A stretch of 64,000 nt of DNA from Orobanche coerulescens (Eukaryota > Streptophyta > Magnoliopsida > Lamiales > Orobanchaceae), in the NCBI GenBank assembly GCA_033398695.1, contig CM065801.1:47130358-47194357 (forward strand), written 5' to 3'. Under the pieces are notes generated by a model, which did not search any database, was not told the origin of the DNA, and saw only the letters and a list, made by a program, of their open reading frames with translations. This document shows, piece after piece, positions 1-64,000 of the stretch. The first letter of the stretch is position 1. Each line of letters opens with the position of its first letter. Made by a program: the position numbers and the translations under genes.

Positions 1-291
1 CCCTCATGCATATAAATAGAAAATGGGACTCTAGAGGTACTCGTACGGACTCTAGCGGTGGCTCCCGCCCGAAGGTCGTAGCACTTAGCTCCGCACAGCA
101 CTTACTCCCGAATTCTATTGAATAACAATTATTGTCGGGATTAACGACGATTGTGCATATTATAAGATATCAATATGATCATTTGATAATAAATGGACTT
201 GGGTAAACTAGAGGAATTAGTTCAACCGGTTGATGATTAGATTGCTATTGTGCGAGTCTTAGCATAATCTTATAATAAACTCATAAACTTG

Positions 292-1000
292 AATAGTTCG
301 GTACGGATTGATTATACGTCCGAAAATTACGAATTTTATTGCAAAAAGTACGTCATGATATGAGGGTTGAAGGTCATAAGTCGCATGAAAGTTTACCTTT
401 CAGAAAGTACAACTCTGCCTTCCGTCTTTTAAGTACTATCATAATTATTTTTACTATAATTGTATGAATTTGGATAATTCGGTACGGATTGGTTATACGT
501 CCGAAAATTATGCACTTTGTTGCGAAAAGTCCGTTATGATATGGGGATTGAAGATCAGAAGTTGCATGAAAGTTTTACCTATCAAAAATTACAATTTTGC
601 CCTTTCGTCTTTTAAGTACTATCATTATTTTTACTAAAATATTATAATTTTGATTACGTCGGAACGGTTTGATTGTACGTCCGAAAATTATGAACTTTGT
701 GGTGAAAAGTCCGTTATAATATAAGGTTCTGACATCAAAAGTTGCATGGAGGTTTTTCCTTCCATAAATTACAATTCTGCCCTTACGAAATTATAGTACT
801 ATTATTATTATTTTTATTTAGTTTTATCTTATAATTTTGATTAATTCGTTTGGATTCATTTAAACTCCGAAATTATGAATCCAGTTGCGATTTGAACCAT
901 ATGACTTGTAGTTTTAGATTAACTTCAGTTTTAATTTTTATTCTCTTAGAAATTATAATTTCACCCCTTCATTTCGCCTTAATCGGTATTTTAGTATTCT
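292..1000. repeat. Tandem repeat, ~180-bp unit, about 3.7 copies
   Basis: Four imperfect copies begin near 292, 473, 653 and 839. Each starts with a version of TTCGGTACGGATTG, followed by TACGTCCGAAAATTA, then a TTGCATGAAAGTTT-like block and a TCTGCCCTT-like block, with an AT-rich tail. The last copy is degraded and fades near 1000. No open frame runs through the copies. Period and order are visible directly; membership of a satellite or of an old LTR is not decidable here. Confidence 0.75.
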
Positions 1001-2130
1001 TGACATATCTTTTTCATTTCTTGTCGGATTGACCTCAAATTTTCGAGGTAAGTTCCTTATGTTATTATGAGTCCAGCGAGCTCAACTTTTCTAGAAGTTT
1101 TATTTTCGAGACAGTAAGTTTCTGTAAAATACAGTTTTCGCCCCGGATTCTTAAAATTTACATTTTTGCCCCGAATTTCTATTTTAGTAAATTCTGATTT
1201 AGGTGAAATTTTACAGAGAACTTATTTTTGTTATATATAGACATACTTTCAAGACATAAGTCCAGAATCATGGATTTTAACAATTTTTCTCCAAAATTTA
1301 TTTTATTTAAATTATTTTAGTTATCCTTCGAATTTAGGTTCGAATTATCAAATCTTCCGGTGACCAATTATGCTCTTACCATAGTCCAATATATACTCAT
1401 ATATTTTGGAGTTCTTAATAACCAAAGGTCATATTTACCATATTCAACCAAATTTTCCACCAATGAATTAATTTGCACATATAATCAAAATATGACAAAC
1501 TAAAATTCAACAATTGCAAAGATCATCACATACATGGTAATGAATGTCATTTTTAATCAAGTATAGCTAACTAAAGTCATAATACTTGAATTCACCATGT
1601 ATTTTTAATTTGTATAGATTTAATGAAGGAAAACAATTTTACCCACCTCGATTTCTTGTCGGAAGTAAATGGTTCTAGGTCTCAGAGGTTGAAGATGATC
1701 ATATGGTGAGAATACTGTAATTTACTCCTAAAACGCAACAAATAAAGCTTTAATTTTTTGATAGATTGCGAACAATAAAACTGCCAACTTCTTTTGTTTA
1801 TGAAAAAGCAACTTACCATTAGATTCTTTAAACAAAGCTCCAACACTAGATCGGTTATTGATAAAAGTCCGATTGCAGGTATGATCTAGAGAGAAGACAG
1901 TGGTGGTCGTGATCATTGCGGCGACAAAAAGACACACATGATTGTTATGGCGGCTGGGAAGTTATTGGGGAGAAGGGAGGATTTGTTAGGGTTTTGAGAG
2001 AAAGATGAGTTTGAGAGAGAGAAAACAAAATATAAACCGACTCCTTTGCCAAAAATTCACGTATTAAGTGGAGATATAATTTCATACAGGGGTTAATGTG
2101 TTTTGTAAAATGTCCATAGTACCCTTTTAT
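1001..2130 (-). other. Eroded LTR or promoter-leader region, reverse strand
   Basis: Read on the minus strand, this stretch has a TATA-like segment near 2025-2036, then a CT-rich leader with AAACCCTAAC (about 1985-2015) and a candidate splice donor GTAAG near 1814. Further on, a CACTTCCGAC-like block resembles the leader of the Gypsy LTRs at 47460-47540. This layout matches the R/U5 part of a chromovirus LTR or the 5' end of an old gene. The 69-codon frame starting at 1937 on this strand shows no domain I recognise, so I do not call it a gene. Confidence 0.3.
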
Positions 2131-2922
2131 ATTTACAAATCATGGCTTAATTTTTCAGTTAAATGCATTAATGGCACAATTCATCATAGCCATTGATCAA
2201 ACAATCTAACGGTTCAAATGGAGTTCTCGCAGTTCTCGCAGCTAAAAATAAAATTACACTCTATATATATTCTTGCCATTATTATTATTATTTTCTGCAT
2301 TCCCATGTGGGCTACCGAGAGCTTGGTCTTCCACATGTTTCGTCTCATATTCTCCGACAAGTCATGTATGACATCATCATCAACAAACAATGAGTTTGAT
2401 TGTCGGGTAACTAAAGGATGGGCGAGACGCGCTTCATAAGGAAATTTATTTTTGAAGAATTTAACATCCCCAAAACAAAGAAATCACATGTGATTAGATA
2501 ATTCATCTTCTTTCCCTTCTTTCAGAAGGATTTTATTTAGTGATTACTCGGGTAATTGGTAACCGAAGGATTTATTTTCTGATTGGTTGAATGATATCTT
2601 TGAAATGTGATTAATGTTTGAGTTTGTTAAGAGTAGTGATGTTATGAGTGATTATGAATTTTAAAATGGATAATATTTTAGGTTCTTGTTGAACAAACCA
2701 CGATAGAAATCCGGCGGTGCGCAATGTTGTGTTCCTTTGTGGCGATTTTTCAATAAAGATGAAAAATGTTAGTCATATTGAAACTAAATATGAAGAATAA
2801 AGATGGTAGACTTGCCATTTTGAGCTGAGTAATAAGATCTCATCATGAGATTTATTGGCCGAGTAAGGTTATATGAGAAGACAAGTCTTGTACGAGAAAG
2901 TTACATTCAAATCTTTCGTATT
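2131..2922. other. No recognisable feature
   Basis: AT-rich sequence with short ATT runs near 2275-2295. Two overlapping short frames near 2193-2439 have low-complexity Ile/Tyr content and no family resemblance. The last ~200 bases may be the eroded end of a Gypsy polyprotein, because a Gypsy 3' signature follows directly, but I cannot translate it. Confidence 0.3.
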
Positions 2923-4430
2923 TTAACTTTCGAGGACGAAACTTCTTTAAAGAGTGTGGAGCTTCACATCCTGAATTTTTGAAATAATAGCGGTGATTTT
3001 TATGTAATATTTATATGGTGAATTTATTTCCGAGTATGATCGTGATAATGAGTAGATGAGAGTAACATGTCGGGTGGTACTTTTAACAACGTCGAATAAT
3101 TATTGATAAACTGCGATGGTGACCAACAATGTATTTGCTGATGAATTGTTTAACTAAGGTTAGAGAAATTATCTGGACTAAAGAATAGGACTTTTCTCAT
3201 GGATGGATTTGGGATATAATTATGTTATTGGACCGTTTAAAATGGACATGGGAAACATAAGTGTTAGTAGAAATATAATTGGACATTTTCTGAAAAGTAT
3301 TGGGCATAACGGTGAACTTTGAAAACTCACCATCGATTTTTGGTAAGTCCCAAAAATTCTGAAACTTAACTGTATTTTAGATAATTGAGTTGATTTTCAA
3401 TGATTCAAACAGAGTGTCATCTCGAGTTCGAGCAAAGAAGTATGATTGAATTAGTAGAGATTGCCGGTTGCTGACCACCAGCGCACGAGAATCGCACGTC
3501 AACGGGCGAGACATGTACGCCAAGATTTTTTCACGAGTTATCGCGCATGATGCCCGACCATGACTTTGGCTTCACGCTTTTTTGACTAGGGTACCGAATT
3601 TGGTCATATAAATATCCTGTCTCCCATGCTTACTTTTACATAACCTATTAGACGAAATTCCCTAGTGACTCCATGAATGAGATCGATTATCTTACGACAT
3701 GTAAGTTATTTTCAAAATACGTCTTGACCATTTTGTAAATAAAATACGTTTACATATATATATAATTTGTACATCAGTATTGATACCGAGTACCTTAACA
3801 AAACGGGCCATTTTCCAATGAGTCAACCCTGTTATTTTCAGTCATTTTTCAACATTTTTTTTGAAAGTTGACCGAGTTACCTCGCTTGAACACGTATGAC
3901 TTTTGTTCTACAAGTCATTATTTGATACCGTTTAGTTCATTTCAAAACTTAGAAATATTTGTATTTAATTTAATTTTTATTTGGATTTTTGCAACTACAA
4001 AAATTCCTGTATTTATCAATCTATAATATAGTCAGCCCCACTTTATCGTACTACAAATCTGTTTATGTCGATTGAATTGAGTACCTTATAACTATGTATA
4101 AGAATGAGAATTCAATTGACTAATTATTAATATTTCTCCTTATGTGTATCGTGAGTTTTAAGAAATGATTTTCGAATAATTTGCATATTAAATTAATACA
4201 TAGTTTTTCTCTTGAGTTGTAAAATAATGAGGATTATCATAATTATACAACTAAAAAAAAATATTGAATATTATTTTTAACATTCAAAAATAATATTCAA
4301 GAATGTTAGTAATAAACTTGTGAAATTTTGGATCGTCATTTTTTGGCAAAAGGGGAAAATACAATTATAAAATTTCAAAAGTCATTGATCGCGGAAATTG
4401 AATGTCGTAGTATACTATTTTAGTGAGTTA
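2923..4430 (+). mobile_element. Eroded chromovirus 3' end and LTR
   Basis: TTTCGAGGACGAAACTTC at about 2928-2945 is the block that precedes the polypurine tract in Gypsy chromoviruses; intact versions lie at 35697, 52107 and, inverted, at 9570 and 16760 in this window. A weak purine tract and CACATCC follow, where the LTR should start with TGTAACATCC. A TATA box (CATATAAATAT, 3605-3615) sits downstream of a CG-richer stretch (3470-3560), as in the other LTRs here. The right end is not identifiable, so the end coordinate is approximate. Confidence 0.4.
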
Positions 4431-4585
4431 TTGATAACATAATATAAATATTTTGTCAATGTGTTGAAACTTGTCACGCCGCTTCACCATGCTCCTCCAA
4501 ACGTCGCCACATGTTCCTGAAATATTTCCTTCTTCTGACATGTGTTTTAGAAGCATCTCTTCATTCCCCAGCTGACAGCCTTGTG

Positions 4586-4612
4586 ATTGGTCGGGTTTCT
4601 CTATAAATAAAG
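4586..4612 (+). promoter_or_regulatory. Possible promoter: inverted CCAAT and TATA box
   Basis: ATTGG (4586-4590, an inverted CCAAT) is followed by CTATAAATAA at 4601-4610. It could have served the short frame at 5695 or the reductase gene now at 24104, before the MITE (4986) and the LTR stack (5889) inserted. It could also belong to an older element. Confidence 0.3.
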
Positions 4613-4985
4613 AAAATGTATGACGAAAAAGGATTTTGGAAAAGTTCCAATTAAATAACTACACTCTACGTACGTAAGACGCACTAAGTACAAAAGACCG
4701 ACCTGAACATTTGGCTCGACTCTGCACGCAGAAAATACAGAATATCAATAAAGTCCTACGCTTCCATAGTTACATGGTTTTTTCTCGCTGATTCTTTTTA
4801 TTACGTATATTTGACTTATCGATTACTAAGTAGAAATCAACATACATTGTGTCGACCAAAGAAGACATCAACGTGATACTATATGATCGTGTAGTTTTAG
4901 TCCCAATTAGAGAAATTAGAAACACCAAAATTACATAGAAGATTAACGGAAACAGTTGAACAAATTTTGGATTTTGCAACAAAAC

Positions 4986-5537
4986 TAGGGCTGGGAAAAA
5001 TACCGAAAATATCGAAATACCGAAAATATCGTATCGGAAAATATCGAAAATATCGAAATTTTCGGTATACCGATTTTTTCGGTACGGTATGATACCGTTA
5101 CCGGTATTTTCGGTACGGTAACGGTATGAGATTTTGAAATTTTCGATATACCGAGATATACCGAAAATTTTCGGTATACGAATTTTTTTTCGGCATGTAC
5201 CGAAAATTTTCGATATACCGAAAAATTATCGGTATATCGAAAATTTTCAGTATACCAAACTCTGTATAGTATATTGAATTTTTTTGATATATCTTAAAAT
5301 TTTCGGTATACCGCAGAAGTTTCGATATACCGAAAAATTAACGGTATACCGGCTTAATTTCGGTATATCGATATTTCGATACAATAACGGTATATAAATA
5401 GGTCATACCGAAATTTTCGGTATCACAGATATCTGAAAATTTCGATAGTAGCAGTATAATTTTTATCATACCGAAATTTTTGGTACGGTATACGGTATGG
5501 ATGAAAATTTTCGGTATACCGTACCGAACCACCCCTA
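4986..5537. mobile_element. Non-autonomous hAT-type MITE
   Basis: The element begins TAGGGCTGGG and ends CCACCCCTA, giving imperfect terminal inverted repeats of the TAGGGGTGG type. It is flanked by an exact 8-bp duplication, AACAAAAC, at 4978-4985 and 5538-5545; 8 bp is the hAT target-site length. The 552-bp interior has no coding capacity and consists mostly of about twenty variants of the near-palindrome CGGTATACCG separated by AAAATTTT-like spacers, so the whole element can fold on itself. Ends and duplication are seen directly; the hAT assignment rests on TIR and duplication type. Confidence 0.88.
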
Positions 5538-5694
5538 AACAAAACCATTCTGTATTGAAACTATTTTAAATTCATAGGACCAAAATTACCATCACCAAAA
5601 TCCCGTGGAACTGAAACTGCCTTTTCATGTCATTGTGTGAATTATTTCAGTATTTTTATTTCTTTCCCTTCTTTCTCTCTCAATTAACCTGTCG

Positions 5695-5888
5695 ATGTCA
5701 GATTCTTCGGCAAAAAAAGATGAGGATTTCGCTTCCGGCATAGCTGAGAGTCCGCAATATCCCGTTGAATCCCAAGACTCGAGTCAAAAAGAGATCCTCT
5801 TAAATCCTGGACAGGACTTTTACGTTATGGGGGACAAAATGATTTCGTTCGGCCTGGGTCGTCAATTGGCATCTCACCCACACTACAT
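5695..5888 (+). CDS. Short open frame cut off by LTR insertion; function unknown
   Basis: An ATG at 5695 after a CT-rich leader opens about 64 codons rich in Ser, Asp and Lys at the start (MSDSSAKKDEDF) and ending near GRQLASHPHY where the Copia LTR begins. The frame would run about 12 codons into the LTR before stopping at 5923-5925. Codon content looks like real coding sequence, but I recognise no family. It may be the first exon of an interrupted gene, an upstream frame in the old leader of the reductase gene, or chance. Confidence 0.22.
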
Positions 5889-6576
5889 TGTTGGAATTGT
5901 TAATGATTTTAATTTTATTTTATAAAATTAAATCATAGGTCGATCTACGTTCCGAGTCGATGATTGTGGTATATTTCCTTTCTCTAAACCGATTCCCAGT
6001 GAGTGAGAAATAGTGAATTAAAGTTTGTCACTTAATTGTGAATAAATAAGGGATGACTATCCCAAATTGAATAATGAGCTATCATTGTTCAAGTATATAA
6101 GGAGTTACCATTATTCATGTAATAATTAATGGCACATGTGTATGAGCTTAAAGCCCACACGCGCGCACACGCGCGCGCCGCCGTGAGCCGCGAGCCGCGT
6201 GCCGTGGACCTTGGCCTTGAATCTTGGTCTTCTGGCTGTTCTTTGGGCCTGGTCGTGGGCTAGGCATTGGGCTTGCTTAAAGATTTTTTTGAACTAGCTC
6301 AACAATGTTGTTGGGCTCGTATGTGCACATAAAGATGTCTATGTACATCCCTCGAGCAGTTAAGAAGCTGAATACAGTCCATGTGCGTCCTAACTGTTCA
6401 AATTCAGTCCAAACCCGGAAGTAACCTCCCAGGTGTGATGAGGAGGAGTAAATGGACGATTTGCATTCTGTAACTCCTACCTGTTGAATTTTGAAACTCC
6501 AGTGTTCAATGCAGGCATGAATGCCTGCATTATGACAGCCATTAGTAATGTATTTAAACCCCCTGCAGGTGTGAAA
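5889..6576 (+). mobile_element. Copia-like solo LTR, 5' part (interrupted)
   Basis: Begins TGTTGGAATTG; the matching end TTTCCAACA is at 24055-24063, so the two ends are inverted repeats as in LTRs. The 5' part holds a very CG-rich alternating purine/pyrimidine stretch (CACGCGCGC type, about 6155-6200). It stops at 6576 where the coding-less element inserted and resumes at 23599. Summed length is about 1.15 kb. Only one LTR with no interior is present, so this is a solo LTR. Flanks TACAT (5884-5888) and TACAC (24064-24068) are a probable 5-bp duplication with one mutation. The Copia label is inferred from the TGTTGGAA end type. Confidence 0.75.
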
Positions 6577-6933
6577 TGTAACACCCCCAATCCGCTCAGG
6601 GGTATTACACGCCGTAGAACCCTTCCTCAAGGATCTACCAGGCTGGTAACAACATATAACAACTCAACCATGCCTTTAAGGCTAAAATGACTCACTAGAC
6701 CGATTTGGTCTTTCAATAATTACATACAACTCAAATACAACTCATGCCCACGCAGGGGTCAAAACACAACCACATCCGTACAACGGGAAAAATATAGCAG
6801 CAGAAAATAAAGTACAACTGAACCAATACACGATGTACGGTTCCTCATGTGATTAGTATCGATCATCTTTCATCATCCTTCGTGCCGACCCTGTGTTATG
6901 CTCCAAAACCTGAATGCAAAAACAGACATCCAC

Positions 6934-6976
6934 CCCCCGAATACTCGGGGGTTAGCAAAACTCCACTGTTTTGCTA
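6934..6976 (-). other. Two adjacent hairpins in the LTR
   Basis: CCCCCGA-ATAC-TCGGGGG (6934-6951) is a perfect 7-bp stem, directly followed by TAGCAAAAC-TCCACT-GTTTTGCTA (6953-6976), a perfect 9-bp stem. The second LTR copy has both (about 12500-12543). The chromovirus LTR has weaker stems in the corresponding place (47899-47927). A role in RNA 3'-end formation or packaging is conjecture. Confidence 0.7.
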
Positions 6977-7256
6977 GTGCAAGAACAAAGTGCAAATACG
7001 AGCCATACAATTCACATTCCACGAATAACAATAACCAGAATCCTCAAGGATCCAAACGAAACGGAAAGCACTTCTCGAGGCAAGAATTTGAGAAAACGTT
7101 CCAAAATCGAATGATCACAAATCAATGGAAAAAATTGTAAAAACTGTTTAGAATGCCATCGAGAGTTTTAACAGAAAACAACTTAGGATTACCAAATCCT
7201 ACTTTTCAAAATCCAAAATACAAAAGGGGTCACCGCCCCAAAGGTTTACTTTCCGA

Positions 7257-7343
7257 AAAATGACCTTTACCAAACCGTTGGGATTTTAGCCCCAAATCAG
7301 TAAAATGACTTTTACAAAACCATTGGGATTTTAGCCCCAAATC
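7257..7343. repeat. Short tandem duplication in the LTR (55-bp period)
   Basis: Two copies begin AAAATGAC at 7257 and 7312 and both run into TTGGGATTTTAGCCCCAAAT. The repeated segment contains a small inverted repeat, TTGGG/CCCAA. The same pair occurs in the right LTR near 12825-12910. Confidence 0.75.
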
Positions 7344-7585
7344 TCATCAACTCACAGTACACAAGAACGACCACAAGGTTCGTCTTCCAACATCAAAATC
7401 CATAAATAAAGGATTTAAAACACAAACAACAAAATACTCTAGTGCCATCCTAGCCAAGTAAGCCAAACGAACAACTTACCTCTTACACATTTAGTCAATG
7501 CATGCAAATGAAAACCGTTCAAAATACTCGTTTCCGGAAACGCCAATAATCCAAATCACAGTTGCAAAATGCACCACAATTAACC

Positions 7586-7716
7586 GTCGATCCACGTCTC
7601 AGTGGACCCCTACCGAGACCCCGTCGGATCTAACCCGTAGTGGTTAAAAGCAAGCTCGTCGATCCACGTCTCTTGTGGACCCCTACCGAGACCCCGTCGG
7701 ATCTAACCCGTAGTGA
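7586..7716. repeat. Short tandem duplication in the LTR (72-bp period)
   Basis: Copies begin GTCGATCCACGTCTC at 7586 and 7658, and each ends in GGATCTAACCCGTAGTG. The right LTR has the same pair near 13152-13282. Degenerate relatives with CGACGGG cores occur as a pair in the chromovirus LTR (47620-47760), suggesting an old shared LTR module. Confidence 0.8.
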
Positions 7717-8740
7717 GCATACACACACACGTTACTCATGCAATACTAATATGCTAAGAATGTAAGTTCATTAAGAATACTCACTAGAGATGGCATTAAC
7801 TCGACACCATTATCAAACTCTTCAAAACACCATAACAAGATTAAATACGGAATACACGATTCCATAACTTTAAACAATAGGAGTATCATTATCATATCCT
7901 TCAACATTCAAAATAACCAAATCATAATCAATTCCCGGAACACACCGTTCACAAAACACACACGCGTATTGAAAGAGAGCCTTTAACGAGGCCAAACCGA
8001 AATCTTTTGTAGACACATTTCAAACAAACAAACAAATACACCAAGACGATCACCAATTATTATATCCACAAAACAAGAATAGTATGGGCAAGGTACTTGC
8101 CTCGAAATCACGATCACAACGAGACGACGGATAGGACGCGGTCGAATAGCCCCGAACCCCCGAACAACATCAAGAACGCGATAGCACCACGAGTATTACG
8201 AGAATAACACCACACGAATCATCAATCACCAAACGGGATTCAACATCGGAATCCTCGAACACCTATAAACCTCCGTAAGGAACAATAACACATGGTTACG
8301 ACGAGAATCAAGGCTAAAACAACGGAAATCCCAACAAACTATCGAAGGGAAACTCATTGGGACATTTAATCGAACACTAAATGTTCAATAATTCCCAAGA
8401 ACACTCGAATCGTCAATCGAGTTAAACAAACTCGATATATGGATATACAACCCATAGAACACGATTAATAACATCATACTACACCAACCGATGTATCAAA
8501 ATCGGATTAGAAACGAAATCAAGAACAATTCTTCGAAAAGTCAACTTGAAGGATAATCAAGAAATATACCTTGATTCGACGGAATACACGGATTAGATGT
8601 TGATATAATCAACAAGGATCTTCCAAAATGCCTTAGAAATGATTAGAATCGGCCAAGAACTCGATTTCCCGAGCCTCCCGTCGCCAGACGCCGAAAAAGG
8701 AAGAAAAATCGCGTAGGAAATGAAATCTGGCCGAGCCAGG

Positions 8741-9062
8741 CTATATATAGCCGGCAGGGTTACGGCCGTAACCGGCAGGCCTTACGGCCGTAACTCAATC
8801 CCTTACGGCCGTACTCGGCAGGCCTTACGGCCGTAACCGGCATTCGTCAAAAATCTGCCCGGCCTAATGGACACTTACTACGTAACTCGCACACATTACG
8901 GCCAGAATCGGCCTTCGTCAGAAGCCGCCAGCGCCATACGGCCGTACCGATCACGCCTTACGGCCGTAACTGGCACACGTTACGGCCGTAACCGGCACCT
9001 TACGGCCGTAACTCGGCCAGGCCAGGCCCTGCTCCGGCCGTGACTCGGCCGTGGCCACTCCG
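8741..9062 (-). promoter_or_regulatory. LTR promoter: TATA box preceded by TTACGGCCGTAA palindrome array
   Basis: On the minus strand, CTATATATAG (8741-8750) is preceded by roughly ten copies or near-copies of the 12-bp palindrome TTACGGCCGTAA, separated by 8-30 bases of GGCAGGC or CCGGCA-type spacer. A few copies are half-changed to TTACGGCCAGAA. The block is far richer in CG than its surroundings. The position just upstream of the TATA box suggests a cis-element array bound by a dimeric factor; that is inference. Confidence 0.7.
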
Positions 9063-9550
9063 ACAGCCCGGACGACCCCGAAACCCGAGCCTGAGTAAAA
9101 ATCGAAGATACGGTTACGAAGTACTCGCAAAGACGAATCCAAGCGCTAAGAGAACACACGATCCCGACCACCCGAAGCGTCGGAATTCGACAACGGAAGT
9201 AATTACCCTAAACTTTGGGAAATTACAAAAATGGCCCAAAACGCCCGGAAATCACGATACGTGATCGAAACACCGAACCAAAGCTCGCAACATGAATAAT
9301 AACATTAAATGAACTTGCGAGAAACTCGAAACAACAGTTTCGGACGAGATTCGCAAGAATCGAGCTCGAGTGCGGAAAAGTCGCTAAAAAGCTCGGAACT
9401 CAACAAAACGATACCGAAACGAACTCGGATGACAAAAAGTGCAGAATTAATCATTCTCGGAATGACGAAACGGTCATGAGCGAGTCGTCAAAACGGACTT
9501 CCGCCGAAAAAAGAAATTTACCGAAAATCGAAAATTGCGGATATTACATT

Positions 9551-9566
9551 CTACCCTCCTTAAAAG
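9551..9566 (-). other. Polypurine tract of the coding-less element
   Basis: Minus strand CTTTTAAGGAGGGTAG directly precedes the 3' LTR start. It matches tracts at 35714-35729 and 52124-52139 in style and distance to the LTR. Confidence 0.85.
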
Positions 9567-11309
9567 AAGTTTCGTCCCGAAACTTAAAACAAGTAGGGAG
9601 AAGCAATATCCCACCAGGAAAACTCGACGAGATACACCAAACTGAAAACTCGCGCCCAACGGTGAAACGCTGCAAGAAACGCAAAAAGACATACGGCGTG
9701 AAAACACGCTCCACGACGACCAACACAACGTCGCCGTTAGGAATATAATAAAACCAACAAATGACAAGCGTCATCAACCAGATAGTACAATCAAGTCGAT
9801 CATCCGAACAGTCACAAAACACAACGAACGAAAATCAATACGATTGACCAACCCAACGGTTCATCAATCAAAACGCGAGCCAAACGCTGAACAATTACGG
9901 AATTCCACCGCCTAAGGGTTGGAAGATCGAAAACGAGACTAATTTACCGAACTTAAGGGAATTAGGAAGGAGTCTGAATGCTCAACAATCACGAAACGAG
10001 AACAAAAACCGAACAAGTAAACAATCGAGACAACAAAGATCGAACAATCATGTTCGAAACACGAAGGATAATAAAATTCAAACAACAACTCCAAGGTTCA
10101 CATCTCGACTCGAGACAATATATGATCCGGTGAAAACAACAACATATGCATTCACATAAGATCCACAGGAAAGGGAATAATGATTGAAAAGTCACAGCGA
10201 CAAACGAGTTATTCCAAAACAATACCACACTCGTTCGATCAACAAAAGCAAGGGGCAGGACAAGCTCAGAAATGTCAACGAACATAATGAGTCGACAGAG
10301 TCGAAAACACAAGAGTTCCAAATCCGATCCACTTCGAATAAAAGAACTAATAGAACCAGATGATGTCACTCCCGAATAAGGTTCACAAGAATCAAGCTGA
10401 ACCCGAAAAAGTCACATCGATAACCAGATCGACCCACAACAAGGTCACAGTTCGTTCGGACGATGAAACCGAAATACAGAACAAGTTCATAAAGTGTCAA
10501 CAAACATGAGCGAATCGATAGACTGGAGAAAGAGAAAATACAGAAGTCAAAATAGTACGGGTATTACCTCCGACCTCGTCCACGAAATTCACAAAAACGG
10601 GAGCAAGGTAACAAGACATTAAACAACCGATACATAACGGAACCATCACCGATGCACACGGTCATACCAAACCAAGCTCTAACAGCTCACACATGCGCGA
10701 CAACGCAGAAATCACTACGAGGCGACAATATCCAATACCAACATCCCACCTCTCACAGAGGGCTAACACAACAAATGTGTAGAAAACGATTCAACGCTCA
10801 CACCGCCAATTCGATCATAATCGGGAGCAAACATCAAAATGACAACGCGAACATCATACATACATACCCAGCCCTCAAACGGGAATGGATAGGTTTTAAA
10901 AACGAAAACCTCATTTTGAAAATAATTTAGAAGAACACCGGTTGATCTTGAGTATCACCTTTCAAAAGTACAAACGTGAAACATCGTTATCGAGACATTA
11001 GAGAACCATTTCGCATTTGATAAAAATGAGGACACTCTCTCTTGGTGAAAACTTTCAGAATATTCGACCCTCGGGTCTAAATAAAAATGTTTCTAAAACA
11101 TTAAAAATATCTAAAAACATTTTGGTCCTCGAGGTAGAAGAATTTTGAAACAGATTGTGGCACCTTAGAAGTACCGCGAGAAAGAAATTCATTTGAAACG
11201 TACGTCTCGAAATTTATTTCTAAGATACTCAAGTTTTTGAAAATAATTCAATGCCAAAAAGGACGATGCCAAAAAGGCTAGAATGCCCAAAAATTTCAGG
11301 TAATCACAC

Positions 11310-11570
11310 GGAACATCATAGCGTTGTGGGTCCCGCGTCGGAACCCACCAGGCTAAAAATCATTTACAAAAATGTCAAAAAGGCCGATGACGGTAATATT
11401 TCAAAAACCCACAGAAGCCATTTACAAAATGCTAAATACCGTTATAAGAATTTCGCCAACATGATCAAGGCCATAATACCAAAAACTCGGTTAAGGGAAT
11501 CGGTTTTCGAAATAAAACTCGGTCGGTAAAATACCGAAAGTCATTACAAAAGAACTCACGCAGTGGATAA
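11310..11570 (-). repeat. Divergent LTR-derived fragment inside the interior
   Basis: Starting near CGTCGGAACCCACCAGGC, this ~260-bp stretch aligns by eye with the start of the nested element's LTRs (14390-14590, 17415-17620, 20460-20660). Shared blocks include GGCTAAAAATCATTTACAAA, GACGGTA, CTCGGTTAAGGGAATCGGTT and GAACTCACGCAG in the same order. It lacks the LTR terminus and is clearly diverged. It may be captured LTR sequence or an ancestral duplication. Confidence 0.7.
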
Positions 11571-12127
11571 AAGAAATACTGTTCAACATGCACAATCCAG
11601 CAACACTACTCCTCATAAGAACAAAATATTAGAGTCAAATAACCACATTCAGAACAAAACCACTGGCCCCATTCGAGGCCTCTAAAGACCCTACCGCACT
11701 GGCTAGTGAACAAGTCGAACGTGCATAAGCACAAAGCTTCCACAAGAGAACTTGTAAAACGTGCAAATCGATTCGAAAATCATCAGCAACGGACAAAAAC
11801 AACAATAAAAAGACATCACAAGCGACGACACTCCTCGTATAAATCAAATACGAGAGTCGATTAAATACATATCGTGAAATCAAAATCCACTTAAGGATTC
11901 CATCACTTAACAAATAATCATAAATATAGCTCGTGTCACATGAGGCACAACACAAAGAAGGGAGACTTACTTCCACAGGTCGCACGAAGATGATGATCGC
12001 CCCACGATACTAATCACGACCAACAAACTCAAACGACGCGTCGCGACACGACTCGATCGGACAAAATCCGGCGAGACAAAACTCAATGCACAACATCGAC
12101 CGACAAACCTAGGTTTCCACAACCTAA

Positions 12128-12139
12128 GCTCCGATACCA
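12128..12139 (-). other. Primer binding site, tRNA-iMet type
   Basis: Minus strand TGGTATCGGAGC begins 4 bases after the end of the 5' LTR. It differs by one base from the standard TGGTATCAGAGC found at 48329 in the chromovirus. It fixes element orientation as minus. Confidence 0.9.
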
Positions 12140-12143
12140 TTTA

Positions 12144-14336
12144 TGTAACACCCCCAATCCGCTCAGGGGTATTACACGCCGTAGAACCCTTCTTCAAGGA
12201 TCTACCAGGCTGGTAACAACATATAACAACTCAACCATGCCTTTAAGGCTAAAATGACTCAGTAGACCGATTTGGTCTTTCAATAATTACATACAACTCA
12301 AATACAACTCATGCCCACGCAGGGGTCAAAACACAACCACATCCATACAACGGGAAAAATATAGCAGCGGAAAATAAAGTACAACTGAACCAATACACGA
12401 TGTACGGTTCCTCATGTGATTAGTATCGATCATCTTTCATCATCCTTCGTGCCGACCCTGTGTTATGCTCCAAAACCTTAATGCAAAAACAGACATCCAC
12501 CCCCCGAATACTCGGGGGTTAGCAAAACTCCACTGTTTTGCTAGTGCAAGAACAAAGTGCAAATACGAGCCATACAATTCACATTCCACGAATAACAATA
12601 ACCAGAATCCTCAAGGATCCAAACGAAACGGAAAGCACTTCTCGAGGCAAGAATTTGAGAAAACGTTCCAAAATCGAATGATCACAAATCAATGGAAAAA
12701 TTTGTAAAAACAGTTTAGAATGCCATCGAGAGTTTTAACAGAAAACAACTTAGGATTACCAAATCCTACTTTTCAAAATCCAAAATACAAAAGGGGTCAC
12801 CGCCCCAAAGGTTTACTTTCCGAAAAATGACCTTTACCAAACCGTTGGGATTTAGCCCCAAATCCGTAAAATGACTTTTACAAAACCATTGGGATTTTAG
12901 CCCCAAATCTCATCAACTCACAGTACACAAGAACGACCACAAGGTTCGTCTTCCAACATCAAAATCCATAAATAAAGGATTTAAAACACAAACAACAAAA
13001 TACTCTAGTGCCATCCTAGCCAAGTAAGCCAAACGAACAACTTACCTCTTACGCACTTAGTCAATGCATGCAAATGAAAACCGTTCAAAATACTCGTTTC
13101 CGGAAACGCCAATAATCCAAATCACAGTTGCAAAATGCACCACAATTAACCGTCGATCCACGTCTCTGTGGACCCCTACCGAGACCCCGTCGGATCTAAC
13201 CCGTAGTGGTTAAAAGCAAGCTCGTTGATCCACGTCTCTTGTGGACCCCTACCGAGACCCCGTCGGATCTAACCCGTAGTGAGCATACACACACACACAC
13301 GTTACTCATGCAATACTAATATGCTAAGAATGTAAGTTCATTAAGAATACTCACTAGAGATGGCATTAACTCGACACCATTATCAAACTCTTCAAAACAC
13401 CATAACAAGATTAAATACGGAATACACGATTCCATAACTTTAAACAATAGGAGTATCATTATCATATTCTTCAACATTCAAAATAACCAAATCATAATCA
13501 ATTCCCGGAACACACCGTTCAGAAAACACACACGCGTTTTGAAAGAGAGCCTTTAACGAGGCCAAACTGAAATCTTTTGAAGACACATTTCAAACAAACA
13601 GACAAATACACCAAGACGATCACCAATTATTATATCCACAAAACAAGAATAGTATGGGCAAGGTACTTGCCTCGAAATCACGATCACAACGAGACGACGG
13701 ATAGGACGAGGTCGAATAGCCCCGAACTCCCGAACAACATCAAGAACGCGATAGCACCACGAGTATTACGAGAATAACACCACACGAATCATCAATCACC
13801 AGACGGGATTCAACATCGGAATCCTCGAACACCTATAAACCTCCGGAAGGAACAATAACACATGGTTACGACGAGAATCAAGGCTAAAACAACGGAAATC
13901 CCAACAAACTATCGAAGGGAAACTCATTGGGACATTTAATCGAACACCAAATGTTCAATAATTCCCAAGAACACTCGAATCGTCAATCGAGTTAAACAAA
14001 CTCGATATATGGATATACAACCCATAGAACACGATTAATAACATCATACTACACCAACCGATGTATCAAAATCGGATTAGAAACGAAATCAAGAACAATT
14101 CTTCGAAAAGTCAACTTGAAGGATAATCAAGAAATATACCTTGATTCGACGGAATACACGGATTAGATGTTGATATAATCAACAAGGATCTTCCAAAATG
14201 CCTTGGAAATGATTAGAATCGGCCAAGAACTCGATTTCCTGAGCCTCCCGTCGCCAGACGCCGAAAAAGGAAGAAAAATCGCGTAGGAAATGAAATCTGG
14301 CCGAGCCAGGCTATATATAGCCGGCAGGGTTACGGC
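12144..14336 (-). repeat. Right (5') LTR of the coding-less element, first part
   Basis: 2193 bp matching 6577-8770, ending inside the first palindrome of the array (GGTTACGGC) where the three-LTR element inserted. Target duplication ACGGC occupies 14332-14336. Confidence 0.93.
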
Positions 14337-16736
14337 TGTAACACCCCAAAAACCTTACGGGAGTATTACACGCCGTGGGCCCCGCGCCGGAACCCACCAG
14401 GCTAAAAATCATTTACAAAAACGCCAAAAAGGTCGATGACGGTAGTATTTTCCAAAACTCACAAAATCATTTGAAAACACCAAACTACCGTCAAGACGAT
14501 CAAGGCCAAAAACTCGGTTAAGGGAATCGGTTTTTGAAATCAAACTCAGTTGGTATAAAGCCGAAAGCCATTTGAAAGAACTCACGCAGCGGATAGAAAC
14601 ACAGTCCAAGATACATATACATCAATAATGATATACACAACAAAATACACGATTCCCCAATAATATGCCATAGCCAGTATCATACGGAATCCTCGCCTCA
14701 CGACCGCAACCATCAAAGTCCTCAATACCTGAAAAACAAGTCCCATAACGGGGTCAGCAATAATGTCCGACAAATAACCGCAAGTACATAAACATAAATA
14801 TTCACATGCCATGCATCATGAGAATAATAACCTCAACGATAACCTTACCACCTCCGGTAATCCAACGATTCGTCAAAATCCCGATATCACGATAATACCA
14901 TAAAAATCCCGATCACAACAATACCATATAAGACCTCAATACCGAATACTTTCTCGTACATAATCCTCTATGTACGATTACCATAAAATATACCTCTATC
15001 CGACGTCCTTCCGAAATGCATACCATAGACCAAGAATATCAAAATGACATCAACAATATCCTAATACTACAATCTTCCCAAGATTGTCCAAGTAACTCAA
15101 CAATCATCAACTGTGCATTCTAATCCTTTTAGAACATCACTGAACATTCGTCAATATGCAATACAACATAAAATACTTATGAAATGTAAATGGAATCACT
15201 CATCAAAACATTACAACCGAACAAGTAAACACTTGCCTCAAATAGCCGGGTCGGTAAAGCAAATCAGTCCCGAGGTTCGATTCCCGCACCTTGACAAAAT
15301 ATTTATATCCCGATATCAATAACAGTATACTACGACATTCGATTTCCACGATCAACGGCTATCCCAATTTTATAATTTTGTTTTCTTCTTTCTCAAAAGT
15401 GATGATCCGAACTTTAACAAGTTCATTACTAAAACTCCAGAATATTATTTTAAATATAAAAAATAATATTCAATATTTTTCGGTTGTATTTATGATATAA
15501 CCATTATTTGATCGAATAAAAACTTCGTACTATCTAAATACGAAAAATATTCCAAAGTCATCAATTTTGAAAACTCATGATTTTCATATAGAAAAATATT
15601 AATAATTATAGTATTAAATTTTCCAACCTTAAACACAAATATAAGGTATTCAACCCGTTCGATACAAACGAAAAATATAGAGCTGACTCGGTAATGTATT
15701 GATAAATACAGGAGTCAAAACATTTCGTAAAAATCAAAATTAAAACTGATTTGTGATAACATGTTTCTCTGGTACAAATTTCATGAAACTTTATCAAAAA
15801 TAGACTTGCAGGTTCAAAGATATACATGTTCAAACTAGACAACTCGATCAACTTCAAAAGAAATGTTGCTGGAAGTGACTGAAAATAACAGGGCTGACTC
15901 ACTATAAAACAGTTCATAATAACAAGGTATTCTGACTCAATACCTACGGTCCAAATAAGATTTATACTTATATGAATTTTATTTATAATATGCTCGAGAT
16001 GTAATCGTAAAATAACTTACATATTGAGAGATAATCGAGTTCAATTGAGGCAACCCAGACTGGAATTTACAGATTCTCTGGAGAGTTTCATCAAACAGCT
16101 ACCGGGCGTCTCCTGGAAAAGGCTGCTCTGATTCGCTGAGTCTTTGAGCATTTTGGAGGATATACAAATCTCCAATGTAGTATATAAACGTATGTACTTT
16201 AAGTAGTGTAATATTTCTACAGGTATAGATAAGTGTTATGGGAGAGTCTTAAAGGTAAGGCCACTATTTTCGGGTTCAAAGTCTGCTAGTTGGTCAAGAA
16301 AGCATCATGACTAGGCATTATGAGTGACGACCCGTGCCTCGCTCGCGCGGGATTCTCGGACGCCTGTCGGGCGCTGACGCACGCAGTGACGCACGGTGCC
16401 CGACAGTGACGATCCTTCCACTAATTCGATCATAACTTTCTCGTCCGAACTCCGATTGGCTCGTCGTTTGAACCGTTGGAAAGCTAACTCAAATACACAT
16501 AATACTGTAAATTTTCAGGATTTTTGAACATACCAAAAATTCGTGGTGATTTTTCAAAGTTGATACTTGTCCACGACACCTCCGAGAAAATGTCCAATCT
16601 TGTCTCTACTAACATTTCTGGTATCCCTTTCTTATTTTAAATATTCCAAGACCAGAAATGTATTTCCAATACATTCAAATAAATTTACAAGTCCCGTATT
16701 TAGTCGGTATGTATTCCTAAAATTCAGGATATTACA
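14337..16736 (-). repeat. LTR 1 of the three-LTR array
   Basis: 2400 bp, TGTAACACCCC to GGATATTACA on the plus strand. It contains the B-box-like segment (15274-15284), an inverted repeat CTGTCGGGC...GCCCGACAG (about 16358-16409) and a minus-strand TATA-like GTTTATATACTAC near 16179-16191. Short frames on either strand recur in all three copies only because the copies are near-identical; none has a domain. Confidence 0.93.
15245..15292 (+). other. tRNA-like T-arm / pol III B-box motif inside the LTR
   Basis: GGTTCGATTCCCGC (15274-15287) matches the pol III B box GGTTCGANTCC and a tRNA T arm; GGTCGGTAAAGC lies about 25 bases upstream. Identical copies are at 18309 and 21348. No cloverleaf or clear A box at usual spacing is evident, so a functional tRNA is unlikely. 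A SINE relic or captured tRNA 3' half is more probable. Confidence 0.4.
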
Positions 16737-17086
16737 TACTACCCCCCATAAAAATAAGTTTCGTCCTCGAAACTTGCAATCCTCTTACAAACAACCGTTT
16801 AATCAGAAAATTCAATATCACCAAAAGTAAACAATCATTATCGAACAATTGGAACAATATACTTACAGGTCTGTGAAGTCGATGATCTCCCGTGATACTA
16901 GCATATGACACCATTTCAAAAATCTCGACACAAAAAGAGTGCAAAACAGAATCAATCACAATTTGAAAACAATTGGTCTCCGCCAAGACCACAATAAGTT
17001 TAGAGCACTGTCGAGTTTTGTGGGATCTGTGACGCTGTGTCTCCTCACCTAAAGCGCATGAGCCGCTCCTTGTCACATGCACGTAT

Positions 17087-17230
17087 CACCGGCGTTCCAC
17101 TCCACATCAAAAGCCGCACATTGCACGTGCCTCGCACCGGCGTTCACTTCCCGATTGGAGCCGCACATTGCACATGACCACGGCACCGGCGTTCACTCCC
17201 TGCCTCGTCGGTCTCGGGAACACCAACAAT
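17087..17230 (-). repeat. Three ~49-bp leader repeats next to the priming site
   Basis: CACCGGCGTTC begins at 17087, 17135 and 17184; each of the first two repeats continues to AGCCGCACATTGCAC. On the element's minus strand they lie about 130-270 bases downstream of the priming site, where retroelements carry dimerisation and packaging signals. A second copy of the block is at 20123-20240 in interior 2, where the first unit reads CACTGGCGTTC. Confidence 0.65.
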
Positions 17231-17355
17231 CCCCAAACCCACACATCACCACGGCGGTACTCAAAAATCATACGGTTCAATACATCACAAACATCACGCT
17301 ACTACCGCACCAGAGAGCCACATAACACACATGCCCGGTTATCACAAAACCTTGG

Positions 17356-17367
17356 GCTCCGATACCA
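17356..17367 (-). other. Primer binding site, interior 1
   Basis: Minus strand TGGTATCGGAGC, 4 bases from the LTR end. Same one-base variant of the tRNA-iMet site as in the host element at 12128. Confidence 0.88.
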
Positions 17368-17371
17368 TATT

Positions 17372-19771
17372 TGTAACACCCCAAAACCTTACGGAGTATT
17401 ACACGCCGTGGCCCCGCCGGAACCCACCAGGCTAAAAATCATTTACAAAAACGCCAAAAAGGTCGATGACGGTAGTATTTTCCAAAACTCACAAAATCAT
17501 TTGAAAACACCCAACTACCGTCAAGACGATCAAGGCCAAAAACTCGGTTAAGGGAATCGGTTTTTGAAATCAAACTCAGTTGGTATAAAGCCGAAAGCCA
17601 TTTGAAAGAACTCACGCAGCGGATAGAAATACAGTCCAAGATACATATACATCAATAATGATATACACAACAAAATACACGATTCCCCAATAATATGCCA
17701 TAGCAGTATCATACGGAATCCTCGCCTCACGACCGCAACCATCAAAGTCCTCAATACCTGAAAAACAAGTCCCATAACGGGGTCAGCAATAATGTCCGAC
17801 AAATAACCGCAAGTACATAAACATAAATATTCACATGCCATGCATCATGAGAATAATAACCTCAACGATAACCTTACCACCTCCGGTAATCCAACGATTC
17901 TCGTCAAAATCCCAGTATCACGATAATACCATAAAAATCCCAGTATCACAACAATACCATATAATACCTCAATACCGAATACTTTCTCGTACATAATCCT
18001 CTATGTACGATTACCATAAAATATACCTCTATCCGGACGTCCTTCCGAAATGCATACCATAGACCAAGAATATCAAAAATGACATCAACAATATCCTAAT
18101 ACTACAATCTTCCCAAGATTGTCCAAGTAACTCAACAATCATCAACTGTGCATTCTAATCCTTTTAGAACATCACTGAACATTCGTCAATATGCAATACA
18201 ACATAAAATACTTATGAAATGTAAATGGAATCACTCATCAAAACATTACAACCGAACAAGTAAACACTTGCCTCAAATAGCCGGGTCGGTAAAGCAAATC
18301 AGTCCCGAGGTTCGATTCCCGCACCTTGACAAAATATTTATATCCCGATATCAATAACAGTATACTACGACATTCGATTTCCACGATCAACGGCTATCCC
18401 AATTTTATAATTTTGTTTTCTTCTTTCTCAAAAGTGATGATCCGAACTTTAACAAGTTCATTACTAAAACTCCAGAATATTATTTTAAATATTAAATATA
18501 ATATTCAATATTTTCAGGTTGTATTTATGATATAACCATTAATTGATCGAATAAAAACTTCGTACTATCTAAATACGAAAAATATTCCAAAGTCATCAAT
18601 TTTGAAAACTCATGATTTTCATATAGAAAAATATTAATAATTATAGTATTAAATTTTCCAACCTTAAACACAAATATAAGGTATTCAACCCGTTCGATAC
18701 AAACGAAAAATATAGAGCTGACTCGGTAATGTATTGATAAATACAGGAGTCAAAACATTTCGTAAAAATCAAAATTAAAACTGATTTGTGATAACATGTT
18801 TCTCTGGTACAAATTTCATGAAACTTTATCAAAAATAGACTTGCAGGTTCAAAGATATACATGTTCAAACTAGACAACTCGATCAACTTCAAAAGAAATG
18901 TTGCTGGAAGTGACTGAAAATAACAGGGCTGACTCACTATAAAACAGTTCATAATAACAAGGTATTCTGACTCAATACCTACGGTCCAAATAAGATTTAT
19001 ACTTATATGAATTTTATTTATAATATGCTCGAGATGTAATCGTAAAATAACTTACATATTGAGAGATAATCGAGTTCAATTGAGGCAACCCAGACTGGAA
19101 TTTACAGATTCTCTGGAGAGTTTCATCAAACAGCTACCGGGCGTCTCCTGGAAAAGGCTGCTCTGATTCGCTGAGTCTTTGAGCATTTTGGAGGATATAC
19201 AAATCTCCAATGTAGTATATAAACGTATGTACTTTAAGTAGTGTAATATTTCTACAGGTATAGATAAGTGTTATGGGAGAGTCTTAAAGGTAAGGCCACT
19301 ATTTTCGGGTTCAAAGTCTGCTAGTTGGTCAAGAAAGCATCATGACTAGGCATTATGAGTGACGACCCGTGCCTCGCTCGCGCGGGATTCTCGGACGCCT
19401 GTCGGGCGCTGACGCACGCAGTGACGCACGGTGCCCGACAGCTGACAGTCTTCCACTAATTCGATCATAACTTTCTCGTCCGAACTCCGATTGGCTCGTC
19501 GTTTGAACCGTTGGAAAGCTAACTCAAATACACATAATACTGTAAATTTTCAGGATTTTTGAACATACCAAAAATTCGTGGTGATTTTTCAAAGTTGATA
19601 CTTGTCCACGACACCTCCGAGAAAATGTCCAATCTTGTCTCTACTAACATTTCTGGTATCCCTTTCTTATTTTAAATATTCCAAGACCAGAAATGTATTT
19701 CCAATACATTCAAATAAATTTACAAGTCCCGTATTTAGTCGGTATGTATTCCTAAAATTCAGGATATTACA
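17372..19771 (-). repeat. LTR 2 of the three-LTR array
   Basis: 2400 bp. Its first 60 bases differ from LTR 1 and 3 mostly by shortened runs (CCCCAAAACC for CCCCAAAAACC, ACGGAG for ACGGGAG, GTGGCC for GTGGGCC). The remainder is nearly identical to both neighbours. Confidence 0.93.
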
Positions 19772-20409
19772 TACTACCCCCCATAAAAATAAGTTTCGTC
19801 CTCGAAACTTGCAATCCTCTTACAAACAACCGTTTAATCAGAAAATTCAATATCACCAAAAGTAAACAATCATTATCGAACAATTGGAACAATATACTTA
19901 CAGGTCTGTGAAGTCGATGATCTCCCGTGATACTAGCATATGACACCATTTCAAAAAATCTCGACACAAAAAGAGTGCAAAACAGAATCAATCACAATTT
20001 GAAAACAATTGGTCTCCGCCAAGACCACAATAAGTTTAGAGCACTGTCGAGTTTTGTGGGATCTGTGACGCTGTGTCTCCTCACCTAAAGCGCATGAGCC
20101 GCTCCTTGTCACATGCACGTATCACTGGCGTTCCACTCCACATCAAAAGCCGCACATTGCACGTGCCTCGCACCGGCGTTCACTTCCCGATTGGAGCCGC
20201 ACATTGCACATGACCACGGCACCGGCGTTCACTCCCTGCCTCGTCGGTCTCGGGAACACCAACAATCCCCAAACCCACACATCACCACGACAGTACTCAA
20301 AAATCATACAGTTCCAATACATCACAAACATCACGCTACTACCGCACCGGTAGAGCCACATAACACACATGCCCGGTTATCACAAAACCTTGGGCTCCGA
20401 TACCATATT
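19772..20409 (-). other. Interior 2 of the three-LTR array
   Basis: 638 bp, near-identical to interior 1, with the polypurine tract at 19772-19792, leader repeats at 20123-20240 and priming site at 20394-20405. Confidence 0.88.
20394..20405 (-). other. Primer binding site, interior 2
   Basis: Minus strand TGGTATCGGAGC with the same 4-base spacing to LTR 3. Confidence 0.88.
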
Positions 20410-22810
20410 TGTAACACCCCAAAAACCTTACGGGAGTATTACACGCCGTGGGCCCCGCGCCGGAACCCACCAGGCTAAAAATCATTTACAAAAACGCCAA
20501 AAAGGTCGATGACGGTAGTATTTTCCAAAACTCACAAAATCATTTGAAAACACCCAACTACCGTCAAGACGATCAAGGCCAAAAACTCGGTTAAGGGAAT
20601 CGGTTTTTGAAATCAAACTCAGTTGGTATAAAGCCGAAAGCCATTTGAAAGAACTCACGCAATGGGATAGAAATACATCAAGATACATATACATCAATAA
20701 TGATATACACAACAAAATACACGATTCCCCAATAATATGCCATAGCAGTATCATACGGAATCCTCGCCTCACGACCGCAACCATCAAAGTCCTCAATACC
20801 TGAAAAACAAGTCCCATAACGGGGTCAGCAATAATGTCCGACAAATAACCGCAAGTACATAAACATAAATATTCACATGCCATGCATCATGAGAATAATA
20901 ACCTCAACGATAACCTTACCACCTCCTAATCCAACGATTCTCACAAAATCCCAAAGATCACGATAATACCATAAAATCCCGAGATCACAACAATACCATA
21001 TAATACCTCAATACCGAATACTTTCTCGTACATAATCCTCTATGTACGATTACCATAAAATATACCTCTATCCGGACGTCCTTCCGAAATGCATACCATA
21101 GACCAAGAATATCAAAAATGACATCAACAATATCCTAATACTACAATCTTCCCAAGATTGTCCAAGTAACTCAACAATCATCAACTGTGCATTCTAATCC
21201 TTTTAGAACATCACTGAACATTCGTCAATATGCAATACAACATAAAATACTTATGAAATGTAAATGGAATCACTCATCAAAACATTACAACCGAACAAGT
21301 AAACACTTGCCTCAAATAGCCGGGTCGGTAAAGCAAATCAGTCCCGAGGTTCGATTCCCGCACCTTGACAAAATATTTATATCCCGATATCAATAACAGT
21401 ATACTACGACATTCGATTTCCACGATCAACGGCTATCCCAATTTTATAATTTTGTTTTCTTCTTTCTCAAAAGTGATGATCCGAACTTTAACAAGTTCAT
21501 TACTAAAACTCCAGAATATTATTTTAAATATAAAAAATAATATTCAATATTTTTCGGTTGTATTTATGATATAACCATTATTTGATCGAATAAAAACTTC
21601 GTACTATCTAAATACGAAAAATATTCCAAAGTCATCAATTTTGAAAACTCATGATTTTCATATAAAAAAATATTAATAATCATAGTATTAAATTTTCCAA
21701 CCTTAAACACAAATATAAGGTATTCAACCCGTTCGATACAAACGAAAAATATAGAGCTGACTCGGTAATGTATTGATAAATACAGGAGTCAAAACATTTC
21801 GTAAAAATCAAAATTAAAACTGATTTGTGATAACATGTTTCTCTGGTACAAATTTCATGAAACTTTATCAAAAATAGACTTGCAGGTTCAAAGATATACA
21901 TGTTCAAACTAGACGACTCGATCAACTTCAAAAGAAATGTTGCTGGAAGTGACTGAAAATAACAGGGCTGCCTCACTATAAAACAGTTCATAATAACAAG
22001 GTATTCTGACTCAATACCTACGGTCCAAATAAGATTTATACTTATATGAATTTTATTTATAATATGCTCGAGATGTAATCGTAAAATAACTTACATATTG
22101 AGAGATAATCGAGTTCAATTGAGGCAACCCAGACTGGAATTTACAGATTCTCTGGAGAGTTTCATCAAACAGCTACCGGGCGTCTCCTGGAAAAGGCTGC
22201 TCTGATTCGCTGAGTCTTTGAGCATTTTGGAGGATATACAAATCTCCAATGTAGTATATAAACGTATGTCCTTTAAGTAGTGTAATATTTCTACAGGTAT
22301 AGATAAGTGTTATGGGAGAGTCTTAAAGGTAAGGCCACTATTTTCGGGTTCAAAGTCTGCTAGTTGGTCAAGAAAGCATCATGACTAGGCATTATGAGTG
22401 ACGACCCGTGCCTCGCTCGCGCGGGATTCTCGGACGCCTGTCGGGCGCTGACGCACGCAGTGACGCACGGTGCCCGACAGCTGATAGTCTTCCACTAATT
22501 CGATCATAACTTCCTCGTCCGAACTCCGATTGGCTCGTCGTTTGAACCGTTGGAAAGCTAACTCAAATACACATAATACTGTAAATTTTCAGGATTTTTG
22601 AACATACCAAAAATTCGTGGTGATTTTTCAAAGTTGATACTTGTCCACGACACCTCCGAGAAAATGTCCAATCTTGTCTCTACTAACATTTCTGGTATCC
22701 CTTTCTTATTTTAAATATTCCAAGACCAGAAATGTATTTCCAATACATTCAAATAAATTTACAAGTCCCGTATTTAGTCGGTATGTATTCCTAAAATTCA
22801 GGATATTACA
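20410..22810 (-). repeat. LTR 3 of the three-LTR array
   Basis: 2401 bp; this is the outer 5' LTR in the element's own orientation. It carries a few private differences (for example GTCCTTTAAG near 22268 and loss of a few bases near 20925-20955). Confidence 0.93.
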
Positions 22811-22815
22811 ACGGC

Positions 22816-23593
22816 CGTAACCGGCAGGCCTTACGGCCGTAACTCGGTCCCTTACGGCCGTACTCGGCAGGCCTTACGACCGTAACCGGCATTCGTCAAA
22901 AATACGCTGGACACAATGGACACTTACTACCGTAACTACGCACACATTACGGCCAGAATCGCCTTCGTCGAGAAGCGCCGGGCGCCATACGGCCGCCGAT
23001 CACGCCTTACGGCCAGAATCGCACACGTTACGGCCGTAACCGGCACCTTACGGCCAGAACTCGGCCAAAGAGCCTGCTCCGGCCGTGACTCGGCCGTGGC
23101 CACTCCGACGGCCCGGACGATCCCGAAACCCGAGCCTGAGTAAAAATCGAAGATACGGTTACGAAGTACTCGCAAAGACGAATCCAAGCGCTAAGAGAAC
23201 ACACGATCCCGACCACCCGAAGTGTCGGAATTCGACAACGGAAGTAATTACCCTAAACTTTGGGAAATTACAAAAATGGCCCAAAATGCCCGGAAATCAC
23301 GATACGTGATCGAAACACCGAACCAAAGCTCGCAACATGAATAATAACATTAAATGAACTTGCGAGAAACTCGAAACAACAGTTTCGGACGAGATTCGCA
23401 AGAATCGAGCTCGAGTGCGGAAAAGTCGCTAAAAAGCTCGGAACTCAACAAAACGATACCGAAACGAACTCGGATGACAAAAAGTGCAGAATTAATCATT
23501 CTCGGAATGTCGAAACGGTCATGTGCGAGTCGTCAAAACGGACTTCCGCCGAAAAAAGAAATTTACCGAAAATCGAAAATTGCGGATATTACA
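22816..23593 (-). repeat. Right (5') LTR of the coding-less element, second part
   Basis: Resumes inside the split palindrome (CGTAACCGGCAGG) and ends GGATATTACA at 23593. Together with 12144-14336 it gives 2971 bp against 2972 bp for the left LTR. In the palindrome array several sites read TTACGGCCAGAA where the left LTR has TTACGGCCGTAA. Confidence 0.93.
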
Positions 23594-23598
23594 TGAAA

Positions 23599-24063
23599 TG
23601 ACCTATAAATAGGCATGCATCCCTTTGCACCAGGACATGCAATTTCGAAAATACTCCAGCATACAGCAAACACAAAAGTTTTCTCTACATACAGCATACA
23701 GTTCTTAGTTCATAGTAAAAGATTCGTCCTCATCTCGTTCCAGTTCGTCGGAGCTCGTGGGTGTGTGGTGTTACTACCTCCTAGACGTTGTCTTTTTATC
23801 TTTGGAGGCGATACGTCAGAACCGAGAGCATAATCGGGGTGCATTTTATCTTGCGGATAGAGGATTCCTCGATAGCTTACGGTTTTGTGTCTTTTTATTT
23901 CTTTTTTGTTTGTTATTTCAATTCAGTTTCTAAACCTGTAATTTCTGTTTTGTGTATTTCTGTTTATGTCTCGAATTGTAATCTAGTTTCAAGTTGTATT
24001 GCATTTTTTTCGAGTTGTAATTTAGCTTCGCCGGATAAGTTTTTCCCGAATAACTTTCCAACA
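23599..24063 (+). mobile_element. Copia-like solo LTR, 3' part
   Basis: Continuation of the LTR that begins at 5889. It starts with the promoter TATA box CTATAAATAGG (23603-23613), followed by a leader and a T-rich R/U5 region, and ends TTTCCAACA at 24063, the inverted match of the 5' end. Confidence 0.75.
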
Positions 24064-24145
24064 TACACATAGTAGCAAGAGTTCTACTATCTCTCAGAGA
24101 ATCATGGAGACGAAGACAGTATGTGTAGCAGGAGGATCAGGGTAC

Positions 24146-24211
24146 CGTCCATGGTACACCCCCATGTAGTGCATCCCCTGTTGGATGCACTACACGTGGC
24201 GTGTATGGACG
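24146..24211. repeat. Foldback (hairpin) at the end of exon 1
   Basis: A 31-base arm (24146-24176), a 6-base loop CCTGTT and a 29-base arm (24183-24211). The 12 bp next to the loop (GGATGCACTACA) pair perfectly; the rest pairs with a few bulges. It replaces the part of the reductase gene that should encode the remainder of the Rossmann motif. Either a tiny MITE insertion or a local inverted duplication. Confidence 0.75.
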
Positions 24212-24584
24212 TTGCATATTGATGCACTAGACGGTTTAATTGACATATGATTTGCAACTTGATTTTTAAATTAAGATCACTGTTTGTTTGTTTGGGTATG
24301 CTTTGCCATCTACTAATATTTTCAACAAAATCACTGCAGATGACCCAAAGAAGACACATCAGTTGCTGTCACTTGATGGAGCCCGAGAGAAACTTCAATT
24401 GTTCAAGGCAGATCTTCTGGAAGAAGGGTCCTTCGATGCTGCTATTGCTGGCTGTGACGGCGTTTTTCTTCGAAACTTCAAATCCTCAGGTTCTTCATTT
24501 CTCGCTGTTTTTTATTACTGTTTTATTATCTAAAACTTGCTGTTTTGGCGTGTTTTTTTAGTGTCATGTAGTCACTCAAATGAA

Positions 24585-24845
24585 TACTAGTTCCGTTCTC
24601 TTATAACTGTAATATCTGGACTTTCACGTTTGTCAATGCACAACTTTAATTATTAATATCTTCAATTCTTTACTTTTAAAAATTATAAAAAGTTGATATT
24701 TTGAAAGTATATTTCGAGATGAATCTAACAAGATCCCACATGATTATATTTTTACATATGTATAAATCACAAAAAATGGTCAAAAGAGAGTATGTGAACA
24801 GTATAATAGTCAACACGTTGCAATAATAAAAGAACGGAGGAAGTA
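24585..24845. mobile_element. Stowaway-like MITE
   Basis: About 260 bp, with ends TACTAGTTCCGTTCTCTT and, inverted, TACTTCCTCCGTTCTTTT, matching the TACTCCCTCCGT end type of Tc1/mariner-derived plant MITEs. The terminal TA pairs fit the TA target. No coding capacity. It lies in an intron of the reductase relic. Confidence 0.7.
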
Positions 24846-24928
24846 TTAATGAGATAATGTTGGTATTTTTTTCCGGGAATCCTGTTCCATGATGTACGTC
24901 TTGATTTTGCAATATCAGTAAAGTAATA

Positions 24929-25689
24929 CTCCCTCCGTCAATTTTTTAAAGTCCCATTTGCTCTCAAATATTTGTCCATAATTTAAAATCTCACTCTGCT
25001 TTTCGTACCATATTACCCTCCATTCTTTAGTTAAATTACTACCTCTTACCACTAAAACACCCACCTCACATACTAAATCCAACTTACTTAACACCTTAAT
25101 TAAATTTCTAATTAAGTAACCCAATAAAAATACTGAGTCCAACCGATTTCCTATTAGTCTATTATCCAACCCATTTTCTCCAATGCTGAAAAAAAAACTA
25201 TTCTCTCGCCTCCACCTATCTCTGAGCCTTCCCCCTCTCGATGGATCAGCACCAAGGCGATCGCCACCAGCAGCGCAACTTTCTAATTTCCGGCGGAATC
25301 CGTGAGCAGCAGGCGACGATCGTCGACGCCGGGAGCCCGTTCGTAAACAGACTTCTCTGATTCACGAGGGCGGAGATCGCGTAGTTCGTGAGGAATTACG
25401 TCGAGTTCGGAACAAGCGCGAATGGATTGTATGATCCGGCGGAGATTGTGCCCGAATCTAATCTGACCGGAGTAGAATCGCAGATGCTCGCCACGTCGAT
25501 CTCTGATTCGGAGGAGTTCGCAGATGAACCTCTTATTTAAATGTAAAGGTTTTTCCCTAATCGAATAATTAACAAAAGTAACCCAATATCATTAACACTA
25601 CCCTTTTCACCACTCACTTTACCTTTACCAGCTTTTCTTAACCTCCGTGCCCAACATCAAATGAGACTTTAAAAAGTGGACGGAGGGAG
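24929..25689. mobile_element. Stowaway-like MITE with captured sequence
   Basis: 761 bp. Left end CTCCCTCCGTC...AAAGTCCCATTTG and right end (inverted) CTCCCTCCGTC...AAAGTCTCATTTG form ~30-bp terminal inverted repeats, flanked by TA (24927-24928 and 25690-25691). Both shoulders are AT-rich MITE sequence, but 25195-25545 is GC-rich and unlike them. Confidence 0.85.
25241..25540 (+). pseudogene. Captured gene fragment inside the MITE, unknown protein
   Basis: From ATG 25241 a frame of 99 codons reaches TAA at 25538-25540, broken by TGA (25358-25360) and TAG (25382-25384). It starts MDQHQGDRHQQRNFLISG and ends SDSEEFADEPLI. Its GC content contrasts sharply with the MITE shoulders, so I read it as the 5' end of a host gene taken up by the MITE. 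I do not recognise the family. Confidence 0.5.
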
Positions 25690-27022
25690 TATGACATGAC
25701 TATATCAATTATCTCTACTCATCACATCTCATGATATTTTCTATATAAGTGAAAAAAATCTTTGATGTTGATTGTTTTGGAATTTCATCTCCTTTTTCCT
25801 TCGTGTGAAGGTTATGACTGGATAGGTATCGGACATAAAACTTTGCCACTTTGTTTTTTTGCATGAGTTATAGTAGTAACTAATTTTAGACAAGTATTGG
25901 CACTGTAATCTTCCCAACATAGTTCTGATTAAGGTGCAGTTGATGTTGATGCTGATAATTCTTTTTTCAGGTTATTAGTGACCACGTCATCTAAAAGCGT
26001 AAGCAGTTAACTTCACCGTTGTAATCATGTTTCTAAAGTTGTTGCTCAATTTCTTTCCCTCTACCCTCAGGAAGAACTGATTGATCCTGCCGTGAAGGGG
26101 ACACTCGATGTGCTCGGATCATGTGCGAGAACACTGTCCATTCAACGAGTTATCTTGACATCCTCTGAAGCCGCAATTGCCTTCAATGGTACGCCTCGAA
26201 CATCTGACACGGTAATCGATGAGACTTGGTGGACTGACCCTGACTATTGCAGGAAAAAGCAGGTCAGTGTTCTATTCCTCTTAATTCTATGTAGTCAGAA
26301 AATCATGTACTATCACTATTTTAGAAATATAATCCCACACTAAAAATTTTATTGTCCCAATATCGTTGCACCTACTTCGACCAGATGTGGTATTTTCTCT
26401 CGAAATGATTGGCTGAGGGTGCTGCTTGGGAGTTTGCTAAAGAGAAGGGTATCGACCTGGTTTCCATCAACCCATGTTGTGTGATTGGTCTGATGCTGCA
26501 GTCAATACTCAACACCAGCTGTGGTCAGATTTTATCATTGATAAATGGTAATTTTTATCTTCTTCATTTTTGAATTTAAGCTCATTGTTTCTACATTACC
26601 TGATCGACTTGCTCATATTACTCTCGTGTCTGTTGTTTTCCTATGTTGTTTTCCCTTGTTATTTGATTCTTGTATTGCATTTGCGAACACTTAATAAGAA
26701 GCGATCGTCGGGTTTTGGTTGGAAAAGTAGTGATTTAATCGTCCAACTTGTGCATATAACACTGCCTAACTTAATCAAAATCTAGGGAGGGGTGATTTTA
26801 GATGTGATTCTACTCCTTGTTCAAGTTTGTAGGCGAAGAAAGCACATTTACAACTTATTCACCAGGTACTCCTCTTCTAACTTATTTTAACTTTATTCAA
26901 CTTTTAGCTTCTGCAATAAATCACTTCTAAAAGCATAAATTTCTGAAATCACTGCCTTAGTCGAATTAGTAATAAGTTTCCGATCATATTGAGATACTCG
27001 ATACGATTTTCATTTGGATTAT

Positions 27023-27130
27023 CCGGAAAGAGTCTCTCTGTGTTAAGACAGGGGTAAGGCTGCGTACATCCGATCCCTCCTTACCCCGTTTTTTGCGGGA
27101 GCCGTTGAGGCATCAGTGTAATGTTGTTGT
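27023..27130 (+). mobile_element. Au-like SINE, 3' part
   Basis: Contains CCGGAAAGAGTCTCTCTG, GGGGTAAGGCTGCGTACA, CTCCTTACCCCG and ends ATGTTGTTGT, in the order of the 3' body of Au-type plant SINEs. The tRNA-derived 5' head is not recognisable, so the copy is 5'-truncated or old. Located in an intron of the reductase relic. Confidence 0.75.
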
Positions 27131-27998
27131 AAACTGATATGTTGAAAACACTTTATTGATCTCTAAATCACTACTCTTACATAATACACCCACACATACA
27201 CATGGGAGTATATTGCTTTGTATTTTCAGTTAGGGAGTTGCGTTATGGCTTTCTACTTCTCCCATACACAGGTGCAGATACGTACCCAAATACGGTATAT
27301 AGATGGGTACATGTGAAAGATGTGGTAGCTGCACATGTTTTGGCATATGAGAAACCTGAGGCTAATGGTAGATATTATATAATGGAGAGGTGTGCTCGCT
27401 CCTATGATCTTGTGCAGATACTACGTAAGCTCTATCCTCATATGGAATTTCCTGAAAAGTAAGTTCGTGGTTCATTCCGTCATGTTAAATGACTGACCTT
27501 TTGAAGTTGTAACTTCTTTTTAGCATAATTATCTTCGAAAATGGAACGTGCTTCCTGTTTTTGGTTTGCAATTTTGTTTTCAACTACTATATTTGAAAAT
27601 TTAGTCTATCTGATTGTTTTTTTTTCTTTTAATAATTTTGGGAGGAGAGGGGAGGGCATAAATATCAAAGAAAATGAAAGATTTAGGGGTTTTGGACAAT
27701 GTGGGCAATACATTGCACATGTGGTTGTTTTAAAAGAGAAACAGCCACAAAGTTGGGATATTGTCTCATAGTATTATTATATGCATGAAATGGACATTAC
27801 TAATCAATGTTTGTTTGTATGTCTGTCGTTGGGGTAATTTTCCACACAAGACAGCCGACGGGAAGTCACTTATGCCTAATTACCAGGTGAACACAGATAG
27901 AGCAAAGAAACTGGGTGTTGTATTCACTCCTCTTAAACAAGCCATCAAGGATACGTTGGAAGCTTGAAGGAGAAGGGCTTTTTCAAAGACGCATAATC

Positions 27999-28488
27999 TT
28001 GCTCTATCTTAACCATCCTGTTTGAACGATGTAGTTTTGCATGGCGATGATTATCTACTAACATTTTTTTCTTTTTTTGAGAGAGATGAATTATGTACTT
28101 GGTTAGAGCCACAGTATATATGTACTAGTTTTTTATTATAAACTAGTAGCTTAAAATGCTTGCATTTTTTTCTATAAAAGGAAATGTCAACTAGTTAAAA
28201 GGCCATGTAATTAATACTTGGACTGATATTATTAGCCCTGCTAATCTTTGTATGGAAGTTATGCTTGAACCTAATGCTCATACGATCTCTCTAATATTAC
28301 CAGCCCTGCTAATCTTTGTATGGAAGTTATGCCTGAACCTAATGCTCATAGGATCTCTCTAAACCTAGCTTCTCTCTTAACCCCCAATAAATTAAGAGCT
28401 GAGCTGTATTCTTATTTTCCAAAATAAATCACATTTTCATTTGATCTCTTTCATATATATATATATATATTGATGATAGAATCAAAAA
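27999..28488. other. Gap between reductase relic and CACTA genes
   Basis: AT-rich downstream sequence of the reductase gene, a 68-bp tandem duplication (28228-28363) and a TA microsatellite (about 28453-28472). I looked for a CACTA terminal repeat (CACTACAAGAAA type) and did not find one. Confidence 0.5.
28228..28363. repeat. 68-bp tandem duplication
   Basis: AGCCCTGCTAATCTTTGTAT begins at 28234 and again at 28302; both copies continue through GAACCTAATGCTCATA to GATCTCTCTAA with only a few differences. Confidence 0.9.
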
Positions 28489-31400
28489 GTGAAAATTGAT
28501 GGCTCTGGGTTGATACTGTACCCGAAAGAAGTTGAATGTGACTTGTGTACGAATGGTTTTTGCAAGACATACATAAACTGGATTTATCATGGTGAAAAAC
28601 CGCCTATAGAGCAGAACACTGAGAATGATACAGGTAATCTCGATTACGATATATTGGAATCTGAGTATTTTCCCGAGTGTGGTGACCTCAATGAGTTATT
28701 AGATGATATGAGGGCAGCAAACCACGAAATAAATTCCCATGAGGAAGACACAATGGGATTTCGTAAGCTTTTAGGTGATGCTCAACGTAGCTTATATCCT
28801 AGTTGCAAGACTTCAGTATTGTCTGCGGTTGTGAAATTGCTACATCTTAAGGTTCTAGGAAAATGGAGTAACAAATCTTTCACCATGTTGCTTGAGTTCA
28901 TAAAGTCCATTTTACAGGAGGGTGATATACTCCCTTCGTCTCTACATGGGGCTAGGAAGTTTCTAGTTGAAATTGGTTTGGGTTATGAAGAGATTCATGC
29001 TTGTAAGAACAGTTGTGTGTTATTCTAGAGGGAACATGAGAAAGAAGATGTTTGCCCAATATGCAAAACATCAAGGTGGAGTAGTATTGATGGCAGCAAG
29101 AGAGTTCCCCATAAGAAATTAAGATAGTTTCCTCTTAAGCCAAGATTGCAAAGGCTTTTTATGTGCAGGAAAACAGCTGCAAAGATGAGATGGCACAAAG
29201 AAAAACGGGTAGAAGAAAAGGGCATCTCGAGGCATCCAGCTGATTCATTAGCATGGAACCATTTTAATAATGAGTTTCCCGACTTTGATAAAGATTCACG
29301 CAATGTCAGATTAGGAATGGCAAGTGATGGTTTTACTCCTTGGTCCAATATGGGAAATTCACATAGCATGTGGCCTGTCATAGTCACAGTTTATAATTTA
29401 CCCCCCTATGATTGCATGCAGACCCCATATCTTCTCATGTCTTTACTAATTCCTGGACCAGATTACCCAGGGCAAAATATAGATGTATACTTGCAACCCT
29501 TGATAGAGGAGTTGAAGGAGTTGTGGGATGTAGGTGTAGAGACTTATGATGCATATGGTAAGCAAAAATTTCAAATGCATGCTGCTGTCTTGTGGACTAT
29601 TAGTGACTTCCCCAGTTATGGTATTTTATCTGGTTATTCAACTTCGGGTCACTATGCATGCCCTTGCTGTTTAGATGAAACAGACTTTAGCCAATTAAGA
29701 ACCAAGACTTGTTATATGGGGCATCGCCGCTTTCTTCCTAAGAACCATCATTTTCGTAAAAATAAATTGGACTTTAATGGTAAAGAAGAACGACGAGGAA
29801 AGCCAAGGCAATTATCTGGAGATGAGATATTACAACGATTGAATTGGTTGAAAGATGCTTTTGGTGACCTTGGTAAGTATCAAACCTCGAACAAAAAAAG
29901 AAAACGTGATTCTGATCAAGCGAATTGGGTAAAGAAGTCAATTTTCTTCATGTGGCCTTATTGGCACAAATTGTTGATTAGGCATAATCTTGATTTGATG
30001 CACATCGAAAAAAATATTTGTGAAAATGTGTTGTGGACTTTATTAGATATTTTAGGCAGAACCAAAGATCCCTTTGTAGCACGTGAGGATCTACGTGATA
30101 TGGGCATTAGGGAAGAACTACATTTGCAAGAAAGGGACAATAAAAAGATAAGACCGCCTGCATGCTTTACATTATCAGCGAGTGAAAAAAATGAATTTCT
30201 CCAGTTCCTGAAATCAATCAAGTATCCTGATGGATTTGGTGCAAACATTGGAAAAAGTATCAAGGCTAAGAAAATATCTGGATTAAAGTCACATGATTTT
30301 CATATTTTGCTTCAAAGATTGATTCCTGCCGGAACTCGTGGTTTTCTGCCAAACGAGGTTAATGAGGTTTTATCTGAGTTGGGAGATTATTTTAAGGAAC
30401 TATGTTCAAAGAGTGTAACAGATGAAAATGTAGTAAGGTTGAAGAAAAACATACCGATCATTTTGTAAGTTGGAGAAGATATACCCCCCTTATTTTTTCA
30501 CTGTAATGGTGCATTTAGCCATTCATCTAGCTGACGAGGCCGAGATTGCTGGACCTGTCCAATTCCACTGGATGTACCCAATTGAAAGGTACACCGTATG
30601 ACTCTATTTATATTCATTATAATAATGTAGTTCTGGATTTGTTAAGTTTTTCACCTTATTTTCAGATTCTTGGGTAACCTGAAAGGTTTTATTCGCAATA
30701 GAGCTCGCCCAGAAGGTTCAATTGCAGAAGGATAGATAGTGTGTGAAAGCTTAACATTCCTCTCCATGTATCTTACAGACATGGAAACCATGCATAATCG
30801 CCGAGCACGCAATTATGATGTTGATCCCGACAAAGAAAATGAAGGAGTATCTATATTCTCAATGAGAACTCGCCCATTTGGCCAAATTAAATCGAGGTGT
30901 TTGATATCTGAAGAGGAGTTAAAGAAGGCACATTGGTTTATCTTAAATAATTGTGAAGAAGTTGAGGAATATTTGAAGTAAGTATATTCTTGTGTGTTTT
31001 TGTTTACTGCACCTTCTTTTATTTTCTTAATTTATTCGTAATATTTACTTTTATAGGATCCACTATGCTGAATTGCGAGGTATCCCCGTGGATCAAGTAG
31101 GTGATGATCAATCTGACCCTAGGCAGAGAAATGAATTTCCCAATTGGTTCAGAGAACATGTAAGCAAAAGTTACAAATAATTACACATCCTAATGTCTCC
31201 CTCTTTTGAGCTACATATGACTTGCATTTTTTTTGGTGCAACAGGTGAACCGATTGAAACTAGAAAAGTCTGAAAAAGCTACTATGGACTTGTGGGCTCT
31301 TGCAAATGGTCCTCTTAGACTGAATACCCGTTTTTATAATGGTTGCATTGTGAATGGGGTTCGGTTTCACACAAGAGCGCGTGATGATTTACGAAAAACA

Positions 31401-32136
31401 CAAAATAGTGGTTTAGTAGTTGAAGGAAACCAGAAAGACGTCTCTACTCAGTTTTATGGTTTTTTAAGAAGAGTAGTTGAGCTAACCTATATGAATAGAC
31501 ATAAAGTGGTTCTATTTGAATGTGAATGGTTTGATATGGGTAACAGAAGAACAAAAAGTGTTGATAAACACTTTACAAGCATTGACATAAGGTCAAGATG
31601 GTACAAGGACGAACCATTTGTATTACCAGTCCAAGTGCAGCAAGTTTTCTATATCAATGATACAAAACTAGGTAAGCATTGGCAGATTGTACAGAGATTG
31701 CAGCACAGGCACTTGTGGGATCTGCCTGAGGTTGAAAAGGCTAATAATGCAAGTGAATGTGAAATTGATAAAGACGACAATACTGCACATGTGCTACAAC
31801 AGTATGAGTCTAGTGGACTTAATGACGTTCATGATCCCATAGATCAAGAAATATCACGAATTCAGTTGTCTAGAGATGATGTAGAACCTTCAATGGTTGA
31901 TATCACAAGTGAGCCAAAGAAGAGCAAAATAAGGTCTCGTAAATCTGGAAATTTAAAAAAGCATGGTCTTTAGGAAGTAGAAGAAGTAGAAAAAGAAAAA
32001 GACGAACAAAATGAAGAAGAACAAGAACAAGAAGAAGAGGTGGAAGAGGAAGAGGAGGAAGAAGAAGAAGAAGAAGACGATGATGATGATGATGAAGAAG
32101 AAGAAGAAGAAGACGACGAAGAAGAAGATGATGAAT
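28478..32136 (+). pseudogene. CACTA (En/Spm) transposase TNPD-like, with stop codons
   Basis: The main frame 28489-30468 shows NGFCKTYINWIYHGE, EDVCPICKTSRW, the Transposase_21 core (DGFTPWSNMGNSHSMWPV, CPCCLDETDFSQL, HNLDLMHIEKNICENVLW) and FLPNEVNEVLSELGDYF. Later exons give the DUF4218-like EKIYPPYFFTVMVHLAIHL (frame shifted near 30465), FLGNLKGFIRNRARPEGSI (from 30665), HYAELRGIP (31057) and the DUF4216-like block with VFYINDTKLG (31233-31973). In-frame stops: TAG at 29026, 29125, 30733 and 31971. After the last one the same frame continues for ~54 codons of almost pure Glu/Asp to TAA at 32134. The N-terminal zinc-finger exon is missing or unreadable. TNPD cuts and joins CACTA transposons; this copy is dead unless the stops are read through. 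Confidence 0.9.
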
Positions 32137-32351
32137 AAAAAAAATATGCCTTCAAATAACTTAGAAGCATTTTATCATTCTTTACTGACTAGTTTTACTA
32201 GTGTTATATTTTGCAATTATCTGGAACAATTTTCTTTGCAACAACTAGCTTTCTTTAAACAACAATTGTCTCTTTAAGCAATAATTTATTATCCATGATA
32301 TCTTGTTGTCCCGTATAACATCGATTCTAATTATCTTCAATTTTTTTGTAG

Positions 32352-34238
32352 ATGGCAGGACCACAATTCAAGAAACTCCGCAGAACTACAGAGTCCGACA
32401 AACACGGAAACTCAAGGAGAAGACTCTTCCAGTCACCACAAGAAAAAACCACAAATGCATCTAAACAAGGGACTGAGCAACCAGTTTCACGCCCTTCCTC
32501 TAGAAGACTTTCATCTGAATCTTCTTCTTCAGCGGTAAATCGAGATAGGCATGAACATGAGACCAACAATGATATATATATATATATATAATAGTGGATC
32601 AAGATCTGATGCTGAAGAGGATGAGGATGAGCAAGCTGATGGTAATGGTTTAACTGTATCTTGTATTATCTACATTACCATCTATGATCTTATGATGCGC
32701 TTGTATGCTCTTTTTAGAATCGACTGTTGAAAAAATAAGGCGTGGTGTTGGTAGATGTCTACAATTGGAGAAACATGTCGAGCGGGTAATTCTAACTTAG
32801 CCTTTTGAAAATAAGATGTTTTTGAACATTTTTTATGTTGGAAATTTTGATATGTGTTTATAATTTATTTTTTAATAGTTTGGTAAAATAAAACTTACAT
32901 TCGGCGTCGGAAAGACTCAACCAAAGAAGTTTTCAAGTTGGTTTTCTGATGCAATTGGATATACCATCAGAACTTCTGCTGAACTTGAGGAGGTATCTCC
33001 GTGGAAAGAGGTTCCGGAAACCAATAAAGAAGTGTGTCGTACAAGGCTATTGGTATTCCTTCTTTTTGCATTTTGATTTAATATTTTGATATGTTCTAAT
33101 TTATGAAAATAAAAATGTTCACTTAGCTCACATATTATTTATTTCAATATATTTTGTAGACATGGTTTGATATTGGAGAATGGGGAAGTGAACGTATCAA
33201 ACACATTATCGACTTCAGGCTCAAAAATAGTTATAGACAATGGAGAAATGCCTTGAAAGAATCTTATGATGATCTTAAAATTTGAAAAATTGATCCCAGA
33301 AGAAAGAGTCCACGGCCGGAGGTGACACTTGAGAAATGGTTGTCTGTCTGTCTGCGGTTGGCTTGAGAGTGAAAAGTTTAAGGTACTTGTATCTTTCCCT
33401 GATGATCAAGATTAGATTCAACTACATTTTTTTGTAGTTGATACTCTGAGACTCATTGATAAATTACTCTTGACAAATTCGATCAAACCAAAATAAAAAA
33501 AAAGAAGAGAAAAGATGACATCCATACACACTTCTGGAAGGATCAGCTACCAAACTCATTATGAGAACATGGTTTGTACTCAATTAATTAACCTCTATTT
33601 TAGTTCTACAAGAAGTTTTGATCCAGAAATCAATAGTTAAATACTAATATTTTTTTGTCCGTGGATCATGAATAGCCTGAAAATCAGCAATGCAAGATTG
33701 AGCTGTTTAGAATCACTCATGTCAATAAAGTTGGTAAATTTTCAGATCCTAAGGAACAGGCAGATTATGTAAGTTTCTATTCCATTAGGATTCTATATTT
33801 CTAGTTACGTATTTCATCTGAAAATAAATATATTATTGATTTATAACTATATTGTAGAATAAAATGGTCGCGTTGAAAGAAGCGTCACTGTTGGAGGGTG
33901 CTGAACCTAAGTCAGACGACCAAATTCTGGAGGAGGTTCTTGGATTTCGATCAGGATATCAGAAAGGTATGGGGTATGGGGTAAAGATAGCTCAACGCTC
34001 TAAATATTTATCTGCTGCAAATGAAGAGCCTGGTTTGAGTGAGAAATTAAATGAAACTCAAGCAACACTTGATGCAACACAGTCAAAACTTGAGGAAACT
34101 CAAACTGCACTTTGGAATGCGAAAGACAAAATTTGTTCCCTCTCTAAGCAACTGGAAGAAGAAAAAGAGAAGAACGACAACAAGTTTGAAACTCTACAAC
34201 GCCAGATTGAGCAAATGCAACGTTATTTTAGGAAGTAA
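32352..34238 (+). pseudogene. CACTA second gene (Plant_transposase Ptta/En/Spm, TNPA-like)
   Basis: Exon-like blocks: MAGPQFKKLRRTTESDKHGN (32352) with a Ser-rich tail; IRRGVGRCLQLEKHVER (32717-32784); FGKIKLTFGVGKTQPKKFSS (from 32879); WFDIGEWGSERIKHIIDF to DPRRKSPRPEV (33160-33380); TSGRISYQTHYENM (to 33569); CKIELFRITHVNKVGKF (33670-33768); and a final exon from 33858 with DDQILEEVLGFRSGYQKG, ending in a ~75-residue heptad-rich coiled coil (LNETQATLDATQSKLEETQT). The K-DPRR-P...W and ELF..TH blocks are hallmarks of PF03004 proteins, the DNA-binding partner of TNPD. Damage: a TA microsatellite with a stop near 32573-32592 and TGA after DDLKI (33283-33285). Confidence 0.82.
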
Positions 34239-34602
34239 GGTATGAGATTTGTGTTATCATCATTATGATGCATGGGGAGCAACAGGGTAAGTTGCAGTCT
34301 AATCAATGAATTCTGAATAAAGTAGTATAATAATTACATGAAAACATTCAGGTTAATTACAAAGAAGCCCAGAAAGTTTTTAAATTTACTCAGTCTTGTA
34401 ATGTAAGTACATGCACCGGGTAACTGTAATATTTTTCAATATAAATAAATGTCATTGAGTTTTCCACATGTTTCTTAGTTGTAAAGAGTAAAAATGTCAG
34501 ATGAAATTAATTGTTAGTTGGTGAAGCAATAAAATTATCAGCCCTACTATGATCACCTTGAGTTAGAGGTCGAACCAAAAAATCGTTTAGGAAGTAAAAA
34601 AG
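34239..34602. other. No recognisable feature; probable CACTA 3' flank
   Basis: AT-rich. The right CACTA terminus should lie here or further right, but I could not find a TAGTG end or subterminal repeats. Confidence 0.3.
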
Positions 34603-34720
34603 CTAGTTTGCTGGAGTGCAAAAAAGCAAAACTCAGTTGCTATGTCATCAGCAGAAGCAGAATATGGAATATGTTGCTGCTACTGGATGTGCCCAGGTCC
34701 TCTGGATGAAAAGTCACAAT
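34603..34720 (+). pseudogene. Copia RNase H fragment
   Basis: CWSAKKQNSVAMSSAEAEY in one frame continues as YVAATGCAQVLWMKSQL in another, the conserved C-terminal RNase H block of plant Ty1/Copia polyproteins, with a frameshift at about 34665. Only this ~115-bp scrap remains, in the plus orientation. Confidence 0.85.
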
Positions 34721-35639
34721 TAATGATATTAATGGTGTTAGGAGTAATAATACTTAATTGTGGAACCTTCAGTTTAAGTTTTAATGGAAGATTTTAGAGA
34801 TTTGGGTGGTTTTTTGGGATTTTCTGCAACCACACGTCGGTATGTCTTCAAAAATTTTCTTTATGAGCAAGAATATTTTTTCTCCAATGTTCTTTGGGAA
34901 TTGGACATTTTGGTGTGGGATATGATATAATGTTTTTTTGTTGTAGTTGATTCTGATTATATGTTTTTGACATTTTGGTTATATGTTATAGATTTTGGTC
35001 GTTGTAGTTGACTTGAGTACTTTAGGTGCTACTATTGAGCATATATTGATACTGAATTGGTGTTTATGTTGATATGAAGCAGTATGTTGTAGGAGATCTG
35101 AGATAAGTGTTCCTCCTTTGATTTAGTTTATTCGAGTCTTTTTTAATTTTATTATTGGGTTTTGGTATGTTATATTTTGATTTCTTGATGTTTATTATCA
35201 GGTTGGCACAACTTTGGAATGATGTTCTGTTCAATGTGATGTTTTGCTCATTATTATTGATGATATATTTAGTGATATCCCGATATTTCAATAGAATCAT
35301 AGTTTTAGATATTTAGTAGCATTTTAATAACTTGTTGTTTTTTGTTTTTTGTTTTTTTGTAGGATGAAAACTAGCATCTCTATTGGAATGAAGCTGGTTC
35401 TTTTGAAATTCTTGAAGCATAATTTGAACTCTTGGAGGCCTCTGGTGAACTTGGATGACATACAATATTTTTTGACTATTTTATTTTGCAAATTTTAGAA
35501 TTTACATTTCAAGTGGAATCACTACTGTTTGTTGATGTTACATGATTAAACAAAATTTATTCTAGTGTTCAATTTAGTTTTTTCATTCAATGTTTGTCCA
35601 TTTTATATATTCTAGTTAATGTTTTGGTCTAAGTGGTTT
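34721..35639. other. No recognisable feature
   Basis: AT-rich, with G/T-run tracts near 35335-35360. Short frames only. The T-rich sequence around 34930-35300 looks like decayed retroelement leader or intron but gives no diagnostic block. Confidence 0.3.
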
Positions 35640-35729
35640 TAGATTGACGAATTAAAGTGGAGCATGAGGGAGAGTCATCCCAAGTTAGTTTCTTAGTTTT
35701 GGGACGAAACTATTTTAAGGAGGGTGGTA
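35640..35729 (+). mobile_element. Gypsy (chromovirus) interior remnant with polypurine tract
   Basis: TTAGTTTTGGGACGAAACTA then TTTTAAGGAGGGTGG directly before an LTR start. This is the 3' end of a chromovirus whose coding part is gone. Confidence 0.8.
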
Positions 35730-36063
35730 TGTAATACCACCAGTATTCCATGTTGTTTAATATTGTGTACCTCATTTTTTAATGATTAATAATGTGCTCC
35801 ATCGCGATGCTTGTACTTTTATACGTTATGTTTATACCGTGTTGTCACGTATAAAATCTTGTCCGCACTTATTTGTTTTTGTGATGTAATTATATGTTGT
35901 TGATGCTATGTCGGTGACATATCTTAATGTGGTTGAGCAATTATTGGTGTGAATATGACGGTGGCCAACGTCTTGTTCCTCGACAAATTGCTGGACGAGT
36001 CTAAAGGGAAGTCGCGTTATAAGGATTAAATATGATAATATAACTAAGTGAATTAAAATGAAC

Positions 36064-36406
36064 CTTACGTACGTTATTCGCAGAGCATTACGTACGCTAG
36101 ACTCATTGTATTACATATGTTAAAGCTTAAGCCTTACGTACGTAACGAAGTCTTCAGTCTTCGGACAAGAATCTTGATCCCGCGTGGTCAGGACAACTTT
36201 CGGCGCGATAATGATAGGAAGGTCAACAGATATTAACATACGTTATATCGGATAACATTACGTACGTTACACGGGGAATGTTACATACGCTACAACACCA
36301 TTACGTATGTAATGTTGGGAGTGATTTCGGGCAGAGATTTCTGGGCATGCCTTACGTACGTTAACTTGTTTTCTATAATGTACGTAAGAAGCCTTACGTA
36401 CGTAAA
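36064..36406. promoter_or_regulatory. TTACGTACGTAA palindrome array upstream of TATA box
   Basis: About nine full or near copies of TTACGTACGTAA (for example 36134-36145 and near 36393-36404) spread over 340 bp, ending some 35 bases before the TATA box. Positionally equivalent to the TTACGGCCGTAA array at 8756-9062. Confidence 0.75.
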
Positions 36407-37466
36407 CCTTCAGATATAACGTAGATAAGGAACATCCTGCTATTATAAATCAAAACTTCCCCTTTCATTTTACACGAAGCAAAAATCGTCTCTCTCTCTA
36501 AAATCATCCTCCAGTCTCCTCACTCAAGTTCGAGCCTTCCTAGCCTCATATTATCGTAGTAGAAAGGATTGTTCAAGCTCCGGAAAAGGTTTTGAAGGTG
36601 TTGTATCCCGGTATTCATCGTTCTTCATTGTTCTTCCTCATCCCTCATCAAGTACGGTAAGTTTATCTAGTCTTTGAATCTATTTTGATGATGATAGTAT
36701 GTTGTACCAGATTTCGGGTGTTTTGGGTAGTTTAGAACTCTTGAAGATAATCGAACCATGGAAACTAGCACTAAGCTTAATGTAAGCCTATCTCAGACTA
36801 GCATTTGTATATCTTGTTGTGAAGATTTTATGCTGGACTGTGACCTTGTGAGTAAACCTACCTTGCCAATGATATTGGGTTAGTTACGTAATAGATTGTG
36901 TTTAGTTGTTCGATTTTCGTTTGTTAAACTTGTTGGGATTGTTAAGATGAATTAGTTATCAAAATACGAATTAGATAAACAATCACATATATTAGGATTT
37001 CGCCGGAATTGTACTTGTCCGTTCTACCCTAGGATTGCGGAATTTCAAATTTCAGTAATTAGTGAATTTACAAGTGGACATAGTTGTAGTCGCATCATAG
37101 AAATATTGTATAAGTACATTGTAGTTAAATGATGTGATAAATTGATAATCGATGGAATGAGTATTTAAGTAATTCACATTGTTATTAAACATAGAATTTT
37201 AGTATCAACATTATGAATCGAACTAGGTTTAGAATCCTATCGGGACGGGGGTAATTGTCGCTATTCGTCATTATCGCCATGAGGTATTAATCGTCGAATA
37301 TGTAATAGATTGAGCTCTCGATTGTTGGTGTTCAAGCCGTTTTGTCATCAAGGGGCTCTCGTCGGAATTAAGGCAAGTGATACCTTGCTCGGACTATATT
37401 ATGTTAAATTCCAAAAATTTAAAGTGTGTCACTAGTTGTGGAATTTGTGTTCGTTTTACTTACCTA

Positions 37467-37650
37467 GGTCCAGGGTATTCCTGTGTAGATACTTCCGTGA
37501 CCCTTGGTTGCGACCTTGGGAGTTTATGTGTTGATATACCGTACTGAACCGTGTTGAGGGATAAAACCTGAATGGTACCCACGTCCGGAGTATTCATGTA
37601 TAGATGCTTCCGTAACCCTTGGTTGCGACCTGAGAGTTTATGTGTTGATA
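37467..37650. repeat. Diverged repeat pair in the LTR (~115-bp spacing)
   Basis: Both copies contain GTATTC, TAGATRCTTCCGT, ACCCTTGGTTGCGACC and GAGTTTATGTGTTGATA in the same order, starting near 37467 and 37582. Confidence 0.75.
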
Positions 37651-37780
37651 GAAAAGATAATGTTGAGTATCATGTGATCTATTGCCAAACCAAATAAAAA
37701 TATTGTACTGCGGATTTATCTTATTCTATCAATGAACTTTTGATCTTATTGTCTGACCGAGATTGGCTGGCACGATTCGT

Positions 37781-38118
37781 CGTGCCAGGCAAATTTGTTG
37801 AATATGTGCAGGACATTCCCGAAAGTTCCGGTCAGGCTTGAGCAGTGTTGGGAAAAAGCCTTGCTGTTTCGTTTCTTTAAATTAAATTCTGAAATGTCCC
37901 ACGTTTATGTAATAGTCGTGTTTGCGAATTTGTTTTCCTAAGTATTTATCGTGCCAGGCAAATTTGTTGAATATGTGCAGGACATTCCCGAAAGTTCCGG
38001 TCAGGCTTGAGCAGTGTTTGGAAAAAGCCTTGCTGTCTCGTTTCTTTAAATTAAATTCTGAAATGTCCCACGTTTATGTAATAGTCGTGTTTGCGAATTT
38101 GTTTTCCTAAGTATTTTG
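37781..38118. repeat. 169-bp tandem duplication at the LTR 3' end
   Basis: CGTGCCAGGCAAATTTGTTG begins at 37781 and 37950; the two copies are almost identical over their full length (ATTCCCGAAAGTTCCGG, TTTGCGAATTTGTTTTCC), indicating a recent duplication within this LTR copy. Confidence 0.92.
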
Positions 38119-38262
38119 TTTCGCACTTATACCATCATGGAACTATTTTCACACAATTTATTTAATGGAGAAATCTTAAAGTCTTAATAATAAAAATACC
38201 TCGTGGGTCCCATACGGGATTCACGGCACTGTAACATTCTGGTTAATTTTGGGGGTGTTACA

Positions 38263-38362
38263 CAGTCGATCCCAACCCATTGAGTCTTTCCATCAACTAT
38301 GAGACGGGCCGTATGCCTCTCAAAAGTACCATCAGACAGTTCTTTATAAGAAAAATCCACAT
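38263..38362 (-). pseudogene. Copia reverse transcriptase fragment (N-terminal part)
   Basis: Minus strand DGTFERHTARLIVDGKTQ then WVGIDC, the start of the RT domain in plant Copia elements. It is cut at 38262 by the chromovirus LTR. Confidence 0.8.
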
Positions 38363-38437
38363 ATCAGGCGGACGGGGCACCAACTCCCACGTCTTATTTT
38401 GTTGGATGATAAATCAAAACACATAAACCCCCTATGA

Positions 38438-38672
38438 TTAGGCGGATACACCAAAAAACACACACGGAGTGAAACGGGCTTGGAGTTTATGAATAGTAGT
38501 GGCAGGAAAGAGAGGATAACATAAGCACCCGAAAACCCGAAGATGTGAGTATGATGGATCCCTTTGGTAGAGAATTTTGAGAGGATATTGGTTGGATAAT
38601 AATTTGCTGGGAAGAATATTCCGAAGATATGTAGCCATTTCTAAGGCGTGATGCCAAAAATAAGGTGGTAAA
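38438..38672 (-). pseudogene. Copia integrase C-terminal fragment
   Basis: Minus strand PPYFWHHALEMATYL, LPSKLLSNQYPLKILYQR, YSHLRVFGCLCYPLFP and IHKLQARFTPCVFFG, the conserved C-terminal integrase block of Copia polyproteins, ending in a stop after GVSA. The sequence between this and the RT fragment at 38263-38362 is deleted. The Athila-like LTR inserted into this frame at 38673. Confidence 0.9.
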
Positions 38673-39993
38673 TGTTAGGCGTATTTTTATACGCTTATTT
38701 ATTATTATTTTTATCCATTTGAAGTCTAAATCTGCTTAAATGAGCTTTTAATGCACTATTCTTATATGTTTTGTAGGAAATTGGAGTCCGGAAGCTCGAA
38801 CGGTGAAAAACGGGCCGAAACAACAAATTTTGGCCTGGGGCCGCGGCACGAACCAAATGAGCCGCGGCAAACGAAGGTGATCAGCAAGCACCGAACTAAC
38901 TGTACCGAGGGCCGCGACACAAGGATGCTGAGCCACGGCCCAGGAAGAAAAAGTTGTGCCCAGGTATAGGCGCTGAGCGTGAAGGGCCGCGGCACAGATT
39001 AAGAGAGCCGCGGCCCACAGAGCGGTTTTGATGGATTTGCCGCGTTTCTGGGCCGTTTTCGGAGGCTGTTTTCGACCCAATCCCCGGACGCGTTTTGGAG
39101 GCTAATGATAGTTATAAATAGGGATTCAAGGTCTAAAAACAGGAGAGGGAAGATCGATCATCAAGGGAATCGAGGAATCGAGGAATCGAGAAGAAGCAGA
39201 ACACACCAAGGAGCAGAGAGCGGAAGCTAGAGAACGGAGGAATCCAAGTTCTTCGTCTGTGTTTGATTTCTATGCTTTCTTTAATTCTTTTTGTATTTTT
39301 ATTTTCTAGCATGTCAGGCTAGAACCCTAGTCTAGGATTTTGATGAAACCGAGGTTTTGATGAATTAACTTTTGATTATCAATTCAATTCCCTTTTCTAT
39401 TGAGTTTTCTCCAATTGTTCTTAATGCTTTGAATTGTGTGGCCTATAATTGAATTGTTTTGTTTACGCAACTCGAATCGGGAGAGGAGAATTGGTAGGAA
39501 ATAATTGGTGAGAATCGTTTTATCTTGTGAGATAGGAATATACTCATAGGAACTACGTGGCCTTTCTGAAGTTTTCATGCTTTTTGCCTATTGTCGAAAT
39601 AATCCACCTAGGAATAGAGTGTATTATTCGCCTTAGATAATTCTATTGATCTCGGGAGAGGCGGTAGAGTATTTTAGCAACCTTCGCCTTCAATAAATTG
39701 GGAAATCATTAAATTCATATAATCAAGAGTAATTCGGATAAACCGAGGTGGATTCACAATCCTAGATTAATTCCTTAGTTGATTTTCTTTCTTCGAACAA
39801 TCGTTTTCATTATTTATTATTTTATTAATTTTCTTTAATTATTCTTGCATCTCCAATTTTGATAGTTCAGATAAAATTAGAATACTCATAAATAGGTAAT
39901 TAGTAAGTCAGTCCTCATGAGAAAGATATCTTACTCATCTCTTTATTACTTGTTTACGATAACGTGCACTTGCGTTCAACGAAATTCGCAACA
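38673..39993 (+). repeat. 5' LTR of Athila-like gag-protease element
   Basis: 1321 bp from TGTTAGGCGTATTTTTA to CGCAACA. Recognisably homologous to but clearly diverged from the LTRs at 44906, 56361, 60103 and 63844. GCCGCGGC palindromes (38840-39021) precede a TATA box, GTTATAAATA (39111-39120). Left flank GTAAA (38668-38672) would be the target duplication; its partner lies outside the window. Confidence 0.85.
38840..39021. promoter_or_regulatory. GCCGCGGC palindrome array
   Basis: Full copies of GCCGCGGC at intervals of roughly 15-70 bases, usually within GAGCCGCGGC or GGGCCGCGGC followed by ACA or CCA, plus degenerate sites such as GGCCGCGACAC. About 90 bases separate the last copy from the TATA box. 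Confidence 0.75.
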
Positions 39994-39999
39994 AGTTTT

Positions 40000-40018
40000 T
40001 GGCGCCGTTGCCGGGGAC
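40000..40018 (+). other. Primer binding site, tRNA-Asp type
   Basis: TGGCGCCGTTGCCGGGGAC, six bases after the LTR end. This site type is typical of Athila/Tat Gypsy elements. Confidence 0.88.
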
Positions 40019-40130
40019 TGATTATTTTACTAATATCGATTTCAGTATTTCTAGTCTTAGTTTGAACATTTTTTTTATTTCTGTGTAATTCGTATTATTT
40101 GTTTTCCTTTCAGGAATTTCTGATTAGTGC

Positions 40131-41459
40131 ATGAGAAAACTCGGTAACGAAGGCCTACTACCTTTGGATACCGAACTCGAGCGCACTCTTCGAAAAAACA
40201 AGAAGGAAAAGCACGAGCTACCAGCTAAAGACACCATGGCCGAGAACACGGAAAATCATGGAGGAGAAAATCCCATTCAGCAAGCTCAACCGGCATTAGC
40301 ACTCCGTGATTATGCTATACAACAAATAAATGCGAACTTTTCGGGAATTCGGCGTCCAACCATCCAAGCGAACAACTTCGAAATCAAGCCGGCTATTATT
40401 CAGATGGTGCAAGCAAGCCAGTTTTGTGGACTGGCAAACGACGATCCCAACGCACATATCGCTTCATTTCTCGAGATTTGTGACACCTTCAAGAATAATG
40501 GTGTCACCGATGATGCTATTCGTCTGCGGCTCTTCCCTTTCTCTCTAAGGGACAAAGCCAAATTTTGGTTGAATTGGGCGGAATTAGCACAAGCCTTTCT
40601 GGCTAAGTTCTTCCCACCATCAAAGACGGCGAGACTAAGGAACGAGATAACCACTTTCGGGCAATTTGATATCGAATCGCTGCATGAAGCTTGGGAGCGA
40701 TACAAAGATTTGCTAAGAAGATGCCCACATCATGGCCTAACGGACTGGCTACAAATTCAAACATTTTATAACGGATTGAGTGCTTCTACACGCACTCTTG
40801 TTGATGCAGCCGCTGGAGGAGCGTTAATGGGAAAGACTATGGTGGAAGCTCATTCTCTATTGGAAGTGATGGCTGCAAATGCTTATCAGTGGCCTTCCGA
40901 ACGAGTGATCCCGAAGCGAGTAATGGAAGTCTCCAATAATGATCCAATATCTGCACTATCAGCACAAGTCGCAGCACTGACTCAACAACTTCAAGCCTTT
41001 TCACATGCTCCTTCCCCCGTTACCACTGAATCATGTAATTGGTGCAACGGATCTCATCCTAGCGCAGAGTGCCAAGTCGGAAGTCCTTTCGAGCAACCTC
41101 CGATAGAACAAGCTCAGTTCGTTGGAAACGGGAATCGGCAAAATAATCTGTATTCCAACACATATAATCCGGGGTGGAGAAATCACCCTAACTTTTCGTG
41201 GAAGAATGGACAAAACTTAACCCAACCTCAGTTTCCTCAACACCAACAGCAACCTCCTCCCGTTCCAAATATCTCTCTAGAGGAAGCAATGGCGAAATTG
41301 GCAGCAAATATGAGTCAGTTCATGACCCGTACGGAAGCAACCTTGCAAAACCATTCCGCTTCTATTCGCAACTTGGAAGTACAATTGGGTCAAATAGCAA
41401 ATGTGTTAACAGCCCGCCCTGAGGGTACCCTGCCAAGTACAACCGAGACGAACCCCTGA
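40131..41459 (+). CDS. Athila-like Gag
   Basis: 442 codons from ATG 40131. After a polar N-terminus with LERTLRKNKKEKHE (residues ~17-30), the Retrotrans_gag domain runs from about residue 70 (IKPAIIQMVQASQFCGLAND) through DAIRLRLFPFSLRDKAKFWL to FYNGLSASTRTLVDAAAGGA. Then a CX2C-like SCNWCNGSHPSAEC and a Gln/Pro-rich C-terminus follow. Gag forms the particle and binds RNA. The frame ends at a TGA (41457-41459) in the context NP-stop-ESINAISLRSGK, where relatives have an Arg codon, so the Gag-protease frame is split by what is probably a CGA-to-TGA change. Confidence 0.88.
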   Translation: MRKLGNEGLLPLDTELERTLRKNKKEKHELPAKDTMAENTENHGGENPIQQAQPALALRDYAIQQINANFSGIRRPTIQANNFEIKPAIIQMVQASQFCGLANDDPNAHIASFLEICDTFKNNGVTDDAIRLRLFPFSLRDKAKFWLNWAELAQAFLAKFFPPSKTARLRNEITTFGQFDIESLHEAWERYKDLLRRCPHHGLTDWLQIQTFYNGLSASTRTLVDAAAGGALMGKTMVEAHSLLEVMAANAYQWPSERVIPKRVMEVSNNDPISALSAQVAALTQQLQAFSHAPSPVTTESCNWCNGSHPSAECQVGSPFEQPPIEQAQFVGNGNRQNNLYSNTYNPGWRNHPNFSWKNGQNLTQPQFPQHQQQPPPVPNISLEEAMAKLAANMSQFMTRTEATLQNHSASIRNLEVQLGQIANVLTARPEGTLPSTTETNP

Positions 41460-41480
41460 GAGAGTATAAATGCCATTAGT

Positions 41481-42713
41481 TTGAGAAGCGGGAAGGAAGT
41501 GTGCGAGCAGCATGGGCAGAGCAAAAAGGGAGGTGATGATGAGGAAAAGAAAAATTTGGCGACTGAGGAATCACAAAATTCTAGACCCTCGAAACTGTTT
41601 CCTGACAATCCAAAGGCATATGTACCACCCGTCTCGTTTCCGCAGCGTTTGCAAAAGCAAAAACTTGACAAACAATTCTCCAAGTTTCTTGACGTCTTCA
41701 AGAAACTACATATCAACATTCCATTTGCTGATGCCTTGGAACAAATGCCGAGCTATGTGAAGTTCATGAAAGAGATCCTATCTAACAAAAGAAAGCTCGA
41801 GGAATATGAGATAGTGGCATTGACAGAAGAGTGCAGCGCTATCTTGCAGAAAAAGCTCCCGCCAAAATTGAAGGATCCAGGAAGTTTTAATATACCGTGC
41901 ACTTTAGGAAATCTGTCTTTTGATAGAGCGTTGTGTGATCTCGGGGCCAGCATTAATTTTATGCCCCTTTCCATATTTAAGAATCTAGTCATTGGGGAGG
42001 CCAAGCCGACGACAATCTTGCTGCAATTAGCTGACCGATCTATCAAGTACCCGAGGGGGGTAATAGAAGATGTTTTAGTCAAGGTAGATAAATTCATCTT
42101 TTCAGCTGATTTCATTGTGCTCGATATGGAGGAGGACCAAGACATCCCAATTATTTTGGGAAGACCATTCTTAGCTACCGGCCGAACTCTCATTGGCGTG
42201 GAAAAATGGAAACTCACTCTGCGGGTTCAAGATGAGCAAGTCACTTTCCAAGTGTTTCAATCCTTTCCGTGTCCAAGTAGTGTTGAGAAGGGTTCACAAA
42301 TTGAAAGTGTAGATATCTTTGCGAAAGACGCACACCGGGAGAGTTGTCGGTCGAAGTGTTCAAAATCCGTTTCAGCTGCTCCGACGTTTAATAAAAATGA
42401 AGAGCGAATCATGTTTCTTAAGCAGTTAAATATGTCATCTTCAACATCCGTTCATCCACCATCGATAAAATCTCATGCTGTCATAAATTCGCCCGTGGAG
42501 TTGAAAATTAAGCCGGATGTCAAACGAGTACCAAGTCAACTGAAAAATGGGTGTTTTGGGAGGCTACTATTGTTAAAGCCGTTTCGCAAAGAACGTTGGA
42601 TATCCAAATCAATAGTCGAACGATTTAAATTTAATGGTCAACAATTTAAATCACGTAATAACGGTTCGATGGAATGTGCGGAGTCCAAATGGTCTTTGCG
42701 AAATGCGAATTGA
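41481..42713 (+). pseudogene. Athila-like protease plus joined pol C-terminus (RT and integrase core deleted)
   Basis: Same frame as Gag. LRSGKEVCEQ opens the linker; the retropepsin-like domain shows RALCDLGASINFMPLSI (catalytic Asp in DLGAS), PTTILLQLADRSIKYPRG, FIVLDMEEDQDIPIILGRP and FLATGRTLIGVEKW. After residue ~290 the similarity ends. RFKFNGQQFK near the C-terminus resembles the FKVNGQRLK end of Athila integrase. No YXDD reverse transcriptase, RNase H or DDE integrase core is present, so an internal deletion seems to have joined protease linker to pol end. The protease may be intact; the element cannot copy itself. Confidence 0.82.
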
Positions 42714-42753
42714 TTTTCAAAAATTCCGGCTGAAGACTATAAAATTAGCGCTT

Positions 42754-42771
42754 CTCGGGAGGCAACCCGAG
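42754..42771 (+). other. Conserved post-pol hairpin, CTCGGG-AGGCAA-CCCGAG
   Basis: Perfect 6-bp stem with loop AGGCAA, preceded by GCTGAAGAC and AGCGCTT. Each array unit has the same loop and leader with different stem bases (see 54790, 58530, 62273). Change in stem with pairing retained supports an RNA structure. Confidence 0.75.
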
Positions 42772-42929
42772 TATTAGTTGTAGATTTTATTTTTTCAGTG
42801 TTTTCTTGCATTTTAGAGTCTTTATTTTTCGTCATTTTTGCATTGATTTGCTTATCCCTTTCGTTCTTGATGTGTTCCTTTGAAAATTCTGTGCAGAAAT
42901 CACCCCAGGGGAAAATTCAGCATTGGGCC

Positions 42930-43117
42930 GCGGCACAAGGATAGTGAGCCGCGGCACACACAAGTTAACACAACAAGGCCAAACAAACTGTAATCTGTGC
43001 CGCGGCACGGACCAAATGAGCCGCGGCACAAGGCGAAAGAACAAACAACGCCCAGAAGGCTGTACTCTGGGCCGCGGCCCCTGTTCGGAAGATGAACAAC
43101 CCAGGTCTTCTTTATAA
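42930..43117 (+). promoter_or_regulatory. Internal promoter-like region: second GCCGCGGC array and TATA
   Basis: Five GCCGCGGC copies (about 42930-43080) followed by CTTTATAA (43110-43117) and paired CGATCGGCCGA sites (43121, 43167). It copies the LTR promoter layout inside the element, downstream of pol. A CT-rich leader with a CAG/GTGATT donor-like site near 43223 and a TTTTCAG acceptor at 43744-43750 follow, then an ATG at 43760. Confidence 0.6.
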
Positions 43118-43759
43118 CCCGATCGGCCGACACACCAGGTAAATTCCCTTCATCTCTGCGCACAACGATCGGCCGAACATCTTCTCAACTCTTCTTCTTC
43201 TTGCATATTTCAATCCAAGTCAGGTGATTCTAAATCTCTTAATCCTAATTGATACATGATTTGAAAAGTAAGGTATTGTTTTTCATCCAATCCTGAATAT
43301 GTTGTTAGTTTTTCTTCAGAGTTCTCTCAAAAATTGAGTTGGAATATGGTGGATATGGTGATTGATTGTAATGGTATTTGTGATTTTGTTTAATTGTTGA
43401 TGTTATTTGTCGTTTTTCTCATGACTATCGATTGAGGTTGTTATTTTTGGGGATTGAATTAAGATATTGTCATGTTTGTTCTTCATTTGAACTCATGCAG
43501 TCAAAGTGTTTGATGAAATGCATAAATGAAAATTTTTTTAGCCAACGTTTGAAGCTATGTGCAACGAATTTGTTTATAGTTTACATTGTACCCCAAACCT
43601 TACGTCAAGTTTAAAAGTGAAAGCTAAACTTTAATTTTCTCTCACGACGGTGCAAGCTCGTTCAACTCTAAATTCACGTTTTGCATACCTTAAGTCAAGT
43701 GGTGTTGTTTTCCTTAAAATTTACGTAACTTCCGGTGGTTATCTTTTCAGGAACGTGCC

Positions 43760-43840
43760 ATGGCTAGAAAGAGGAAGGTTAGCATAAGGGCTAGGACACA
43801 ATCGTCCCCCACAAGAGGGGAAACTTCACAATGCTGTTGA
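43760..43840 (+). pseudogene. Start of the Athila third ORF, truncated by recombination
   Basis: MARKRKVSIRARTQSSPTRG and six more residues, then stop. It sits right after a good splice acceptor (TTTTCAG, 43744-43750), in the position of the extra 3' ORF (env-like region) of Athila elements, and is rich in Arg/Lys as such starts often are. Sequence from about 43830 onward is identical in kind to the small array units, so the ORF was cut off at the join. Confidence 0.5.
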
Positions 43841-44905
43841 TGGTTTTTGTCAAAAACGTGAATTTTTCGTGAATTTTTCCTGCTTCCGTGTGTAAAACTG
43901 ATGTTACGATACTAATTCCTCTTGGAAGAAACAGTTGAGTTTTGGTCGAGTTGCAGTCAGCGATATCTGCTTCTGTTGAGTATTCAATTAGGTCCGAAAT
44001 TTTATCGTTTTTTTAGAAATCTTAGAAGATAAGAAAGGAGACATACGTGTTTTCAAATCACCGTTTATACGTTTGGTTAAACTTTTCGCGTAGCTAGTCG
44101 TCCAGTAATATGAGTCTTGTTGGCACTTGGATTGAGTTTAGAGTCGGACAGTTTTTAAAAAAAGTCGAGATATTAGTTGTTCTATGATGGGAAATCTAGT
44201 AACCGGGGGTATTCACGTGACCCGTGGTTTACTCTCGCGTAAAACGACGACCCTGAATAGATTAATATTTTAGAAATATCGCATTACCGATGATGAGAAG
44301 CCTAGTAACTGGGGGTATTCACGTGACCCGTTGTTTACTCTCGCGTAAAACGGCAACCTTGACATACGGGAATTGCTATTCGAGTTTTTTCTCCGCTGTA
44401 GAGGGAGACTTAGTAACTAGAAGCATGCATGTGCCCCATGGGTGACTTTTATGTCAAACGGTTTCCCGATACATGAGAATGGAAATCCACCCTAGGATCA
44501 TCCCGATGAAATATCCCGAAAGCCGAAACCTAGTGGTTAACTCGAATCATATTATTGATCATACATAAGGGAATACTATACGAGGATTAATTTTGACAAT
44601 GAAACTCTTCAATTTTTTGCCACTAGACTGTGGGACTGGGCGAGTTGGCTCGTTTATTTTACACGCTTGTTAATCTTTGAGCTGGATTTTCTTCATAAAC
44701 GATTGATTAGGACTGAAATTGGTTACTTAGTGGAATCAGTGTCCTGGATGTGACTCATTATTACGATACTTGTACTATTATTTGAGATTTTCAGGGTAGT
44801 ATTGATTAAGTTGAGCACTATGGACTTGCATGATTATTCACGATACATTTTGTTTAAAATTGATTTTTGCTTGAGGACAAGCAAAGGCTCAAGTTTGGGG
44901 GTATT
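43829..44905 (+). mobile_element. Interior 3' part of the small Athila-like element, fused to the gag-protease element
   Basis: From TGCTGTTGATGGTTTTTGTC onward this matches 55260-56360, 58999-60102 and 62743-63843. It includes the three ~107-bp repeats (44190-44480) and ends with AAGTTTGGGGGTATT, the polypurine tract before the LTR at 44906. A short segment present in the units (about 56087-56112, CCCTTCATATTGGCGGTCGG) is missing at 44660-44672. Confidence 0.85.
44190..44480. repeat. Three ~107-bp repeats (unit 0)
   Basis: TAGTAAC marks each copy, followed by a CACGTGACCC or CATGTGCCCC block and a GTAAAACG or GTCAAACG block; third copy most diverged. The same trio occurs at 55612-55925, 59354-59668 and 63097-63410. 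Confidence 0.75.
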
Positions 44906-46192
44906 TGTTAGGCATATTTTTATGCATTTATTGATCATTATTTTATATACATCTTGAGCCTAAAAATGCATAAATGAGCTTTTAATGCTCTATTTTTATA
45001 TGTTTTGCAGGAAATCGGAGTCCGGAATCCGAAACGATAAAAAACAGGCGAAAACAGCAGTTTTTGGTCATGAGCCGCGGCACAAGCCAAGTGAGCCGCG
45101 GCACACGAAGACAACCAGCGAGCCCCGAGTGGACTGTACCATTAGCCGCGGCACAAGTAAAGTGAGCCGCGGCCCAGGAGGAAAATATGCGCCCAAGCAT
45201 CCGGTGCTGAGCAGTAGGGGCCGCGGCACATATTAAGTGAGCCGCGGCCCACATGGCGGTTTTGGCTGAGCCTTCCGCGTTTCTTCGCCGTTTTGGAGCC
45301 TGTTCTCGACCTAATCACACGGATGCGTTTTGAAGGCTGATAACAGTTATAAATAAGCATTGAAGGGCTGAAAACAGGAGAGAATCATCGATCAGAAGGA
45401 AGACATCGCGGTACGGGGAAGAAGAACACAAGAAGGAAATTTGTGGGCGACGACAAGACCACGGATCCTTACGGTTTTTCTTAGTTTTTCCGCATCTTAG
45501 TTTCTAGATCTATTCGAGTAGGATTGTGATTGTAGCCGATTTCATGACGGTTTGATTTATTTATTATTATTTTGATTTACTCGTTATTCGTATTGAGTTA
45601 AATTCTTCTTACTGTTCTTAATGCTTTTTAATTGTCTGGCCAATAGTTGAATTGTTTTGAATGTCTTTATTCGGGGGATGAAATTTAGGCATAGTTCTTG
45701 TGAGACGAATCATAATTTTCGTGAGATAGGAATATACTCATGGGAATTGTGAAGCCTATTTATTGTGGGAATTCTTGAACTGTTTTAGCTATTAATTATC
45801 AAATTCGAATAGGGATATATCGAGTTAATAATTCGTAGTATTTTCTATCGACCTTGGGAAAGGATTTAGAATAAATTAGGAATTCCTGGCTTACAATCAA
45901 TTGAATAACGGTGAATTGAATTGAATAAAAATTATTCCTGATTGTTTGAGGTGAAAATCATAATCCTACACCCTTATTATTATTATTATCTTTATTATTA
46001 TTTTCTATTTATTTTTCTGCTATTAGTTTAGAAATAAATTCTATAATAATTGTTCTTCAAATAAAATTGTGAGTTGACTATATTTTGGTACTTAGTGAAA
46101 TCAGTCCTCGAGGGAACGATATCTTACTTATCACTTTATTACTTGTTGACACCGTGCACTTGCGGCATAGTGTGAGGGATTTCCTCACAACA
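44906..46192 (+). repeat. Array LTR 1
   Basis: TGTTAGGCATATTTTTATG to CCTCACAACA. GCCGCGGC array 45073-45251, TATA box GTTATAAATA at 45347-45356. It has private differences from the later LTRs (GCATATTTTTATGCATT near the start, GTGCACTTGCGGCATAG near the end), so it is the oldest or outgroup copy. Confidence 0.92.
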
Positions 46193-46198
46193 AGTTTT

Positions 46199-46217
46199 TG
46201 GCGCCGTTGCCGGGGAC
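46199..46217 (+). other. Primer binding site, array unit 1
   Basis: TGGCGCCGTTGCCGGGGAC, as in the gag-protease element. Units 2 (57655) and 3 (61397) share a change to TGGCGCCGTTGTCGGGGAC. Confidence 0.88.
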
Positions 46218-46290
46218 TGATTTTTCGCTAATATCAATACCAAACGACTCTAATTTTAATTTGAAGTTTTCTTTAGTCTCTTTATTTTTA

Positions 46291-46372
46291 TTATGTTTTC
46301 CTTTGATTATCGTGACCCATGGCATTTCATAAATCCGAATGTTCTTAATAATTTGCCTAATAGGGTCAGTCA
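46291..46372 (+). pseudogene. Array ORF, unit 1, first part (split by chromovirus)
   Basis: MFSFDYRDPWHFINPNVLNN and a few more residues (LPNRVS), then the chromovirus insertion at 46373. The frame continues at 54089 as QPPPPKQKTMFEQ. See 61491 for the full product. Confidence 0.75.
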
Positions 46373-48323
46373 TGTAATATCCGTAACTTTCCATTTTTAA
46401 CAGTTTCCATTTTTGGTGTATGTCTATTTTTATCGACTCGCTTGTAACCGTTTCGACATTTTGAATCTACTTTGTTCTTGGAGTTTTTCCATTTGGATGA
46501 GTTTTGGTGATGTTTTCACGTAATTTCATTTTTCGTCATGTTTTGCCGTATGAACGTTCAATTCTTGTAAAACTCGTTCGTTTCCATTGTTTCTTGGTTT
46601 GTACAAGTTCGTATGGTTGAGTTGTTCATGTTGAGAGTTTCGGTTTGTAAATCCGACGTCGTTTCGTGACTTTCGGTCACTTGGGCCATTTTTGTAATTT
46701 CCTATAAGTTTAGGGAATTTCTTATTCATTGTCGTATTTCGGATTCCCGGGTAGTCGGAATGATGTTTTCTTGTGATGGTTAGACTCGTCATCGAATATT
46801 CTTCGTAGTCGTATTTTTGGTTCGATAGCAGTCCAGGTTTCGGGTCGTCTGAATCGTTTGGGACAATGTTGCCAAGATCTTCTTTGTCCGAGGGTGTTAC
46901 GGCCGTAACACCCAGAAGTTACGGCCGTAAGTTGGCCATGTTATGGCCGTAAGTGTCCCCTGTTACGGCCGTAACAGCCCGCTGTTTTAAAACAGCGGGC
47001 AGAGGTCCAACACCTCATTTTCTATCCTTTTCTTTCGTTTTCTTCACGGGGCGACTCTAGAGGCGATTTCCTTCAGTTTTGATCGAAGAATTCTTCGTGT
47101 TCCATCACCGTAGAATCGTAGTAGCATATCACCATCAGCGTAATCATCCTTCATCGTCCAAATCCAAGGTATTTTCTTCAAGAACCCTAACTTTTATAAA
47201 TTGGGGTTTTTTCGGGTTTTTCGTGATTGATTCCGAATTGTTCATGTATGTTGCGAAACTTCTTACCGATTGTTGTTATTGGGTGATTCCCAATCCGTTT
47301 TCTTCGAATTAATCCGTGAATTATCAATACGGGGAGATTTTGCGTATACCCTCGCCCGTATTGATTGAACGTCTATTGTCGTGAATTGTAATCGGGGTTA
47401 TGGGAGTATTCCTTTCGATTTTTGTTGTCCGTTGGGACTGAGTTATGTTAATTCTTCGTTAGGAACCGTCGTCTTCCACTCGGATCATCCGTAGTCGTTT
47501 TTCACTTCCGACTCTTCGAAGATGTCACAAAGACAAGTACTTTACATTTGTTTACATGTTCTAGTATTTGAATTATGGCTTTATCGTGGTTGTTGTGGAT
47601 GGATATGTGTATGTTCACCTAGGGACGGTTCGACGGGACCTCTAGGGATACGTATTGCCGTGAGTGTGCGTATCTCGAACTGTGGTTAGCCACCCAGGGA
47701 TGTCCGACGGGGCTCTGCGGGGTACGGAGGCCGTGAGTCTCGTACCGACGGTTAACTTTGAATTGTGATTTGTTGGAGATAATGTGTTTTGTGATTGTAC
47801 GTTGTAAATATTCCAGAATATAAAATGTTTTCTAAAATGATTTTTGGCGCATATATTCATCTGATTAGAATGTAGTTCAAATGGATTGTACTTGCACTAG
47901 CAGTTGTCGCTAACCCCTTAAATGGGGGAAATACTTTTTGTATTTCAGGTATCGATCGTGGGGACAAACGAGCACTTGAGCCGTATGAAGATGATGGGTA
48001 AGCATGATACTGTTCAGTAGTCAATTGTTGGTGTTCAGTTCCGTCAATTATTTTTGATGTCTTGTTTTGGGGTTTCTGTATTATAAAACTGGTTTAAGTA
48101 CTCGAGTACTTCCTTTTTAAAATTGTTAATGTTTTGTTACCGTTTTGGGAAATGGATTGATGTTGGATTCTATTTGTCGGGTTGTAGTCTTTTATTTGAA
48201 TTGTCGTTTTATTGATGATTGTTTGTCGTTGACGAATGTCTTGTTGGTACGTTAGCCTGGTGGATTCCACAGTGTGGGGTCCACGACGTTGTAATATGCC
48301 CTGAATGTCTTGGGGGTGTTACA
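46373..48323 (+). repeat. Chromovirus 5' LTR
   Basis: TGTAATATCCG to GGGGGTGTTACA. It contains a TTACGGCCGTAA array (46895-46977), a GTTTTAAAAC inverted repeat next to it (46983-46992), a CT-rich leader, CGACGGG-type repeats (47620-47760), hairpins TAGC-AGTTGTC-GCTA and CCCC-TTAAAT-GGGG (47899-47927), and a TTTTTGTATTTCAG splice-acceptor-like site (47935-47948). Confidence 0.92.
46895..46977. promoter_or_regulatory. TTACGGCCGTAA array in chromovirus 5' LTR
   Basis: Four sites spaced about 20-30 bases: GTTACGGCCGTAAC, GTTACGGCCGTAAG, GTTATGGCCGTAAG and GTTACGGCCGTAAC. The 3' LTR equivalent (52662-52745) is badly altered, with TTCTGACCGTAA and CATGGCCAGAAT among the sites. Confidence 0.75.
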
Positions 48324-48328
48324 GAATA

Positions 48329-48340
48329 TGGTATCAGAGC
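48329..48340 (+). other. Primer binding site, tRNA-iMet
   Basis: TGGTATCAGAGC, six bases (48324-48328 spacer of five) after the 5' LTR end; the standard site for chromoviruses. Confidence 0.93.
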
Positions 48341-48749
48341 TTAGGTTTATGGATACCTAGGCTGTCGGTTATTTGGGTCTAGTCGAGTGTCGTTTTGAAC
48401 AGTATCACTATCATGCCATCATCTCCGTACGCCGGTGCCCGTAAGTTTTTCCTAACTTGACTCGTTTCACCGTTCTGTTCTATTCCTGTCTTAGTATCTT
48501 GTTGCGTTTTGCTTTTGAATTGTACTCACCCGTTACTTCTTCAGAATTCCTGCTGGTAGAGGATGCGGACGCGGTTGCGGACGCGGTCGTGGACACGGTA
48601 GGGGACGTGGCGCATCCGGTGGGGCGGCCATGTCCGATCACTCGGGAACTGATTCGGTGATGCCTTCTTTGTCTAACAGTGTTCCCCCTAGTTCCGGAGG
48701 TCAGTAGGACCAGTCTGCTAGTTCCGGTAATGCACATGAGAATGTTGGA

Positions 48750-49800
48750 GTGGCCAACATTTTGCAGCGAGTAGCGAACCAGATGACGCTACTGACTCAG
48801 GCCGTTTTGGTCGGCCAGGCTAATGGTAACCCGGTTCCACCTACTAGATCCGGAAATGATAAGTTACTTCAGGACGTGATTCGTATGCGTCCTCCGCAGT
48901 TTGATGGTGCTTCCGACCCTTCTGGTTGGGAGAATTGGCTATTCGAGATGGAGAAAGTATTTGAGGCTGCTAATTGTTCTAAGGAGAGGAAAGTACCCAT
49001 TGCTCAGTGCTTCCTCACCAAGGAGGCAGCAACGTGGTGGCAAGCGGTGAAACCGCGTGACCGGGCAGCTACGTGGGCAGAGTTTCGGGATCTGATGGAA
49101 GACGAATTCTGTCCATGGCCAGTGAAAGAGGGGAGGATCCGAGCCTTCTTTGAGGCTAAGCCCCAAGATGTTCCTATTTCTCAAGCTATCAAAGACTACA
49201 ATCAACAGCTGCATTATGTGAGAAACCAAGTCCGAGATCAGCTTGATAAGATCCGCCACTTTGATATGCGGATGAAACCGAGGGTGCGCCACTACATGGC
49301 TGGTCTGGGGTGCACGACTTTGAAAGAGTATCAGAATAAAGCGATGGCTTACGAGATGTCGTTTTCTGCGACAGAGACGGCAACCGAAGGAAAGAAGCAG
49401 AAGACCTCCGGTCAGTTTTCTGGAGGTAAGTCAGGAGGGTATCCGAAGGCTCAGTCTGGTTCGCAAGTCTTCGGGAGTCAGTCGCCATTAGTTGGGCGAG
49501 GAAACGGTTCTAGGTCTGCTCCTGCTGGTTCCGTTCGTGGTCCTACGTGCTTCAACTGTAGTCGTCCGGGACACATGATGAGTGAGTGTGATAGGCCTCC
49601 GATTCAGTGCCTTGCTTGTGGTCGGATGGGTCATCGTGCTAAGTTTTGTACGGATGCAGCTCGGGCTCCAGTTACTCAGATATCAGCCCCAACTGCGGGA
49701 GAGCCGAGTGTGAATCAGGCACCGACAGTTCCTCAGCCGCAGCAGAGTCTTGGTAGAGGTCGAGGACGTGGGCAGCCTTCTAGAGGAGGAGCACGCCCGT
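48750..49800 (+). CDS. Chromovirus Gag
   Basis: From ATG 48750 the protein shows [20 protein letters not shown] (residues ~49-68), [16 protein letters not shown] capsid sequence ([15 protein letters not shown]), [32 protein letters not shown] and two zinc knuckles, [14 protein letters not shown] (~269-282) and [14 protein letters not shown] (~289-302), followed by an RG-rich tail. In-frame sequence upstream (48546-48704) encodes another RG-rich stretch (GRGCGRGCGRGRGHGRGRG) cut off by TAG at 48705, so the true start probably lay upstream. After about 49790 the frame runs into deleted pol in a wrong frame and ends at 49865. Confidence 0.88.
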
Positions 49801-50600
49801 CATTTGCATATTGTGTTAGATATTTTAAGAACTCAGCATCTTTTTGCGAAGTTCTCAAAGTGTGAGTTTTGGTTACGGGAGGTTATGTTTCTCGGTCATG
49901 TGATCTCGGCCGAGGGTGTTCGTGTAGACCCACATAAGGTAGGGGCAGTGTTGGATTGGGCACCGCCCAAGAACGTGAAGGAGGTCCGTAGTTTTCTGGG
50001 ATTAGCCGGGTATTACCGTAGATTCGTCGAGGGGTTCTCTAAGCTCGCTCGACCGCTGACTCAGTTGTTACAGAAGTCGGAGAAGTTTGTGTGGACCGAT
50101 GAGAGGCAGAATAGTTTCGAGGAGTTGAAGAAGCGGTTGACGACTGCTCCTGTTTTGGCCTTACCTAGTGGTAATGAGGGTTTCTCAGTTTTCAGTGATG
50201 CTTCGGGCCAAGGGTTCGGATGTGTACTTATGCAGCACGGAAGGACGATTGCCTATGCTTCCCGTCAGTTGAAACCGTACGAGTTGAATTACCCTACGCA
50301 CGATCTTGAGTTGGCCGTAGTTGTATTTGCACTAAAGATCTAGCGTCATTACTTGTATGGCTCGTCGTGTCAGATTTTCACCGATCACAAGAGCTTGAAG
50401 TACATTTTTACACAGAAAGAGCTTAATATGAGATAGAGGAGATGGTTAGAGTTGATTAAGGACTATGATCTCGAGATCCTTTATCATCCGGGCAAGGCTA
50501 ACGTGGTAGCAGATGCCTTGAGCCGGAAATCGGTATCGCTTCGGGCGCTTGAGTTGCTTACGGCCCAGTCGGGACTTCAGCCAGAGTTTATGAGATTGAG
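49785..50600 (+). pseudogene. Reverse transcriptase C-terminal part and RNase H
   Basis: Begins [20 protein letters not shown], which follows the catalytic DD motif in intact relatives; that motif and everything back to protease are missing. It continues [27 protein letters not shown], then RNase H with [38 protein letters not shown] and [19 protein letters not shown]. Stops: TAG at 50341 (Trp site in ALKI-W-RHYLYG) and TAG at 50434 (Gln site in [15 protein letters not shown]). [17 protein letters not shown] closes the domain. Confidence 0.9.
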
Positions 50601-52097
50601 CATTGAGGTTGTACTACAGAGAGTTCCGGGCAGTTGCGTACTCTTGAGGTTTCTTCATCTCTGGTCGATGACATTAAATCGGGACAGTTGGAGGACCTGA
50701 TGTGTATTCAGCTCGGAGAGAGTGTAGGAAAGGGGAAAGCCCCGGGATTCGTTATTCATGAGGACGGTGTGTTGAGATTCCGAGTTCGGTTGTGTGTTCC
50801 GAACGACTCGGGATTGAGACAGAGTATTATGTGAGAGGCTCATGCGTCACCTTACTCAGTCCATCCGGGCTCGAGTAAAATGTATAAAGATTTGAGGAAA
50901 AATTTCTGGTGGAACGACATGAAGAATGAGGTAGTTCAGTTTGTGGCTAAGTGTTTGACTTGTCAGCAAGTCAAGATTGAGCATCAGCGGCCAGCCGGGC
51001 TGTTGAAACCACTTCCCGTCCCGGAGTGGAAGTGGGAGGATATCTCTATGGATTTTGTTACGGGTTTGCCGAGGACGAAGACTGGTATGAATATGGTGTG
51101 GGTGATTGTAGACCGACTGACTAAGTCGGCACATTTTCTGGGCATCAAGGATACTTGGGGTCCAGAAAAGTTGGCTCGTATTTTTATCGCACAGATAGTG
51201 AGACTTCATGGTACGCCGAGGACCATTATTTCAGACAGAGATGGCCGATTTGTATCACATTTTTGGCAGGCGGTACATAAGGCATTGGGGACACGGTTAC
51301 GTTTGAGCACTTCGTTCCATCCCCAGACCGATGGGCAGTCCGAACGTACCATTCAAACGTTCGAGGATTTTTTGCGCGCGTGTGCGTTAGACTCGAGTAG
51401 TGACTGGGAGGAACATTTGGCCTTAATTGAGTTTACTTATAATAATAGCTGGCACGCGTCGATGAAGATGGCACCATATGAAGCACTTTATGGCCGACGT
51501 TGCCGATCACCGATATGTTGGGATGAGCCGTCCGATTTGGTTGGCACCGAGCCGGACCTCGTGTTAGAGACGAGGGATAAAGTTGAGTTGATTAGAAAGA
51601 GGATGTTGGCTGCCCAGAGTCGACAAAAGTCTTATGCGGATGTTAGGCGTCGACCTTTGGAATTTGAGGTGGGAGATCATGTTCTGTTGAGAGTGTCTCC
51701 GACGAAAGGAGTTTTCCGTTTTGGGAAGAAGGGGAAACTCAGCCCGAGATATATTGGACCTTTCGAGATATTGGAAAGAGTGGGCGAGTTAGCGTACCGT
51801 TTGGCTTTACCTCCATCGTTGAGTCATGTGCATAGCATATTTCACATTTACCAGTTGAGGAAGTACGTTCCGGACCCATCCCACATTATTGATTTTGGAG
51901 ACGTGGAAATCGAGAAAGATGTTACGTTTGAGGAGAGGCCCGTCAGAATTTTGGAGCGTCGAGGCAAACAGTTAAGGCACAAAACTATTTCTTTGGTTAA
52001 GGTGCAATGGTCGAGACACGGGGTAGAAGAAGCGACATGGGAGTTAGAGGAGGATATGCATTCGAGGGATGCGTTCGAGGCATCCCGAACTTTTTGA
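50601..52097 (+). pseudogene. Integrase with chromodomain-like tail
   Basis: A frameshift near 50600-50640 and TGA at 50832 precede the long frame 50880-52097 (405 codons). The HHCC zinc finger spans EAHASPYSVHPGSSKMY to CLTCQQVK. The catalytic DDE triad is visible as ISMDFVTGLP, IISDRDGRFVSHFW and HPQTDGQSERTIQ. The GPY/F-like block reads LSPRYIGPFEILERVGELAY. VQWSRHGVEEATWELEEDM is the chromodomain-related end seen in Tekay/Del elements, proposed to steer integration to particular chromatin. The catalytic residues are intact in the 50880 frame, but the zinc finger is separated from the rest of the polyprotein by stops. Confidence 0.9.
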
Positions 52098-52123
52098 TTC
52101 TTAAGTTTCGGGACGAAACTTAA

Positions 52124-52139
52124 TTTTAGAGGGGGAGAA
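52124..52139 (+). other. Polypurine tract of the chromovirus
   Basis: TTTTAGAGGGGGAGAA directly before the 3' LTR, after the block TTTCGGGACGAAACTTAA. Confidence 0.9.
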
Positions 52140-54083
52140 TGTAATATCCGTAACATTCCATTTTTAGCAGTTTCCATTTATGGTTTATGTCTATTTTTAT
52201 CGACTCGCTTGTAACCGTTTCGACATTTTGAATCTACTTTGTTCTTGGAGTTTTCCATTTGGATGAGTTTTGGTGATGTTTTCACGTAATTTCATTTTTC
52301 GTCATGTTTTGCCGTATGAACGTTCGATTCTTGCAAAACTCGTTCGTTTCCGTTGTTTCTTGGTTTGTAAAAGTTCGTATGGTTGAGTTGGTCATGTTGA
52401 GACTTTCGGTTTGTAAATCCGACGTCGTTTCGTGACTTTCGGTCACTTGGGCCATTTTTGTAATTTCCTATAAGTTTAGGGAATTTCTTATTCGTTGTCG
52501 TATTTCGGATTCCCGGGTAGTCGGAATGATGTTTTCTTGTGATGGTTAGACTCGTCATCGAATATTCTTCGTAGTCGTATTTTTGGTTCGATAGCAGGTC
52601 CGAGTTTCGGGGTCGTCCGGAATCGTTTGGACAGCCAAGATCTTGCCCGATCTGCCCAAGGGTGTTACGCCGTAACACCCGAAATTCTGACCGTAAGTTG
52701 GCCATGTTACGGCCATAAGTGTCCCCTGCATGGCCAGAATGTGCCCATTGCTTTAAAATGCGTGAGGTCCAACACCTCATTTTCTATCCTTTTCTTTCGT
52801 TTTCTTCACGGGGCGACTCCAGAGGCGATTTCCTTCAGTTTTGATCGAAGAATTCTTCGTGTTCCATCACCGTAGAATCATAGTAGCATATAACCATCAG
52901 CGTAATCATCCTTCATCGTCCGAATCCGAGGTATTTTCTTCAGGAACCCTAACTTGTATAAATTGGGGTTTTTTCGGGTTTTTCGTGATTGATTCCGAAT
53001 TGTTCATGTATGTTGCGAAACTTCTTACCGATTGTTGTTATTGGGTGATTCCCAATCCGTTTTTTTCGAATTAATCCGTGAATTATCAATACAGGAAGAT
53101 TTTGCTTAAACCCTCGCCCGTATCGATTGAACGTCTATTGTCGTGAATTGTAATCGGGGTTATGGGAGTATTCCTTTCGATTTTTGTTGTTCGTTGGGAC
53201 TGAGTTATGTTAATTCTTAGTTAGGAACCGTCGTCTTCCACTCGGATCATCCGTAGTCGTTTTTCACTTACGACTCTTCGAAGATGTCGCAAAGGCAAGT
53301 ACTTTACATTTGTTTACATGTTCTAGTATTTGAATTATGGCTTTATCGTGGTTGTTGTGGATGGATATGTGTATGTTCACCTAGGGATGGTCCGACGGGA
53401 CCTCTAGGGATACGTGTTGCCGTGAGTGTGCGTATCGCGAACTGTGGTTAGCCACCCAGGGATGTCCGACGGGGCTCTGCGGGGTACGGAGGCCGTGAGT
53501 CTCGTACCGACGGTTAACTTTGAATTGTGATTTGTTGGAGATAATGTGTTTTGTGATTGTACGTTGTAAATATTCCGGAATATAAAATGTTTTCTAAAAT
53601 GATTTTTGGCGCATATATTCATCTGATTAGAATGTAGTTCAAATGGATTGCACTTGCACCAGCAGTTGTCGCTAACCCCTTAAATGGGGGAAATACTTTT
53701 TGTATTTCAGGTATCGATCGTGGGGACAAACGAGCACTTGAGCCGTATGAAGATGATGGGCAAGCATGATACTGTTCAGTAGTCAATTGTTGGTATTCAG
53801 TTCTGTCAATTATTTTGATGTCTTGTTTTGGGTTTTTGTATTATAAAACTGGTTTAAGTACTCGAGTACTTCCTTTTCAAAATTGTTAATGTTGTGTTCC
53901 CGTTTTGGGAAATGGATTGATGTTGGATTCTATTTGTCGGGTTGTAGTCTTTTATTTGAATTGTCGTTTTATTGATGATTGTTTGTCATTGACGAATGTC
54001 TTGTTGGTACGTTAGCCTGGTGGATTCCATAGTGTGGGGTCCACGGCGCTGTAATATGCCCTGAATGTCTTGGGGGTGTTACA
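52140..54083 (+). repeat. Chromovirus 3' LTR
   Basis: 1944 bp, close to the 5' LTR except for the palindrome array (52662-52745), where substitutions and small losses are concentrated. Confidence 0.92.
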
Positions 54084-54088
54084 AGTCA

Positions 54089-54745
54089 GCCCCCTCCGCC
54101 GAAACAAAAGACCATGTTTGAACAATGTGTAGACGCTCTCGAAAATCCTGATAGTACACCTCTTGAGCGAGAATGTGCACGTCGTGGTCTTGAGATTCAC
54201 TACGGTTATTTTCCAGCTCATTGCTTTAGTAGTGAAGTTGAGGGGGAGGTTGAGAAGAAAAACATGCTAAGTTTTAGGGTCGATCCCCCAGCACCTGATA
54301 ATTACATAAAGTGTGATGAGCCTGTAGAAGAAGTTACCATTGATGATGTTTCCAAAGAAATTTCATTAACTTGTCATAAAACTTCGACTAATAAGGTGAA
54401 CACTTATGTGCCAAAAATTTTATTAACGGTGCCACGCATAATTTTCCCTAAATCCATAATGGGAGAGATTGACCCCATTACTTGTGATTTTTTTGAGGCT
54501 GATTCTTTGAGTTCTAATGAGGTGGTTCATGATATGTCTTTATTATTTACCCATTCGAACTCTGCTTATTTTTTCGTGCCTTATAATTATTATATTCTTC
54601 CATCATTTTTGGTTGTCCGCATAACTATTCTTACTCATTATTTTTGGCAACCAGGCATGATCCAAAGCCTCCCTTATGGAATAAGAGGCTTATAGATTGC
54701 AAGAAGGGGGTATTTGGCAATCTCCCTAGAAAGAAGCCACGTTAA
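54089..54745 (+). pseudogene. Array ORF, unit 1, second part
   Basis: QPPPPKQKTMFEQCVDALEN to FVPYNYYILPSF, then a T-run of five where unit 3 has six, so the frame shifts and ends at 54693-54695. The coding remainder (LIDCKKGVFGNLPRKKPR equivalent) reads on in another frame to 54745. Confidence 0.75.
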
Positions 54746-54789
54746 ATTTTTTTTGCCACGTCGTGCTCAAGACGTAAAATAGAGCGCTT

Positions 54790-54807
54790 GGTGGGAGGCA
54801 ACACATC
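54790..54807 (+). other. AGGCAA hairpin, unit 1
   Basis: GGTGGG-AGGCAA-CACATC; five of six pairs retained (one G-A mismatch; G-T allowed). Confidence 0.65.
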
Positions 54808-55611
54808 ATTTTTACTTGCTTTCTAGTTAGTTGTTTTTATTTGATTTTTCGTTTTTAATTTTGCTTTGTTTTGTTATTTCGTTTGGATTCGTGTATTCTT
54901 GTTGGCCCTTATTTCTCTATTATTTTGTTTATATAACCCCAATGAGTTATTATCCTTCATATTCTAGTCTTTCTTGACTTAATGTCTATTGTTATTTCAT
55001 GACTAGAGACTAAGTTTGGGGGTCCCTCGTGATGTTGAGCATTATTTGAAGTATGGATTGACCGACGTTTCCACTCAGACATGTGCTGGCGTTCAAGAAG
55101 ACATTTGGAATAAGATTCACTTTTCCTTATCTCTTTTATTTTCACATGAGTTTTATTGTTGATGATTTTATGTGTAGTGGAATAAATTGAAGCATGCGAT
55201 ATTCTCTTAATTTTTCTTGGTTATAAATTGCGATTTCATCATTATTTTATTGTCCTTGCATGCTGTTGATGGTTTTTGTCAAAAACGTGATTTTTTCGTG
55301 AATTTTTCGTGCTTCCGTGGGTAAAACTGATGTTACGATACTGATTCCTCTTGGAAGAAACGGTTGAGTTTTGGTTGAGTTGCGATCGGCGATATACTCG
55401 CATTGAGTATTCAATTAGGTCCGAAATTTTATCGTTTTTGTAGAAATTTTAGCAGATAAGAAAGGAGACATACGTGTTTTCAAATCACCATTTATACGTT
55501 TGGTTAAACTTTTCGCGTAGCTAGTCGTACAGTAATATGAGTCTTGTTGGCACTTGGATTGAGTTTAGAGTGGGACAGTTTTTCTAAAAAGTCGAGATAT
55601 TAGTTGTTCTA

Positions 55612-55925
55612 TGATGGGAAATCTAGTAACCGGGGGTATTCACATGACCCGTGGTTTACTCTCGCGTAAAACGACGACCCTGAATAGATTAATAATTTAG
55701 AAATATCGCATTACCGATGATGAGAAGCCTAGTAACCGGGGGTATTCACGTGACCCGTTGTTTACTCTCGCGTAAAACGGCAACCTTGACATATGGGAAT
55801 TGCTATTCGAGTTTTTTCTCCGCTGTAGAGGGGGACTTAGTAACTAGAAGCATCCATGTGCCCCATGAGTGTCTTTTACGTCAAACGGTTCCCCGATACA
55901 TGAGAATGGAAATCCACCCTAGGAT
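55612..55925. repeat. Three ~107-bp repeats, unit 1
   Basis: AGTAAC at 55625, 55731 and 55839 marks copies with periods of 106 and 108. The 92-codon frame over this stretch recurs in later units only because the units are near-identical. Confidence 0.78.
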
Positions 55926-56360
55926 CATCCCGATGAAATATCCCGAAAGCCGAAACCTAGTGGTTAACTCGAATCATATTATTGATCATACATAAGGGAA
56001 TACTATCCGAGGATTAATTTTGACAATGAAACTCTTAAATTTTTTGCCACTAGACTGTGGGACTGGGCGAGTTGGCTCGTTTATTTTAACCCTTCATATT
56101 GGCGGTCGGTTAAATTCACGCTTGTTAATCTTTGAGCTGGATTTTCTTCATAAACGATTGATTAGGACTGAAATTGGTTACTTAGTGGAATCAGTGTCCT
56201 GGATGTGACTCACTATTACGATACTTGTACTATTCTTTGAGATTTTCAGGGTAGTATTGATTAAGTTGAGCACTATGGACTTGCATGATTATTCACGATA
56301 CATTTTGTTTAAAATTGATTTTTGCTTGAGGACAAGCAAAGGCTCAAGTTTGGGGGTATT

Positions 56361-57648
56361 TGTTAGTCGTATTTTTATGCGCTTATTGATCATTATTTTA
56401 TATACATCTTGAGCCTAAAAATGCATAAATGAGCTTTTAATGCTCTATTTTTATATGTTTTGCAGGAAATCGGAGTCCGGAAGCCGAAACGATGAAAAAC
56501 GGGCGAAAACAGTAGTTTTTGGTCATGAGCCGCGGCACAAGCCAAGTGAGCCGCGGCACACGAAGACAACCAGCGAGCCCCGAGTGGACTGTACCGTGAG
56601 CCGCGGCACAAGGAAAGTGAGCCGCGGCCCAGGAGGAAAATATGCGCCCAGGCATCCGGCGCTGAACAGTAGGGGTCGCGGCACAGATTAAGTGAGCCGC
56701 GGCCCACATGGCGGTTTTGGCTGAGCTTTCCGCGTTTCTTCGCCGTTTTGGAGCCTGTTCTCGACCTAATCACACGGACGCGTTTTGAAGGCTGATAACA
56801 GTTATAAATAAGCATTGTAGGGCTGAAAACAGGAGAGAATCATCGATCAGAAGGAAGACATCACGATACGGGGCAGAAGAACACAAGGAGGAAATTTGTG
56901 GGCGACGACAAGACCACAGATCCTTACGGTTTTTCTTAGTTTTTCCGCATCTTAGTTTCTAGATCTATTCGAGTAGGATTGTGATTGTAGCCGATTTCAT
57001 GACGGTTTGATTTATTTATTATTATTTCGATTTACTCGTTATTCATATTGAGTTGGATTCTTCTTACTGTTCTTAATGCTTTTTAATTGTCTGGCCAACA
57101 GTTGAATTGTTTTGAATGTCTTTATGGAGTCGGGAGATGAAATTTAGGCATAGTTCTTGTGAGACGAATCATAATTTTTATGAGATAGGAATATAATCAT
57201 GGGAATTGTGAAGCCTATTTATTGTGGGAATTCTTGAACTGTTTTAGCTATTAATTATCTAATTCGAATAGGGATATATCGAGTTAATAATTCGTAGTAT
57301 TTTCTATCGACCTTGGGAAAGGCTTTAGAATAAATTAGGAATTCCTGGCTTACAATCAATTGAATAACGGTGAATTGAATTGAATAAAAATTATTCCTGA
57401 TAGTTTGAGGTGAAAATCATAATCCTACACCCTTATTATTATTATCTTTATTATTATTTTCTATTTATTTTTTTGCTATTAGTTTAGAAATAAATTCTAT
57501 AATAATTGTTCTTCAAATAAAATTGTGAGTTGACTATATTTTGGTACTTAGTGAAATCAGTCCTCGAGGAAACGATATCTTACTTATCACTTTATTACTT
57601 GTTGACACCGTCCACTTGCGGCACAGTGTGAGGGATTTCCTCACAACA
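56361..57648 (+). repeat. Array LTR 2
   Basis: 1288 bp. GCCGCGGC array 56528-56704 with one site changed to GTCGCGGC; TATA box GTTATAAATA at 56802-56811. Almost identical to array LTR 3. Confidence 0.93.
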
Positions 57649-57748
57649 AGTTTTTGGCGCCGTTGTCGGGGACTGATTTTTCGCTAATATCAATACCAAG
57701 CGACTCTAATTTTAATTTGAAGTTTTCTTTAGTCTCTTTATTTTTATT

Positions 57749-58435
57749 ATGTTTTCCTTTGATTATCGTGACCCTTGGCATTTCATAAATCCGAATGTTC
57801 TTAATAATTTGCCTAATAGGGTCAGTCAGCCCCCTCCCCCGAAACAAAAGACCATGTTTGAACAATATGTAGACACTCTCGAAAATCCTGATAGTACCCC
57901 TCTTGAGCGAGAATGTGCACGTCGTGGTCTTGAGATTCACTACGGTTATTTTCCAGCTCATTGCTTTAGTAGTGAAGTTGAGGGGGAGGTTGAGAAGAAA
58001 AACATGCTAAGTTTTAGGGTCGATCCTCCAGCACCTGATAATTACATAAAGTGTGATAAGCCTATAGAAGAAGTTACCATTGATGATGTTTCCAAAGAAA
58101 TTTCATTAAATTGTCATAAACCTTCGACTAATAAGGTGAACACTTATGTGCCAAAAAATTTATTAACGGTGCCACGCATAATTTTCCCTAAATCCATAAT
58201 GGGAGAGATTGACCCCATTACTTGTGATTTTGTTGAGGCTGATTCTTTGAGTTCTAATGAGGTGGTTCATGATATGTCTTTATTATTTACCCATTCGAAC
58301 TCTGCTTATTTTTTCGTGCCTTATAATTATTATATTCTTCCATCATTTTTGGTTGTCCGCATAACTATTCTTACTCATTATTTTTGGCAACCAGGCATGA
58401 TCCAAAGCCTCCCTTATGGAATAAGAGGCTTATAG
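57749..58435 (+). CDS. Array ORF, unit 2 (C-terminus frameshifted)
   Basis: 228 codons. Identical in layout to the unit 3 ORF up to NYYILPSF, then the five-T run diverts it into an unrelated 20-residue end (stop at 58433-58435). Position after the priming site is that of gag, but no Gag domain or zinc knuckle is visible. Function unknown. Confidence 0.55.
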   Translation: MFSFDYRDPWHFINPNVLNNLPNRVSQPPPPKQKTMFEQYVDTLENPDSTPLERECARRGLEIHYGYFPAHCFSSEVEGEVEKKNMLSFRVDPPAPDNYIKCDKPIEEVTIDDVSKEISLNCHKPSTNKVNTYVPKNLLTVPRIIFPKSIMGEIDPITCDFVEADSLSSNEVVHDMSLLFTHSNSAYFFVPYNYYILPSFLVVRITILTHYFWQPGMIQSLPYGIRGL

Positions 58436-58529
58436 ATTGCAAGAAGGGGGTATTTGGCAATCTCCCTAGAAAGAAGCCACGTTAAATTTTTTTTGCCACG
58501 TCGTGCTCAGGACGTAAAATAGAGCGCTT

Positions 58530-58547
58530 GGTGGGAGGCAACACATC
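58530..58547 (+). other. AGGCAA hairpin, unit 2
   Basis: GGTGGG-AGGCAA-CACATC, as in unit 1. Confidence 0.65.
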
Positions 58548-59353
58548 ATTTTTACTTGCTTTCTAGTTAGTTGTTTTTATTTGATTTTTCGTTTTTAATT
58601 TTTCTTTGTTTTGTTATTTCATTTGGATTCGTGTATTCTTGTTGGCCCTTATTTCTCTATTATTTTGTTTATATAACCCCAATGAGTTATTATCCTTCAT
58701 ATTCTAGTCTTTCTTGACTTAATGTCTATTGTTATTTCATGACTAGAGACTAAGTTTGGGGGTCCCTCGTGATGTTGAGCATTATTTGAAGTATGGATTG
58801 ACCGACGTTTCCACTCAGACATGTGCTGGCGTTCAAGAAGACATTTGGAATAAGATTCACTTTTCCTTATCTCTTTTATTTTCACATGAGTTTTATTGTT
58901 GATGATTTTATGTGTAGTGGAATAAATTGAAGCATGCGATATTCTCTTAATTTTTCTTGGTTATAAATTGCGATTTCATCATTGTTTTATTGTCCTTGCA
59001 TGCTGTTGATGGTTTTTGTCAAAAACGTGATTTTTTCGTGAATTTTTCGTGCTTCCGTGGGTAAAACTGATGTTACGATACTGATTCCTCTTGGAAGAAA
59101 CGGTTGAGTTTTGGTTGAGTTGCAGTCAGCGATATCTGCTTCTGTTGAGTATTCAATTAGGTCCGAAATTTTATCATTTTTGTAGAAATTTTAGCAGATA
59201 AGAAAGGAGACATACGTGTTTTCAAATCACCATTTATACGTTTGGTTAAACTTTTCGCGTAGCTAGTCGTACAGTAATATGAGTCTTGTTGGCACTTGGA
59301 TTGAGTTTAGAGTGGGACAGTTTTTCTAAAAAGTCGAGATATTAGTTGTTCTA

Positions 59354-59668
59354 TGATGGGAAATCTAGTAACCGGGGGTATTCACATGACCCGTTGTTTA
59401 CTCTCGCGTAAAACGACGACCCTGAATAGATTAATAATTTAGAAATATCGCATTACCGATGATGAGAAGCCTAGTAACCGGGGGTATTCACGTGACCCGT
59501 TGTTTACTCTCGCGTAAAACGGCAACCTTGACATATGGGAATTGCTATTCGAGTTTTTTCTCCGCTGTAGAGGGGGACTTAGTAACTAGAAGTATCCATG
59601 TGCCCCATGAGTGTCTTTTACGTCAAACGGTTCCCCGATACATGAGAATGGAAATCCACCCTAGGATC
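59354..59668. repeat. Three ~107-bp repeats, unit 2
   Basis: Same trio as at 55612, shifted by exactly one array period (3742 bp). Confidence 0.78.
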
Positions 59669-60102
59669 ATCCCGATGAAATATCCCGAAAGCCGAAACCT
59701 AGTGGTTAACTCGAATCATATTATTGATAATACATAAGGGAATACTATCCGAGGATTAATTTTGACAATGAAACTCTTAAATTTTTTGCCACTAGACTGT
59801 GGGACTGGGCGAGTTGGCTCGTTTATTTTAACCCTTCATATTGGCGGTCGGTTAAATTCACGCTTGTTAATCTTTAAGCTGGATTTTCTTCATAAACGAT
59901 TGATTAGGACTGAAATTGGTTACTTAGTGGAATCAGTGTCCTGGATGTGACTCACTATTACGATACTTGTACTATTCTTTGAGATTTTCAGGGTAGTATT
60001 GATTAAGTTGAGCACTATGGACTTGCATGATTATTCACGATACATTTTGTTTAAAATTGATTTTTGCTTGAGGACAAGCAAAGGCTCAAGTTTGGGGGTA
60101 TT

Positions 60103-61390
60103 TGTTAGGCGTATTTTTATGCGCTTATTGATCATTATTTTATATACATCTTGAGCCTAAAAATGCATAAATGAGCTTTTAATGCTCTATTTTTATATGT
60201 TTTGCAGGAAATCGGAGTCCGGAAGCCGAAACGATGAAAAACGGGCGAAAACAGTAGTTTTTGGTCATGAGCCGCGGCACAAGCCAAGTGAGCCGCGACA
60301 CACGAAGACAACCAGCGAGCCCCGAGTGGACTGTACCGTGAGCCGCGGCACAAGGAAAGTGAGCCGCGGCCCAGGTGGAAAATATGCGCCCAGGCATCCG
60401 GCGCTGAGCAGTAGGGGTCGCGGCACAGATTAAGTGAGCCGCGGCCCACATGGCGGTTTTGGCTGAGCCTTCCGCGTTTCTTCGCCGTTTTGGAGCCTGT
60501 TCTCGACCTAATCACACGGACGCGTTTTGAAGGCTGATAACAGTTATAAATAAGCATTGTAGGGCTGAAAACAGGAGAGAATCATCGATCAGAAGGAAGA
60601 CATCACGATACGGGGCAGAAGAACACAAGGAGGAAATTTGTGGGCGACGACAAGACCACAGATCCTTACGGTTTTTCTTAGTTTTTCCGCATCTTAGTTT
60701 CTAGATCTATTCGAGTAGGATTGTGATTGTAGCCGATTTCATGACGGTTTGATTTATTTATTATTATTTCGATTTACTCGTTATTCATATTGAGTTGGAT
60801 TCTTCTTACTGTTCTTAATGCTTTTTAATTGTCTGGCCAACAGTTGAATTGTTTTGAATGTCTTTATGGAGTCGGGAGATGAAATTTAGGCATAGTTCTT
60901 GTGAGACGAATCATAATTTTTATGAGATAGGAATATAATCATGGGAATTGTGAAGCCTATTTATTGTGGGAATTCTTGAACTGTTTTAGCTATTAATTAT
61001 CTAATTCGAATAGGGATATATCGAGTTAATAATTCGTAGTATTTTCTATCGACCTTGGGAAAGGCTTTAGATTAAATTAGGAATTCCTGGCTTACAATCA
61101 ATTGAATAACGGTGAATTGAATTGAATAAAAATTATTCCTGATAGTTTGAGGTGAAAATCATAATCCTACACCCTTATTATTATTATCTTTATTATTATT
61201 TTCTATTTATTTTTCTGCTATTAGTTTAGAAATAAATTCTATAATAATTGTTCTTCAAATAAAATTGTGAGTTGACTATATTTTGGTACTTAGTGAAATC
61301 AGTCCTCGAGGAAACGATATCTTAGTTATCACTTTATTACTTGTTGACACCGTCCACTTGCGGCACAGTGTGAGGGATTTCCTCACAACA
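60103..61390 (+). repeat. Array LTR 3
   Basis: 1288 bp. GCCGCGGC array 60270-60446 with changed sites GCCGCGAC and GTCGCGGC; TATA box at 60544-60553. Confidence 0.93.
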
Positions 61391-61490
61391 AGTTTTTGGC
61401 GCCGTTGTCGGGGACTGATTTTTCGCTAATATCAATACCAAGCGACTCTAATTTTAATTTGAAGTTTTCTTTAGTCTCTTTATTTTTATT

Positions 61491-62228
61491 ATGTTTTCCT
61501 TTGATTATCGTGACCCTTGGCATTTCATAAATCCGAATGTTCTTAATAAGTTGCCTAATAGGGTCAGTCAGCCCCCTCCCCCGAAACAAAAGACCATGTT
61601 TGAACAATATGTAGACGCTCTCGAATATCCTGATAGTACCCCTCTTGAGCGAGAATGTGCACGTCGTGGTCTTGAGATTCACTACGGTTATTTTCCAGCT
61701 CATTGCTTTAGTAGTGAAGTTGAGGGGGAGGTTGAGAAGAAAAACATGCTAAGTTTTAGGGTCGATCCTCCAGCACCTGATAATTACATAAAGTGTGATA
61801 AGCCTATAGAAGAAGTTACCATTGATGATGTTTCCAAAGAAATTTCATTAAATTGTCATAAACCTTCGACTAATAAGGTGAACACTTATGTGCTAAAAAT
61901 TTTATTAACGGTACCACGCATAATTTTCCCTAAATCCATAATGGGAGAGATTGACCCCATTACTTGTGATTTTGTTGAGGCTGATTGTTTGAGTTCTAAT
62001 GAGGTGGTTCATGATATGTCTTTATTATTTACCCATTCGAACTCTGCTTATTTTTTCGTGCCTTATAATTATTATATTCTTCCATCATTTTTTGGTTGTC
62101 CGCATAACTATTCTTACTCATTATTTTTGGCAACCAGACATGAACCAAAGCCTCCTTTATGGAATAAGAGGCTTATAGATTGCAAGAAGGGGGTGTTTGG
62201 CAATCTCCCTAGAAAGAAGCCACGTTAA
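61491..62228 (+). CDS. Array ORF, unit 3: longest copy of an unrecognised protein
   Basis: 245 codons, starting MFSFDYRDPWHFINPNVLNK 94 bases downstream of the priming site. Visible parts: a Pro-rich PPPPKQK (~31-37); an acidic to mixed stretch with YPDSTPLERECARRGLEIHY (~46-65) and FSSEVEGEVEKKN; a central part with EEVTIDDVSKEISLNC; an aromatic stretch YFFVPYNYYILPSFFG (~190-205); and a basic end, CKKGVFGNLPRKKPR. No zinc knuckle, protease, RT or integrase motif. All three array units carry it and only unit 3 keeps the six-T run giving the full end. It may be a degenerate Gag replacement or a helper-interacting protein; that is conjecture. Confidence 0.6.
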   Translation: MFSFDYRDPWHFINPNVLNKLPNRVSQPPPPKQKTMFEQYVDALEYPDSTPLERECARRGLEIHYGYFPAHCFSSEVEGEVEKKNMLSFRVDPPAPDNYIKCDKPIEEVTIDDVSKEISLNCHKPSTNKVNTYVLKILLTVPRIIFPKSIMGEIDPITCDFVEADCLSSNEVVHDMSLLFTHSNSAYFFVPYNYYILPSFFGCPHNYSYSLFLATRHEPKPPLWNKRLIDCKKGVFGNLPRKKPR

Positions 62229-62272
62229 ATTTTTTTTGCCACGTCGTGCTGAAGACGTAAAATAGAGCGCTT

Positions 62273-62290
62273 GGTGGGAGGCAACCCATC
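62273..62290 (+). other. AGGCAA hairpin, unit 3
   Basis: GGTGGG-AGGCAA-CCCATC; all six pairs form (one G-T). An upstream hairpin ACGTC-GTGCTGAA-GACGT lies at about 62241-62258. Confidence 0.72.
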
Positions 62291-63096
62291 ATTTTTACTT
62301 GCTTTCTAGTTAGTTGTTTTTATTTGATTTTTCGTTTTTAATTTTTCTTTGTTTTGTTATTTCGTTTGGATTCGTGTATTCTTGTTGACCCTTATTTCTC
62401 TATTATTTTGTTTATATAACCCCAATGAGTTATTATCCTTCATATTCTAGTCTTTCTTGACTTAATGTCTATTGTTATTTCATGACTAGAGACTAAGTTT
62501 GGGGGTCCCTCGTGATGTTGAGCATTATTTGAAGTATGGATTGACCGACGTTTCCACTCAGACATGTGCTGGCGTTCAAGAAGACATTTGGAATAAGATT
62601 CACTTTTCCTTATCTCTTTTATTTTCACATGAGTTTTATTGTTGATGATTTTATGTGTAGTGGAATAAATTGAAGCATGCGATATTCTCTTAATTTTTCT
62701 TGGTTATAAATTGCGATTTCATCATTGTTTTATTGTCCTTGCATGCTGTTGATGGTTTATGTCAAAAACGTGAATTTTTCGTGAATTTTTCGTGCTTCCG
62801 TGGGTAAAACTGATGTTACGATACTGATTCCTCTTGGAAGAAACGGTTGAGTTTTGGTCGAGTTGCAGTCAGCAATACCTGCTTCTGTTTAGTATTCAAT
62901 TAGGTCCGAAATTTTATCGTTTTTGTAGAAATTTTAGCAGATAAGAAAGGAGACATACGTGTTTTCAAATCACCATTTATACGTTTGGTTAAACTTTTCG
63001 CGTAGCTAGTCGTCCATTAATATGAGTCTTGTTGGCACTTGGATTGAGTTTAGAGTGGGACAGTTTTTCTAAAAAGTCGAGATATTAGTAGTTCTA

Positions 63097-63410
63097 TGAT
63101 GGGAAATCTAGTAACCGGGGGTATTCACATGACCCGTGGTTTACTCTCGCGTAAAACGACGACCCTGAATAGATTAATAATTTAGAAATATCGCATTACC
63201 GATGATGAGAAGCCTAGTAACCGGGGGTATTCACGTGACCCGTTGTTTACTCTCGCGTAAAACGGCAACCTTGACATACGGGAATTGCTATTCGAGTTTT
63301 TTCTCCGCTGTAGAGGGGGACTTAGTAACTAGAAGCATCCATGTGCCCCATGAGTGTATTTTACGTCAAACGGTTCCCCGATACATGAGAATGGAAATCC
63401 ACCCTAGGAT
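63097..63410. repeat. Three ~107-bp repeats, unit 3
   Basis: Same trio, 3743 bp after the unit 2 copy. Confidence 0.78.
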
Positions 63411-63843
63411 CATCCCGATGAAATATCCCGAAAGCCGAAACCTAGTGGTTAACTCGAATCATATTATTGATCATACATAAGGGAATACTATCCGAGGATT
63501 AATTTTGACAATGAAACTCTTAAATTTTTTGCCACTAGACTGTGGATCAAGTAGTTGGCTCGTTTATTTTAACCCTTCATATTGGCGGTCGGTTAAATTC
63601 ACGCTTGTTAATCTTTGAGCTGGATTTTTTTCATAAACGATTGATTAGGACTGAAATTGGTTACTTAGTGGAATCAGTGTCCTGGATGTGACTCACTATT
63701 ACGATACTTGTACTATTCTTTGAGATTTTCAGGGTAGTATTGATTAAGTTGAGCACTATGGACTTGCATGATTATTCACGATACATTTTGTTTAAAATTG
63801 ATTTTTGCTTGAGGACAAGCAAAGGCTCAAGTTTGGGGGTATT

Positions 63844-64000
63844 TGTTAGTCGTATTTTTATGCGCTTATTGATCATTATTTTATATACATCTTGAGCCTA
63901 AAAATGCATAAATGAGCTTTTAATGCTCTATTTTTATATGTTTTGCAGGAAATCGGAGTCCGGAAGCCGAAACAATGAAAAACGGGCGAAAACAGCAATT
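63844..64000 (+). repeat. Array LTR 4 (partial, runs off the window)
   Basis: Starts TGTTAGTCGTATTTTTATG after the polypurine tract AAGTTTGGGGGTATT; the first 157 bp match array LTRs 2 and 3. Whether the array continues beyond the window is unknown. Confidence 0.92.

What the first reader, a model, noticed from the sequence alone, without database searches (positions are those of the whole stretch)
44906..64000. Tandem array of a small LTR element with shared LTRs
Four LTRs and three interiors alternate at a constant ~3742-bp period with no host DNA in between. Units 2 and 3 share a mutated priming site (GTTGTCGGGG for GTTGCCGGGG) that unit 1 lacks. A copy made by reverse transcription would be expected to reset the priming site from the tRNA, so sharing of the mutation argues for DNA-level amplification by unequal crossing over, not for repeated insertion.
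Basis: partly seen in the sequence, partly recalled or inferred. Interest (0 to 1): 0.75.

Follow-up and report, generated by a model that had tools for sequence, protein, structure and literature searches.

The report
Hybrid unit in retrotransposon tandem array
In what is likely a plant genome, copies of a small retrotransposon stand head to tail sharing their end repeats, and the middle copy is a patchwork of its two neighbours, which was likely made when mispaired chromosomes swapped DNA inside the element rather than by the element jumping again; arrays of this kind are known in plants.

Summary
The array is real. LTRs start at 44906, 56361, 60103 and 63844 (the last is cut by the window end), and no target duplication lies between units. 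Two corrections apply. Unit 1 is 11,455 bp long because a 7.7-kb gypsy element (46373-54083, duplication AGTCA) sits inside it; without that it fits the period. A truncated unit tail (43831-44905) precedes LTR1.

Unit 2 is a hybrid: its left half matches unit 3 (0.75% different, against 2.88% from unit 1) and its right half matches unit 1 (0.91%, against 1.72% from unit 3). The switch lies in the interior near 58.12-58.25 kb; 0 to 7 of 10,000 shuffles reach it, by how clustered changes are merged. The left-side evidence is strong, the right-side evidence modest. One unequal exchange between two existing units gives this pattern and the extra unit. The duplicated segment runs from one interior into the next, which a normal element transcript would not span.

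How the first two units became joined is unresolved, and so is the distal end. Tandem LTR arrays are common in plants; an assembly error is not excluded.

The parts
38673..39992 (+). LTR0: 5' LTR of a related but distinct element; flanked on the left by GTAAA
   Evidence: 32-33% divergence from LTR1-LTR3; flank and motif
40131..41459 (+). gag ORF of the LTR0 element (442 aa)
   Evidence: PF03732 E 3.5e-16
41481..42713 (+). Protease-like ORF of the LTR0 element (410 aa), same frame as gag after one stop
   Evidence: PF13650 E 2e-4, below the Pfam cut-off; frame; 7359 of 7959 scored candidates with E <= 0.001, and of the 120 listed those whose name gives an organism are plants
43831..44905 (+). 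T0: truncated interior tail of a unit upstream of LTR1, ending in the polypurine tract
   Evidence: 3.1-3.5% from the tails of units 1-3; BLAST matches begin at 43831
44906..46192 (+). LTR1
   Evidence: 3.12% from LTR2 and from LTR3
46200..46215 (+). Priming site of unit 1 (GGCGCCGTTGCCGGGG)
   Evidence: tRNA-Asp match recalled
46193..46372 (+). Interior of unit 1, part left of the nested element
46373..54083 (+). Nested gypsy element in unit 1; target duplication AGTCA at 46368-46372 and 54084-54088
   Evidence: LTR pair 46373-48323 / 52139-54083; gag, zinc-knuckle, integrase zinc-binding and Tf2-1 SH3 families above the Pfam cut-off, integrase core and chromodomain below it
54084..56360 (+). 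Interior of unit 1, part right of the nested element; the exchange point maps to about 54381-54505
56361..57648 (+). LTR2
   Evidence: 0.62% from LTR3
57649..60102 (+). Interior of unit 2, the hybrid: left of about 58121-58245 like unit 3, right of it like unit 1
57656..57671 (+). Priming site of unit 2, variant GTTGTCGGGG
57749..58435 (+). ORF of unit 2 (228 aa), shifted by the one-base difference in a T run shared with unit 1
60103..61390 (+). LTR3
61391..63843 (+). Interior of unit 3; right half diverged from units 1 and 2
61398..61413 (+). Priming site of unit 3, variant GTTGTCGGGG
61491..62228 (+). ORF of unit 3 (245 aa), open to the C-terminus conserved with P0001
63844..64000 (+). First 157 bp of LTR4, cut by the window end
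   Evidence: 3, 4 and 9 differences to LTR2, LTR3 and LTR1

Best explanation
This is a head-to-tail array of a small, likely Athila-type retrotransposon that likely grew from two full units to three by one unequal crossover between misaligned units, inside the interior and not in an LTR. In this model the older array had units U1 and U2. Misalignment by one unit, with exchange about 1.8-1.9 kb into the unit, would give U1, then a hybrid (U2 left half + U1 right half), then U2. Shown: the hybrid make-up of unit 2, the position of the switch, and the shared markers on each side. Inferred: that one event made both the hybrid and the extra unit, and that it was chromatid or homologue exchange rather than another DNA-level route such as repair from a sister copy. 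The model also explains why unit 2 lacks the gypsy element although its right half matches unit 1: its left half would descend from U2, which has none. How U1 and U2 were first joined is unknown.
For: Unit 2 differs from unit 3 by 14/1878 left and 32/1862 right of the switch, and from unit 1 by 54/1874 left and 17/1862 right (unit 1's two pieces aligned apart, never joined). With changes of one kind within 10 bp counted once, unit 1 is the odd one 37 times left and 3 right; unit 3 is 8 left and 18 right; unit 2 is 6 and 7. One-changepoint test on unit-1 against unit-3 changes: 0 of 10000 shuffles reach the observed value unmerged and with 10-bp merging, 7 of 10000 with 25-bp merging (0, 0 and 8). 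Rooted on the LTR0 element, the LTR-leader region has 12 derived sites shared by units 2+3, 2 by units 1+3, 0 by units 1+2. Rooted on T0, the tail has 4 shared by units 1+2 and 0 by either other pair. A one-base difference in a T run that shifts the ORF is shared by units 1 and 2; unit 3 stays in frame with P0001 to the C-terminus, unit 2 does not. Outside an 8-site patch in unit 1, the near-identical pairings (units 2-3 left, units 1-2 right) differ by substitutions alone, not what indel-rich sequencing error would give. The duplicated segment runs from one interior through an LTR into the next interior, which a normal LTR-to-LTR transcript does not contain (inference from retrotransposon biology).
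Against: The right-hand switch is weaker than the left. Units 2 and 3 differ more on the right (p 0.007; 0.042 without a 5-site patch), but a changepoint test on unit-2 against unit-3 private changes alone is not significant (1882 of 2000 shuffles reach it with 10-bp merging, 1960 with 25-bp). The unit-1 against unit-2 test does give a changepoint (7 and 9 of 2000), with its best position off the main one, at the patch near column 2768. Two conversions of a pre-existing unit 2 would look alike. The shuffles treat sites as exchangeable. No reads, no second assembly, and the right end of the array is not seen.
Confidence: 0.68

Rival explanations
1. Gene conversion: three units already existed, and unit 2 was overwritten on the left by unit 3 and on the right by unit 1 (or the outer halves were overwritten from units outside).
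For: Small clustered patches exist in unit 1 (8 substitutions) and unit 3 (5 substitutions), so patchwise change may occur here.
Against: Needs at least two long tracts meeting at one point, and does not explain the copy number. One exchange explains both.
Confidence: 0.13
2. Assembly artefact: the two haplotypes of a two-unit array were chained, so the hybrid unit joins haplotype 1 to haplotype 2 at a repeat overlap.
For: It predicts the same hybrid, and 0.75-0.91% between the near-identical segments could be allelic. No reads could be examined.
Against: The near-identical pairings differ by substitutions, with indels only in the unit-1 patch, so it is not simple sequencing noise. The mis-join would have to occur between sequences 2-3% apart.
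Confidence: 0.14
3. Array made during reverse transcription or by cDNA recombination (template switching, one-LTR circle, or cDNA joining at a resident LTR).
For: Proposed for other arrays (passages of PMC1950507, PMC7215508, PMC11899658). The second array in this window (14337-22810) has flanking ACGGC duplications and three near-equidistant LTRs, as such a model would predict.
Against: One event should leave all LTRs equally old, but LTR2-LTR3 differ by 8/1288 and LTR1-LTR2 by 40/1284 (p 1.5e-6). The duplicated segment starts and ends inside interiors. Still possible for the founding U1-U2 array.
Confidence: 0.05

Closest known systems
Tandem LTR-retrotransposons of plants (IDENTAM survey, PMC11899658; abstract, passages and Discussion read)
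   Same: Alternating LTRs and interiors sharing internal LTRs; 266 found in a 76-accession rice pangenome; Athila enriched in Arabidopsis, almond and cotton tandems.
   Different: There the authors could not decide between one complex insertion and later recombination. Here one growth step can likely be read from a hybrid unit. Flanking duplications could not be checked here.
Tandemly arrayed TRIMs: Cassandra (PMC7215508), Wukong (PMC4528315), survey PMC4717578 (passages read; one section of Wukong)
   Same: Non-autonomous, no gag-pol, arrays of three or more LTRs (Wukong three to seven); unequal crossing over is suggested for Wukong (abstract) and for Cassandra repeat number (Discussion passage).
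   Different: Those are hundreds of bp long; this unit is 3.74 kb with 1.29-kb LTRs and, in unit 3, a 245-codon ORF. The Cassandra authors report no differences between units; here LTRs and unit halves differ by 0.6-3.1%.
Recombinant and template-switching LTR complexes (Sabot and Schulman, PMC1950507; passages read)
   Same: Three-LTR structures with a shared internal LTR; a chimeric segment is their mark of recombination.
   Different: Their chimera is the internal LTR; here the switch lies in the interior of an already tandem array.

Membership tests
Tandem LTR-retrotransposon array | LTRs and interiors alternate, internal LTRs shared | tested here: met
   polypurine tract before 4 of 4 LTRs from 44906 on, priming site after 3 of 3 LTR ends in the window
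Tandem LTR-retrotransposon array | No target duplications between units | tested here: met
   the pentamers GTATT before and AGTTT after the LTRs are the same in each case and are element sequence
Tandem LTR-retrotransposon array | One target duplication flanking the whole array | not testable with these tools
   Right end lies beyond 64000; the own-genome search did not complete in 7 tries
Athila-type gypsy lineage (non-autonomous member) | Own gag-pol of the Athila type | tested here: not met
   0 Pfam families at E up to 1 for one ORF from each of units 1-3 (no other ORF of the units was scanned); the adjoining LTR0 element has gag and protease-like ORFs
Athila-type gypsy lineage (non-autonomous member) | Priming site for tRNA-Asp and LTR related to an Athila-like element | tested here: inconclusive
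   LTR and leader 68% identical to those of the LTR0 element; the tRNA-Asp and Athila labels are recalled
TRIM | Very small element (hundreds of bp) | tested here: not met
   Unit about 3.74 kb, LTR 1.29 kb
Unequal-crossover product | Hybrid unit flanked by its two parents, switch at homologous position | tested here: met
   left side strong, right side modest

The most novel reading that the evidence does not exclude
Tandem LTR arrays, once they hold two interiors, grow as proto-satellites by whole-unit exchange that ignores LTR borders. The amplified unit is out of phase with the element, and a nested insertion is left behind in the outer unit.
Probability: 0.5. Interest if true: 0.5.

Novelty: new member of a known kind. 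Interest (0 to 1): 0.42.

Why it matters
A 2025 survey of plant LTR tandems left open whether they arise as complex insertions or by later recombination (PMC11899658, Discussion). This locus separates the growth step from the founding step. A hybrid unit bearing left-side changes shared with one neighbour and right-side changes shared with the other is a simple test that could be run on every tandem of three or more units in long-read assemblies.

Tried and rejected
Age argument from the nested gypsy: its LTRs differ by 100 of 1942-1943 sites (5.15%), more than any array LTR pair, which at first suggested homogenisation after insertion. But 58 of the 100 differences lie in 392 of 1942 sites; the rest gives 42/1550 = 2.71%, near the LTR1-LTR2 value. 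Dropped.

The boundary between diverged and similar parts is not the gypsy insertion: unit 1 stays the odd one for about 400 bp beyond it.

First alignment (tested) counted four extra columns from the duplicated target; redone and, without joining.

PBS variant in the literature: 0 papers hold GGCGCCGTTGTCGGGG. Pattern scans for either variant: 0 in viral contigs, 3 contigs with prokaryote titles, not followed. ORF relatives in viral contigs: one stretch matched a pattern, none confirmed. Protein search for the ORF: one relative, P0001; a search with P0001 found only itself.

Literature on an interior-crossover hybrid in an LTR array: the listings showed none that I recognised; I read passages of five papers only, so it may well be in print.
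Full report
What is there. From 43831 to the end of the window one small LTR element is repeated head to tail. LTRs start at 44906, 56361, 60103 and 63844; LTR1-LTR3 are 1287-1288 bp; only 157 bp of LTR4 is in the window. Each of the four is preceded by CAAGTTTGGGGGTATT, and LTR1-LTR3 are followed by AGTTTTTGGCGCCGTTG(C/T)CGGGG. The internal LTRs therefore serve as 3' LTR of one unit and 5' LTR of the next. No other DNA lies between. Spacings are 11455, 3742 and 3741. Unit 1 is longer because of a gypsy element at 46373-54083 with AGTCA on both sides. Its ORFs match gag, zinc-knuckle and integrase zinc-binding families above the Pfam cut-off, and integrase core and chromodomain below it.

What lies to the left. 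43831-44905 is an interior tail like those of units 1-3 (3.1-3.5% different). Before it is the start of a related element: LTR0 (38673-39992, 32-33% from LTR1-LTR3), a gag ORF (PF03732, E 3.5e-16) and a protease-like ORF. Of that ORF's 120 listed relatives, those whose name gives an organism are plants; this is my basis for calling the genome a plant's. GTAAA stands before LTR0. The left end of the array thus looks like a fusion to another element, with the junction at 43831; its origin was not followed further.

The hybrid unit. I compared the three units site by site. In one search the two pieces of unit 1 were aligned apart. Left of about 58.24 kb (unit 2 coordinates) unit 2 differs from unit 3 by 14/1878 and from unit 1 by 54/1874. 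Right of it, unit 2 differs from unit 1 by 17/1862 and from unit 3 by 32/1862. Merging changes of one kind within 10 bp, unit 1 is odd 37 times left and 3 right, unit 3 is 8 left and 18 right, and unit 2 is 6 left and 7 right. A one-changepoint test on the order of the unit-1 and unit-3 changes was reached by 0 of 10000 shuffles (unmerged and 10-bp merging) and by 7 of 10000 (25-bp merging). The best break is 58121-58152 or, with 25-bp merging, 58232-58245, with support 58058-58395 at the widest. It lies in the small ORF, about 1.8-1.9 kb into the unit.

Rooting. With the LTR0 element as outgroup, the LTR and leader hold 12 derived sites shared by units 2 and 3, 2 by units 1 and 3, and 0 by units 1 and 2; 21 are private to unit 1, 2 to unit 2 and 3 to unit 3. 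With T0 as outgroup, the tail holds 4 shared by units 1 and 2, and 0 for either other pair; 8 are private to unit 1 (all in one patch), 5 to unit 2 and 12 to unit 3. Two single markers tell the same story. The priming-site T is in units 2 and 3; unit 1 and the LTR0 element have C. A one-base difference in a T run of the ORF is shared by units 1 and 2. Unit 3 matches P0001 over 176 residues to the C-terminus, while unit 2 matches over 111 and stops short, so the shorter run is likely the derived state. Unit 2 carries both markers. Length changes in T runs recur easily, so this second marker is the lesser one.

Mechanism. One exchange between two misaligned units at the switch point would make, in one step, an added unit that is the left of U2 and the right of U1, standing between its parents. 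It would also explain why the gypsy element is only in unit 1. The duplicated stretch runs from interior to interior through an LTR, so normal reverse transcription of one unit does not make it (inference). LTR ages disagree with one event for all units: LTR2-LTR3 8/1288, LTR1-LTR2 40/1284, p 1.5e-6. Gene conversion or an assembly join of two haplotypes remain possible; reads would decide.

Weak points. The right-hand evidence is thinner than the left: 4 rooted sites, one T-run indel, p 0.007 falling to 0.042 without one patch. A control test on unit-2 against unit-3 changes shows no changepoint (1882 and 1960 of 2000). The same test on unit-1 against unit-2 changes is significant (7 and 9 of 2000), with its best position at the small patch near column 2768. 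The genome could not be searched.

Comparison. Arrays of this kind are known. The 2025 survey (PMC11899658) found 266 in a rice pangenome and Athila enrichment in Arabidopsis, almond and cotton, and left the mechanism open. TRIM arrays (PMC7215508, PMC4528315, PMC4717578) and recombinant complexes (PMC1950507) are close kinds. What this locus adds is a likely readable growth step with the exchange inside the interior.

A second array. At 14337-22810 on the minus strand three 2.4-kb LTRs alternate with two interiors of 635 and 638 bp, with ACGGC on both sides, inside an LTR of another element. Its LTRs differ by 0.96, 1.13 and 1.29%. The test for a hybrid middle LTR (first against third) is not significant (1339 of 2000); of the other two pairings one is not (1593) and one is borderline (71 of 2000). 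This would fit formation at or soon after one insertion, and contrasts with the stepwise array reported here.

Noticed in passing
14337-22810: A second LTR tandem on the minus strand: three 2.4-kb LTRs and two interiors of 635 and 638 bp, flanked by ACGGC, inserted in an LTR (6577-9549 / 12144-14336 + 22816-23594, 2.06% apart) of another element.
   Followed up: partly
46373-54083: The LTR pair of the nested gypsy element has 58 of its 100 differences in 392 of 1942 sites (alignment columns 401-800), as if one LTR had been patched from another copy.
   Followed up: partly
61491-62228: ORF of 245 aa in the small element with no Pfam hit; one distant relative (P0001, 41% over 70%) with the same C-terminus FGNLPRKKPR. 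Function unknown; may be a conserved ORF of non-autonomous relatives.
   Followed up: partly
43760-43831: A possible ORF start (MARKRKVSIRARTQSSPTRGETSQ) is cut at the junction with the array tail at 43831.
   Followed up: no
29146-31973: CACTA-type (label recalled) transposase remnants: Transposase_21 (E 2e-91) and DUF4216 (E 1.1e-23).
   Followed up: no
55380-55409 and 63540-63560: Short clustered changes (8 substitutions in unit 1, 5 in unit 3) that look like small conversion patches.
   Followed up: no
37780-38116: A 168-bp segment repeated twice in tandem at 98.8% identity about 0.55 kb left of LTR0.
   Followed up: no
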